DNA of 64,000 nt from Zanthoxylum bungeanum (Eukaryota; Streptophyta; Magnoliopsida; Sapindales; Rutaceae). Every line of letters begins with the position of its first letter. Positions within the stretch are counted from its first letter, which is position 1. Where the stretch lies: positions 62,001 through 126,000 of the forward strand of contig SKCR01034761.1 of assembly GCA_019454045.1 (NCBI GenBank), read 5' to 3'. The position numbers and the translations under genes are program-made. Under the pieces are notes generated by a model. That model worked only from the letters and a program-made list of their open reading frames with translations, was not told where the DNA came from and searched no databases. Positions 1-64,000 of the stretch are shown here, one piece after another.

Positions 1-1303
1 GACATTGCTCCTTTCCCATGTTCCTTGGATTTGGCTCAGTATTGCTGGGAAGGTTTCCTGGCGGTCTGTAAATTTGAGCATTGGCCAGTTGTCCAATTTG
101 ATTCTCCAATGCTTTGATGGAAGCTGATTGGCTCTGAAAGATAGCATTATATGCTGCTTATTGCTTTTTGAAAATCTCTGCAATCCATTCTTTCATTTCT
201 GGTTCTTTTTCAAACTCCTGGTTTTGCTGCTGGAATCTTGGTGGTGGATAATTATTTTGCCCTGAATTGTTGCTCCATGAAAATTTGGGATGATTCCTCC
301 ACCATGGGTTGTAGGTGTTGGAATATGGATTGTTCCCTTGTCTGTTGAAATTGTTGACATAATTCACCGTCTCTTCATGTTGGTTTGGTTCTGGTGCTCC
401 TCCATATGGTGAACTTGTGGCTCCAGTGCTGAGAGTGTCTATGAATTTACATATCTGATCCAGCTTGGCGTTGACTGCTGTATTGGCTACACTTTCATAA
501 ATTCCTGCAATTCTTTGGATCATGCTCCTTTCTGTTGGCCACAAGGAATTTTTTTTGGCCATTTCTTCGATTAGGTCCCAAGCTTCATCTTCTTCTTTTG
601 CCATTAAAGCTCCTCCAGCAGTAGCATCGATTGTGGTTCTCATCAGTCCAGAAAGTCCATTATAGAAGGTTTGTACTTGAAGCCATTTTGGAATCTTATG
701 GTGAGGACATTTCCAGAGCAAATCTTTGTATCTTTCCCAAGCTTCGTAGAGAGTTTCTGAGTCTTGTTGCACAAAGGATGTTATGTCATTCCTCATCTTT
801 CCAGTTCTGGCTGGTGGAAAGTACATTGCAAGAAATTTGGTGGTTAAAGTGTTCCAAGTTTTGATTGAACCTGCTGGTAGTGAATGTAGCCAAGCTTTAG
901 CTCTGTCCTTTAAGGAGTATGGGAAAATACGCAGTCTCATTGCTTCTTCAGCTTCTCGGTTGTCATTAAAACTGTCGCAAACTTCCAGGAAGTTGCTGAT
1001 GTGGGTATTAGGATCTTCAGTTGCATTCCCCCCAAATTGAACTGACTACTGAATCATCTGAATGCATGTTTTGATGTCACCTGCATTTGCTGGTAAGGGA
1101 GGAAGTACAGTACATGAAATGAGTCTGTCAACCACCGGAATTGTTCTGTCTCGAATGGGAATTGGTGGTGCAACCTCAAAAGGTTCAGGTTCCATGTTGA
1201 TAATTGCTTCTTGGCCTTCTCGTCTTTCCCTTCTCAACTTTCTGATGGTTCTTTCAATTTCCGGGTCAAGCGGTCGAAGTTCAAAGCTTCTGGTTCGTTT
1301 CAT
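1..1303 (-). pseudogene. gag: Athila-type gag, copy I (partial, two premature stops)
   Basis: Capsid/nucleocapsid precursor that packages element RNA. I take the start at the Met of MKRTRSFELRPLDPE (1303), because the same start recurs in the copy at 45113-45558. The Retrotrans_gag domain is clear at about 940-600, with FPYSLKDRAKAWLHSLPAGS and the ITSFVQQDSETLYEAWERYKDL stretch cut here to its key words SETLYEAWERYKDL. The C-terminal part is rich in Asn, Pro and Trp (NPYSNTYNPWWRNHPKFSW) and has no CCHC zinc knuckle. The frame is open apart from a TAG at 1046-1048, where the sister copy has CAG, and a TAA at 158-160. It continues to the window edge. Non-functional as it stands. Confidence 0.85.
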
Positions 1304-1370
1304 GAAGTTTCTGAGAACCTGAAACACAAGAAAACAAAAAAAATAAGTCAAAAGATAATTAGATACTAGT

Positions 1371-1452
1371 TGTATGGGCCAAATTTGGTCCAGGGGTAGT
1401 TTCGTTATTCCGCTTCAAGGGCCCAATGCTGTACGCACCCCTGAAGCCTCCA
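1371..1452 (+). repeat. 5' LTR stub of the Tat element
   Basis: The sequence from TGTATGGGCCAAATTTGG to CTGAAGCCTCCA matches the first 82 bp of the 3' LTR at 5948-6029 with a few substitutions. At 1453 the match stops abruptly and integrase coding sequence begins. This marks a deletion of several kilobases. Confidence 0.85.
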
Positions 1453-2183
1453 AGAGATCGAGAGGTGCAAGGATTCGTTTGGAAGAACGTTGTTTGTCGT
1501 TTTGGCATACCGAGAGAAATTGTCACGGATAATGGGTCATAATTCATCAGTCATCATTTTCAGGATTTTTGCAAGACATGGGGGATCAGACTCAGTTTTT
1601 CCACTCCACGCTATCCACAAGCGAACGGGCAAGCTGAGTCTTCTAAAAAATGCTGATGAACACGTTGAAGAAAAGGTTGGAGAAATTGAAAGGAGCGTGG
1701 GCAGATGAACTCCCGGGTGTGTTGTGGGCGTATCGTACGACAGTCAGGTCGTCGACTGGAGAAACACCATTTTCCTTGACCTTCGGTACTGAAGCCGTCA
1801 TTCCAACTGACGTTGGGGTACCATCACCTCGATACCAGTGGGTCGGTGAAAAGACGAACCAGCAGCTTATGGCCGAGGCACTCGACACCATTGAAGAGTT
1901 AAGGGAAAATGCAATTGTGAGACTTGCAGCCTGCCGACAGAAGATGTGCAAATACTTCAACAAGAACGTGAGATACAGGACCTTCAAGGAAGGTGATTGG
2001 GTCCTTCGACGAGTCTTCCAGAATACGAAGGAAGCTAATGATGGAAAGCTAGGACCCACTTGGGAAGGCCCATACATTATCAAGAAAGCAGTGGGTCACA
2101 GAGCTTATAGATTGGAAAAAGAAGATGGAAGTCGAGTCCCAAACAGCTGGAATGCCCTCCATCTCAAGAAGTTTTATCATTGA
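1453..2183 (+). pseudogene. Tat-type integrase, C-terminal two thirds
   Basis: Integrase inserts the element cDNA into host DNA. The frame starts inside the catalytic core with a FGIPREIVTDNG segment holding the second catalytic Asp, followed by [10 protein letters not shown] holding the catalytic Glu. The C-terminal part (1650-2183) is open for 177 codons and contains GETPFSLTFGTEAVIP, a GDWVLRRV strand, a GPYIIKKAVG turn and the ending PNSWNALHLKKFYH, all typical of Tat integrases. A TAA at 1540-1542 and a frameshift near 1640-1650 break it. The N-terminal zinc finger and the first Asp are missing through the deletion at 1452/1453. It ends at a TGA (2181-2183). Confidence 0.9.
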
Positions 2184-2484
2184 TCTCAAGATATCATTGT
2201 CGCCTTATAAAAATAAAGCGATCAACTCGCTGATTGTTTGATTCATGTTTCATCTCAATTTTTACTTATGCAATTTTGATGTTAATAACATGGTTTGTTT
2301 TCCTTAGAGTCAGTCCATGGAAGCAGTAAACGAATGTGATTCCAGGCGACAGACTTATATAAAACTAATGTCCAAACGACAACTAAAAGATATGTCTACA
2401 AATCAAAATATTAGTTTATACAAAGTTTTGAGTACGACAACATTCCGAGCAAAATACGTTACAGAGGGGGGGGGTTACATAAAA
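2184..2484. other. Spacer between integrase and the antisense frame
   Basis: About 300 bp of AT-rich Tat sequence after the integrase stop. It contains a G-run at 2466-2474 and no reading frame that I can support. Confidence 0.5.
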
Positions 2485-4687
2485 TCAATCTTCTTGCCTT
2501 TCAACAGGCCCGGCTGAGTCGACTAGAACTGCAGGGTGGCTTATCTCTGTCACAGGCTCCAATCTCGATTCCACCGCTGGAGTTTCAGTTGCTCCTTCTT
2601 CAATATCAACCATCTCGACCTTCCCATCTCTCTCGGCAATCATCCCTTCAGTCGCTATTTCGGTCCCCTCCTTAGAGCTTACTTCCTGACTCCCTTCGAC
2701 CTCGGTTTCCTCTACCGACAATGAGAGACCAGCTTCCAATCTTTCCCCCAGCATGATCCATTTCTTGGGGTTCCACGAGCTGTGCTCCCCCGACAAGTAT
2801 TCCTTCATAAGCTAACTCATATATTTTATTATGGCCTCCATCGCCACTCCCTCTAGACGGTCTAGCAGCTCAATCTTCTGATTTTCCTAATCCACGATGC
2901 TTCCCTTCACCACCCCTAACTCGGAGGATGTCGCTTCCAACTTCGCTTTCGAGGCTGCGGCTTCACTTTCGGCTTCGAGCATCATTCTCCTGGACTCCTC
3001 GGAAGTGGCCTTGGCTTCAGTTAAATCTTTTCTAAGGGCCGCGTTCGACTTCTCCAGATTTATGGCTTTCCTCAGGCTCGCTTCGACGTACCTTTGTTGA
3101 AAGATAGTATTTTCCAGAGTATGATACGCACCAATAAGCCAAGTTAAGGGACAATTCCATTATAAAGTCCTTGAATACAAGAAAAATCCATACCTCGTAG
3201 TTTGTTGCTACAGCCCTCTTCGCGGACTCCAAGGGCCCCAAAGTTAGCATCCGTCTTTCATCTTCTTCCAAGAGCAGCCCGTCGGCAAACTGTGACAGAC
3301 TGGAGGGATCCGACATGACGGTTGTGCTCCTAGGGATTTTGATTACAACGTTCTCCAGGTCTTCATCGATGTCAGGCAGTTGCTTCCTCTTATTTGAAGA
3401 ATGACCGGACCCAGTCGATGTTTTGAGAGCCGTTTCGGAAGACATTATAACCTGAGTTTCTTTTCTTAAAGGCTGGGACTCGGGGACAGGATCAGTTTCT
3501 TTCCCTCTAGTTTTCTTCTTCTTCCTTCGCTCCAGCATCTCTTCGACCGATGGAAGTTTGAATTGGCTCATCCTTTCAACTGCGCACAAAATTTCCTCCG
3601 GGGTTAGAATCCGCAAGAACAAACTCCCTCCCGATTCACCCAGATAATGAGTATAACTGTCAAAATATTTTTGGTTAGGGGCAATGGGATACCTTCAGGT
3701 CCGTAAACTTCCTTCCACAATGGTGTCAGCCTTAACCTCTTCTCAGCCAACACCACCCTCCAATTCCTTTCTGACGGAGTAAGACTTAGAATATAGTTTG
3801 TGTTCGCTACGACCCCTGGTGTCACGTCGAAGCTGCGGTTGTAGTTGGAACCTGCGAAACGAACAACATGAGAACATTAGAGATGTGTTAAGTCAGTATT
3901 CGACAAAAAAAAAAGTGATCTACACTCACTCGTTATCTCCCAGTACTCGGGGATTCTACCAGCCCCAGTCGACCCAAACACTCCCTCTCCTTTAACGAAA
4001 AAGTATGTTTTCTGCCACCCCCCTCTATCATTAGAAGTCAATCCGGAAATTAGGTGTTCCTTTTTCTGTCGAAGAAACAAGGGGTATCTTCCCTTCTCAA
4101 CCACATGCTCCTTCATATAATAAGTGTAAAGAAAATCCCTCACCCCAAATCTAATCCCTAACTCGTAAGCTAAGACTTCAACCGACATACAGACCCTCCG
4201 TGTTTGGCATAAGTTGTGAATGGGCTATTCTATAGTGATCTAGCACTTCCCACACGAGTCTCGGAATTGGGAATCTCTGCCCGCCAGCGAAAGGACGCTC
4301 ATAGAATCCGATCCAACCGGGAATCATGTAGTCGATTCGTTCGTGTGACTAAGGCAACCTAACTCAAACCGACTCGAGAAACCTGTACTTTATTTTATTT
4401 TCCCTCATGGATTGCTCGGTAACTCGACTCTGGGGATTATTGGTCAGGAGATTTGTTGGTTCGCTCGTGCTGGGTACACCCGATTCGGAGGGAACAATAC
4501 GTAGAGGCCACACATCCTTGGGTATACCGTGAGGAATTTCAACAGACGCGACAGTCAATTCTTCATCTCCCCATCCTTTCGAAGTTCCTTCTCCAAATCC
4601 ATCAAAAGGGGGAACCATTTGCAAAGGCAAGCCTTCGTACATATCCATGGATGAATCATCTGTACTTGAGAATGCTTCAGACGACAT
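2485..4687 (-). pseudogene. Antisense extra reading frame of the Tat element (Transposase_28/PF04195-like)
   Basis: A gene read opposite to gag-pol, in blocks: 4687-4364 (acidic, Ser/Thr-rich N terminus), about 4342-4190 (includes YMIPGWIGFYERPFA, RFPIPRL and RIAHSQLMPN), 4188-3877 (GIRFGVRDFLYTYYM, then GGWQKTYFFV), 3825-3604, 3622-3032 (Lys-rich, then Ser-rich, then a coiled-coil-like stretch) and 2808-2485 (Glu-rich tail). The two middle blocks match the plant family Pfam calls 'putative gypsy type transposon', known as an antisense extra ORF in Tat elements. Blocks change frame and carry stops (for example upstream of 4342), so introns or decay cannot be told apart by eye. The function of the family is unknown. 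Confidence 0.7.
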
Positions 4688-5180
4688 TTTTGTTTCAATC
4701 TACAAATAACGAATCAACCTAAAACCAGCATGGCAGAAGATCAAACCTAGGCTACGCACAAACACAATCTAAATTCTGCTAGGGCTAATGCGGATTGAAA
4801 TCTTAAATCCAGTGAAGAACAGCTTGAATATCTTTAAGAACAGCTTGAAGATTCAAAGAACTTGAAGAAGTGAGAGAAGAATACCTTAAAATCGCAATGA
4901 GAGCCCTTCAAACTTGCGACCCGTGAGAAAAATGATTCGAATGAGATGAATGAGGCCGCTCACGGCATTTAATACCCTTGCACACAGTGATCCCTCGATT
5001 TCCCGCCAAAAGACCCTCGAAGATATCGCCACATTAATGGTAGGTGGGGAAATCGAGGAGAATATGAAACTAACCCCAATAGAAGCATGGTCGACTAGGC
5101 TTACTAGGCCCATTCAAAATAACTATTCAAAAAGAGCCTTGGCCAGGAACAGACAAGTTGTCCAATTAGGTCCAGCCGAC
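4688..5180. other. Tat 3' region upstream of the tandem repeats
   Basis: This stretch lies 5' of the antisense frame and so may hold its promoter. I see short direct repeats (AACAGCTTGAA near 4810-4850) but no clear TATA box. The frame at 4950-5339 runs into the tandem repeats and is not credible. Confidence 0.4.
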
Positions 5181-5613
5181 GGAGCCTCCTCCCAATTGGC
5201 TCAAAATGGGGCCGAGTTTAGATCATTGACCTTCCTCTGGTCCAGTCGATGTGTAGCCTCGTATTGGTTCCCATTTTATACCAAGCGAGTGAATGACTTC
5301 CCGTCCTTGCCAAGGTTGGTTGATGAGACCGCCTCCTAAATTGGCTCATAAAGGAGCAGAGTATAGATCATTGGCCTTCATTTGGTCCAGTCGACGTGTA
5401 GCCTCGTATTGGTTCCCATTTTATGCTAAGTGAGTGAACGACTTCCCGACCTCGGCAAGCCTGGTCGACGGGACCACATCCCAATTGGCTCGTAAAGGAG
5501 CCGATTATGGATCATTGGTCTCCATCCGGTCCAATCGACATGTAGCCTCGTTTTGGTCCCTCTTTGATACCGAACGAGTGTATATCCTTCTGGTCTCATC
5601 AAGTCCAGTCGAC
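5181..5613 (+). repeat. 144-145 bp tandem repeat, three units, in the Tat 3' region
   Basis: Units start at 5181, 5325 and 5470. Each carries the landmarks CCAATTGGCTC (variant in unit 2), GATCATTGG or GATCATTGAC, GGTCCAGTCGA and GTAGCCTCGT. Units 1 and 2 are very similar and unit 3 is more diverged. Tandem arrays in the 3' untranslated region are typical of Tat elements and can seed satellite DNA. Confidence 0.85.
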
Positions 5614-5947
5614 AAGGGACATCCCCCGTATTGAGTCAACATGTAGCGTGGAATGCACATGCCATATGACTAATTTCTCGACCTTCGTCGGGTCCGATTG
5701 GTTGGGTATGTCCCCAGCAGCTCTAGAAGAGTCAAGTCCAGTACCCCGACCACCGTTCAGTCCGATCGATGGAAGACCTCCCAAGTGGTTCTCATACTGT
5801 CAAGATAATAACGTCCATTCGGTGCAATCAATAAGTACAGCGATGACGCTCCAATACGCCTGCATGCTGTGACCTTGTCCCAGGCGACACATGCGTCAAG
5901 TACTCTCCAAGCCAATGACTACTTGACTTAGAGAGTAGGGAGCAAAC

Positions 5948-6571
5948 TGTATGGGCCAAATTTGGTCCAGGGGTATTTTTGTTATTCTGCTTCAGGGGCC
6001 CAATGCTGTACGCACCCCTGAAGCCTCCAGATTGAACCCCAGGGACATAATGTAAGCCCAAACCCAATGAATACCAACTGAATGGCCACACAAATGGCCA
6101 ACCCACGTAATGCCCGAGCTGTAAAACAACACTTAAATGACTCGCCCGAACCGACCTACAACAGACAGATTGAAACATTTAAACTCAAAGTAATGGACGA
6201 GTAATTAAGAAATGAGTAAAGGCACACGTTACTGGGAAGATGTATAAAAAGAGGTTTTGGGATTGAGAGAAGGGGACTTCGAACACTCAGATCCTCAGCC
6301 TAAAATTACCCTCTCCAGCCCCCAGCACCACGAACCTACCGTCCTCATGGCAGCCTACGGGGATCAAGGTAACATCTGACCCTGTTCCGCCTTCTACGGT
6401 TTTAGCACACCTCATTTTCATCACTGACTTGGGCGTCGGAGTGCCTACGGCAACCACCACACCGGTGGGTAGACCCTCTCCGTTCACCCTACTTTCTTTG
6501 TTTTGTAGGATCGCCAGTGCCCTTTATACAAAATCTCGATTGTAGACGTGGAGCGAAAATCAGCGTCTACA
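5948..6571 (+). repeat. 3' LTR of the Tat element, with TATA box
   Basis: This 624-bp LTR begins TGTATGGGCC and ends GCGTCTACA. A purine-rich tract (AGAGAGTAGGGAGCAAAC) precedes it. A TATA box (TATAAAAA, 6243-6250) sits about 300 bp before the end and would place the transcription start near 6275. Confidence 0.85.
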
Positions 6572-6618
6572 CAAGTAAAGGTATCTAACCTTAAAACTAA
6601 TAGTGAAAGATAAATAAG

Positions 6619-6636
6619 TCCCCGGAAACGGTGCCA
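6619..6636 (-). other. Primer-binding site of Athila copy I
   Basis: Read on the minus strand this is TGGCACCGTTTCCGGGGA, a mutated form of the TGGCGCCGTTGCCGGGGA type used by Athila elements. It lies 6 bp inside the LTR edge at 6643. The equivalent in copy III is at 45643-45660. Confidence 0.75.
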
Positions 6637-6642
6637 AGAACT

Positions 6643-6910
6643 TGACCGGCGTAAACACACACGTATAACACAAGCGTACGTATCGTTCAAGTAGTATAAA
6701 AAGTATCGATCCCACGAGGACTTAATACCTAATCTATTAATTTTATGAGGTCAAATGATTACTATTATCTAACAGGTTGATTGATTGATTTGAAATGGTG
6801 ATTATTCTAAATTAAAAAAAAAAACAAGTAAATAAAATTGCACAAAAGTAGGTTTAAGAAAATTCAATATTAAAAACTATCTAGGGTTGTGAATCTTTCT
6901 AATATCTTTT
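6643..6910 (-). repeat. Athila-A copy I 5' LTR, inner piece (R/U5 end)
   Basis: This matches the end of the LTRs at 45668-47685 and 57608-59609, including the ATCGATACTT and CGTATCGTTCAAGTAGTAT segments. It is interrupted at 6910/6911 by the copia nest. The LTR resumes at 24102 after the duplicated CTTTT. Confidence 0.85.
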
Positions 6911-8909
6911 TGTTGGACAGTTATGACCCATAGCGTCACTATTTGTACAGATCATGGTGTTGTTATACAAATTAACTATGTGACAAAGGAGATTGCTCTC
7001 TATTATTTGTGATTAGATCACTAAGATGTATAAATGATAGGAGGTCCTTATGATTAGTTCCTGGATTGAGATGATATGAGACGGTATCAATCAACAAAGG
7101 ATTAATCATTAAATATCCTTAGTCAGAGTATTATCGAGATTAGACATCGATAATGCGTAAAAGACTAGTATTACACTTGTGCGCATTGTGAGGGTATAAC
7201 GACATAGTTCTCATATATTTGGGTTTAGGATACTCATGCAAGTGTAGTAGGAGGTTGTGTTTTACCGATGGTACGGGAAACAACTTCGCTCTGGATAGAC
7301 CCCTCAGAATTCCATTGGTAGTATGACTATGTGTCTATGGAAGTCCGGAATCAGGGTAGGTGTATTTTGTCTTAACCTGAGACTTGCACCGCTACTACTT
7401 GCGACAATCAATATACTTTGGTTTTAGGTCGTCCAGGGCTTTAACAGGTTCTGTGTACGCCTCTGCTGGGTATATTGAGAATCGTAGTGTGTTGGGTGTG
7501 ATGTCAAGACGGAAGTATCACTCCAGTCATAGTGGAGATGATGGTCACGTAGGATACGTGACTGGTTCTCTTATATGCTGTAGCTATCGGGATATTATGA
7601 CTAGGTCACGTGCAAGGCCCGGGACAGACACAATTCCAGCCCCGGGCCTTGCACGTGACATCCGATACTGGATCGAAATAAGCAATACTACGTATACTAC
7701 GCCTGGTATAGATAACATATTCATGTATAGGATATTTCTGGAGAATTGGGTAGGCATGGCGCTTTGCTAGAAGCCAACCTTGTCTTGTAAATCGGTACAA
7801 AAGTAGTACGAGGCACTTACGTGTTCGGATAGTCCGACGACCGAATTTACTGCCAACATATCCGGGGATCTCATGGGTCGCTTCCCGAAGATTCATCGAT
7901 GACGTATGACTCGCACTTTATTAATCTGGGATTAATTATGATGAGAGAGAAAATTAATCTGTGATTAATTATGGAGATATTTTATCTGGGATAAAATATT
8001 AATTAAGAGAGATAACGATTAATTTGGAATTAATCGATAAAATAATATATTCGATATATTATACGAAATTGTATTTCGACGCGGAATTGAAATTGGATTT
8101 TAATTCGGGCGAACGAGTTAATTTAGAATTAATTCGTTAGCGACTTAAATAGTGATTTCGCTAGGCATAATCATTTAATTACGTCGCAACGGAAAATTCG
8201 TTAATTTGGAATTAGCGAACCCGAGCCTGAGAGTGTTTGCGAACGCATTCGCATTTCGAATTCGAGTGCGGCAAGCAAGTCGCATCAAGCGTCAAATCGC
8301 TAGTCGCATCAAGCGTCAAATCATTAGTCACTTTGAGTGATGTGACAACTTGTCATTTGATTGATTGAGTGATGTGAATTGTTGATGGAAGTGGTTGGCA
8401 TAGTTGCCTTTGACTTTTTGAAATTGTAAAATTGGTATATGTTTAATTGTTTTTGGAAAATAATTAACTAATACACATTTTCCATTCTCTCTCCCTTTTC
8501 ACGGTTGGAGCCATTTTTTCTCTCCCATTCACGCCTATGGGGCTGCTGCTTCCTCTTCTTTTTTCTGGTTTGACCGAGAGCACCAAGGAGAAGCAAGAGT
8601 GATTTTTGTGGCAAAAATCAAGAGTGCTAGCACACAATGGAGCCTTACGAAGGTGATAGGGAAACCGCACACGTGAGAATGGAATCACATCACGAAAGCT
8701 TGGAGTTTGGAAGATGATCCAAAGCCGAAAATGGAGGACTATTTTTATGCCACTGCCGTGAGTCTTGGAGCACCATGGAAGGGAGAAAAGTTTTGTTCTT
8801 CACCGCATCGCCTCAACCGATGGATGTAAGTATTCCGCAACTTCCTCGTGTATTCACATGTTATTTTCATTGCTTGATATGATCTTGGGATGCTTAGAAA
8901 ATTCCAACA
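6911..8909 (+). repeat. 5' LTR of copia A
   Basis: This 1,999-bp LTR runs from TGTTGGACAG to ATTCCAACA. It aligns along its length with the copia B LTR at 9613-11605, with indels. It contains a hairpin train (7915-8225) and a direct repeat of GTCGCATCAAGCGTCAAATC (8279 onward, two copies). Reading frames in it, such as 7384-7770 and 8464-8688, are not genes. Confidence 0.9.
7915..8225. repeat. Train of short inverted repeats in copia LTRs
   Basis: At least seven small palindromes follow one another, each with arms of 6-11 bp and a 3-4 base centre. Examples are ATTAATC-TGG-GATTAAT, CGATTAAT-TTGG-AATTAATCG and GAAAT-TGT-ATTTC. The same train is at about 10650-10960 (copia B 5' LTR) and 18560-18860 (its 3' LTR). 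There GATATTTTATC-TGG-GATAAAATATC is perfect with 11-bp arms in the 5' LTR. Arms are better kept than centres between copies. Confidence 0.8.
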
Positions 8910-9612
8910 ATTGTATCTATGAGCAAGGTTGAGCATGAAAATATTTTAGGGTTAAAATTGGTTAAAATGTGTTTGAGCATGATTTGATGAAATTGGATGA
9001 TTAAGTATGCTTAAATGATGTTGAATTGAAGTTTGATTGGATCAATTTCATAAAAATTGGTTTGGAACAATTTTCCCCAAAAAGTGAGGCTTGGCCGAAT
9101 ACACTACTTGCCCTAATGTCTTGGATTTTTTGATTTTTGATTCATTGGATGAGTTGGAATCATATTGGGAATATTGATTTAATGTTGAATTGGATTTAAT
9201 TGGATTGAATTCGAATTGGACATTAAAAACCCCACATTGCCGAGACTTATGTAGCATGAATTGGGTTTGATTTTTGATAAAATGTGTTGGACAAGTTTTG
9301 TTGTTAATGAGCATGATAATTAGGCTAATTGGTGTTTTGGAAATATTGATTTGGGTGATTAATTATGGAATTACACTTTGTTTAATTAAGTATGAAATTT
9401 GGAATTTTTTTAGTTTAATTAAATGGGCTTGAATTGGATTTGGGCTTGAAATGTTGTAAATGGGCTAATTGGGCTTGGTTGTACCAAGTAAGGTTTAGGC
9501 TAAATTGGTTGGATCCAATTGGGCCCAAAATCGTTTCCATAAAGTCCAAATGCGACTAATGGACCTAATTATTTAATTGGGCCTAAATTGATTTTTAGGC
9601 TTATGGGGTTAT
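8910..9612 (+). other. Leader of copia A up to the copia B insertion
   Basis: This starts with a decayed primer-binding site (TGTATCTATGAGCAAGG, 8912-8928; the intact form is at 11607). It matches the copia B leader 11606 to about 12447. I see no coding frame. It stops at the target duplication GTTAT (9608-9612). Confidence 0.8.
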
Positions 9613-11605
9613 TGTTGGAAAATTATGACCCATAGCGTCACTATTTGTACATATCATGGTGTTGTTGTACAAATTAACTATGTGACAAAGGAGATTGCAC
9701 TCTTATCATTTGTGATTAGATCACCTAGATGTATAAATGATGAGAGGTCCCTATGATTTGTTCCTGGACGGAGAATGATATGAGACAGTATCAGTCCACG
9801 AAGGATAAATCATTAAATATCCCTAGTTAGAGTATTATCGAGATTGGACATCGATAAATATGTAAAAGACTAGTATTACACTTGTGCGCGTTGTGAGGGC
9901 ACAACGACAGAGTTCTCATATATTTGGGTATAAGATACTCATGCAAGTGTAATAGGAGGTTGTGTTTTACCGATGGTACGGGAAATAGCTTCGCTCTGGA
10001 TAGACCCCCTCGGAATTCCATTGGTAGTATGACTATGTGTCTATGGAAGTATTTGGTCTTAACTTGAGACTTGCACCGCTAATACTTGCGACAATCAATA
10101 TACTTTGGTTTTAGGTCGTCCAGGGCTTTAACAGGTTCTGTGTACGCTAATACTGGGTATATTGAGAATCGTAGTGTGTTGGGTGTGATGTCAAGATGGA
10201 AGTGTCACTCCAGTCATATGGAGATGATGGTCGCATAGGATACGGGATTGGTTCTCTTAAATGCTACAGCTATCGGGATAAAATGACAAAGTCATGTTTA
10301 TCCGATTATAGAGACTAGTCATCAGACATCCGACATGTGCTTTGTACGGGGCAGACACAATTCCATCCCCAGGCCTAGCACGTGATCATCTGATACTGGA
10401 CAGAAATACGCAATACTACGGTATACTACGCTTGATATAGATCATTTATTCCTGTAAGGATATTTCCGGAGAATTGGGTAGGCATGGCACTTTGCTAGAG
10501 GCCAACCTTGTCTAGTAAATCGGTATAAATGTAGTACGAGGTACTTACGTGTTCGGATAGTCCGACGACCGAATTACTGCCAACATATCCGGGGATCTCA
10601 TGGGTCGCTTCCCAAAGATTCACCGATGACGTATGACTCGCACTCTATATTAATCTGGGATTAATTAGAAGAGAGAGAATTAATCTGCGATTAATTGCCG
10701 AGATATTTTATCTGGGATAAAATATCAATTAAAGAGAGATAAAGATTAATTTGGAATTAATTGAGAAATTAATATATTTGATATATTAAACGAAATTAGA
10801 TTTCGACGCGGAATTAAAATTAGATTTTAATTCGGGCGAACGAATTAATTTAGAATTAATTCGTTAGCGATGTGAATAGTGATTTCGCTAGGCGTAATCA
10901 TTTAATTACGACGCAACAAAAAATTCATTAATTTAGAATTAGCTAACCAGAGCCCGAGATTATTTGCGAGCGTATTCGCATTTCGAATTCGAGTGCGGCA
11001 CGTCAAATCAAGCGTCAAATCGCTAGTCGCATCATGCGTCAAATCACAAGTCACTTTGAGTGATGTGACTTGACAACTTGATGGATTGAGTGATGTGAGT
11101 GGTTGGGGCTTTAATGGTTTGACTTTTAAAAGCCAAATTCAAGTGAAATTCATTTGAAATTCAAATGTGTGTATATAATACACAAATTTGGAAACCAACC
11201 ACAACATTTCTCTCTTCCTCTTTCTCCCTCATTCTCACGCTCTTGGGGCCAAAAACACTTTCTGGTTTTCAACAATACCGTGAGCAGTAGGGAAACTTGG
11301 AGTGTGATTTGGTGGCAAAATCACAAGTGCTAGCACACTTACGAGACATGCGAAGGTGATAGGGAAGTCCACCCATGAGCCGGGAACCATTCGACGAAGC
11401 TTGGAGCTTGACGAAGGACCGAAAACGCAGCCAAAACAGTGAGAAAATTCTGCCCACTGCCGAATGCACAATGAGTATATTTTTTAGTTTTGTTGCTTGC
11501 CGCGTCGCTCAACCGATCGATGTGAGTATTCCGTAACTTCTTCAATTGTTATTCGCACATCATTCATGCTTATAATTGATCTTGGGACCTTAATAGAAAC
11601 CAACA
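9613..11605 (+). repeat. 5' LTR of copia B
   Basis: This 1,993-bp LTR runs from TGTTGGAAAATTATGACC to GAAACCAACA. A TATA-like GTATATAATAC lies at about 11171, roughly 1.56 kb into the LTR, so most of it is U3. It is close to LTR3 (17508-19126), which lacks about 380 bp near its 3' end. Confidence 0.92.
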
Positions 11606-11606
11606 A

Positions 11607-11619
11607 TGGTATCAGAGCA
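11607..11619 (+). other. Primer-binding site of copia B (initiator Met tRNA)
   Basis: TGGTATCAGAGCA, one base after the LTR, is the standard plant Ty1/copia site complementary to the 3' end of initiator methionine tRNA. Confidence 0.93.
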
Positions 11620-14430
11620 AGGTTGAGCATGAAAACGTTTAGGGCTTAAAATTGGGTAAATTGATTTTGAGCAGATTTTGTGAAATTGGATGAATGAATA
11701 TGCTTAATTGATGTTTAATTGAATATTGATTGGATCAATTTGATTAAATTTTGTTTAGAACAAATTTGCCCAATTTGGTGGTGTTGGCCGAATGGTTGGT
11801 CATACAATATGTCTTGGTGATTTTGATTTTTGATTCATTAGATGTGTTGGAAATCATTAGGGAATGTTTTTTAATGTTGAATTTGATTCAATTGGATTGG
11901 ATTTGTAATTTAGCATAATAAACCCTAATTGCCGAGATGAAGCCCTTATTATCTTGGTGATTTTTTGTTTCGTTGATCATTGGATGACTGAAACGATTGA
12001 GGAATGTGATTTAATGTCAATTGTTGAATTAATTGGATTGAATTCGAATCGGACACAAAAATCTCCTTCATTGCCGAGAATGATAAAGCATGTTTGGGTT
12101 GATTTTAATTGTGTTGGACATTGTGATGATGATGATCAAACAATTATGATTACTTGGATTGAAGTGTGCTGTTGGTATTGGTTTTAAATTGGTTGTTATT
12201 ATGTTATCATTTTATTAAATTGAATTGGAAGGAATTTTTTGTGTTTAAATTGGCCTTAAAATTGGATTTGGGCCTTTAAAGTTGGTAATGGGCTTATTGG
12301 ACTTTGTTGTACAAAGTTGGGTTTAGGAAAAATTGGTTGGATCCAATTGGGCCCAAAACCGCATCCATAAGCCCAAATTCGACTTAATGGACCTTTAAAT
12401 TTTAATTGGGCCTAATGGGCCTAAATTGATTTCTGGGCTTATGGGGTAACTCCCGGATTGGATTTTGGTTAGTCGGTTTGACCCGAGTTGACCAAAAGTC
12501 CACGCCTTAAGAAATTAATTAAAAGCCCATTGGACTTTAATTAAATTGACGTTGGACGTTAATCGGGCTTTGAGACCCGTTGCGATTAAATTTGGAATTT
12601 AAGTCGTAAAAGTTCATTAATAAAGTGTAGTGTTTAATTTGGAATTAAATAAGCGAATTAGAATTAAATGCATATTGAATTGGATTTAATTAAGTAGTTT
12701 AATTTAATTCGAGAATTCGTACTTTGAGTACTTATTCGCAAAAATGAGTTTGACTCGAGCAAAATCAAATCGTTGTTTGAACATTGGATGATCACTAATT
12801 ATCAGATTAATTAATTTGATTAGATTGATTGATAACATGCTTGTGTGAATACATGGTTGCGATGCATGAATAATGTATATCGGATGGATATTAGATGGGT
12901 GGGACAATTTTAGAAATTGTTGTAATAAATTAGATTTATTAAATTGGACCTGCGTGTCCAGCCTTATCACCTCCTTATTCTTTGTATTCTCTTCTCACCT
13001 ATTCCCCTCAATGTAAATGAGGTTTCTTTAGAAGTGTAGTGTAACGGGTAGAAGTAAATACTTGTGCTAGCGGGAGAGAGAAAGTGAGAGATTTGATCAA
13101 TGTGTAAAGTATCCATCTGCATATCATTATTATTTTTCATATGCGCTTTATTATGTGTTTAGAATGCATGTTTAAGGGTGTATGATGATGAGACCTTAAC
13201 AAAGATAATAAATTGGTTGCCAATTTACACTCGAAAAACCCTCGGATAATATTAAGCGTTTTTCCTTCCATTGAGTGATTCTCACTCAAGATCCGAGACT
13301 GGCATTGGCTTGTTGGCCAAAGTCAAGGCCTTTGTCTGTCGAAGATGTGTTTGAATCACGAAGGCTTTCTTCCATATCAGTGTCTTGTCCAAGTTGTGGT
13401 TTGTTGGCCAAAGTCAAGACCACTTCTTGTCCATCGACATTGATTACGAAGCTTTCCATGGTCAATGGGTCGCGCTTGACTAGGATCACTAAGTTTGTTG
13501 TGCTAAAGCCAAGGCTTAGTTGATTCAGAGGAACATGGTTAGGTAATACATTGGATGTATTGGCATATATAAGATATATGTTTCGGACTTGGATGTCCCC
13601 CTACCGGATCTAGGAATTGGATTGGATCCAATCGATCTTAGAGATCTACCTAGTTAATTATCATACAATTTGTTGACCAAAGTCAAGATTGTGTATATTT
13701 AACGGGATCCTAGCCCACTAGGAAACGCGGTTCCCGAGTACTCGACAGAGGGTTAGAGGCTCGCCAAAAAATAGTGGGAGGCAAGAATTGAATTAGCAAT
13801 ACTCGTTCAATTACTCGCCATATGCGCTCAACAATATCATCAATTCGTCAAATAAATTAAATGTTAGTTGGACTAATATTTAAATTGTTGTTTTAATAAA
13901 TAGTTGGACTATATATTCAAACTATTCAGTATAGTTGATTTTATAATTGGATTATAGTAATCAATATAATTGAATTTAATCTATAAATTTATAGTTGATA
14001 AATAGTTGGCCATTATAATCATTATAATAAATACCTTAATCGTTGATTAAATAGTTGGACTATTAAAATCAAGATAAAAGTGAAAGATTGACATTTAAAA
14101 CATAATACTAGGGAAAATGTATTTAAATGGCTTAATTTTCAAATTGGGAATAAAGTTTCAGGATGGTCCCGGAAAAATAATAAGTTACTTTATTTGATAA
14201 AATAACATATTATGCCTAAGCCCGGAGTTAAGCAAATAGTCGAGCATAATCTTTGGAAGATTTATGTAATGATAATTTAGTGCTTAATCCATTAAACTTG
14301 TCAAGTAGACTCCTTAATTTCTTAATCAGAACTAAGGATTAGATCTTTAAAGTATGATACTGAAATTGAAGGATCTTCATAAATCTATATTTAGATTTTA
14401 GAAGTACTAAAATTGCAATAATAACTCTTG
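11620..14430 (+). other. Long leader and unassigned 5' internal region of copia B
   Basis: About 2.8 kb without a gag frame that I can follow. Palindromic pieces like those of the LTR recur at 12590-12720, for example TTTAAT-TTGG-AATTAAA. A phrase TTGTTGGCCAAAGTCAAG occurs at about 13310 and 13401, with a variant at 13672. It is kept in copia A (19987, 20080, 20347). Open frames on both strands at 13275-13523 are shared with copia A but have no recognisable domain. Confidence 0.6.
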
Positions 14431-17400
14431 GAGAGTTAATGACTATTCTCAAGGAGATAAAGTCAAACTTTGCAATTAGGCAAGTAGCGCAAGGCACACC
14501 TTACTTCGATATTCTAGAAGGTCAAGGCTTGGCCAAAGGCTTCTGGAGTGTTGAAACTGGCAAAGGCAAAATCATTATAATCTTCTGGGAAGATAAAGGA
14601 CCTATCCCAAAATGTCTGCCTAAATGTGCAAACGGGATCGCGGAAGCGTGACTGCCGTTTGAACAAAGCAGACATGAAGGAACAGAAGAACGAGCAAGGC
14701 TCTGACTTCAAATATGTTTGTCAAAATTATGTTCACAACTAGTATTAAAATTGGATTTTAAATACTTAGTGTGGTACATAAATATATATTGATGTTCCGA
14801 ATCTGTTTTTAACAGGATACTGAGTTCAATAGAGATTTATCTGCGAACTGGAAACGGGATGAAAATCGCTGTTTTAACCATAGATACCTAAGTTTAGGAA
14901 CCACCTTCGAGTGTGTACCTAAATTTAGAAACTGTTATAATGTAACTAGTTTGACTAAATACATTATCTCTATATCAGTATTTAACCCGCTGCGGGTGAA
15001 CCTTTATATTCTAGAACACTAAAGTGTTTTATTATATAAAGATGATATTGAGATAAACACATTAGATGTGAATAACAGAATTTATATTTTGAATATAAAT
15101 AAATCTCAAATGTCTAAAATGACAAACAAATAGCTCGAACTGATTTGATCAGAAGAAACTAATTTGTGGCATTGTTGTCTGGGACACATTCAAACAAGAA
15201 TCGTATATCCACACTTTTGAAGAGTGGATACTAGGACTGTTTTGATTCCAATCAAATAAAGTCTACGAATCTAGTTTATTGGGCAATGTGCCTATAACAC
15301 ATTTACTTGGTAAAAGTGTAAATGCCACCGATCTGTTAGCTCTAGTTCATAATAAAGCAAGTGGGCCCATGTCTAGCTAGGCTAGATGTGGATATGAATA
15401 TTTCATGACCTTTACGGATGTGGGATCTCATTATGGTTATGTGTTTCTTTTGAAGAACACAAATCGAAAACTTTTAAGTTTCGACACGAAATAGACAAAC
15501 AGACAGGCTAAAGTATTAGACCGTCACGGTAAGACCGTAATGGAAAATACTTAAGCAATAAGTTTCTTATATACTTGAAAGAGTAAAGTATTCTTTCAAA
15601 TGAGGACTCCTCCCGGAACACGTCAGTTTGATGGTGTGTCCGAACGGATTAACCGAATTGTGTTAGACATGATAAGGCTAATCATGAGTCGCTCTGAGCT
15701 ACCATTTACTTCAACGGATAAGCTTTAAAAAGTGCAAGAACTTATTTAGAATAAGGTTCCATTAAAATCTATTAGACAAATTTCATATTAGATATAACGA
15801 GAAAGAAATCGGGTTTCACATTCCTGAGAATTTGGGTATGCTAGGCATATGTTTGGATGATACCAAAGTAGAACCCAAATTGGATAAGTGCCAATTGTAG
15901 GTTATCCTAGGGATACCAAAAGTATTGTACTTTACAACTCACAAGAGAATAATTAGATTGTTTCTCACCATGCGGATTTCCTAAGAGGAATACAGATATG
16001 CAGTGGTAAGTGAGAGGATAGTAAAACTCGATAAAAATCGTAGTAATACTATTCCAGGCATCGAATCCTAATGGAACACAAAATAGTTCATCAATGATGA
16101 AACTATAACATTAATCTTCGAATACATAAGAACCGCGTAAGTCGGAGAGAGTCAGAAGAAAACCTGGGGTATGGGTTTCTGATCTCACCTCGTAAAGATG
16201 TCTATCTTTTGAGGTATACCATCTGACTACGTATGAGGAAGTGACACAAGGTATCGACTCCCTATTATGAAAAAGTGTCATGAGTCCGAAATGGATTCCA
16301 TGTATATCAACCAAGTTTGGATACTAGTTGATGTACCGCAAGGCATTGTGCCTATTGGTACTATAAGTCTTCAATGAAGACGTACATGGATGGCAACAAT
16401 CTAGGCTTTTAGCGGAAGGTATCGTTATCAACATTGTGTTGACTACGATTCAACCTTTTACATGTTGCCACGGTATATCCATTTGGATAATGCTTGCTTA
16501 TGCTGCATGTTTCATTTATGAAATATATCAGCTTAACGGGAAAATTGCTTTCCTTAAACAGAAACCTTTTGGAGGATGTTTATAACATCATGTCGGTTTT
16601 GTCGTACCTGAACTAGCAAACAGGTTTGCAGGTTGTTCGATCCATGTTTAGATTGAAGCTATCATAGGTTCTTGGAATTGTCATTTTGATGTGATCATAA
16701 TGGTTTATGATCTAATTCAATAAGAAATGATTCTTGTGTATATAAGAGAGTTAGTGGGAGTGCACTGACAGTGGATGTCCTATACAATAATGATAATGTA
16801 TTTCATTTCTTGGAAATGATATTCCCATAAATAACTATCGGTGAAATCTTGGCTTTCGAAAACTCTCCGTGGAATCGTACATTGAAAAATATACCTTACC
16901 TGGTGTCTCATACGCTTTGAGCATATGGATTCACAAACAGGCCAATCCAAGTGATAGTCACTGGATTGATGTTAAGAACATCCGTTAGTATCTTAGAGAT
17001 CTAAGGATGCTGTCTTAATCTGAGGAGATGGAGAACTTGAAGTGACTGGGATCACTGTAGCAAGTTTCCTAACCGATAAAGATGACTATAAGTCGCAAAT
17101 GGTACTATACAATTTGAATAACGATACAGTGAGCTGGAAATCTTCCAAACAAGATACTGTTACCGAATAAACAACAAATGTGGGTTATTGCTGCAGCTGA
17201 GGCGGCAATAGAAGCCTTCTGGGTCGACAATAAATCTAATTAGATTAGATATAATTCTGTTAGCAGCTGAGCTAGGCGTCAGCACAGGCTAAAGAATTAA
17301 TGGTCTCATCAACGATCCAGATACATACTTCGATATTCATCTGATTCGTTCGGATCATACATCGTGGCGATATGATGATCGAATAAATCGTATCAGATGA

Positions 17401-17495
17401 TAATCATGCAAATCCACTGACGAAAGCTTTTCTCAGCAATTTGAGCCAACCGTACATAGTTCGGGTGTCAGACACTCGAGTGACTGGCTATAGGC
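14430..17495 (+). pseudogene. Copia B gag-pol, heavily decayed
   Basis: Polyprotein for capsid, protease, integrase and RT-RNase H. Landmarks are recognisable across many stops and frameshifts. The nucleocapsid knuckle region is near 14600-14660. The gag-pre-integrase segment is near 15160-15190 (LWHCCLGH, where LWHxRLGH is usual). The integrase core is near 15370-15450, with GYEYFMTFTD followed by GYVFLLK. RT remnants lie at about 16050-16800. The RNase H end near 17390-17430 reads ANPLTKAF. Order gag-PR-IN-RT-RH is that of Ty1/copia. No frame longer than about 70 codons survives in the true reading direction, so it is dead. Confidence 0.8.
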
Positions 17496-17496
17496 C

Positions 17497-17507
17497 AAGT
17501 GGGAGAT
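17497..17507 (+). other. Polypurine tract of copia B
   Basis: AAGTGGGAGAT lies directly before the 3' LTR. It is the usual plus-strand primer form of plant copia elements. Confidence 0.85.
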
Positions 17508-19126
17508 TGTGGACAATTATGACCCATAGCGTCACTATTTGTACAGATCATGGTGTTCTTGTACAATTAACTATGTGACAAAGGAGATTGCACTCTTATC
17601 ATTTGTGATTAGATCACCAAGATGTATAAATGATGAGAGGTCCCTATGATTTGTTCCTAGACGGAGAATGATATGAGACAGTATCAGTCCACGAAGGATA
17701 AATCATTAAATATCCATAGTCAGAGTATTATCGAGATCGGACATCGATAAATATGTAAAAGACTAGTATTACACTTGTGCGCGTTGTGAGGGCACAACGG
17801 CATAGTTCTCATATATTTGGGTATAGGATACTCATGCAAGTGTAATAGGAGGTTGTGTTTTACTGATGGTACGGGAAACAGCTTCGCTCTAGATAGACCC
17901 CCTCGGAATTCCATTGGTAGTATAACTATGTGTCTATGGAAGTCCGAAATCAGGGTAGGTGTATTTGGTCTTAACCTGAGACTTGCACCGTTAATACTTG
18001 CGACAATCAATATACTTTGGTTGCGGTCGTCCAGGGTTTTAACAGGTTCTGTGTACGCCAATACTGGGTATATTGAGAATCGTAGTGTGTTGGGTGTGAT
18101 GTCAAGATGGAAGTGTAACTCCAGTCATATGGAGATGATGGTCACGTATGATACGAGATTGGTTCTCTTAAATGCTACAGCTATCGGCATAAAATGACAA
18201 GGTCATGTTTATCCGATTATAGAGACTAGTCACCAGATATCCGACATGTGCTTCGTACGGGGCAGACACAATTCCAGCCCCAGGCCTAGCACGTGATCAT
18301 CCGATACTGGACAGAAATACGCAATACTACGGTATACTACGCTTGATATAGATCCTTTATTCCAGTAAGGATATTTCTGGAGAATTGGGTAGGCATGGCG
18401 CTTTGCTAGAGGCCAACCTTGTCTTGTAAATCGGTATAAACGTAGTACGAGGTACTTACGTGTTCGGATAGTCCGACGACCGAATTTACTACCAACATAT
18501 CCGAGGATCTCATGGGTCGCTTCCCAAAGATTCACTGATGACGTATGACTCGCACTCTATATTAATCTGGGATTAATTAGAAGAGAGAGAAAATTAATCT
18601 GGGATTAATTGCCGTGATATTTTATCTGGGATGAAATATCAATTAAAGAGAGATAACGATTAATTTGGAATTAATCGAGAAATTAATATATTTGATATAT
18701 TAAACGAAATTAGATTTCGAAGCGGAATTAAAATTAGATTTTAATTCGGCCGAACGAATTAATTTAGAATTAATTCATTAATGACGTGAATAGTGATTTT
18801 GCTAGGCGTAATCATTTAATTACGACGCAACGGAAAATTCTTTATTTTGGAATTAGTGAACCCGAGCCCGAGATTATTTGCGAGGGCATTCGCATTTCGA
18901 ATTCGAGTGCGGCACGTCAAATCGCTAGTCGCATCAAGCGTCAAATCACAAGTCACTTTGAGTGATGTGACTTGACAACTTGATGGATTGAGTGATGTGA
19001 GTGGTTGGGGCTTTAATGGTTTGACTTTTAAAAGCCAAATTCAAGTGAAATTCATTTGAAATTCAAATGTGTGTATATAATACACAAATTTGGAAACCAA
19101 CCACAACATTTCTCTCTTCCTCAACA
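17508..19126 (+). repeat. 3' LTR of copia B with a 3' deletion
   Basis: It starts TGTGGACAATTATGACCC and matches LTR2 up to TCTCTCTTCCTC (equivalent to 11222). It then jumps to the terminal CAACA, losing about 380 bp including the R/U5 end. The element end and target duplication are intact, so the loss is internal to the LTR. Confidence 0.88.
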
Positions 19127-19131
19127 GTTAT

Positions 19132-21170
19132 TCCTTGATTAGGTTTTGGTTATTGGGTTTGACCCAAGTTGACCAAAAGTCCATGCCTTAAGAAATTAAT
19201 TGAAAGCCCACTGGACTTTAATCAAATTAACGTTGGACGTTAATCGGGCTTTGAGACCCGTAACGATTAAATTTGGAATTTAATTCGTAAAGGTTCGTCA
19301 AATAAAGTAGTATTTAATTTGGAATTAAATAGTGAATTAGTATTAAATACATATTAAATTAGATTTAATATTGTAGTTTAATTTAATTGAAGAATTCGTA
19401 CTTTGAGTACTTATTCGCAAAACGAGTTTGACTCGCGCAAAATCAAATCGTGGTTTGAACATTGGATGGTCATTAATTATCAGATTAATTAATTGGATTA
19501 GATTGATTGATAACATGTTTGTGTGAATACATGGTTGCATGAATAATGTATATCGGATGGATATTAGAATGGTGGGGCAATTTTGGAAATTGTTGTATAA
19601 ATTTAGAATTTATTAATTGGACCTGCGTGTCCAGCCTATTACCTCCATACTCTTTCTATTTCTTTCTCACCTATTCCCTCAATGTAAATGAGGTTTCTTT
19701 AGAAGTGTTATGTAACGGGTAGAAGTAATACTTGTTCCAGCGGGAGAGATGAAAGGGAGAGATTTGTTCTAGGAACAATGTGTTAAGTATCCATCATCAT
19801 ATCATTATTATTTTATTTACGCGCCTTATTATGTGTTTAGAATGCATGTTTAAGGGTGAATGATGATGAGACCTTAACAAAGATATTAAATTGGTTGCCA
19901 ATTTGCACGCGAAAAACCCTCACAAAATATTTAGCGTTTTTCCTTCCATTGAGTGATTCTTACTCAAGATCCAAGACTGGCATTGGTTTGTTGGCCAAAG
20001 TCAAGGCCTTTGTCCGTCGAGGATGTGTTTGAATCACGAAGGCTTTGTTCCATATCGGTGTCTTGTCCAAGTCGTGATTTGTTGGCCAAAGTCAAGATCA
20101 CTTCTTGTCCATCGACATTGATTACGAAGCTTTCCATTGTCAATGGGTTCCGCTTAACTGAGATCACTAAGTTTGTTGTGCCAAAGCCAAGGCTTAGATG
20201 GTTCAGAAGAAAAAGGATAGGCAATATATTGGATATATTGGCATATATAAGATATATGTTGCGGACTTGGATTCCCCCTACTGGATCTAGGAATTGGATG
20301 GGATCCAATTGATCTTAGAGATCTACCTAGTTAATTATCATACAATTTGTTGGCCAAAGTCAAGATTGTGTGACATTTAACGGGATCCTAGCCCACTAGG
20401 AAACAAGGTTTCCCGAGTACTCAACAAAGGGTTAGAGGCTCGCCGAAAATAGTTGGAGGCAAGTATTAAATTTGCAATATTCGTTTAGTAACTTGCCATA
20501 CGCGCTCATTTCATTTTTCGTCAATATAATTAATATTAGTTGGACTAATATTTAATGTTGTTTTAATAAAACAGTTGGACTGTATTCAAACTATTCATTT
20601 ATAGTTGATTATATAATCGGATTATAGTAATCAATATATTTGAATTTAATTGATCATTTATAGTTAATTTTATAATTGGATTATAGTAATCAATGTAATT
20701 GAATTTAACCAATAAATTATAGTTGATTATATAGTTGGACTATAGTAATCATTATAATAAATTATACCTAAATCTTTGATTAAATAGTTGGACTATTAGA
20801 ATCAAGATAATTGAAAGATTAATGTTTAAAACATAATCATGGGTGAAAAATGTATTTAAACGACTTTAATTTTCAAATTGGGAATATAATTTCAGGATGA
20901 TCCTGGAAACTAATAAGTTACTTTATTTGATAAAATAACATATTAGGCCTAAGCCAGGAGTTAAGCAAATAGTAGAGCATGATATTTGGAATATTCATGT
21001 GATGATAACTTTAGTGCTTAATCCATTAAGCTTGCCGAATAGACTCCTTAATTTCTTAATCAGAACTAAGGATTAGATCCTTAAAGTATGATATTGAAAT
21101 TGAAGGATCTTCATAGATCTATTCTTAGATCTTTGAAGTACTAAATTGTAATAGCACACTCTTGGAGAGT
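19132..21170 (+). other. Leader of copia A, right of copia B
   Basis: This continues the copia A leader from the point equivalent to about 12450 in copia B. It is non-coding as far as I can see. It includes palindromic TTAAT-type repeats (19260-19400) and the TTGTTGGCCAAAGTCAAG phrase three times. The antisense frame 19964-20308 has no recognised domain. Confidence 0.65.
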
Positions 21171-23642
21171 TAATGGCTATTCTCAAGGAGACAAAGCCAA
21201 AGTTTGCATTTAGGCAAGAAGCGCAAGACGCATCTTATTTCGACATTCCGAAAGGCCAAGGCTTCTGGGTACCGAATAGGGCAAAGGCAAAATCATTATA
21301 ATCTTCTTGGAAGATAAGGACATATCCCAAAATGTCTGCCTAAATTGTGGCAAACGAGGACACGGAAGCGTGACTGCCGTATGGACAAGGCAGAAATGAA
21401 GGAATTGAAGAACGGGCAAGGCTCTCACTTGAAATATGATTGTCATAAATATATTCACTACTAGTATTAAAATTGGATTTTAGATACTTAGTGTGGTATA
21501 TAAATATGTATTGATGTGCAAAATCTGCTATGAGCAGGATACTGACTTCAGTTGAGATTAATCTGCGAATTGAAAATGGGACGAAAGTCGCTATTTTAAC
21601 CGTAGAAACCTAAGTTTAGGAACTACCCTTCGGGTGTGTACTTAAATTAGGAAAATATTGTAATTTAACTAGTTTGACTAGATACATTATCTCTATATCA
21701 GGGTTTATCCCGTTGCGGGTATACCTTTATATTCTAGAACACTAAAGTGTTTCATTATATAAAGATGATATTGAGATAAACACATAAGATGTGAAAAAAA
21801 AATATTTATATTTTGAATATAAATATATCTCAAACATCTAATATGACAAACTAATAGCTCAAAACTGATTTGATCAGATGAAACTTTATTGTGGCATTGT
21901 TGTCTGGGACACAATTAAACAAGACTCGTATATCCACACTTTTGAAGAGTGGGTACTAGGACTAATTTGATTCCATTCAAATAATGTCTACGAATCTAGT
22001 TTATTGGGCAAAGTGCCTAAAACACTATTTACTTGGTAAAAGTGTAATTGCCACCGATCTGTTAGCCCTAGTTCATAGTGAAGCAAGTGGGCCCATGTCT
22101 AGCTAGGCTAGAGGTGGATATGAATATTGCGTGACCTTTACGGATGTGGCATCGCGTTATGGTTATGTGTCTCTTTTGAAACACAAATCGTAAACTTTTT
22201 CAGTTTCGATAGGAAATAGACAAACAGATCGACTAAAGTATTAAACCATCACGGTTAGACCATGATGAGAATACTTAAGTAATAAGTTTCTCGTATACTT
22301 GAAAGAGTATAGTATTCTTTCAATGAGGATTCCTCCCGGAACACGTCAGTTTGACGGTGTGTCAGAACGGAAAAACCGAATTTTGTTGGACATGATAAGG
22401 TTAATCATGAGTCACTCTGAGCTACCATTTCCTTCAATGGATACGCATAAACAGTGCAGAACTTATTTTGAATAAGGTTCCATAAAAATCTGTTTGACAG
22501 AATTCATATTAGATATGAACATGAAAGAAACCGGGTTTCTCATTCCTGAAGATTTGGGAATGCTAGGCATATGTTTGGATGATACCAAACCAGAACCCAA
22601 ATCGGATAAGTGCCTAACTTGTAGGTTATCCTAGGGAAACCAAAGTATAGTACTTATACAACTCACAAGAGAACAATGTAATTGTTGCTCACCATGCGGT
22701 TTTCCTAAGAGGAATACCTATATGCAGTGGTAAGTGGGAGGAAAGTAAAACTCGATGAAAATCGTAGTAATACTGTTCAAGGCACCGATTCCTTAATGGA
22801 ACACAAATAGTTCATCAAGGATGAAACTATACCAATAATCTTCGAATACACAAGAACCGCGTAGGTCGGACAGAGTCAGAAAACAACCTGGGGTATGGGT
22901 TTCTGATCTCACCTCATAAAGATGTCAATCTTATTGAGGTATACGAACTGACTACGTATGAGGAAGTGATACAAGGTATCGACTCCCTATTATGGAAAAG
23001 TGCCATAAAGTCCGAAATGGATCCCATGTATATCAACTAGGTTTGGATACTAGTTGATGTACCGCAAGGCATTGTGCCTACTGGTACTGTATAAGTCTTC
23101 AAGGAAGACATACATGGAAGGCAACATACCAACGTACAAAGCTAGGCTTGTAGCGAAAAGGTATCTTTATCAACATTGTGTCGATTACAACGAAACCTTT
23201 TACCTGTTGCCACGGTAAATCCATTTGGATAATGTTTACTGATGCTGCATGTTTCATTTATGATATATGACAGCTGAACGAAAATTGCTTTCTTGAAACG
23301 GAAACCTTTTGGAGGATGTTTACAACATCCTATCGGTTTTGTCGTACCAAAACAAGCAAACAAGGTTTACAGGTTATTCGATCCATGGATGGATTGAAGC
23401 AAGCATTGCGTTCTTGGAATTATCGTTTTGATATAATCATACTGGTGTATGATTTAATTCAAAACGAAAATGATTCTTGTGTATATAAGGAGGTTAGTGG
23501 GAGCACACTGACAATGACTGTCCTATAAAATAATGATGACTTATCATTTCTTGGAAATGATATTCCCATAATAAAATTGACGAAAGCTTGGCTTTCGAGA
23601 AAATTCTCCGTAGAATTCTTGGGAGAAACAACCTTTATTCTA
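21170..23642 (+). pseudogene. Copia A gag-pol, decayed and 3' truncated
   Basis: Same gene as in copia B. The nucleocapsid knuckle is clearer here: near 21336-21375, CLNCGKRGHG is followed in the next frame by KRDC, so a single frameshift splits the CCHC motif. The gag-pre-integrase segment lies near 21890, the integrase core near 22090-22200, and RT at about 22850-23640. The 70-codon frame at 23316-23528 holds SMDGLKQALRSWN and DSCVYKEVSGST, typical of the copia RT thumb side. The gene ends in RT (GETTFILGK), where a microhomology deletion joins it to the LTR at 23643-23648. Confidence 0.8.
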
Positions 23643-24096
23643 GGAAAACAATTAACTAATACACATTTTCCATTCTCTCTCCCTTCTCACGGTTGGAGTC
23701 ATTTTTCTCTCCCATTCACACCCAAGGGGCTGCTGCTTCCTATTCTATTTTCTGGTTTGACTGAGAGCACCAAGGAGAAGCCAGAGTGATTTTTGTGGTA
23801 AAAATCAAGAGTGCTAGCACACAATGGAGCCTTACAAAGGTGATAGGGAAACCGCACACGTGAGCATGGAATCACATCACGAAAGCTTGGAGTTTGGAAG
23901 ATGATCCAAAGCCGAAAATGGAGGACTATTTCTATGCCACTGCCGTGAGTCTTGGAGCACCATGGAAGGGAGAAAAGTTTTGTTCTTCACCGCATCGCCT
24001 CAACCGATCGATGTAAGTATTCTGCAACTTCCTCGTGTATTCACATGTTATTTTCATTGCTTGATATGATCTTGGGATGCTTAGAAAATTCCAACA
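23643..24096 (+). repeat. 3' LTR end fragment of copia A
   Basis: This matches 8455-8909 nearly base for base, including TTAACTAATACACATTTTCC and the ACAATGGAGCCTTAC segment, and ends TTCCAACA. It is followed by the CTTTT duplication. Confidence 0.9.
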
Positions 24097-24101
24097 CTTT
24101 T

Positions 24102-26025
24102 AAAAGATGAAGTGGTTATTTAATGGTTGTGTAATAAATCGGTTTACTAACCTAGAACACTAAATTATGCAAAAGCCTTTGTCGATGGTCAGACGCAAAT
24201 ACCCAGTTTAACACAATTGAACCATATGTCTATGTCAACCAAATTATCTGGATTCATAATGTTTAAGTTCCAATTATGGCTACCCCCGCCCGACAGGTTT
24301 ATGTCTATCCTGTAAGGAAATCTATTAAAGGGTTATCTATCCTCAAGGAAGATCGTGGGCTATTAAGTCTAAGGCTGAAACCTAAAATTCCTTTGTCAAG
24401 TTTATTTTAGATTTACCATATCAATCTTATTGGTGATCAGACAACAAGAAGAATTAAGCTTAAGAGTTAATAAGTAAACCTTTAAATTACCCAAACTATA
24501 AAATAACCCCTTATAAACCGGTGATATTAGAATTCATCACAACCCCAGATAACTAACTTAGTTACAACACATAACTAAGGCTAGTAAAAAGATAAAAGTA
24601 AAAGACATAAAGTAAAAATGCTGAAAAGTAATTGCGGTAAAGTAAAAGCTGAAAAGTAAATTACAATAAAATAAAATGTTAAGGTAAAATGATCAACTTT
24701 TACTATTTACTATTTGGATATCTCCCTTAATATAATATATTAACTTGTGATTATTTTACCAACCAGCCATATAGGCGGTAACCTGATTAAGTCAAATTAA
24801 GTCCAACCAGCCATAAAGGCGGTACAAAAATAAACCAGCCATATATGCGGTAAGAAAATTTAATTACCAACAGACCAATCTGGCGGTATCCTTGATTAGT
24901 CAGGTTTAAACCAGATTAAAATGAATTACCAACCGACCAATATAGCGGTATCCTTTTTAAGTCAATATTTTAGATAGTGAATATATTATATTTAAGGGAG
25001 ATTAATCTAAATAGCAACAGTAAAAGAATTACCTTTCACCCTAACTGGGGAAGTTACCTCCTCATGGTGAATAGTAAAAACTGTAAAAAGTAAAGAAAGT
25101 AAATTACTATTATTACAGAACGTAATTAAAATAATTACAAAACTAAAATTTAAAAGAAACTAGATAGAAAACTCTTATTTACATTAGAGAATTCAGAGAG
25201 GAAGGTACATCTGAAACTGAAATTTCAAGCTATATTTATAGGCGTCAGTAGGGGGTTGGTGTCGCGATGCCCAGCTCGCGTCGTGACGTGGAATTTTGTC
25301 GACGTGGCAGCTTCTGGTTCATCGCGTGGGATTCTGGATAAGGTGATAAGGTGACACATTGAAAGGTGGTTGAGAGCTCAATTATTGTGACACGTTGCGA
25401 CTCGTGATTGGTTGATTACAGATTCTTATCCACCACGTGTCATTCGGATAAATGAGTCAATAATTGGTGCTGATGTGGCGACATGTGGCGAAAGAGACTG
25501 TCAGCACCATAGAATGATGACAAGTGGCACACTGTGATTGGTTGATGATGACGTGGCGATGATGTGGCATTTTGACTCGGTCAACCGGTGATGTGGATTA
25601 TGACGTGGCAGACACGTGGAGTGACACGGTCAACCGGTGATGGTGACTGTCGGCACCGTAGGATGATGACACGTGTCACAGTGCACATTAGCAGATCGGC
25701 TGTGGTGGTGACACTTGGCACGGCGCACGTTAGCAAAGTCAAATTTCTCAGATTCTGACTTGTGGACCTGACGCACGTTAGCACTGTTCGGCGCACGTTA
25801 GGAGTCGCGACGCCAAAGGCTTGCGCGTCGCGACCCGCCCAAATTTCCAAAATGTCCTTTTGTCTAATTTTCACTATTTTGGCCCAAATCACCTCCAGAG
25901 AGTCCTGAAACTTTATTTATCTACAAAATAACACAAAACACATCAAAATATTCACAAAACTCAAGAAACTATACAAAATATTAAGTTAAATGAGTGGGAG
26001 ATAGTGATATAATTACCACTCATCA
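24102..26025 (-). repeat. Athila-A copy I 5' LTR, outer piece (U3 and R), with promoter
   Basis: This continues the LTR from 6910, ending at the minus-strand start TGATGAGTGG (26025). With the inner piece the LTR is about 2.19 kb. On the minus strand U3 (26025 to about 25245) is rich in ACGT-core motifs (25430, 25549, 25600-25620, 25668) and GCACGTTAGCA words (25680-25800), with TCGCGA sites near 25263 and 25806-25832. A TATA box (minus TATAAATATA, 25240-25231) follows. Downstream is a block of about five degenerate repeats of the ACCAACCGACCAAT..GGCGGTA type (24757-24960). Confidence 0.85.
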
Positions 26026-26033
26026 TGAAGATA

Positions 26034-26489
26034 CACCCCATATCAGGGAGACACAGTCTAGTTTTCTGAGGCCTGTTGTCCAGCCCAACACCTATCAGTG
26101 GATGTCAGAGATAAACGACACAATATTTGCCAGAACACAATGCTAAGATGTGAAATATGTGATGGTAACCACCCTAGCGATCATTGCATGTTCAACTACA
26201 ATTCGGGATGGCAGAATTATCACAGACCTTCATATGAAGAACCATCATATTTCACTGAACCATATTATCATTCTTATCCACCATCAACCTATGATCTTCC
26301 TCAAGAACCAGAACCATCAGTGGAAGATCAGGTGATTGAAATTCTCGAGACACAAGAAGAATGGTTGGCTGACATACTCAAGAAACAAGAAGCTAAATTG
26401 GATGCAATCTTTCAAAGTCAAGCAGTAACATTACAGAGACTAACAGATCAAGTGAGACAATTAACTGATCATCAGAGTTACATACCTTA
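26034..26489 (+). pseudogene. gag: gag C-terminal part with CCHC-like knuckle, copy V
   Basis: Nucleocapsid part of an Athila-like gag. A zinc-knuckle variant CEICDGNHPSDHC (C-x2-C-x3-H-x4-C) is encoded near 26150-26190. A Tyr/Pro/Ser-rich segment follows, then a Glu/Gln-rich, probably coiled-coil tail (residues about 75-130 of the frame starting at 26098), ending at TAA 26488-26490. The N-terminal gag lies left of the copy I insertion, outside the window. Unlike the A-type gag at 1-1303, this one has a knuckle, which suggests a different subfamily. Confidence 0.75.
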
Positions 26490-27200
26490 AGGAGCATTAC
26501 TGAAGAAACCTTTGTGTACCAAGAGTTTCACAATGACACCTTAACACGAAAAGAGGCTGAGCAGTATCAAGAATCAGATGTATCAATTTAGGAGCCCGAA
26601 CAAGCAGAGTCTCTAGATCATTCTCTGGTCGCTGAATGCATCTATAGGGAAATACAAGTAGAAGAGATGTCGGTACCATTCACACCAAAAAATGAGGATG
26701 AAACTCTGAATCATCAAATTGATACTCGTGGAGCATGCATTGCGCAGATACTTGATGAAGAGCTGAACGAGGAAATGCTAAAATACATCTGTTAAGAAAA
26801 AGGTGAAACAAGATGCGGGGCAAAGGCAAGAGCAAGTGTGTGAGCATATTGAAAATCTCGTGACACTAGATGAAACATCACAACATTGGGGAGTGCACAT
26901 CAATGACACCACCCTGAAGCTTGACAGAATGACACAACCAATGAAAGTCAAGCACCATATGAGACCTCCTGACATACTGTCAATCTTTTCACAAACTACT
27001 GGAGCTACACAGTTCAAGATGGTGGCACGAGCACTGAGTCGAACCACATCATTTTGGCCACCTCATTTTTGGAAAAGACGCTAGAATAGCAACACACATG
27101 GAATTTTCCTCTCTAGGACATCTAAAACCACACTAAAGCCTCCTTGAAGGACAGTCTTCGATCACGCCTGGCTAAAGACGTTAAATTTAGCGCTTGTTGG
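26490..27200 (+). pseudogene. Weak coding remnant between gag and 3' region, copy V
   Basis: Two pieces follow gag: 26490-26794 (one internal stop, Glu-rich, in a different frame from gag) and 26803-27084 (93 codons, no known domain). At 27160-27215 the sequence reads ALVGRQPMQ, the same tract that lies between integrase and the next gene in copies III (about 50560-50590) and IV (about 62490-62520). No pol motif is present. Confidence 0.5.
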
Positions 27201-27214
27201 GAGGCAACCCATGC

Positions 27215-28565
27215 AAATATTTTTTTTTATTTCTATTTTCGTATTTTATGTACACATATTGTAGAGTTTTAATTTTGTGTGTTATTTTTGTAGGAAAAAG
27301 CACAGACGGAGCATTTAAGGCAGAGCATTGAGTGAAGACGGGAGAAATCACGGAATAGTGTTTGACAAAAATCACGAATATAAAAAATCAATTTATTAGA
27401 GATGGAATGAGTAAGGAGATGACTCTTGAGATGCATCCTAGTGGATATGTTCGTTGAATGAATGGAAATTTGCATACACTATCCAAAAAAAAATATTTAA
27501 AAAATTTCTAATAATGAGATTGTTTGGCTTAGTAAAACGTTCTAGGAAATGATAAATGCTAATTTCATTTTTATCCTATACTTTGAGCATAATATCTAGG
27601 TCAGACTCATCTGCACTAGAAAATATAATTTTAAAGTAGTTAGATAATAAGGAATTGACGAAGTGACTAGTTGAAATAATCGGTGGACGATGATTGACTG
27701 TTTCCTTGAATATCTGTTTCTGTTTGCATTTATTTATGATGTGCGGTATGATGATGATAGTGATATAAAAAAAATGACTAAGCTTTTACTTAGTAACCGG
27801 ACATCTTACCTAGCCAGCAGTGATTGTTCACGTCAAATAGTTCGGCTTGAGTTTGTTAGATAATAAATAAGCTTCTACTTAGTAACCGCCCAGTAAGCAA
27901 TGATCGTTTGCGTCAAACAGTAGAGCTTAACTAGTTTAAAAATAAAGCTTTGACTTAGTAATCGGACATCGTACCTCAGTAAGCAGTGATTGTTCGCGTC
28001 AAACAGTAGAGCTTAAAAAAAAAACCTCATACCACACTTTACGGATATTATAGCAGACAAAATAATTTTTTTAGAGATTCAGGTTGGTTTTACCCATCAA
28101 CTACTGAGAATTGAGACAAACTCACCTAGTTAGTTACTTAGAATCAAAGCAATTTACAAAGTTATTCACACACACACTTAGATTCTGATTTAGATACTTT
28201 GTTCAAAGGAATCGATTTTAGTTGTAGTGTGCATTTTGAAGATTCCTTTAACTTTGTCGCTAGACATTCTTTGAGGACATTGTATATATAGTTATTATTT
28301 TTGTTTATTTCTTTTGTTTATTTTTTTACATTGCGTGATTGCATGGGCATGTAATTGAAGTTTGTGGGTATCATCATTGTACACCCTCACGAGACTATAA
28401 CTCGTCCACTAGGGACACCTAGGGGTTTAAAGGCTTGTTGCATACGCTAAATGCAATCGTGATCCCTACGAAAGTGGCCTCGATTAATTTAGTTTTAATT
28501 TGTTTATTTTATTTTGTTTCTGTTTGTTTTGCTCGAGGACTAGCAAAATATTAGTTTTTGAGGTG
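27215..28565 (+). other. 3' untranslated region of copy V
   Basis: AT-rich, without a credible gene. It contains three direct repeats of about 80-90 bp (27777-28012). It also has the CTCACGAGACTATAACTCGT and CTAGGGGTTTAAAGGCTTG tracts, which recur on the other strand at 47800-47850 and 59720-59780, and a weak polypurine tract before 28566. Confidence 0.7.
27777..28012 (+). repeat. Three direct repeats in copy V 3' UTR
   Basis: Each unit has ACTTAGTAA, CAGTGATTGTTCGCGTCAAA (or a close variant) and TAGAGCTT or TTCGGCTT. Unit starts are near 27780, 27872 and 27950. Copies III and IV carry a two-unit repeat of different sequence at the same place. Confidence 0.75.
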
Positions 28566-30112
28566 TGATGAGCCAAAAATATATCAATATTTACTACCTC
28601 TTTAACTTAATATTTTGTATAGTTTCTTGAGTTTGATGAACGTTTTGTTGTGTTTTTGTTTATTTTGTAGATAAATAAAATATTAGGACTCAATGGAATC
28701 AACTCGGGGCTAAAATGATGAAAAATAGATTTAAAAAATGGCAAAAATGGAATTTCACAACTCATGTCGCGACGCGTAGAACCTCTCCATCGCTACTCGT
28801 CAATATCATGTGCCGAAAGCAGAGCTGCCGACACGAGGCAATAAATATTCAATGTGTCACAACCCCACAAAGTCTACGCGTCCCGACACCCAAGCAAAAT
28901 GCGTACACGTGTCAAGCATCTCAGCGCGTTGTGAAGCGTATGACATTCTGCGTCGCGACGCCGGCCCGGAGTTTTGCCTATAAATAGCAGCTAATTTCAT
29001 TTTCCATTTTCATACTTTCCTTAAGATTTCTATTAAGGAGCTTAAGGATTGTATCTTGTTTGTATTTATTTTCTGTATTTTAATTATGTAGTTTTATTTT
29101 TAGTAATAATAGTTTGTGTATTTTTATTTTCTTTACGTTTAGTAATTAATTTCCGATGGGGAAATGGTGAAACCTTTAATATGATAATTTAGGTTAATCT
29201 CACTTATATTATAATATAAAAATTATAATTTAATAATATGGATTAATGTTGATACCGCCTCTATGGCTGATTTTATTTATTTGACATAATTGGATACCGC
29301 ATAACTGGTCGGTCTTTAGGTGACAGATGAATACCACCTATATGATTGGTTTATGGATAAATAATAACACCGCCTTTATGGCTGGTTTGACTTAATTATC
29401 AGGTAACACTGGCAATTATTATATTATAATAAAGTGAGATTTCTACATTTGAAATATTAAAGGTGGATCCCCTAACCCCCATCATTTTATTTTTAATCTA
29501 GGGAAGTGTTGAAGAACAATATTCACGAGTTGAATAATTGATTTTGTTTATATAATGTGTGATACTTTGGCTTGTTTATTTATTCTTAACCTTAATGTTT
29601 CTTGTTGCCTTAGATTCAATACCTCACCATCTCACCTTAGAGATTTCCTTCGAGGATAGACATATACTTGTCGGGCGTAGGTAGCCACGGTTGGAACTTG
29701 ATCTTAATAAATTCAGAGTTGCTTAGTTAACATAGGAATATAAATAATTGGGTTACTGTGGGTGTTTGCATCTTACCATCGGAAGAGGGTTTTGCATATC
29801 TTCGTGTTCTAGATAAACGAACTGATATATTACTCATGTATAGGAGAATCAATTTATCATTAGAGTAATATTGGACGGATTCACAACCCTATATGTTTTC
29901 TTTATTATTAATTTTTCTTTGTTTTTATTTTTATTTATTTATTTAAATCCATATTCAACCAACAACCAATCTCTTCCTACCTCAATTAGATACATGTAAA
30001 TACATAGCATCAATAATTAACATCGTGAGAATTAAGTCCTTGTGGAATCGATATTTTTATACTACTTGAGCGATACGTGCGCTTGCGTAACGTCTGTGTT
30101 TATCACTGATCA
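28566..30112 (+). repeat. 3' LTR of copy V
   Basis: This 1,547-bp LTR runs from TGATGAGCC to CACTGATCA. TCGCGA palindromes lie at about 28767 and 28952, and a TATA box (TATAAATA) at 28979-28986. The GGCGGTA-type repeat block, in plus orientation (ATACCGCC), is at 29240-29410. The end resembles the Athila-A LTR ends (ATCGATATTTTTATACTACTT). The five bases after it are GGCAA; the matching duplication would be left of the window. Confidence 0.8.
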
Positions 30113-30668
30113 GGCAACAAATATAATGTTTGGAGACGGAATTGCCGAGATAAGGCGACAATAGAAACAGATACTAGATAAACAATGACAGAGGTGTATA
30201 AGTGCTAAGATAGACTTTCGAAGGATAAGTTTAGTAGTACTACAGAATAGCAAGCTTTCTTAGCATTAAATTAAGACCATAATTCCATCAGATAGGAAAC
30301 AGGATAAAGATAGCGAGTATAACCCATATGTTCCCATGCAATATACCTGGCTTAGAAACAAGGCGAAGTATGACCTAAGACAGCTTTATTGAAATATAAC
30401 ATAGAGACGGCCAAAGAAACTAGGTATACACATATTGTTAAGATCGGGACAACACCTAACAGAAGAAGACCATGGGAATAATTGAAGATGGAACATTCTG
30501 GAGGGTCACTGAGAAAATAGAGCAAGTTAGTACAAAAGAAGGATTAACCAGATTTAGACATTATTTCCAATGTATGAATAAAAAGAAGTAGAGTTTAGAG
30601 AACATCAAATGTTTAGTATGGAAAAAATATATTGAATCAATAACACTACTATTTAATAAATTAAAAAG
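30113..30668. other. Unassigned stretch between copy V and the LOG copy II
   Basis: About 550 bp without an open frame or similarity I can recognise elsewhere in the window. By position it should be the 3' untranslated region of copy II, but it does not match that of copies III or IV. Confidence 0.4.
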
Positions 30669-31320
30669 TTATAGATTAAGATTCAAGTCCACTCTACGCT
30701 TCTTGCCATAATCGTTACATGACCAGTCCAACTTGGAAAGAATTGAGTCGATTCTTGGTTCATATGCTAACAGTAGGTTGATTGATTCATCAGGTTTTCC
30801 TGTAGTAAGATCAATATCTTTTGCTAGTTTCAAAATTAGCCCGAGTCTTTTAGCATCCTCAAGAAATTCTAAAAGAAAATCGAAAAAATGACCTATATTA
30901 GGCAGTCCAATAGGTTTTCGATGAATGTTCAAATTTACCCATAATGCAACTGTGAATATTTCTTTCAATGTGCTCTGCCTACCTGGTAAAGCAATAAAAG
31001 TGTCAACATGATTAATCATTTTAGTAAGTCTTTCAGACATACCTGAGATAATGAATTCTTCTCCATTCGATTTTCCAATGAGATTTCCGTCTGCCAAAGT
31101 TTTTGGGATGATTTCTAAAACTTGACTACCTCTTTCTTTCACGGCCTTTGAACACATCCCATCAATCCAAGATTGCCACTGCCATATACGAAGTGCATGT
31201 TTATTTCTTCCATACTCTATCTGATTCTTTTACGGCTTCAAATATTCTATATTAGTTCCAGAAATAGATTTACAAAATAACACAGTTACTAGTAACTCGT
31301 CGTCTTGAAGTTTTCTCCAT
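30669..31320 (-). pseudogene. LOG-like cytokinin-activating enzyme, copy II (captured host gene)
   Basis: Match to LONELY GUY, cytokinin riboside 5'-monophosphate phosphoribohydrolase, which cleaves the ribotide to free cytokinin base in the cytosol. From the Met at 31320 a Ser/Arg-rich start (TSRRR) resembles the other copies. The first third is decayed, but YGSGNLGLMG remains near 31190-31160. From 31157 the frame is open for 162 codons: KAVKERGSQVLEIIPKTLAD, GMSERL, DTFIALPG, then KPIGLPN and a C-terminal WSCNDYGKKRRVDLNLNL. The catalytic PGGxGTxxE signature has decayed to PGRQSTLKE, so it should be inactive. Intronless, unlike host LOG genes as I know them. Confidence 0.85.
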
Positions 31321-31649
31321 TTCTACGCTTTTTCTTATTTTGATGTGTCGAAGAGAGAAATGACGAGCTGTATTTACAGATCTTGAAAAAGGATGAGTAA
31401 TAAAGGCACTAATATCTGCAAAATGATAATTGTTAGATGAACAGTAAAATAGATCATGAAAGTCAAAAAGGTTAGATACTGTTGGCAAAATTAAAGTAAA
31501 TGAAATCAAAATAATAAATAAATTGAATTAAATTAATAATTTAAAGTAAAAGAAAACATAACAATAAATTGAAACAATATGTACTAGTAGTTGTGATTGT
31601 GGCTCACGTTTTCCTTTGGTTTTACATCCAATAACGGTTTGAACGTCCT
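31321..31649 (-). other. Spacer between the Cys-rich gene and LOG, copy II
   Basis: AT-rich, with two acceptor-like sites on the minus strand: TTTTGCCAACAG ending at 31479 and CATCCTTTTTCAAG ending at 31383. The segments after them resemble the equivalent spacers of copies III and IV (TTTTGACTTTCATGATCTATTT, shortened here to GACTTTCATGATCTATTT). Not coding in any shared frame. Confidence 0.55.
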
Positions 31650-32108
31650 CTATGGGGGGATATGCCTCCCATCCAATTTTCTTACAAATTGGAAAATACG
31701 ATCTTTTAAAGTCAGATTCCCGAGACTATATTGTTGTCATTCTTTTTGAAATTGTTTATGCAAATTGCTAATCACTCTATGAACATGTCTACTAGGATGC
31801 GTCTTAGGAATCAATGATATATCATCTAAACACTCTTTACTCAAGCCATCTCTAATTAATTGAATTTTATCTCCGTGATTGTCAGACACCATTCCTAAAG
31901 AATGACAATGAGTGTTGCACGTCGAGGGTGCACATTTATAACCAGAACCTCCTAATTTTTCAGCACTACGTTTCTTAGTATATGTGTTTTTTCCTAAACC
32001 GGGCATGTAAGAAATCAAGGAGTCAGATAACTCATATGCCAAACGAACCATTGCTTCATTTACCTAATGAATATCACTAGGAATACCATGGATTATAAGA
32101 AGCCTTAT
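31650..32108 (-). pseudogene. Cys-rich small protein, copy II, C-terminal three quarters
   Basis: Continues the gene whose start is at 33594, after the solo LTR. The frame at 32051-31737 holds LSDSLISYMPGLGKNTYTKK and, past the basic stretch, YKCAPSTCNTHCHSLGM. The first Cys of the motif is lost (GSGYKC). A TGA at about 31735 interrupts it, after which SLGNLTLKD and VRKLDG continue to a stop at 31650-31652. See the copy IV entry (61868-62416) for the family argument. Confidence 0.75.
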
Positions 32109-33501
32109 TGACCGGTGCGTAATCACACTCGTATAATGCAAGCGCATGTATCGTTCAAGTAGTATAAAAAATATCGATCACATGAGGACTTAAAACCTAA
32201 GCTATTAATTTTATGAGGCCAAATGATTACTAGTATCTAACAGATTGATTGATTGACTGGGTGATGACTTTAAACTTAAAAATAAGTAAATAAAATTTCG
32301 CGAAAGTAGGTTGAGGAAAATTCAAATTTATAAGACTATCCAGGGTTGTGATTTCTTCCAATATCTTTTTAAAGATGAAGTGGTTATTTCATGTTTGTTT
32401 AATATATCGGTTTACTGACCTGGAACATGAAATTATGCAAAAGCCTCTGTCGATGGTCAGATGTAAATACCCAGTATAACCCAATTGAACCATATGTCTA
32501 TGTCAACCAAATTACCTGGATTTATTAAGATTAAGTTCCAATTATGGCTACCCCGCCCGACAGGTATATGTCTATCATGTAAGGAAATCTATTAAAGGGT
32601 TATCTATCTTCAAGGAAGATCATGGGTTATTAAGTCTAAGGCTGAAACCTAAAATTAATTTGTCAAGTTTATTTTAGATTTACCAAATCAATCTTATTAG
32701 TGGCCAGTTAACAAGACGCATTACGCATAAGACTAAATTAATAAACCTTTAAATTACCAAACTATAAAATAATCCCTTATAAACCGGTGATATTGGAATT
32801 CATCACAACCCCAGATAACTAACTTAGTTACGACACATGACTAGGGCTACTAAAAACTGAAAAATAAAAACTGAAATTTTGAGCTGAATTTATAGGCGTT
32901 GATAGGCCCTGCGTGTCGCGACGCGACAACATTTGTGCGTCATGATGCGCGTAGATCATCGACACATGGCGGATTAGCTTCGCGAGATCATGACATGTGT
33001 CACGCTTTAGTCGGCGGCTGAATTATTAGTGTCGGCAGCATGTGATGACGACACGTGTCCCACTGCATGTTAGCATGATTCACTGTGATGTTGACACGTG
33101 GCAAGTGCATTTTAGCATCGATGATGATTGTCGGTAGCATGTGATGGTGACACGTGTACGGTGCACGTTAGCATGGCGCATTTTAGCAAACGGCGCACGT
33201 TAGCACGGTGTATTTTAGCAAAACTTCTCTGATTGGTCCACGTGTCCTGGTGAATTTTAGCAGGTGGAGTACGTTAAAGGTCACGACGCAGAAGGCTTGC
33301 GCGTCGCGACGCGCCAAAAGACAAGTTTGCCCTTTTATCCGTTTTTCTCTGTTTTGGCCCAAAATTGCTTCCAGAGAGTCCCGAAACATTATTTATCTAT
33401 AAAATGACACAAAACACATCAAAATATTCACAAAACTAAAGAAACTATACAAAATATTAGGTCAAATGAGTGGAAAATAGTGATGCATTTTCCACTCATC
33501 A
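32109..33501 (-). repeat. Solo Athila-A LTR inserted in the Cys-rich gene of copy II
   Basis: A single 1,393-bp LTR, TGACCGGTGCG (32109) to CCACTCATCA (33501), flanked by a perfect duplication CTTAT (32104-32108 and 33502-33506). There is no primer-binding site or polypurine tract beside it, so the internal region and one LTR were lost by LTR-LTR recombination. It has its own minus-strand TATA-like box (32894-32887), TCGCGA palindromes (32916 and 33302) and GCACGTTAGCA words (33050-33270). Confidence 0.93.
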
Positions 33502-33506
33502 CTTAT

Positions 33507-33594
33507 TCTTTCAGTACGTGTTTTGTAAATTTTCATCGGAGTATTTTGATGGAGAGAAGACAATGATTGTGGAGTTTGCCAGAGTTTCTTCCAT
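33507..33594 (-). pseudogene. Cys-rich small protein, copy II, N-terminal piece
   Basis: ATG at 33594 followed by METLANS-like sequence that aligns with the start of copy IV (62416). It is cut after about 29 codons by the solo LTR. Upstream on the minus strand, CTTTTTTCAG ending at 33692 is an acceptor-like site, as in copies III and IV. Confidence 0.7.
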
Positions 33595-33841
33595 GTCTTG
33601 GTCGTAAGGTATCAATAATTTTAGGAAACTGAAAGAAATGACTTAAAGTCACGGAGTACTGTTATCCGCTATTTAACCGGGGTCCAAGACTCTGAAAAAA
33701 GAAAAATTCTACAAAACACAAGAAAAAAATGGAAATTATACAAAACTAAAAAGAAAAAAAATAACAACTTCTAACACATCAATCACAGTATACTGGGTTT
33801 GAAAGGAAAAGTGATTCGTGAAAATTTGAAGACTCCAAAAA
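33595..33841 (-). other. Spacer between integrase and the Cys-rich gene, copy II
   Basis: On the minus strand this is very T-rich. It includes TTTTTTTCTTTTTAG, TTCTTGTGTTTTGTAG and TTTTTCTTTTTTCAG, any of which could be a splice acceptor. No reading frame. Confidence 0.5.
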
Positions 33842-34850
33842 TTATTTCATATGTTGTCCATTTACTTTGAATACATCATCATCTCCGGGATTTTCAATGT
33901 CAATAGCTCTATATGGGTTAACGTGCTTCACAAGAAATGAGCCAGTCCATTTGGATTTCAATTTTTCAGGAAGTAAATGAAGACGAGAATTATAAAACAA
34001 AACTTTTTGAACAATTTCAAATATTTTTCGTGAAATTCGACAATCATGAAAGGCCTTTGTTTTAACTTTAAGAATTTTCGCATTCTTATATGAATCATCC
34101 ATTAACCCTTCCAGTTCATTTAATTACAGTTTACTTTCATGGCTGGTATTTTCAAGGTTTTAATTGAATGCTTTTATATCCTAATTTGTCTTATAATCAA
34201 GTTCTACAGGCAAATGACAAGGTTTTTTCTATAAACTATACGATAAGGAGATATTCCCCAAGATGTTTTGAAAGCTATTCGGTATATCCAAATTGCATTA
34301 GTCAGTCGAATAGATCAATCTTTATGATTTGGGTTGACCATTTTTTACAAAATTATTTGATTGCCCTATTTGCTAGTTCAACTTAACCATTTGTCTTAGG
34401 GTGATGAGAGGTAGAAACTTTATGTGTAATTCCATATTTTTTCATTAAAGTCTCAAAAAGCATGTTACAAAAGAGTTTACCTCCATCACTTATAATAACC
34501 CGAGAGATTCCAAATCAACTTAAAATATATTCTTTTAGAAATTTAATCACAATTTTGTGATCATTATTTTGACAAAGAATTGCCTCAACCCATTTTCAGA
34601 CATAATCGACAACAATTAAAATATATAAAAATCCAAATGACGGTGGAAATGGACCCATGAAATCTATCCCCCAACAATCGAAGATTTCGATGATAAAGAT
34701 GGGATTTAAAGGCATCATACTTCTTTTAGAAAGGGATCCCAACTTTTGACAATTTTCACAAGTTTTGTAAAAAGCATGTGTATCTTTAAATAAGGTGGGC
34801 AAATAAAATCAAAACTGCAAGATTTTTGTTGCGATTTGTTTTAGATGAGA
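33842..34850 (-). pseudogene. Athila-B integrase, copy II
   Basis: Two open pieces bound a decayed centre. 34802-34596 holds CENCQKLGSLSKR (the second half of the zinc-binding domain) and IFDCWGIDFMGPFPPSFG with the first catalytic Asp. Between 34595 and 34103 a VIISDGGKLF segment gives the second Asp, but several stops follow. 34102-33842 is the C-terminal domain (LYNSRLHLLPEKLKSKWTGSF), the GPF/Y module written here as TGSF. Dead. Confidence 0.82.
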
Positions 34851-35907
34851 AGTGATTTTCTGAACGAAATTACATTTCTTCTTGTCTTAATGGCTCCGGT
34901 CTGGAGGTATTTTTCCTACCGTAATTATTTTTCCATTCAAATGTCGCATCTTTTAATAGAATGTTACACAATGATCTGGAGAATGTATTAAAGTTTTTAA
35001 TGAACTTTCTATAAAATCCTACATGTCCTAAGAATCAACAGATTTCCCTGACTATTTTTGGTGGTGGCAATTTAGAGATAACCTCTATTTTTATCTTGTT
35101 AACCTGAATACCTTTATATGACACAACGTTACCCAAAATAATTCCTGAATCTTTCATGAAATGGTATTTTCCCAGTTTAATATAAGTTCTTTTTCTTCTT
35201 ATTTTTTCAAAAATATTTTCCAAATTAATCAAGCAAATATCAAATGCGTTCCCAAAAAAATTATATCATGCATAAAGACCTCTAAGTAATGTTCAGCCAT
35301 GTTAATAAATATGTTTAACATGCATCGTTGGAATATTGTTGGTGCATTACAAAGTACAAATGGAATTTTCCTAAATGCAAATGTTCTAAAGTGACATGTG
35401 AATGTGGACTTTTCCTAGTCTTCTAAAGCAATGTGAATTTGATAATAACCTGAGTAACCATCAAGAAAGCTGTAGTAGGGATGTCCGGCTACTCTTTCCA
35501 AAATTTGGTCAAGAAATGATAAAGGAAAATGATATTTTCTAGTGGCGTCATTTAGTTTTCTATAATCAATGCACATGCGCCGCGCCAACTACATGGGATT
35601 CGAGTTGGAATTCATTCTCCTTTATCATTTTTTAAGACAATTGTTCCAGACTTTTAGGCACAACTTGTGTAGGACTTATCCACTTACTATTGGAGATAGC
35701 ATAAATAATGCCTACATCAAGAAGTTTAAAGACTTTTATTTTTAGCACTTCTTTCATGTGATGGTTTAATCTTCTTTGGGGTTGACAATATTTCCTAGCA
35801 TTATCTTCTAAATATATTTTGTGAGTGCATATCAAACAATTGATTTCTTTTATATCTTTTAAAGTACATCCAATTGTCAGTATATGTTCTCTCAACACTT
35901 TTAACAA
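34851..35907 (-). pseudogene. Athila-B reverse transcriptase (and RNase H remnant), copy II
   Basis: RT copies element RNA into DNA. The N-terminal part (35907-35632) has RRLNHHMKEVLKIKVFKLLD and GIIYAISNSKWISPTQVVPK. The palm region near 35470-35260 contains a FLDGYSGY tract and FRTFAF. The catalytic FMDD box reads FMHD near 35270-35260, so a metal-binding Asp is lost. 35232-35035 holds the LGNVVSYKGIQVNKIKIEVI connection segment. Numerous stops. RNase H is not separately recognisable between RT and integrase. Confidence 0.82.
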
Positions 35908-36320
35908 CTTACCTTTTTGATCACTTGTGATTGAGGAAGAAATTACCGCATGGTAAGTTTGTTCATCTATAAGAAATGCATTCTCAATTCTGCTGGCAAA
36001 GTTTTCAATTCCAATTTGGGTGCCTCCTAATATTTTTATTCTTTAAGTGTTCCTAGTTCCGCAAATTTTTGCTTATCTCTATCGTCTTCTAGTACTTGTA
36101 TAGAATCAAGTAACGAAAAATCATAAGAAATATCTAAATCTAATTGCGTACTTGAATCAAGAAAATTAGCTATACTAATTTGCATAGAGTCAGATAGACT
36201 CCAATGAATATGTTCCTCCAAAATTGGTTCAATTAGTTCCATGCTCTCGTTTTCACTGTCTTCATCGTAAGGTTATTTACACATGTTAAAAACATTGAGC
36301 TCCAACATCATGTTTATTCA
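35908..36320 (-). pseudogene. gag-pol linker of copy II
   Basis: The frame 36242-36036 (68 codons, acidic, starting MELIEPILEE) and the flanking AELGTLKE tract correspond to the region between protease and RT in Athila. Protease itself is not found. Confidence 0.5.
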
Positions 36321-37380
36321 TGCATTGATAATCTAGTGCGCATGGGCTAATCATATTGGATTAAAGGTCCTCTATTTGAGGGAAATGCCCAAAGGCTACA
36401 TTTACCATAGTTTTGCCACGCCCTTCTTCTGTTGATCTCAGTATTTACCCTTTTTGGTTGTTATGTTTTCAATCTTCACTTTACATTTATGTTGTGTTAG
36501 TGCTTGAGTGTTGCCTTTTGTGGTATATCGGATGGAAACCCAGACATAAATTCCGTAGCCAAAACCGAATGGACGGTAGTGCGGTCTGTATTTGGGATAC
36601 AACTCCACGTACCGCTTGAGAAACATTCACGCGTGTGTTTGTTTGAATGCGTTTCCGAACGCTACTCGAATGTGCATGCATTCTATTTTACCATGCATCA
36701 AGTCTTATCTAGTTCGAACGTGTTTCTGAACGCTATACAAACGTGAACATTCTATCTCATGTCCGTTCAAACGCGTTTCCGAACGCTACTCGAACACACA
36801 TGCATTCTGTTTTAGCATGCATCAGACCTTATCCCGTTCGAACGCGTTTCCGAACGCTGGACCAACACACATACAGTGAACAGACCTCCTTCTGCTTCTT
36901 TGGTCATTTCGTTTGCATTACGTATCTAATTATCCGCTTTTTTATTAATGCTTTTATAGTTGTTATTAGTTACGTTATTGTGATTTATTATTTAATATGT
37001 CTATGGAATTATGCATTTGTCTTCCTTTTTATTTATTTGCATTTATGAGTGTGTAATGTGTGTTGATTACATTATCTTGCATGTGTTGCATAAGACTTGA
37101 TTATACTATTGCATAAATCTTTTCATTAAAATTGGCATAAGTAAGGGACCATTCTGAACCCAACGGTTTGAGGTCTTCCCTTGCGAGGGGTGAGTGCGGA
37201 CTTAAATCATTTCCCAGTTCACACTGGGTGGCGACTCCATTTTATTTCTCCAATTTAGTCCCATGCGGGCTACTCTGTACTCCCGACCGGGCCGCGAGCC
37301 CTGACAGCGTCGCTATACCTCTGTACCATGCCTACAATTGGTCATGAAGATATTCTTGCAGGGCTAGCAAGGTTGGGCAA
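36320..37380 (+). repeat. Probable LTR end of another gypsy element, inside copy II
   Basis: This block separates two gag-pol parts of copy II, so it is an insertion or replacement. It carries tandem units rich in CGCGTTTCCGAACGCTACTCG (units start near 36648, 36716, 36769 and 36838; the motif is quoted short as TTTCCGAACGCT). At 37226 GTGGCGACTCCATTTTATT resembles the end of an LTR followed by a Tat/Ogre-type primer-binding site. Boundaries and family are uncertain. Confidence 0.4.
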
Positions 37381-38150
37381 ACTTATGTGATATGTTTATT
37401 TGAATTACATATATGACATGTAACTTCTTAAATCAAGTTGAGATGATCACTCTTCCTCATTTCTAACACCTCAATTATTTTAGCTACATATGCAAATTTG
37501 GCAGAAATGTCATGGTCTTCCCTAATATTAAACTTGCCTCTACCAGATGATTGTGATTTTATAGACGACTCATAAATGCCAATTGTGTCCTAGTGTTATG
37601 CATTTTATGTTATGTGTTCTAGGTAATCTAGTGCATCTTTGGGACTTTTATCTCTAAATTCATCATTAAATATAATTTCCACTACTTGTTAAACCCTCGT
37701 AGAAGTATGAAACCATCCTCCATGTTTCAAACCCGTGATGTGGATAAACATTTAATATTTCTTTAAATCTCTCCCAACATTAGTACCGTGTTTCCCCCGA
37801 CACTTGTGTGAAAATTGTGATTATCCTCTTAAAGAAGTTTATCCTGTGAATGGGAAAGAATTTTTTTTCAGAAATTGCTCTTGTAAATCACTTCATGTTC
37901 TTATAGATCCTGACCTAAGTATCTACAACCAAATTTTAGCTTTATCCTTTAAATAAAAGGGAAAAAAACTTGAGTAGAATTATATTCATGTTGCAATTTT
38001 GGTATGTGCAAGTATTACATACCTCTTCGAAATTCCTTAAATGATGATAAGGATTTTAATATTCTAGATTGTGCAATGTAGGTAAAATATAGATGACACC
38101 TGATTTTAAATTAAAACGTGATGCATCTGGGGAAAGCAATCCAAGATGGT
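37381..38150 (-). pseudogene. gag: Athila-B gag, copy II
   Basis: Read on the minus strand, the region about 37760-37490 encodes an ITGLKHGGWFHTSTRV stretch, then a KSPKDALDYLEHIT segment and a REDHDISAKFAYVAKIIEVLE segment, as in Athila gag after the capsid domain. Many stops. The part up to 38150 and the stretch 38150-38880 to the primer-binding site hold no clear frame. Confidence 0.6.
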
Positions 38151-38880
38151 GATCTTATCCTAGTGAGATTCATGAATTCTCTTAGTTTTTTATGATGATT
38201 AAGATCACCATGTTGTGACTCGTGTTCCACTCGATCAACTGGATTTTCATCTCATTTATCGATCATTTTGACTGAGGGTGAAGGTAATGTAGACTCTCTA
38301 TGTAATCTACCACTAGATGATCGAGACCAATGTCTCATGTAACCTCAATGCAGACTATATGCTAAAATTTAAATATGCAAATGCAATACTTACAAAAAGA
38401 AAAAATAATAAACAAGTGAAAAAAAGTAAAAATAAATGAAAAAAGAAAAAAATACAAACATAGTGATTAGATCCTAAAAATATTCTATGATTCTTGTCAA
38501 TTCGGATCTCAATTTAATTTCTCGTTCATTTGTCTCAATTTTCCGAATTAGATTGTCATAAGAAATTATGGAAGAATCTCCGGATGGGGATGGTTGAAAA
38601 AATTCTTTGGAAAAATACAAGCTCCAACTTAATTAAGTTCTCTCTCCCTTGTGACCTTGAAGAATCAAGTACAGGGTTTGTCTATATATGAGATGTTTGG
38701 GTTCACAATTCATTTAGGATCAATCAGGACATCTTGGATCTACACAAATGCAAAGAAGAAAAAAGTGAGATGCAGAAAATACAAAAAACAAATTAAATAA
38801 ATAAAAAAAAAATAAAAAGGAAAAAAACAAGGATTTCAAATTATTATTATATATATTAAATTATATTCCCCGCCAATGAC
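38151..38880 (-). other. Leader and decayed gag start of copy II
   Basis: No readable frame. A-rich on the plus strand (38400-38460 and 38740-38830). A primer-binding-like site lies at 38868-38890: on the minus strand TTGGCGTCATTGGCGGGG follows the LTR end with a few bases between. Confidence 0.5.
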
Positions 38881-38898
38881 GCCAAAACCTTGACACAC

Positions 38899-40081
38899 TC
38901 ATAAAGTGGTTCTTTACTCCCAAGTATAAGAGTGTCAAAATAATAAAATAACCTGGTAAGTCCAGGGTCGATCCACATGGAATAGATTTAGTAAAATAAA
39001 ATAATAATTCGAGTAATAAAATAAGAAGGCTGAATTGATTGAAGTGATGAACAATTTTTAAAGTGGCAACAATAAATTAAAAAATTGGGACTAGGTGACC
39101 CATTCTTGATATTTCAATTATAGATAAATCTTAGTTTTTATAATATATAAATTATCATTATTACCCATTTAATTTATTTCAGGATTTAATTATGTTAAAA
39201 CATATAAAACCATCCATAAATGTGGTTATAAGTTTTGTCTATAACTAGTCCAAATAGGTAATTAATTATGCCAGAATATCTAAAGCATTCCATAAATATG
39301 GTGATATGATTTTGTCGATAATTAGTACAGATTTAAATTACTCTCTCATATGATATGGGGTAAAGTATTAATTGTGCCAACCAAGATGAGATTGTCTACA
39401 ACGAATCAAGACACCCACAAAAATATAAGAGAAGATTAAATAATAGTTTTCAAATTATAATTTATATATTACAGCATAAATAAGATTAATTTATATTCTC
39501 ATATCAAGATTTTCACCCATTATCCCAAAAAAATGAAGTTAACTGCTCAAACTTTGAATAAAAGCACACATAATTTTATTACTGAAAGAAAAAAATTATA
39601 ACAAAAAATAAATCACAGAAGATCTGAAACTTCACAAATTCTTAAGACATAAGTATGGAGTAGACTGATGAATAAGGTGCTGAGCTCCTCTATTTATATA
39701 GGTACTTGATACCTCACTTGGCAAATTGTAAAACTTTAAAATTTGCAAGGTTTTCCAATTTGCAAAGTGATGGAAAAAAAGTGTCAATACACTTTCGATG
39801 GATTGGCATTTTCTCCTTATATTTTTTTTTTAATTTTTATATTTTTTGTCTTTGTTTTTTTTTTCTTTTTTCTTTTCTTTTGTTTTGTTTTATATATTTA
39901 TGTAAAATGCATATATTTAAATACATCATAAGCTTATTTTTTCGCCAATCTAAACATGGTGAATGCTTTCCAAGTTCGATTAGAATCTAGTTGTCACGCT
40001 CTTTTGGATTTTTGGGTCTTGGAATTTAGATTTCATATCCATTTTCCTATTAAGCATCCAAAGCAGTATTTTACCTACACA
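38899..40081 (-). repeat. 5' LTR of Athila-B copy II (approximate)
   Basis: The minus-strand LTR should end at TGTCA (38899) beside the primer-binding site and start at TGTGTAGGTAAAATACTGC near 40081. A TATA-like TATATAAATAGAG (minus) lies at about 39700. The outer edge is uncertain because no second copy is in the window. The T-rich frames at 39706-39990 are low complexity, not genes. Confidence 0.5.
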
Positions 40082-41164
40082 AGAAATAAAAATCACAATA
40101 AAAATATATAAAATAAAAATTTAATTATTATTTCACAAATGTGCGAAATTAAGGGGATAGTGAAATTACAAGTGTAAAATGATTAATTTATGTAACACCC
40201 TAATAATTCTGATGACTACTATATTACAGGTGGTTTAATACATGACATAAATCATGCTCGAGCGTGTATGTACCCGTGATTTAGTTTTGAACATTCGATG
40301 AATTCTTTACGGATCCGATACGGAAATCATTTTATGTACCACTATGAATAGCCCTTAGTATTTAGGCCATAACCTTTCCATACGATCTCTCATTTTTATG
40401 CATTTTACATCATCGAAAATATAAGACCGAGGTCTACAACTTTCGTGTTGAACAATTTCGTAAATTCAGAACCAAAAAGGTTCAAAAAGGCAATTCAAAA
40501 ATTTGGATGAATAATACCCGAGGACTAATCTAGAGATTTCTCAAAACTTATGTTTTTTTTCCAATTAATCATTAAAAAATCAGCTTCTTACCTATAAATA
40601 AGACACTATTTACTCATCTCTCTCAATAGCCAAATATATGAGCTTGATTCTAGGAAGCTCTCCAAATTTTTTTCCACTCTCATGGAAATATTGAAGGAAT
40701 GGTTATGAATTCTCAAGCTTTTCTTGGTTAAGTAAGTTTCTTCTCCTTCTCCTTCTTTCTTCTTCTCATTTAGGAAAATGAGCATCAATTATTCACTTCC
40801 ATTCTCACACTTAGGAACCCTACGAAATTGGGGATTTTTTGTTTGAGAAGATTAAGTAAAATATAAGCCTCAATATATGTTTATGATGCTGTTTAGAGTG
40901 AATTAGGCTTAAGTCTTGGTTGGAATAATGTCAAGGTGTAAAATGGGTATGAGGGCCGAATTCTTAGCATGTTGGGGAGTACACTTTGTAAATTGATGAT
41001 ACTAGATAATGGCCTGTTATGAGTGTAATAAGAAGTGCTCGTGTGAAGGTTATAGTATGGGAGTGTTGGAATTGCTTTGAGCAGTGAAAATGAAGAACTA
41101 GTATTGGCCGTGAAATCGGGCTAGCGTCGCGATGCGTATGGGCTAGCGTCGCGATGTAGAACAT

Positions 41165-41510
41165 GTGAATACCCTTTACCTTGGGTCGGTGCGTGTGGAA
41201 GTCACATTGAACAATTGAATGCCCTCTATCTCGGGTCAGTACGTGTGGAAGTCACGTTGAACATGGCAATACCCTCTACCTCGAGTCGGTGTATGTGGGA
41301 GTCACTTTGAACATACCATCTACCTCGGGTCGGTTATGTGTTTGCCTTAGGTCGGTAGTGTGGAAGACTCAAGTCGGTCATATAGAAGACTCGGGTCGAT
41401 CGTGTGGAAGACTCGGGTCTGTTGTTTGGAAGGCTCGGGTCGGTCATGTGGAAGACTCGGGTCGGTTGTTTGGAAGGCTCAAGTCAGTCATGTGGAATAC
41501 TCGATCGGTG
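41165..41510 (+). repeat. Tandem repeats within the 40191-43106 LTR, block 1
   Basis: First three units of about 54 bp (41165-41330) with GGTCGGTG..TGTGGAAGTCAC (variants) and TTGAACA. Then about six units of 22-25 bp (41355-41500) with the core TGTGGAAGACTCGGGTCGGT. The frames at 41289-41575 are repeat artefacts. Confidence 0.85.
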
Positions 41511-42106
41511 ATATAAAAGTCAATACGCTCAGCGTCTGGCATCGCGACGTGAAACATGAAATACTTTCTGTCTGAGTCTGCTTGTATGGACGTCAGGACA
41601 CTCTCGGCCTTGCGTCGCGACGCATAACAGAAACAATTTCATTTCATTTCTATTACAACTTAGGATATTAGAGGCCACCCTAGGGGTTTTGTATCAGCGC
41701 ATGTACATACATTGTGTCATGTTACAAACATAATTTATGACTGGTATACTAATTAATTTTATCAATTATAGATCATCGCAGGAACCATAACTTCCTCCAG
41801 TGAAACAAAGTAATGTCAGCCAGATTCCAAATCTGTGAGTGGACCATTTTCTCAAATTGATTTTACTTAATTGCTTTTTGATGTTAGACTTACTTTTCAG
41901 TATATTTGGCATTAGCTGAAATGATTTCCAGTTGTTTTTATGAATGAGCATGTTTTAGAAGTGTTGATTTGAAACCATGATTTCTTTGATTTTTGGAGGC
42001 ATGGGGAAAAACCCTCCTCATATGTAACTTGGTACAGTTATTGGAATTGACAGTTTCTAGAATTGATGGATTCAGAACATGTGCACATGTAGAGCATGAC
42101 TAGGGG

Positions 42107-42415
42107 TGGTGATACGTAACTCCCCTAGATCCTAGATTCCAAGGCTAGGGGACGGTGATACGTAACGTCCCTAGACCCTAGATTTAGGGACAGGATGGCG
42201 GCATGCATTGGGAGATGACAATAAGTAACGCTTCAATGGCATGGATTTTCATATCGGGCTCTAATTCAGTGGCTTGGGGGACGGCGATACGTAACACCCC
42301 AAGACCACTAGATAGGCGTACGGGGTGACGGAGATACGTAATGCCTCTATACGTCAGGTTTTCTTCAGATTTTCTAGGCGTATATGGGGACGGCGATACG
42401 TAACGCCCCCATAGG
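42107..42415 (+). repeat. Tandem repeats within the 40191-43106 LTR, block 2
   Basis: GACGGCGATACGTAACGCCC and variants occur about six times (42107, 42153, 42217, 42278, 42325 and 42393, approximately), spaced 46-70 bp apart. Spacers share CTAGAT or TAGGCGTA tracts. Confidence 0.8.
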
Positions 42416-43139
42416 TCAGGTTTTCTACAGATTCTCAAAGATATGATTTTCAGAAAAGATGGTTTTATGAAAGATTTTTAGAAAAAATCAGTTTTACGAA
42501 CAGAGTTTTAGAAAGATTTTAGTTTTATAGACATAAAAGAGTTTCCAGAAATTTTCTCAGAGATAGATCGTTTTCAGATATGAAAACGTTTTCAGAAATG
42601 ATTGTTTTCCTGAAGATGATTTCGATTTCTGAACAATGAATGTTTTACAAGTATTTCAGTTCCCATTTTTTACTGTCCACTCACTAGGTCGTTCAAACGA
42701 TCTAACCCCCCACTTTCAGTGTCTCTGTTTTGCAGGTATTCTCGGAGGACGAGCTCGAGAGGACGGATACTGATGGCAGTCATTAGGATATTGGTTCCAC
42801 CAGGTCAGGTCAGAGATAGAGTTCAGTCATAGTCCAGTAAAGTCATGTATCAGATATTTGTATAATTAAGTTTGTGTGTATAATAAGTTAAATTTTCATA
42901 GCATAGTTGTAAGTGTATTGTATTTGAGTATACGGTAATACATGTTGAAGTACATTTTAAGTTATTGAGATGGGCAATGGTTCCTATGCATAAGTTTGTA
43001 CATGAGTTGACATTAGTAGAGATTATAATTGTCAAAAATTCAGAGGCTCGGGGGGATAGATCAGTCTATTCCCTACCGGTAGCATCTTCTGGACAGGAAT
43101 GTTACAATTTCTCTTTTATTAAATGTACAGTTTTAATAT

Positions 43140-44416
43140 TAATTAATGTTTAAAAGATGAAAACATGAAATTAGGAAAAAACATTTTAAGCATGTCATCT
43201 AGTTCAACTACTTGTGATTGCAAATCTTTAAAAGAAGATAATGGTGCACTAAACAAAAAATTATAGATTTTTATAAGATTGTAAGTAAATTTACTTTAGG
43301 AAAAAAGAATTTTAAAATGTTAATTTATTCCCAAAGATGTGTATTTAATAAAGAATGATTGTGATATAGGCCTTACATCAAACAAAAATATTTGAAAAAT
43401 TATTTTGTTAAGGCATCCATCTCATCATATACAGATATCTCTAGTGATGCACATGTCATATGTCATGCATGCAATAGGAAATGACATAAAATATATGATT
43501 ACATGTATAGGAAGGCCAATACTAATGTTGGATTGGTTCCAAAAGGAACTAAGATTAACTCTGAATGACTCAAGAATGTTTGGGTACCTAAAAATTTGTG
43601 ATTTACCTTGAATATGTGAAGAAGAATAAGATCAAGGGAAAATGGTTCCTCAATATTGAAAGAATATAGTTTTGAGTAGTCCACTGTCATATGCCTTGAG
43701 CATGTCACATTTGGTGACAATGGTAAAGGTCAAATTTTTGGTTATGCAAATATTGGTACCGTGTCCGTCACCAAGATTGAAAATATTTTACTTGTTGATG
43801 GCCTTAAGCGTAATTTGCTAAGTGTTAGTCAATTATATGACAAAGGATATGTGGTTGAATTTGATGCATCAAAATGTAGGATTATTGACATTAAATCACA
43901 TGATATATTATTTCTAGGTCCTATGAATCAAAATATTTATTTGATTGATATTGAACATGACATGCATCATAAGAAATGTTTGAGTTCGATAGAAGATAAT
44001 TCTTGGCTTTGGCATAAGAGATTGGGACATGCACACTTGAAATTAATTTCCACCATCTCTAAAAATGATTTAGTAAAAAGACTTTTTAAGTTAAATTTTG
44101 TAAAATATCAACTTTGTGAACTATGAAAACAAACCAAAAACGCTTTCAAAACTAAAAATAATTTTTCTTCTTCAAAACCCTTACAACTATTACATATAGA
44201 CTTATTTGGACCATTTAAAACAACAAGTTTTGGTCGCAAAAACTATGCATTTGTAATAGTTGATGATTACTCTAAATTTACATGGATTTTCTTCTTATCT
44301 CACAAAAATGATACTTTTAAATCATTCACAAAATTTTGTAAACAAATTCAAAATAAGAAAGACTCTAAAATTGTTTGCATAAAAAGTGATAATGTGGGAG
44401 AATTTGAAAATCAATC
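43140..44416 (+). pseudogene. SIRE-like Ty1/copia gag-pol fragment
   Basis: Plus-strand copia polyprotein piece. The open part 43761-44126 reads VTKIENILLVDGLKRNLLSV, SQLYDKGYVVEF and NSWLWHKRLGHAHLKLIS (gag-pre-integrase domain). Past a stop at 44124-44126 the integrase continues: LLHIDLFGPF with the first catalytic Asp, VIVDDYSKFTWIFFLSHKN, then KSDNVGEF with the second. It is cut at 44416/44417 by the following LTR fragment before the catalytic Glu. The style matches the SIRE lineage. The left part (43140-43760) is degraded. Confidence 0.8.
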
Positions 44417-45189
44417 TGTAATACCCCGGTTAGATCGGTCAAACAGATTGAATCGTCAAGCATAAAATTTTAAAATTCATAAATTAATAGAAAAATAGGA
44501 TTCATATCTTAGGAATCTCGTCCGGAGGTCCTAGACAAGTTTTCAGTTTCAGCACATTTACTATTCATCGGATTCAATAGGCAATTCTTTCGTATTCCAA
44601 GCATATATTTTTCATACGAACTATGATTTTTATGAATTTTATATCCTTAAAAAAATAAGACCAAGACCTACAACCTCTGTGTTGAACGATTTCTCAAATT
44701 CGGATCCGATTAGGTCAAAAATACAAGTCAAAATCGCGTGAAAAGTAAAACTCGTGACTGCTCTTTAAATTACAATATTTTTCCTTTTTTTACATTATTT
44801 TATTAATAAAAGCAGCCCCTTCTATGTCTATATAAATAGTACTATTACTTCATCTCTTTCAATATAAAAAAAAAGTGAATAAGGAAGCTCCCTCAAGCCA
44901 TTACTAATCCTTGAGCTTCTCTCCATTTCTCAAGCAACCAATGAAGATACTTACCTCATTCTTCATGAAAGTAAGCTTCTTAACTCATTTATCTTCTTTA
45001 ATTTCAATTTTGGGCATAGAAAATGAAAGCCCCAATTCATATATAAACCCTAGCTTTTCATGATTTTGTATTTTTCTTGTAATAGAGTTTGTAGCATGCA
45101 TTTTCATACACTTTATGATAAATTACTCATGCAGTGAGCTTCCTTTTGATGAATGCCCAAATTTTTTTCTTTCCCATAAGAGGCTGCTC
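44417..45189 (+). repeat. LTR fragment related to the 40191 LTR
   Basis: Starts TGTAATACCCCGG inside the SIRE-like integrase. It shares its plan with the 40191 LTR: a TATA box TATATAAATAG at about 44829, a TTCATCTCTTTCAATA tract after it (compare 40605-40626), and an AGGAAGCTC segment. It stops at about 45189, where Athila gag sequence begins, so only the first 770 bp remain. Confidence 0.6.
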
Positions 45190-45558
45190 GGTTGTAATTG
45201 AAAGTACCGCAAACTTCTAGGAAGTTGCTGATGTGGGCATTAGGATCTTCAGTTGCATTTCCCCCAAACTGTACTGACTGCTGAATCATCTGAATGCATG
45301 TTTTGATGTCACCCGCATTTGCTGGTAAGGGAGGAAGTATATACAAGAAATGAGTCTGTCAACCACCAGAATGGTTCTGTCTCGAAAGGGAATCGGTGGT
45401 GCAACGTTCAAAGATTCAGGTTCCATGTTAATGATTGCTTCTTGGCCTTCTCGCCTTTCCCTTCTCAACTGTCTGATGGTTTTTTCAATCTCTGGGTCAA
45501 GCGGTTGAAGTTCAATGCTTCTGGTTCGTCTCATATAGTGTCTGAGAACCTGAAACAC
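45190..45558 (-). pseudogene. gag: Athila-A gag N-terminal fragment
   Basis: Starts MRRTRSIELQPLDPE (Met near 45534) and continues IEKTIRQLRRERREGQEAI and INMEPESLNVAPPIPFRDR. A frameshift near 45340 follows, then QQSVQFGGNATEDPN, HISNFLEVCGTFN. It has CAG where copy I has a premature TAG. Sequence ends at about 45189 against a foreign LTR fragment. It belongs to the LTR at 45668-47685 as its downstream internal region. Confidence 0.85.
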
Positions 45559-45642
45559 AATAAAACAAAAACAATAAGTAAAAAGAAAATTAGATACAAG
45601 TAAAGGTATCTAACCTTAAAATTAATACTGAAAGATAAATAA

Positions 45643-45660
45643 GTCCCCGGCAACGGCGCT
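45643..45660 (-). other. Athila-A primer-binding site
   Basis: Minus strand AGCGCCGTTGCCGGGGAC, 7 bp from the LTR edge. It is the best preserved copy of this site in the window and fits the Athila consensus form apart from the first base. Confidence 0.85.
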
Positions 45661-45667
45661 AAAAACT

Positions 45668-47685
45668 TGACCGGCGCGTAATCACACACGTATAATGCAA
45701 GCGCACGTATCGTTCAAGTAGTATAAAAGTATCGATCCCACGAGGTCTTAAAACCTTTTTTTATTAATTATGAAGTTAAATGTTTAGAAGTATCTAATGG
45801 ATTGGTTGTTTGATTTGGTGGTGACTTTAAAACTTAAAACAAGTAAATAAAATTGCTTGAAAGTAGATTGAAGAAAATTCAAATTTATAAAACTATCCAG
45901 GTTTAAGAATCCTTCCAATATCTTTTTAAAAGATGAAGTGGTTATTTTACATTTGTGTGATATATTGGTTTATTAACTTGGAACACGAAATTATGTAAAA
46001 GCCTCTTCCGATGGTCAAATACAAATACCCAATATAACCCAATTAATCATATTCCTATGTTAACCAAGTTATCTGAATTCATTAAGATTAAGTTCCAATT
46101 ATGGCTACCCCCACCCGATAGGTATATTCCTATCATCTAAGGAAATCTCTTAAACGGTTATTTATCCTCAATGAAGATCGTGGGCTATTAAGTCTAAGGT
46201 CTTAAACTTAAAATCTCTTTTCCAAGTTCATTTTAAGTTTACCGAATCAATCTTATTAATTGGCCAGTTAACAATATGCATTAAGACTAAGGCTCAATAA
46301 ATAAACTTTTATATTACCCAAACCATAATTTAACCCCTTATAAACCGGTGATATTGGACTTCATCACAACCCTAAATAATTGGTTTAGTTACGACACATA
46401 TTTACGGCTAGTAAAAATAAAAGACATAAATTAAATGCTGAAAGTAAATGCTGAAAAGTAAATGCTGAAAGTAAATTGCTGAAAAGTAAATGCTGAAAGT
46501 AAATTGCTGAAAAGTAAATAAAGTAAAAGTACAATAAAAGAAAATGATGAGGTAAAAGGATCAACTTTTATTACTTTTATTTTTGATATCTCCCTTAATA
46601 TAATATATTAACTTTGCATGATAATTACCAACCAGCCATATAAGTGGTATCTAGATTAAGTCAAATTAATAATTAATTACCAACCGACGAATCAGGCGGT
46701 ATCCAGTTTAGTCAGGTTAAAACCAATTTAAATAATTACCAACCAATAAATATGGCGGTATCCTCGTTAAGTCGGGTTTCAACTAGTTTATTTATTATAA
46801 TTAAAAGAGATTAATCTAAATATTAGTAATAAAAGTTTTACATTTTACCCCAACAATGGGGAGTTACCTCTTCATTACTGAAAAGTAAAAACTGAAAATT
46901 AAAGAAAGAAAAGTATTGTGCGTAAAAGTAAATTACAGAAAGTAAAAACTGAAAAGTAAAGAAAAGAAAGTGCGAAAGCTGAAATTAATTACTGAAAACT
47001 GTAAATAAACAAACAAGATACAATCATCTTAGTATTCTTAAGGAATTCCTTAGAAGAAAGTATGAATTTACAAATGAAATGGCTTGGTATTTATAGGCAA
47101 AATTTTGCCTCCATCAAATGCTTTATTAATTGATCCACTAATTGCTCCACCAATCCATTATTAATTGCTCCACTAATTGCTATCATGTTTGGTGGGAGTT
47201 TGACTATTTTTATTATTTATTTATTTATTTATTTTTTGCTTTGAAAATGACTTTAATAATTACACATAACACACTTCCGGATGTTTAATCACTTTCGGTC
47301 ATGAAATATTCCGAATTCGAAATTATTTTGTCTTTCAAAGTTGTAGATCTTTGAGTCTTCTTTAATTTGGAACTTGAATCAGCTCAAAACTGATAATGGA
47401 GTAAAAGGTTATTTCCAAAATACGACAGATGCGCAAAATTGGAATTTCCAAAACTTCACTTCGTTAAAACGCCCTTTCAAGTTTCTAATCTCCAAAATTA
47501 ATATGTCAAGTCCAATATTTGCCCTTATTTGACCCACATTTTGTCCTAAATGATTTCATTGAGTCCTAATATTATTTTATCTGCAAAATAAACTAAAACA
47601 TATCAAAACGTTCATCAAACCCGAGAAACTAAACAAAATATTAAGTAAAATGGGCAGTAAATATTGATATATTTTCTGCACATCA
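45668..47685 (-). repeat. LTR shared by copy III and the 45190-45660 internal fragment
   Basis: 2,018 bp, minus-strand TGATGTGCAG to CCGGTCA. TATA box (minus TATAAATA) at 47095-47088. Internal repeats: a GGCGGTA-type block (46627-46770) and a TGCTGAAA(A)GTAAA array (46433-46520). This copy lacks the TCGCGA palindromes of the other Athila-A LTRs. Confidence 0.9.
46433..46520. repeat. 14-16 bp tandem array in the LTR of copy III
   Basis: About six units of AAATGCTGAAAGTA / AAATTGCTGAAAAGTA. The same words occur once or twice at 24616-24660 and 58376-58440, so the array expanded in this copy. Confidence 0.85.
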
Positions 47686-47698
47686 CACCCCCAAACCT

Positions 47699-49024
47699 AA
47701 CATTTTGCTAGTCCTCGAGAAAAAAAATAAAATAACATAACATAAATAATAAAGTTAAGCCACTTTCATAGGGATCACGATTGCATTTAGTGTATGCAAC
47801 AAGCCTTTAAACCCCTAGGTGTCCCTAGTGGACGAGTTGTAGTCTCGTGAGGGCTTACAACAACGATACCCACAAACGTTTTACAAAAGTAAAAAGATAA
47901 TAAAACTAATGCACACAAAACCAAAAAGACAAGAGAAAATAGAATAAAGAAGTTAGTGACTAAACAGATGAAACATATAATCCAAGTCAATAGTTGTTTT
48001 GTTTCATTCTAAATTATCGAATAAGTAAATTCTTCGATTATTTTTACCAATCTCCATATACACAGTCGACAAAATATTAATCAACTCATTTTTTCCACAA
48101 TAGTCACAAGTACAGTTGAGAAGAAAGTAATATTTTTGTCCTAAAGTTATATCAGATTTCACACCTTTTTTTTAAGCAATGGAATAATTTTTCTGATTTT
48201 TTTCTTTGATTTATTTATTTATATACAAAATCATCCATCTATGTAGCGAGTTTTGGGTCAGTGACTCCCAAACCAGTTGCTTTAGGGCACTCGGTGTTAA
48301 GACACCCATACGGACTTAATTACTCAGACTTCATATATATATATATTTGGCAACATCTTTGATCCATGTAACGAGCTTTGGGTCAGTGACTCCCAAACCA
48401 GTTGGTTTTAGGGCACTAGGTGTTAAGACACCCTTACAGACTTAATAACTCGGATCTCAGACATTTTTTATTTTCTTATACATTTTTTTATTTTTTATTC
48501 CTTTTTTTTTATCCCATCGCTTTTTTAGATGCTTCCTCCAATTAAACTAGAGCACTTAATATTACAAACTTTTCAATTATAGCTCATGTATGTATGTTAC
48601 TATGTATGTTGATAGTACCTGTCAACTGAACATATGAAGATTCATTTTAGTCAGTATTATAGAGAATTCACAAATTAAATTATTCAAAAGGAAATAAACA
48701 AAAATTAACTTGTTCCGAAATAGGTTGAGATACGTCTCAGTAGTGGAATTTCCTTACACAACTATCTCTTACACCAATTTCACCCGATTAATCAAATTTA
48801 AAACATAAAAAAATAAAATATTTTTGTAATTTTTAAAATTTTTCAGTTTTTTTTGTATTTTTCGAAAAATTTTAGACTAAAAATAAAACAATAAAAACAA
48901 GATCAAATTAACTATTCCCTTGCCCCAAACCTAAATGAGACATTGTCCCCAATGTCTTAAACAATAGAATAATAGTTTAGAAAATGGTACCTGGTTAGCT
49001 GAAATTCTACATCTAAGTGAAAAA
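47699..49024 (-). other. 3' untranslated region of copy III
   Basis: No gene. It contains a two-unit direct repeat at 48236-48470, the CTCGTCCACTAGGGAC-type tract near 47815-47840, and an inverted repeat GACATTG-TCCC-CAATGTC at 48940-48957. The frame at 47787-47990 is not conserved in copy IV. Confidence 0.8.
48236..48470. repeat. Two-unit foldable direct repeat in 3' UTR, copy III
   Basis: Units of about 118 bp starting near 48236 and 48356. Each contains TTTGGGTCAGTGACTCCCAAA, whose ends TTTGGG/CCCAAA pair, and GGTGTTAAGACACC, a 5-bp stem with a TAAG loop. Units end in GGACTTAAT or AGACTTAAT and are separated by an AT-rich spacer. The same pair is in copy IV at 60182-60412. Confidence 0.88.
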
Positions 49025-49674
49025 TTACAGGTTAAGATCCAGATTTATCCGACGCATCTTACCACGATCATCATCGGACCAGTTTATCTTGGAAAGAATG
49101 GGGTCAATTTGTGGTTCAAAGGCTAAGATTTGATCAATTAAATATGGGGCAGTTCTGGCAGTTTAGAGAAGTTCTTTTACAGGTTTTGACACGAACCCAT
49201 TTCTACGGGCATCATCAAGAAACACACATAGATATCATAGAATCCTTCAATGTTAAACAGTCCAAGTGGTTTCTAGTGTATGTTCAGGTTTGCCCAAGAT
49301 AACACTGTAAAAATTTCCTCTATTGTGCCCAAGCCACTGGCAAAACAATAAAAGCATTAGCACGGTTAATCATTTCTACCATTCGTTCAGAAATACCTGG
49401 CATAATTAGTTTCGTCGTTTGATGATCCAATAAGATTCGCCTCTGCCAAAGGTTTTGGGATGAATCCCAAAACTTGGCTGCCTTCATCCTGTACAGCCTT
49501 TGAAACGATCCCCATTAGTCCAAGATTGCCACCGCCATATACTAACTGCATATTCGTTGCAGCGATGACTCGACCCAATTCCTGTGCTGCTGCTACATAT
49601 TCTGGTTTAACACCAACACTAGTACCACAAAACACACAAATGTTTACAACTCGTCTTCTTGAAGTGGCTTCCAT
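49025..49674 (-). pseudogene. LOG-like cytokinin-activating enzyme, copy III (captured host gene)
   Basis: Intronless LOG-family gene, Met at 49674, stop TAA at 49025-49027. Residues 1-95 are open: RRRVVNICVFCGTSVGVKPE, AAQELGRVIAATNMQLVYGG, GNLGLMGIVSKAVQDEGSQV, LGFIPKPLAEANLIG. Then a frameshift near 49415, ISERMVEMINRANAFIVLP, and a 1-base deletion inside the PGG codons of the catalytic PGGxGTxxE signature (49345-49335 region). It continues ANLNIH, an indel near 49230, FLDDARRNGFVSKPVKELL, a TAA, then an intact tail ending DRGKMRRINLDLNL. So broken in about four places but recent enough that every family motif is readable. Confidence 0.9.
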
Positions 49675-49927
49675 ATTTTTGTGTTTCTTTTTTCAGCTCT
49701 AGATGCCTTCAAGAGTGCAATGATGAGTTGAATTTATAGAACCTGAAAGGGGTGAGTAATAATAGCACAAGTATATTCCAACGGACGATTAGTGGCAAAA
49801 TAGTAAATCGTGAAAGGTCAAAAAGTAACATGGATCCTGTCGGAAAAAAATAACAAAATAAATCACAATTATTAAGAAAAGACAAAGAGATATAATAATT
49901 ACATTAATGTAACGGCTTGAATGACGT
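49675..49927 (-). other. Spacer between Cys-rich gene and LOG, copy III
   Basis: On the minus strand TTTGTTATTTTTTTCCGACAG ends at 49837 (quoted in part: TTTTTTTCCGACAG) and CACCCCTTTCAG ends near 49743. Both are strong acceptor-like sites, matched in copy IV at 61765 and 61666. Confidence 0.6.
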
Positions 49928-50475
49928 CTATCCGTCAGGGACAAGATTCCCATCCAATTTTCTTATAAATTGGCAAACAGGGTCTTTTAGAGTCAAATTC
50001 CCGAGACTTAACTGTTGTCTTTCTTTTCGGAGTTGTGTATGTAATTTGCGGATGGCTATATGAACATATCCACTGGGATGCATATCAAGAGTCGAAGATA
50101 TATCATCTAAAGACTCTTTACTCAAGCCATCCCTAATGAATTTCATTTTATCTTCGCGATTATCAAACACCATTCCTAAAGAATGACAACGAGTATTACA
50201 ATTCCAGCGTGCACATTTGTAACAAACACCCATTTGCTTAGCTCTACGTTTATTTGCATAGGTGCTTTTTCCAAAACCAGGCAAATAAGAATTATAAGAA
50301 TCAGAATACTCACCTGCTAATCGGACCCGTGCTTCGATTACCCAATGAATGTCATTAGGAATACCTTTGATCATCAGAAGTCTCATCCGTTCCAAGCGAG
50401 TTTTGTAGACTTTCATCAGAGAATTTTGAGGGAGAGAAAGAAATTGCTTGTGAAGATTTGTGAGAGCTTCAACAT
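49928..50475 (-). pseudogene. Cys-rich small protein, copy III
   Basis: The cleanest reading frame of this gene: 162 codons open from the Met at 50416 to 49928. By comparison with copy IV the true start is the ATG at 50475, now out of frame by one base. Order: a helical N terminus (LERMRLLMIKGIPNDIHWVI), GFGKSTYANKRRAKQMG with a basic run, CYKCARWNCNTRCHSLGM with the C-x2-C-x4-C-x3-C motif, then GLSKESLDDISS, a Gln/Arg-rich segment and RKLDG near the end. No signal peptide or membrane segment, so it is not an envelope protein. See the entry at 61868-62416 for family. Confidence 0.85.
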
Positions 50476-50640
50476 CCTAAAATGCGTCTTAACCTGTAAA
50501 AACTAAACACACAAAAATTAAAAACACACACATCACAATATATACAAAAATTGCTTGGGTTGCCTCCCAGCTAGCGCTAAGTTTAATGTCATTAGCTAGA
50601 CATGATTTCCCGAACGGTAGGCTGGATCTGAAAGTGTGAC
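50476..50640 (-). promoter_or_regulatory. Putative splice acceptor upstream of Cys-rich gene, copy III
   Basis: After the pol end and the GRQPMQ-type tract (about 50590-50560), the minus strand becomes T-rich and ends TTTAGTTTTTACAG, with the AG at 50495-50494, 19 bases before the ATG at 50475. Same layout in copy IV (AG at 62434-62433). Confidence 0.55.
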
Positions 50641-51960
50641 ACTTTCTTTTTGTCGCTCAAATGATTCTCCCAGTAGTGCTTGACACGCTGGCTGTTAACT
50701 TTGAATGTGTTACTCGACTTGGGATTGTATATCTCAATAACTCCGTAGGGTAACACCTGCGTAATCACAAATGGACCTTACCATTTTGATTTCAGCTTTC
50801 CAGGAAAAAGTTTCAACCTTGAATCGTACAACAACACTTGCTGCCCTGGTTCCAAATTTACGCACTATTTTTCGGTCATGCAATTTCTTGGTCTTCTCTT
50901 TGTACAGTTTGGCATTCTCATAAGCCTGTAGGCGAAATTCCTCCAACTCATTGAGTTGGTGAATTCTTTTCTCTCCTGCAGCTTGTGGATCAAGATTCAA
51001 CTTCTTCAGTGCCCAGTATGCCTTGTGTTCAAGCTGAAATGGCAGATGGCATGCTTTCCCGAACACCATTTGATATGGGGACATACCAATGGGTGTCTTA
51101 TAAACTGTCCGGTAGGCCCATAATATGTCATCTAGTTTTTCAGACCAGTCCTTCCTTTTTGATCCAACGGTTCTTTCCATGATTCGTTTGATCTCCATGT
51201 TTGAAACTTCAACTTGCCCGTTTGACTATGGATGATAGGTTGTGGCAACCTTATGAGTAACTCTGTATTTGGATAGGAGTGCATCGAAGTATCTGTTGCA
51301 GAAAAGAAATGTGAGCCACCATCGTTGATAATTGCCCGAGGTGTCCCGAAGCGAGTGAAAATATTCTTTTTAAGGATTTTGATCACCACTTTTGAATCAT
51401 TGGACGGCACTACAATCGCTTCAACCCATTTGGAGATGTAGTCTACTGCAACCAGTATGTACAGGTTTCCGAATGATGGAACAAATGGTCCCACAAAAAT
51501 TAATAACACATACATCAAATATCTCCACTTCCAGAATGTTTTGCAAAGGTCCTTCATTTCTTCTGGAAATATTTCTCGTTCTCTGGCACCTGTCACATTA
51601 AATAGCAAATAGATAAGCATTTTTAAAAAAAATGGGCCAGAACAAACCTGATTGTAGGACTTTGGCTGCAGTTTTGTTTCCACTGAAATGTCCGCCGTAA
51701 GGTGATGAATGGCAATGCTGCAGGACACTATTGACCTCCTCTTGTGGAACACACCACCTCAATAATTGATCCGCACAGCGTTTGAATAGGTATGGCTCAT
51801 CCCAGACATAGTGCTTGACTTCTTTGAAGAATTTCTTCCGTTGCTGAGTTTTCCATTCCAACGGCCATTTTCCTGATACTATGTAGTTGACATAGTCAGC
51901 ATACCAAGGGACTTCTTGTTGTTTAATGGCAACATCTGTTTATCTGGAAACGTTTCTTTG
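50641..51960 (-). pseudogene. Athila-A integrase, copy III
   Basis: The zinc-binding part has [15 protein letters not shown] (51861-51598 frame). The core has [40 protein letters not shown] and INDGGSHF with the second catalytic Asp. The region of the first Asp is frameshifted (IFVGPF), and the catalytic Glu segment is out of frame (51250-51200). The C-terminal part 51198-50734 has [20 protein letters not shown] and [20 protein letters not shown], then decays before the GPF/Y module. Not functional. Confidence 0.88.
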
Positions 51961-53770
51961 ATTATTAGTTCTTTGCCAGCTGTATCTCCATTCTCAAGCC
52001 TCGATAAATGATCTGCCACTTGGTTTTCTGTCCCTTTCCTGTCTCTGATCTCAACGTCAAATTCTTACAGAAGAAGCATCCAACGGATCAATCTAGGTTT
52101 GGCATCTTTCTTCGCGATCAAATACTTGATTGCTGAATGATCTGTGTAGACAACCACTTTGGGACCCAGTAGATAAGAGCGTAATTTATCAAAAGCAAAC
52201 ATAACTGTAAACAACTCATTTTTAGTGGTTGTGTAGTTGAGATGAGCTTCATTAAGAGTTCTGCTGGAATAATAAATGGCATGGAAGATCTTTGCTTTCC
52301 GCTGTCCCAAAACTACACCTACAGCAAAATCACTAGCATCGCACATCACCTCAAATGGAAGGGTCCAGTCCTATGCTATTATGATAGGGGCAGAGACCAG
52401 CTTCTGTTTTAGGATCTCAAAGGCTTCCTGGCATTCTTTGGTGAAGTTGAAAGACACATCTTTCTCTTGAAGATTGAAAAGAGGTTTTGCAATTTTTGAG
52501 AAGTCTTTGATAAATCTCCTGTAAAAGCCATCATGTCTGAGAAAACTTCTAATTCCTATGACAGATGTGGGTGGAGGTAGTTTTTCAATTGTCTCGATCT
52601 TTTGCTTTGTCTACCTTGATTCCCTTTTGTGAGATCCGGTGTCCCAGGACGATGTCTTCTTGTACCATAAAATGACATTTCTCCCAATTGAGTACCAAGT
52701 TTGTATCTTCGCACCATTGTAACACATGTTCCAGATTTTACAAGCAGTGGTCAAAAGAATCTCCAAACACAGAGAAGTCATCCATAAAAACCTCCATACA
52801 ATCTGATGGCCATCATGCAACGTTGAAATATGGTAGGTGCATTACATAATCCAAATGGCATTCTGCGGAAAGCAAAAGTACCATAGGGACATGTAAAAAT
52901 GGTTTTCTCCTGATCTTTTGGGGCGATGGCAATCTGATTGTACCCCGAATATCCATCCAGAAAACAATAGTACTCATATCCCGCTAGTCTGTCTAACATC
53001 TGATCAATGAATGGCAGTGGAAAATGGTCATTCTTCGTTGCTTTATTCAGTTTTCTGTAGTCCATGCATACTCTCCATCCAGTCACTGTTCTTGTTGGAA
53101 TCAGCTCATTCTTTTCATTTGTGACTATAGTAATTCCTCCTTTCTTTGGTACACACTGGATAGGACTCACCCAGGTGCTATCTGAGATAGGGTAAATGAT
53201 GCCAGCATCCAACCATTTGATGATTTCTTTCTTCACGGCCTCCTTCATGATTGGATTAAGTCTCTGTTGATGCTCCACTATGGGTTTGTACTCATCATTC
53301 ATCAGAATCTTGTGCATGCAAAATGATGGACTAATGACTCGAATGTCTGCTTTAGTCCAGCTAATGGCTTTCTTATGTTCACGTAATACTCCCAGCAACT
53401 TTTCTCCCTGCTCCAATGTTAGCGAATAAGAAATAATAACAGGTAATTCAGAAGAGTTTCCAAGAAATGCATACCTGAGATGGCTCGGCAGTAACTTCAG
53501 CTCCAGCTGTGGTGGTTCTTCAATTGAGGGCTTGATTTGATCTTTCTTCGGAAGTTCCAGACTTTCCACTAGTGGTGTCGATTTGAATCAAAATGGCTTG
53601 TCAAGATAGTTGATACATTCCATAATTTCAGTATCTAGCTCGCTATCAGTCATGTTGGTGATGCAAGCTTCAAGTTTGTCCGTGGGAATTATATCAGTAT
53701 CCTGAACGATATTATCAACAACATCAATTCTGAAACATTCTTCTTCCTTTTCATCGCTCGAGAATTTCAT
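51961..53770 (-). pseudogene. Athila-A reverse transcriptase and RNase H, copy III
   Basis: The RT frame 53569-52778 is open for 263 codons: RRLNPI-type QQRLNPIMKEAVKKEI, DSTWVSPIQCVPKKGG, GWRVCMDYRKLNKATKNDHF, YCFLDGYSGYNQI, CPYGTFAFRRMPFGLCNAPT. A frameshift at about 52805 separates this from the catalytic EVFMDDFSVFG box, which is intact at about 52790-52765 in another frame. RNase H (52349-52065) keeps its Asp in [11 protein letters not shown], its Glu in TTKNELF and an Asp in [12 protein letters not shown] stop follows near 52064, and DRKGTENQVADHLSRLE continues. Confidence 0.92.
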
Positions 53771-54370
53771 GGCTTTGAAAACATTGAAAGTAACTTCTTG
53801 GTCCTAAACTTTCATGGTTAGTTCTCCTTTTTGTACATCAATCACAGTTCGACCTATAGCCAAGAATGGTCTCCCAAGGATGATAGAAACATATTTATCT
53901 TATTCCATGTCAAGGATTATGAAATCTGCTTGGAGAATGAGTTTGTCGACTTTGACCAGCACATCTTCAATGACACATCTAAAAAATGCGAGCGTTCGAT
54001 CAGCAAGTTGCAGAGAGACTCAGGTAGGCATTGCTTCTCTGATTTGTAGTTTCCTGTAAATAGAAAAAGGCATTAAATTAACACTTTCACCTAAATCACA
54101 TAAAGCCTTACCAATATAATGTTCTCCAATGGTGCAATGAACTGTGAAACTGCCAGGATCTTTCAACTTCATGTGAAGTTTCCTCTGAATGATGGCGCTG
54201 CATTCCTCCGTCAATGATACTGTCTCGTAATCTCCCAATCTCCGTTTTCGTGAAAGAATGTCTTTCATGAATTTGAAATAGCTGGGCATTTCTTCCAAGG
54301 GTTCTGCAAATGGAATGTTGATATGCAGCTTTTTGAACACCTCTAAGAATCGAGAAAACTGTTTATCCAA
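53771..54370 (-). pseudogene. Athila-A aspartic protease region, copy III
   Basis: Protease that would mature Gag-Pol. The open frame 54370-54020 includes EMPSYFKFMKDILSRKRRL, GSFTVHCTIGEHYIGKALCD and then DLGESVNLMP. The catalytic Asp is kept in a DLG triad, as is usual in Athila, but the next residue is Glu where I would expect Ala or Ser. Beyond it, ILGRPFLAIGRTVIDVQKGE-like sequence on the minus strand at about 53895-53830 carries the second conserved Leu-Gly region. Stops at about 53910 and 53803. Confidence 0.8.
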
Positions 54371-55168
54371 TTTGTTTTTCTGGAGTCGTTGAGGAAAAAG
54401 TGGAGGTAAAGTGATTCTTTCTTGATCTTTTTTCTTTGCTTCTTTTTCCTCAATTTATGGAACTGCATCTTTTGGAACTTCTTCAATGGTTGCGTTGATT
54501 CCAACATCTTTGTTGATTTCAATACCACTTTTCAAGGTAATGGCTTGACATTGCTCCTTCCCTCGATTTCTTGGATTTGGTTCTGTGTTGCTGGGAAGAT
54601 TTCATGGCGATATGTAACTCTGTGCATTGGCCAGTTGTCCCATTTTATTTTCCAGTGCTTTAATAGAGGATGAATGGCTTTGATTCAATGCTACTTGATT
54701 TTGAACCATAGCTGCTAAATCATCGTATTTTGCTTCTTGCTTCTTCAACTGGGCCAGCACTTCTGTTATTCCTGGTTCTTTTTCATGCTCCTGGCTTTTA
54801 TTTGGTTGTTGGAATCTATGTGGTGGGTAGTTATTTTGCCCTTAATTGTTGCTCCATGCAAAATTTGGGTGATTCCTCCACACTGGGTTATAAGTGTTTG
54901 AATATGGATTGTTCCTCTATCTGTTGAAATTATTGACATAGTTCACTGTCTCTTCTTTTTGGTTGTAAGATTCTGACTCAGATACTCCTCCAAATGGTGA
55001 ACCTGTGGATCCACCATTAAGTTTCATGTTAAGAGTTTCCATATTTTTTCAAATCACATCCAGCTTGGAATTCAGTGCTGTGTTGGCTCCAACTTCATAA
55101 ATTCCTGCAATTCTTTGGATCATGCTACTTTCTGTTGGCCATAAAGAATTATTGTTGGCCATTTTAAA
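54371..55168 (-). pseudogene. gag: Athila-A gag C-terminal half, copy III
   Basis: Reads NNNSLWPTESSMIQRIAGIY (equivalent to NSLWPTERSMIQRIAGIY in copy I), NYVNNFNR, NNPYSNTYNPVWRNHPNFAW, a coiled-coil-like QEAKYDDLAAMVQNQVALN, NKMGQLANAQ and NTEPNPRNRGKEQCQAITLK. Stops at several sites, for example within NAQSYISP. The N-terminal two thirds were displaced by the Tat insertion at 55169. Confidence 0.82.
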
Positions 55169-55976
55169 TGTCTGATGGTGTTTTCAGGCACTATGCTATT
55201 TAAGCAGCACGACATGGTAAAAAAGGTAATTCACTTCTCAGTCAAGATTATTAATGCCGACCCGACCACTAAAGAGTCAACAGTAAGAGGCCGGGAACTT
55301 TACGGTTAGTGACCGAGCACTTGAGTTCAAGATGACCGGGCAATTATCAGGTCGACAGCAGAATTCTCAGTACAAAAGACTATTATGACCGACCACATGA
55401 AGACCGAGCATAGGGCAAGACATGTTCGGGAAAATAAGGCATTCTATCCATACAAGATAAGATAATAAGTTATCCTACCTTCATGGGGTAAACTGGTGGG
55501 TCAAAGTCCTAGTAGGATAAAGAAAGTAAAGGTAGTTTTGACTAGGAATCCTTATGGGAAAAAGGAATAGTTTCAACTAGGAAATTCTTGTACAAATAGG
55601 AATATGATTTCTTCACCATTATAAATAGGAGGGTAGAGTGAGTGAAAGAGAAGAACAACAAAAAGAGAGAATAAAAGGAAGTTGAGAGCAAGGAAGATCA
55701 GGATCAGAATCATTACCATCAGACTTGTAAAAACAAGAAGCAGAGCTGATAATCGTGTTTGAGTAATAAAAGTATCATCCTTTTTGTGCCCGTGGACGTA
55801 GGTCGGACCAAGATCCGCCGAACCACGTTAAATCTCCTTGTCAATTGGCGTATTTATCTGTCTTTTGCTAAGTTTGCTTTTGGTCCCCCATAACCAAACA
55901 AATTCACTATTGAGGGAGGATTGTCTCGGGAGTAATATTCTCATATTGCCCCTGAGACCAAAATCAGCCGTCAACA
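55169..55976 (+). repeat. 5' LTR of the second Tat element, with promoter
   Basis: 808 bp, TGTCTGATGGTG to CCGTCAACA. TATA box TATAAATA at 55620-55627; transcription should start about 30 bp further. It differs from the LTR at 5948-6571, so this is a different Tat family. Confidence 0.85.
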
Positions 55977-55978
55977 GT

Positions 55979-55998
55979 TGGCGCCGTCTGTGGGGAAC
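55979..55998 (+). other. Primer-binding site of the second Tat element
   Basis: TGGCGCCGTCTGTGGGGAAC, two bases after the LTR. This is a form common in Tat-type elements, which I believe pairs with an Arg tRNA. Confidence 0.85.
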
Positions 55999-56028
55999 TG
56001 AAAAAAAAGCGGTTCGCGTAGTGAGACG

Positions 56029-56669
56029 ATGGCAGAAGGCGGAAATCAGCAATCGTCAGGGAATCCGGCCACATATTGGATGAAGAAGATAGAAAAAAAC
56101 ATAAGGAATGACAGAGAGGATAGTCAGGCCCTCCTAAAAACCATGATGGACCGACTGGGGAGAATGGAAGGGGGAACCGCGAGAAGCCTGAAACCAGAGC
56201 TAATCAAAGAAGAGGAGAGATAGCAGATGGAAAGAGGGTTGTGGATACAAGTGAGGACGATGGACCTAGGAGGAGGGAGCCTTACGGGATAAAATCCATA
56301 GTTGTGGAAAAAGATTCACAAGCAGATGCCACATGGGAAGAAGAAGAAGAGAGACTTTCGACAGATTCCTCTTATGATAGTCTCCGCTACACTAGAAGAG
56401 GAGACACAGAGTACGACGAAACTGTGCGGGAGATTCCAAGGCGTAAGGAACATCGCACCCGGGGCAACAGACATGAAGAAGAGCACAGAAGGCGACATGG
56501 CGGCCCAAATAGCGAGGTAAAATTGGTTAAAGAAATAGATGGACAAGTGGAGGACAAGCCTCAAAACAGATATATGAGACACCTGGGAATGGATCGGGAT
56601 CACATGCGGAAGTCAGAAGGCAGCCCGCAGCTGCTTTGCAACTCTCTCACGAGAAACCCTCTGCATTGA
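56029..56669 (+). pseudogene. gag: Tat gag N-terminal part
   Basis: Frame 1 starts MAEGGNQQSSGNPATYWMKK (56029), followed by a Lys/Glu/Asp-rich helix, and stops at 56221-56223. A second frame 56241-56669 is very rich in Arg, Glu and Asp (RRREPYGIKS, RRKEHRTRGNRHEEEHRRR). This resembles the charged N-terminal region of Tat gag. The capsid domain is absent. Confidence 0.65.
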
Positions 56670-56927
56670 GGAGGGTACCAAAAAACGGCAGAGGAATGAA
56701 GACGGAGGAAAAGCCAGTGGAGATCCTAGTCCTCGGCCAAACAGAATAGCCCGGCTAGCGGCGGTTGAGGAATTAGAAGGGATAGAACTCTTCGGACCGG
56801 AAAAAAAACATAAAGATAGGGGGAGGCTTGGACAAGACCCTGAGACAGAGCATACTAGAATGTCTAAAAGAGTATATGGACATCTTCGCGGGGGACATAC
56901 TCGACGCCCATTACATAGGACAGTTGG
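56670..56927 (+). pseudogene. Tat gag-pol scraps
   Basis: Contains a LECLKEYMDIFAGDI segment near 56845-56895, which resembles the linker just before RT in Tat elements (usual form KEYxDVFAW). Nothing else of pol remains. Confidence 0.5.
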
Positions 56928-57112
56928 CGCCGAGGCCACTTCAAACAATCGGCTCGGGGCTGGAGTTCGTTCCGCCGATGCCACTTCAATCATCGGCTCG
57001 AGGCTGGAGTTCGTTCCGCCGAGGCCACTTCAATAATCGGCTCGGGACTGGAGTTCGTTCCGCCGAGGCCTCTTCATCGGCTCGGGGCTGGATCTCGTTC
57101 CGCCGAGGCTGC
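56928..57112 (+). repeat. 44-bp GC-rich tandem repeat, about 4.5 units
   Basis: Units start CGCCGAGG (CGCCGATG in unit 2) at 56928, 56973, 57017, 57061 and 57101. Each contains ATCGGCTCG and GGCTGGA(G)TTCGTTC-type words. In-frame translation makes a repetitive peptide, which I regard as accidental. Confidence 0.88.
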
Positions 57113-57249
57113 TATACTATTTGACTCAGGGGTCGGGTTACATCCCACCGAGTCGTGCTTATTGGCCTGGGGACGGAACATTCCCCCCAGAACCAAATGT
57201 CTCTTTAGCTCGGGGTCCTCAGAATATTCAGGGACATACTCGATGCATA

Positions 57250-57607
57250 GGATCCGTGAGAATCATAGCACGGGGATGGATGATACCCCCGTGGCGATTG
57301 CTTACTCCAGTGTTACCGAACATAAGGAGGAACATGCCCTTAATGTGTCGAGTACTTTTTTGATCCTCACTTACCCGATGTAATGGATCCGTGGGAAAGC
57401 ATAGCACGGGGGATGATGATGCCCCGTGACGATTGCTATCAGTCAGTGATGTCGGACCTAAGGAGGAATATACCCTTAGTATCGCAGACACTCTTTGATC
57501 CATTCATCATTTGTATCCAAGAGAGGCGCAGCACGGGGATGCGTTACCCCTGTAGCGTGTGCTGCTCCAGCGTGGTAAGGAGGAGCCCTCGTACAATACA
57601 CAGGCTC
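57250..57607 (+). repeat. About 135-bp tandem repeat, third unit cut by Athila IV
   Basis: Units start GGATCCGTG at 57250 and 57385, and GTATCC at about 57513. Shared words are CATAGCACGGGG, GCGATTGCT or ACGATTGCT, TAAGGAGGAA and TTTGATCC. Typical Tat 3' region array. Confidence 0.82.
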
Positions 57608-59609
57608 TGAACGGCGTAAACACACACGTATAACGCAAGCGTACGTATCGTTCAAGTAGTATAAAAAGTATCGATCCCACGAGGACTTAATACCTAAGTT
57701 ATTAATTTTATGAGGTTAAATGATTACTAGTATCTAACAGGTTGTTTAATTGATTTGAAATGACGACGATTCTAAATTTAAAGATTAGTAAATAAAATTG
57801 TTCGAAGGTAGATTTTAAGAAAATTCAATATTAAAAAATATCTAGGGTTGTGATTTATTCCAATATTATTTAAAGATAAAGTGGTTATTTTATAATTGGG
57901 TAATATATTGATTTATTAACCTGGAACACTAATTTATGTAAAAGCCTCTTCCGATGGTCAATTACAAATACCTAGTATAATCCAATTGAACCATATGTAT
58001 ATGTCAACCAAATTACCTAGATTCATTATGATTAAGTTCCAATTATGGCTCCCCCGCCCGACAGGTATATTCCTATCCTGTAAGGAAATCTATTGAAAGG
58101 GTTATCTATCCTTAAGGAAGATCGTGGGCTATTGAATCTAAGGTCTTAAACTTAAAATCCATATGTCTAGTTCATTTTAAGTTTACCTAATCAATTTAAT
58201 TTATGGACAGTTAATTAAAGATCATTAAGATTAAGACTTAATAAATAAATCTTTATATTACCCAAATTATAATCTAACCCTTATAAACCCGTGATATTGG
58301 ATTTCATCACAACCCTAGATAACTAATTTAGTTACAACACATAACTAGGGCTAATACAAACTTAAAAGACATAAAATGAAAATGCTGAAAAGTAATTGCG
58401 GTGAGTAAAATGCTGAAAAGTAAATTACAAATGAAATAAAATGCTAAGGCAAAAGGAATTACTTCTACTACTACTAATTTAGATATCTCCCATAAAATAA
58501 TATATAAACTTGTGATAATATTTTACCAACCGACCAATCTGGCGGTATCCTGATTAAGTCAAATTAAGTCCAACCAGCCATATAGGTGGTAATTTTTGTC
58601 CATAATCCAGCCATAAAGGCGGTACCAAAGTAAATTTTTCAACCGACCAATCTGGCGGTATCCTTGATTAATCAGGTTTAAACCAGATTAAATTGAATTG
58701 TCAACCGACCAATATAGCGGTATCCTTTATTAATCAGTATTTTAAATAGTAAATATATCATTTTTAAGAGAGATTAATCTAAATAGCAATAGTAAAATAA
58801 TTACCTTTCACCTTAGCATAGGGAAGTTACCTCCTCATAGTGAATAGTAAAAACTGTAAAATAAGAAAGTAAATTACTATTATTACAAAAAGTAATTAAA
58901 ATTATTACAAAACAAAAATTAAAACGAAACTTAGAGAGAGAAGAATTCCCTATTTACATCAAATAAGAGAGAGGGAATGGTACACTGAAATCAAAAATTT
59001 CAAGCTCTATTTATAGGCGCGAGTAAGGTCCCAGCGTCGCGACGCTGGGTACAATTCAGCGTCGCGACGCTGGGTACAGTGAGACGTGGCCCATTCTCTG
59101 CTTGACACGTGGCAAGGCGGCTAAGAGGATAAGGTCGACACGTGTAATGGCGGCTGGAACTCAATTATGAAGCTGACGTCATTGATGACGTGGCACTGTT
59201 CATGATGTCATTGGTGACGTGGCACTGTTCATGATGTCATTGGTGACGTCATGATGATGTGGCATGCGCACGTTAGCGGATCTTCTGTGGTGGTGACACG
59301 TGGCACGGCGCATGTTAGCAAAGTCAAACTTCTCAAATTCTGACCAGTTGACCAGGCGCATGTTAGCAGATTCGGCGTATGCTGGGCGTTGCGACGCTGA
59401 CGGTCTGGGCGTCGCGACGCTGGAAATTACCAAAATGCCCTTTTTCGCCAATTTTCACTATTTTGCCCCAAATCACCTCCAGAATGTCCTGAAACTTTAT
59501 TTATCTATAAAATAACACAAAACACATCAAAATATTCACAAGACTCAAGAAATTATACAAAATACTAGGATAAATGAGTGGGAAATAGTGATAAAAATAC
59601 CACTCATCA
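57608..59609 (-). repeat. 3' LTR of Athila copy IV, with promoter
   Basis: 2,002 bp, minus-strand TGATGAGTGG to CCGTTCA. On the minus strand U3 runs 59609 to about 59020 with many ACGT-core motifs (59083-59310). Then come two perfect AGCGTCGCGACGCT palindromes 25 bp apart (59058-59071, 59033-59046) and a TATA box (minus TATAAATA, 59015-59008). The GGCGGTA-type repeat block is at 58527-58730. Confidence 0.9.
59033..59071. promoter_or_regulatory. Paired 14-bp palindromes beside the LTR TATA box
   Basis: AGCGTCGCGACGCT occurs twice in a 25-bp direct repeat, 18-63 bp upstream of the minus-strand TATA box. A further near-copy is at 59409-59421. Position and symmetry suggest a dimeric protein site; the binding factor is unknown. 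Confidence 0.55.
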
Positions 59610-59622
59610 TACCCCCAAACCT

Positions 59623-60952
59623 AACATTTTGCTAGTCCTCGAGCAAAACATAGAATAAAATAACATAATTAAAATTTAAATAAGCCACTTTCGTAGGGAT
59701 CACGGTTGCATTTAGCATATTCACAAGCCTTTAAACCCCTAGGTGTCCCTAGTGGACGAGTTGTAGTCTCGTGAGGGCTTACAGCAATGATACCCACAAA
59801 CATTTTAAAAAGTAAAAAAAAGTAGTAAAACTAATGCACACAAAAGCAAAAAGACAAGCGAAAAGAGAATAAAGATGTTAGTGACTAATTAGGTGAAACT
59901 TCTACTCCAAGTTACTAGTTGTTTTGTTTCTTTCTAAATTACGAATAAGAAAATCTCCGATTATTTTTACCATTCTTCATATACACAACCAACAAAATAT
60001 TAAACAACTCATTTTTGCCCACAACAGTCACAAGTGCAGTTGATAAGAGAGTAATATTTTTGTCCTAAAGTTCTATCAGAATTCACACCTTTTTGTAGCA
60101 ATGGAATAATTTTTCTCATTTTTCTGATTTTTTCTTTGCTTTTTCTGAATTTTGACTTTTTATTTATATACAATACCTTCCGTCTATGTAACGAGCTTTG
60201 GGTCGGTGGCTCCCAAACCAGTTGGCTTTAGGGCACCAGGTGTTAAGACACCCCTACGAACTTAATTACTCAGACTTCAAATATATATATATTTTGTAGC
60301 ATATTCAATCCATGTAGCGAGCTTTGGGCCAGTGACTCCCAAACCAGTTGGTTTTAGAGCACTAGGTGTTAAAAACACCCATACAGACTTAATAACCCGG
60401 ATCTTAGATACTTTATTTTTTTACATCAGAATTTTTTTTTTTTTATTCCATTACTATTTATAGATGCTTCCTCCAATTAAACTAGAGCACGGAATATTAC
60501 AAACTTTTCAATTACGGCTCATGTCTGTATGTTTCCATGTATGTTGATAATACCTGCCAACTAAGCATATGAAGATCCATTTTAGTCAGTATTATGGAGA
60601 ATTCACAAATTAAATAATTTAAAAATGAAATAAACAAAAATTAACTTGTTTCAAAAATAGGTTGGAGATACGTCTCAGGAGTGGAAACTCCTTACTCGGC
60701 TATCTCTTACCAATTTCACCTTTTTAGTCAAAATAAAAAACACAAAAATGCAAAATATTTTGTAATTTTTGAAAATTTTTCAATTTTTTTTGTATTTTTC
60801 GAAAAATTTAGGACTAAAAATAAAATAACACACAAACTAAAAACAAGATACTAATCAACTAATTTCTCCCCCAAACCTAAATAAGACATTGTCCCCAATG
60901 TCTTAAACAGTAGAAGAAGAGTTTAGAAGGTTGTACCTGGTTAGCTGAAAAT
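59623..60952 (-). other. 3' untranslated region of copy IV
   Basis: Aligns with 47699-49024 of copy III. Two-unit foldable repeat at 60182-60412 and the GACATTG-TCCC-CAATGTC inverted repeat at 60882-60899. No gene. Confidence 0.85.
60182..60412. repeat. Two-unit foldable direct repeat in 3' UTR, copy IV
   Basis: Units start near 60182 and 60303. TTTGGG...CCCAAA and GGTGTTAAGACACC (GGTGTTAAAAACACC in unit 2) are retained. Unit 1 has GTCGGTGGC where the others have GTCAGTGAC, which keeps pairing through a G-U pair. Confidence 0.85.
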
Positions 60953-61613
60953 CTACAGGAAATTAAAGGTAAGATCCAGATTAATTCTACGCCTCTTACC
61001 ACGATCGTCCTCGGACCAATTTATCTTTGATATGATAGGGTCAACTTTTGGTTCATAGGCTATGAATTGGTCAATTAGATCTGGAGCAGTTCTGGCAGTA
61101 AAGAGGAGTTCTTTTAAAGGTTTTGACACGAACCCATTTCTTCGAGCATCATCAAGAAACACACAAAGAAAATCATAAAACCATCAACGTTGTACAGCCC
61201 AATTGGTTTCTGGTGTATGTTTAGGTTCGCCCAAGATAGTACAATAAAAATTTCCTCCAATGTGCCCAAGCCACCTGGCAAAGCAATAAAAGCATCAGCA
61301 CGGTTAATTATTTCTATCAGTCGTTCAGACATACCTGATACGATCAGTTCCTCTCCGTTTGATGGTTCAATAAGATTTGCCTCTGCCAAGGGTTTTGGGA
61401 TGATTCCCAAACGTGACTGCCTCCTTCCTGTACGGCCTTTGAAACAATCCCCATTAGTCCAAGATTGCCTCCTCCATATATTAAGTGCATATTCCTTACA
61501 GCTAAGACTCGACCCAATTCCTGTGCTGCTTCTATGTATTGTGGTTTAGTACCAACAGTACTACCGCAAAACACACAAATGTTTTCAACTCGTCTTCTTG
61601 AAGTGGTTTCCAT
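60953..61613 (-). pseudogene. LOG-like cytokinin-activating enzyme, copy IV (captured host gene)
   Basis: Best preserved of three LOG copies. LOG removes ribose 5-phosphate from cytokinin ribotides in one step to give active base. Met at 61613; residues 1-68 open with RRRVENICVFCGSTVGTKPQ and MHLIYGGGNLGLMG. A 1-base loss near 61410 shifts frame. Then IIPKPLAEANLIEPSNGEEL, GMSERLIEIINRADAFIALP and the intact catalytic signature PGGLGTLEE (PGGxGTxxE), ANLNIHQKPIGLYNVDG. A second 1-base loss lies in a T-run near 61172, then FLDDARRNGFVSKPLKELLF and a tail with KRRRINLDL to 60953. About 220 residues, normal for LOG. No introns. The C-terminal tail fits one plant LOG subclade as I remember it. 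Confidence 0.93.
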
Positions 61614-61867
61614 TTTTTACTCTGGATGTCTTCAAAAGTGCAATGATGAGTTGAATTTATAATACCTGAAAAGGGTGAGTAAAAATAGCACAAGTATCTT
61701 CCAAATGACGATTAGTAGCAAAATAGTAGTAAAATAGATCGTGATAGTCAACAAAATCTGGATCCTATCGGAGAAAATAAAAGAAAACAACAAAACAAAT
61801 CACAATTATTAGGAAAAGACAAAGAGATATAATATTTACAAATAAAAAATAACGGCTTGATTGACGT
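61614..61867 (-). other. Spacer between Cys-rich gene and LOG, copy IV
   Basis: Acceptor-like sites on the minus strand: TTTTATTTTCTCCGATAG (AG at 61766-61765) and CACCCTTTTCAG (AG at 61667-61666), the latter 52 bases before the LOG ATG. Intervening sequence is conserved with copies III and II but not as a reading frame, so it is probably leader. Confidence 0.6.
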
Positions 61868-62416
61868 CTATGCGTCAGGGACAAGCTTCCCATCAAATTT
61901 TCTTATAAATTGGCAAACAAGGTCTTTTTGAGTCAGATTCCCGAGACTTAACTGTTGTCTTTCTTTTTGAAATTGTGTATGTAATTTGCGAAAGGCTATG
62001 TGAACATGTCCACTGGGATGCGTCTCAAGAGTCGAAGATATATCATCTAAAGACTCCTTACTCAAGCCACCCCTAATGAATTTAATTTTGTCTTCGCGAT
62101 TTTCAGACACCATTCTAAAAGAACGACAACGAGTATTGCAACTTCATCGTGCACATTTGTAACAAACACCCATTTGCTTAGCTCTACGTTTCTTTGCATA
62201 GGTGCTTCTTCCAAAACCAGGCAGAGTTGAAATAAAAGATTCAGAAGACTCACCTGCCAATCGAACTCGTGCTTCAATTACCCAATGAATATCATTGGGC
62301 ACACTATGGATCGTCAGTAGTCTCATTCGTTCCAAGCGAGCTTTGTAAACTTTCAATAGAGATTTTTGTGGGAGAGAAGGAAATTGCTTGCGAAGATTTG
62401 CGAGAGCTTCTTCCAT
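61868..62416 (-). pseudogene. Cys-rich small protein with basic stretch, copy IV (carlavirus NABP-like design)
   Basis: About 182 codons from the ATG at 62416 to the stop at 61868, with one nonsense TGA at 62144-62146 (Trp codon TGG in copy III). Seen: N-terminal helix-like segment (ALANLRKQFPSLPQKSL), LERMRLLTIHSVPNDIHWVI, GFGRSTYAKKRRAKQMG, then CYKCAR and the rest of the C-x2-C-x4-C-x3-C motif, GLSKESLDDISS, and KFDGKL at the end. The layout hydrophobic helix, G-x-G-x-S-x-YA, basic run, Cys motif is how I remember the carlavirus cysteine-rich nucleic-acid-binding protein (Pfam Viral_NABP), an RNA-silencing suppressor. That link is inference. A retroelement zinc-knuckle derivative is the alternative. 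No membrane segment, so not env. Confidence 0.8.
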
Positions 62417-62556
62417 CTTGAAATGATTTAATCTGCAAAAACTAAACACACCAAATTAAATCACACCAAATCACAATATATATAAAAATTGCATGGGTTG
62501 CCTCCCTGCGAGCGCTAAGTTTAAGAGTCGTCAGCTAGACTTGACTTCTCGAACGT
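62417..62556 (-). promoter_or_regulatory. Putative splice acceptor before Cys-rich gene, copy IV
   Basis: Minus strand: the GRQPMQ-type tract, then T-rich sequence ending GTTTAGTTTTTGCAG (AG at 62434-62433), then ATTAAATCATTTCAAG and the ATG at 62416. A polypyrimidine-like run plus CAG fits a 3' splice site for a subgenomic RNA. Confidence 0.55.
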
Positions 62557-63720
62557 TTATGCTGGATCTGAAAGTGTGACACTTTCTTTTTGTCGCCCAA
62601 ATGATTCTCTCCAGTAGTGCTTGACACGCTGACTGTTAACCTTGAATGTGTTGTTGGTATTGGGATCCAGTAACTCAACAGCTCCATATGGTAAAACCTG
62701 AGTGATCACAAATGGTCCAGACCACCTAGATTTCAACTTTCCTGGGAAAAGTTTCAACCTCGAATTGTACAACAACACCTGCTGCCTTGGTTCCAACTGT
62801 CTGTGCACTATTTTTCGGTCATGCCATTTCTTTGTCTTTTCCTTGTATAATTTGGCATTGTCATAAGCATGTAGGCGAAATTCTTCCAATTCGTTGAGTT
62901 GGTGAAGTCTTTTCTCTCCTGCAGCTTGTGAGTCAAGATTCAACTTCTTCAGTGCCCAGTACGCCTTGTGTTCAAGCTCAACTGGCAGATGGCATGCTTC
63001 CCAAACACCAATCGATATGGTGACATACCAATGGGTGTTGTAAGCTGTTCGGTAGGCCCATAATGCATCATCTAGTTTTGTTGACCAGTCCCTCCTTGTT
63101 GATCCAACGGTTCTTTCTAGGATTCTCTTGATCTCTCTGTTTGAAACTTCAACCTGTCCATTTGACTGTGGATGGTAAGCTGTGGCAATCTTGTGAGTAA
63201 CTCCATATTTGGATAGGAGTGCATCAAAGTATCTGTTGCAGAAATGTGAGCCACCATCGCTGATAATTGCCCGAGGTGTTCCGAATCGAGTGAAAATGTT
63301 CTTCTTTATGAATTTGATCACAACTTTTGAATCATTGGATGGCAGTGCAATTGCTTCGACCCATTTGGAGACGTAGTTACAGCAACAGGATGTACAAGTT
63401 TCCAAATGATGGAACAAATGGTCCATGAAATCAATACCCTATACATCGAATATCTCCACTACCAAAATGTTTTGCAACGGTCCTTCATTTCTTCTTGAAA
63501 TATTCCCTGTTCTCTAGCACCTGTCACATTGAAAAGCAAAAAGATAAGCATCTTTAAAAAGTGTGGGCCAGAACAATCCTGATTGAAGGACTTTGCTGCA
63601 GCAGTTTTGTTTCCGCTGAAGTGTTCGCCGCCGTATGGTGATGAATGACAGTGTTGCAAAACACTGTTGACCTCCTTCTGTGGAACACACCATCTCAATA
63701 ATTGATCAGCACAACGTTTA
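62557..63720 (-). pseudogene. Athila-A integrase, copy IV
   Basis: Zinc-binding domain: [16 protein letters not shown] (63698-63459) with VTGAREQ after it. Core: GIDFM near 63435 (first catalytic Asp), [31 protein letters not shown] (second Asp), [16 protein letters not shown] (Glu). C-terminal: [49 protein letters not shown] and [14 protein letters not shown], the GPF/Y module, ending SVTLSDPA at 62557. The frame 63426-62557 is open for 289 codons. Frameshifts lie near 63430-63480 and a short one near 63010. All three catalytic residues are present. Confidence 0.92.
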
Positions 63721-64000
63721 AACAGGTACGGTTCATTTCAGACATAGTGCTTGACTTCTTTGAAGAACTTCTTCCGTTGCTGAGTTGTCCATTCCAACGG
63801 CCATTTTCCTGACACAATGTAGTTGACATAGTCAGCATACCAAGGGACTTCCTGTTGTTTCATGGCGAACAGCTGTTCATCTGGAAAAGTTTCTTTGATT
63901 GATAATTCTTTGCCAGCTGTTTCTCCATTCTCGAGCCTCGATAAGTGGTCTGCCACCTGGTTTTCTGTTCCTTTCCTGTCTCGAATCTCCACGTCGAATT
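63721..64000 (-). pseudogene. Athila-A RNase H end and linker, copy IV (runs off window)
   Basis: The frame 63992-63738 reads EIRDRKGTENQVADHLSRLE, then DEQLFAMKQQEVPWYADYVN, YIVSGKWPLEW and KKFFKEVKHYVW, the stretch joining RNase H to the integrase zinc finger in Athila. The upstream domains lie beyond 64000. Confidence 0.9.

Follow-up and report, generated by a model that had tools for sequence, protein, structure and literature searches.

A LONELY GUY-family accessory gene of plant Gypsy retrotransposons with an altered hormone pocket and a predicted corepressor-recruiting tail

Plant LONELY GUY (LOG) genes specify a hormone enzyme, and the occurrence of LOG-family sequences within retrotransposons in the genome of Zanthoxylum bungeanum raises the question of whether a mobile element would carry such a gene for the activation of cytokinin or might have turned it to another task. 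We consider this question here for three element copies, designated II, III and IV, in a stretch of 64,000 nucleotides (the window) and for their relatives among known proteins.

LOG sequences of the window and their carrier elements

Copy IV has a LOG-family sequence on the minus strand at 60953-61613. Its pieces match PF03641 (5.7e-23) and PF18306 (9.6e-08) in a profile search, and alignment with P0155, an intact relative, gives three blocks that each show an identity of about 81%. A Rossmann fold of the LOG type and a match to PF03641/TIGR00730, by which type I LOG phosphoribohydrolases are recognized, are both found in the family. The original prediction, of an intronless LONELY GUY gene with the signatures YGGGNLGLMG, ADAFIALP and PGGLGTLEE, was right about the family and about the signatures, of which the first lies at 61449-61478 and the last, an intact phosphate-binding and catalytic motif, at 61252-61278 (both minus), but the gene is frame-broken and these two signatures occupy different reading frames. 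The corresponding genes, also on the minus strand, lie at 49025-49674 in copy III, with frame breaks and stops, and at 30669-31320 in copy II, where the last 162 codons (30669-31157) are open and the catalytic motif reads PGRQSTLKE. Alignment with intact relatives requires two frame steps in copy IV, three (plus two stops) in copy III and four in copy II; the LOG sequence is broken in all three copies.

The gene is flanked by integrase and an LTR in copies III and IV, with every part on the minus strand. The integrase ORF of copy IV (rve, PF00665) lies at 62557-63426, and the integrase of copy III, in several frames (H2C2, rve), at 50737-51939, next to RNase H (PF17917) at 52068-52370 and reverse transcriptase (PF00078) at 52781-53587, the Gypsy domain order RT-RH-IN. 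The LTRs, whose extents were set by similarity, are found downstream of copy IV at 57608-58923 and downstream of copy III at 45668-46960, the latter adjoined by a primer-binding-site-like stretch (45644-45661, minus) and thus also facing a 5' leader. The LTR ends at 6642, 32108, 45668 and 57608 are alike, and a primer-binding-site-like stretch follows those at 6642 and 45668; we take it to be of the tRNA-Asp type of Athila. The carrier is a plant Gypsy element, likely of the Athila lineage, an assignment that agrees with its domain order and with the primer-site-like stretch. In the pieces covered by a scan that had no dedicated model for it, a second RNase H domain was not seen; an archaeal-type second RNase H is given as a Tat feature in the excerpted part of PMC6317226.

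The LOG gene had been thought to occupy the position of an env-like gene, at the same place in all three copies. It does lie between integrase and LTR in copies III and IV, and for these two the identity of place holds in full, but a second gene, related to the nucleic-acid-binding proteins (NABPs) of flexiviruses, had been missed and precedes LOG in copies II, III and IV. Copy II is a fragment with no preceding integrase, in which the NABP-like fragment (31656-32108, minus) is joined at 32108 to an LTR end; the copy as a whole is followed by LTR sequence of the opposite orientation. This direct joining of an LTR end to the middle of a gene is a deletion or recombination junction.

In copy III the NABP-like gene (49928-50470, minus) is stop-free over 180 aligned codons, and in copy IV (61868-62416, minus) it has one internal stop. 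The copy III protein matches Carla_C4 (1.3e-06) and Viral_NABP (3.9e-04) in the profile search, and the intact relative P0001 matches Viral_NABP at 1.9e-06. Matches to PF05515 and PF01623 were obtained for 75 and 76, respectively, of 82 NABP-like element proteins, and the similarity to the flexivirus proteins of these two families spans 83 and 32 residues of P0001. Of the 120 listed NABP-like proteins, 103 have a cysteine finger (C-x2-C-x4-C-x3-C) and 87 have three consecutive basic residues at positions 61-90; a cysteine finger beside a basic stretch, together with a match to either profile, is characteristic of the viral NABPs. Flexivirus NABPs are encoded by RNA viruses, unlike the retrotransposon-borne gene described here. 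Its relatives number 276 at E up to 0.01, and the 120 listed include proteins of Acer, Xanthoceras, Orobanche and Rhamnella. The Rhamnella protein P0096 has an apparent integrase end, recognized by eye, fused to NABP-like sequence, so that the place of this gene behind integrase is probably not peculiar to the window. The dN/dS of 0.47-0.53 among the window copies is unconvincing because one shifted-frame control also gave 0.57; the structure model is poor (pLDDT 68.8, pTM 0.32), and a search for relatives of P0001 in the PDB, with E values up to 1 allowed, gave none.

Element interior occurs on both sides of some LTRs, which shows that the copies form rearranged arrays with shared LTRs. Arrays of this kind, with interior on both sides of the LTRs and the primer-site-like stretch on one side, are seen at 6643-6911 with 24088-26026 and at 45183-48000. 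An inverted remnant of a related element has a NABP-like piece at 27383-27493 (plus), followed at 28360-30102 by similarity to interior and LTR in reverse. Nested insertions make up the region 6907-24102, which contains internal duplications (12456-16875 against 19137-23616, 86%; 9611-11220 against 17506-19122, 94%), and GC-richer stretches (0.45-0.47) at 1370-6571 and 56000-57608 seem to interrupt elements. Inside the first of these stretches is an ORF (1650-2183, plus) of integrase-like look with a weak match to Tf2-1 SH3.

Selection on the LOG gene and its origin

Over 4.5 kb, copies III and IV share 84.7% identity, and their LOG sequences share 85%, whereas the LOG of copy II is 67-68% identical to either and is closer to the intact relative P0121 than to P0155. 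Judged by these identities, the three LOG copies belong to at least two subfamilies. Their dN/dS ratios are 0.35 for III-IV, 0.32 for II-III and 0.27 for II-IV (Fisher p 6.5e-06, 3.6e-10 and 2.1e-13; bootstrap upper limits 0.56, 0.50 and 0.41), and shifted-frame controls for the III-IV pair gave 0.88 and 1.65. The substitution pattern indicates that the retrotransposon LOG gene is kept under purifying selection, and since these ratios take in the decay that followed insertion, selection on working copies was presumably stronger. Neutral evolution among the window copies, a possibility that the prediction had left to be checked, does not agree with ratios of 0.27-0.35. Derivation of all three copies from one segmental duplication, another such possibility, was ruled out, at least as a duplication of dead DNA, by the divergence of copy II (about a third of its bases differ from III and IV) together with dN/dS below 1.

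The relatives of the gene were sampled by searching 5.8 billion proteins with P0124 as the query, which gave 7,894 matches among 8,000 candidates. The best 120 of these, combined with 34 from another search, amount to 138 different proteins; the 98 with lengths of 205-230 aa were counted as full-length and 40 were dropped for length. Among the best 120 of the 7,894 are 15 proteins of Reevesia (with ten different chromosome numbers in their tags), six of Xanthoceras, four of Paulownia and six of Populus, three of which are annotated as LOGL10. These relatives are known as proteins, and their placement in elements rests on copy number and the literature; a deep-branching group among them might represent host genes rather than element genes. 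Scans of IMG/VR found no relatives, nor did a first search of prokaryote genomes in which P0124 was the sole query. The sets used for comparison were the best 80 of 578 bacterial LOGs and, as the only ordinary host LOGs, AtLOG3 and AtLOG8. The bacterial LOGs were fetched with patterns taken from the retrotransposon proteins, so that their agreement at PGGxGTxEE is partly by choice; positions 99 and 124, discussed below, are outside the patterns.

With three copies from at least two subfamilies in the window, dN/dS of 0.27-0.35 and many intact relatives elsewhere, the proposal that LOG is a standing component of an element family appears well founded. That the gene might be a functionless passenger, carried along by the copying of the element, would agree with the broken state of all three window copies, but the same low dN/dS ratios and the existence of dozens of relatives that are full-length and have diverged from one another but agree at invariant residues already contradict this explanation, which we consider very improbable.

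In a tree with 24 bacterial LOGs, 26 retrotransposon proteins form one group (support 100) that is sister to AtLOG3 plus AtLOG8 (support 100). A bacterial donor is disfavoured by this placement; plain identity is undecisive, with an Arabidopsis LOG outscoring the best of the 24 bacterial LOGs for only 11 of the 26. A plant gene for the LOG hormone enzyme is the likely ancestor of the retrotransposon gene, to judge from the tree, in which two host LOGs are too few for naming the donor subclade that such a tree had been expected to identify.

Changes in the hormone pocket and at the C-terminus

LOG enzymes contact their substrate through residues that can be followed in the retrotransposon proteins. 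In CgLOG, Lys100 is part of the adenine and prenyl sites and Glu125 part of the prenyl site (PMC4979012, as excerpted). The equivalent residues, Lys99 and Glu124 in our numbering, are present in all 82 LOGs of the comparison set (the 80 bacterial proteins and the two from Arabidopsis), and both are lost in 92 of the 98 full-length relatives and both kept in the other 6. The window copies have neither: copy IV has Leu99 directly after the catalytic Arg98 (61318-61323, minus, within MSERLIEI at 61309-61332) and Ile124 (61243-61245, minus, in the sequence that follows PGGLGTLEE), copy III has Met and Thr, and copy II has Leu and Thr. Much of the catalytic site is retained, with Glu121 in 97 of 98 relatives, Arg98 in 89, Trp128 in 97 and the glycines of PGGxGT in 95 to 97, but retention is not universal, the catalytic Arg being lost in 9 of 98. 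The motif PGGxGTxxE with the catalytic Arg and Glu, one hallmark of type I LOGs, is found in 114 of the 138 listed proteins (some of the 24 without it are fragments); a second hallmark, the Lys beside the catalytic Arg together with the prenyl-pocket Glu, is missing from the family as a rule. With the NCBIfam LOG equivalog, a model that serves prokaryotes and was applied here to retrotransposon proteins, three members reach 120-142 bits, below its cut-off of 300.

These observations weaken the proposal that the element activates cytokinin. An active cytokinin-activating payload, in which the pocket changes are tolerated, is in our judgment quite unlikely: it has to accommodate the loss of both Lys99 and Glu124 in 92 of 98 relatives, and in CgLOGII, a bacterial type-II LOG, replacement of the equivalent Lys (Lys156Ala) abolished activity (portion of PMC5379747). 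It would also leave unexplained a conserved tail, described below. The hydrophobic residues at position 99 could reflect a new substrate rather than lost activity, and the protein might be an enzyme whose substrates are other modified nucleotides, cleaved for instance to clean up the pool on which reverse transcription draws, with the tail determining only its location. The core for nucleotide binding and catalysis is retained for the most part and the base pocket has changed in a concerted way, as such an enzyme would lead one to expect, but no candidate substrate can be named and a terminal LxLxL would not be needed; we regard this explanation as unlikely.

The tail follows the LOG domain and combines a basic cluster with a terminal LxLxL. 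Copy II ends with KKRRVDLNLNL (30672-30704) and copy III with KMRRINLDLNL (49028-49060), each followed by a stop, so that the terminal residues are LNLNL and LDLNL, respectively; the tail of copy IV, KRRRINLDLTFNFL (60956-60997), has a degraded LxLxL (all minus). An exact terminal LxLxL is found in 83 of the 98 full-length relatives, in 15 of the 18 representatives left when the set is reduced to 70% identity and in 94 of 127 when fragments that reach the tail are included, as compared to 0.46% of shuffled tails, and a basic cluster lies within the last 18 residues of 92 of the 98. The strict LxLxL is absent from the other 15, among them a subfamily that ends with LDIDLNR and the deep-branching group, which stops at KRRRLD or KKRRLA. 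Neither trait occurs in any of the 80 bacterial LOG reading frames (0 of 80 for each), and AtLOG3 and AtLOG8, which end with KLCWEMERIGYSSEE and SWKVEELGDYPGQENKPQ, respectively, have no tail of this kind. The order of changes can be read from the tree if its deepest retrotransposon branch, P0176 and P0236, belongs to elements: these two proteins retain Lys and Glu without LxLxL, P0172 combines the retained pair with LxLxL, and the other 23 members have neither Lys nor Glu, which suggests that the basic tail came first, the EAR motif next and the pocket change last.

LxLxL is one of the two consensus forms of the EAR repressor motif (PMC9956375, in the part consulted), and the tail conforms to the definition of that motif (LxLxL or DLNxxP). 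In the structure model the tail has pLDDT below 50 at 204-212 and 214-217, which points to disorder, as is expected for a short linear motif. According to the excerpted part of PMC7446885, the pathogen effector HaRxL21 binds TOPLESS through a C-terminal LMLTL, EAR motifs that have been characterised often lie at one or the other terminus, and in the effectors tested an LxLxL was not enough by itself for TOPLESS binding. This insufficiency, together with the shortness of EAR motifs, would allow the terminal LxLxL to be a contact with the element's own proteins, in a particle or an integration complex, instead of an EAR motif; its place at the extreme C-terminus behind a basic cluster, in keeping with the often terminal position of characterised EAR motifs (PMC7446885), speaks against such a role, which we consider improbable.

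The loss of the pocket residues and the basic LxLxL tail together lead us to predict nuclear recruitment of TOPLESS and not the production of cytokinin. Our preferred reading, with a probability somewhat below even (about 0.45), is that an accessory gene of a Gypsy element, likely Athila, was once a LOG gene, has been kept under purifying selection and encodes a predicted nuclear TOPLESS recruiter. The basic cluster would serve for nuclear import of the protein and the LxLxL tail for binding the TOPLESS corepressor, and the resulting repression of host genes, such as those for silencing or the cell cycle, would favour the element. The retained nucleotide site might bind a regulatory nucleotide or act on a different substrate, and nucleic-acid binding for the same task might come from the zinc-finger NABP-like protein encoded next to it. 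An extended form of this reading, in which the LOG fold with its rewritten base pocket and terminal EAR motif and the adjacent RNA-virus-type NABP gene constitute a two-gene module that represses host genes through TOPLESS in the manner of effectors from plant pathogens, is put forward more tentatively.

Precedents and significance

A LOG payload in retrotransposons had been thought undescribed, but Gypsy consensus sequences from Citrus sinensis, C. clementina and P. trichocarpa have been reported to contain a YgdH (LOG) domain, with credit to Steinbauerova 2011 (portion of PMC9289625 covered here). The shared feature is a LOG domain in plant Ty3/gypsy elements; the tail, the lost pocket residues and the NABP-like neighbour are unmentioned in that portion. 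In the open-licence literature, as far as its texts were covered, PMC9289625 is the only description of LOG in retrotransposons that was found, and the terms 'nucleic acid binding', 'lysine decarboxylase' and 'lonely guy' do not occur in PMC7264820. That literature, to the same extent, gave no account of the pocket loss, the tail or the NABP neighbour, although Steinbauerova 2011 may describe part of them. New here, with LOG in Gypsy elements already known, are the joint loss of Lys99 and Glu124, the basic and LxLxL tail and the NABP-like neighbour.

The nearest likenesses differ from the retrotransposon gene in instructive ways. Most of its proteins are set apart from the plant type-I enzymes AtLOG3 and AtLOG8 by the loss of Lys99 and Glu124 and by the added basic and LxLxL tail. 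HaRxL21 resembles them in being a parasite protein with a C-terminal LxLxL that acts in plant cells; it is an unrelated pathogen effector whose TOPLESS binding has been shown, whereas that of the retrotransposon LOG is predicted (PMC7446885, in part). Gypsy elements of Phalaenopsis that carry AlkB likewise have an accessory gene of enzyme fold fixed in a plant Gypsy lineage, though the enzyme is a different one and its AlkB activity has been shown in vitro (PMC9289625, in part).

With the NABP-like partner, it becomes testable whether retrotransposons and plant RNA viruses have exchanged genes. If our reading is true, proteins that are named cytokinin riboside 5'-monophosphate phosphoribohydrolase, for example Populus LOGL10, can be members of this family and may not activate cytokinin. 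A mobile element would then bear a gene that resembles those of effectors and is directed at a major corepressor of plants, and transposons, pathogen effectors and hormone enzymes would be linked.
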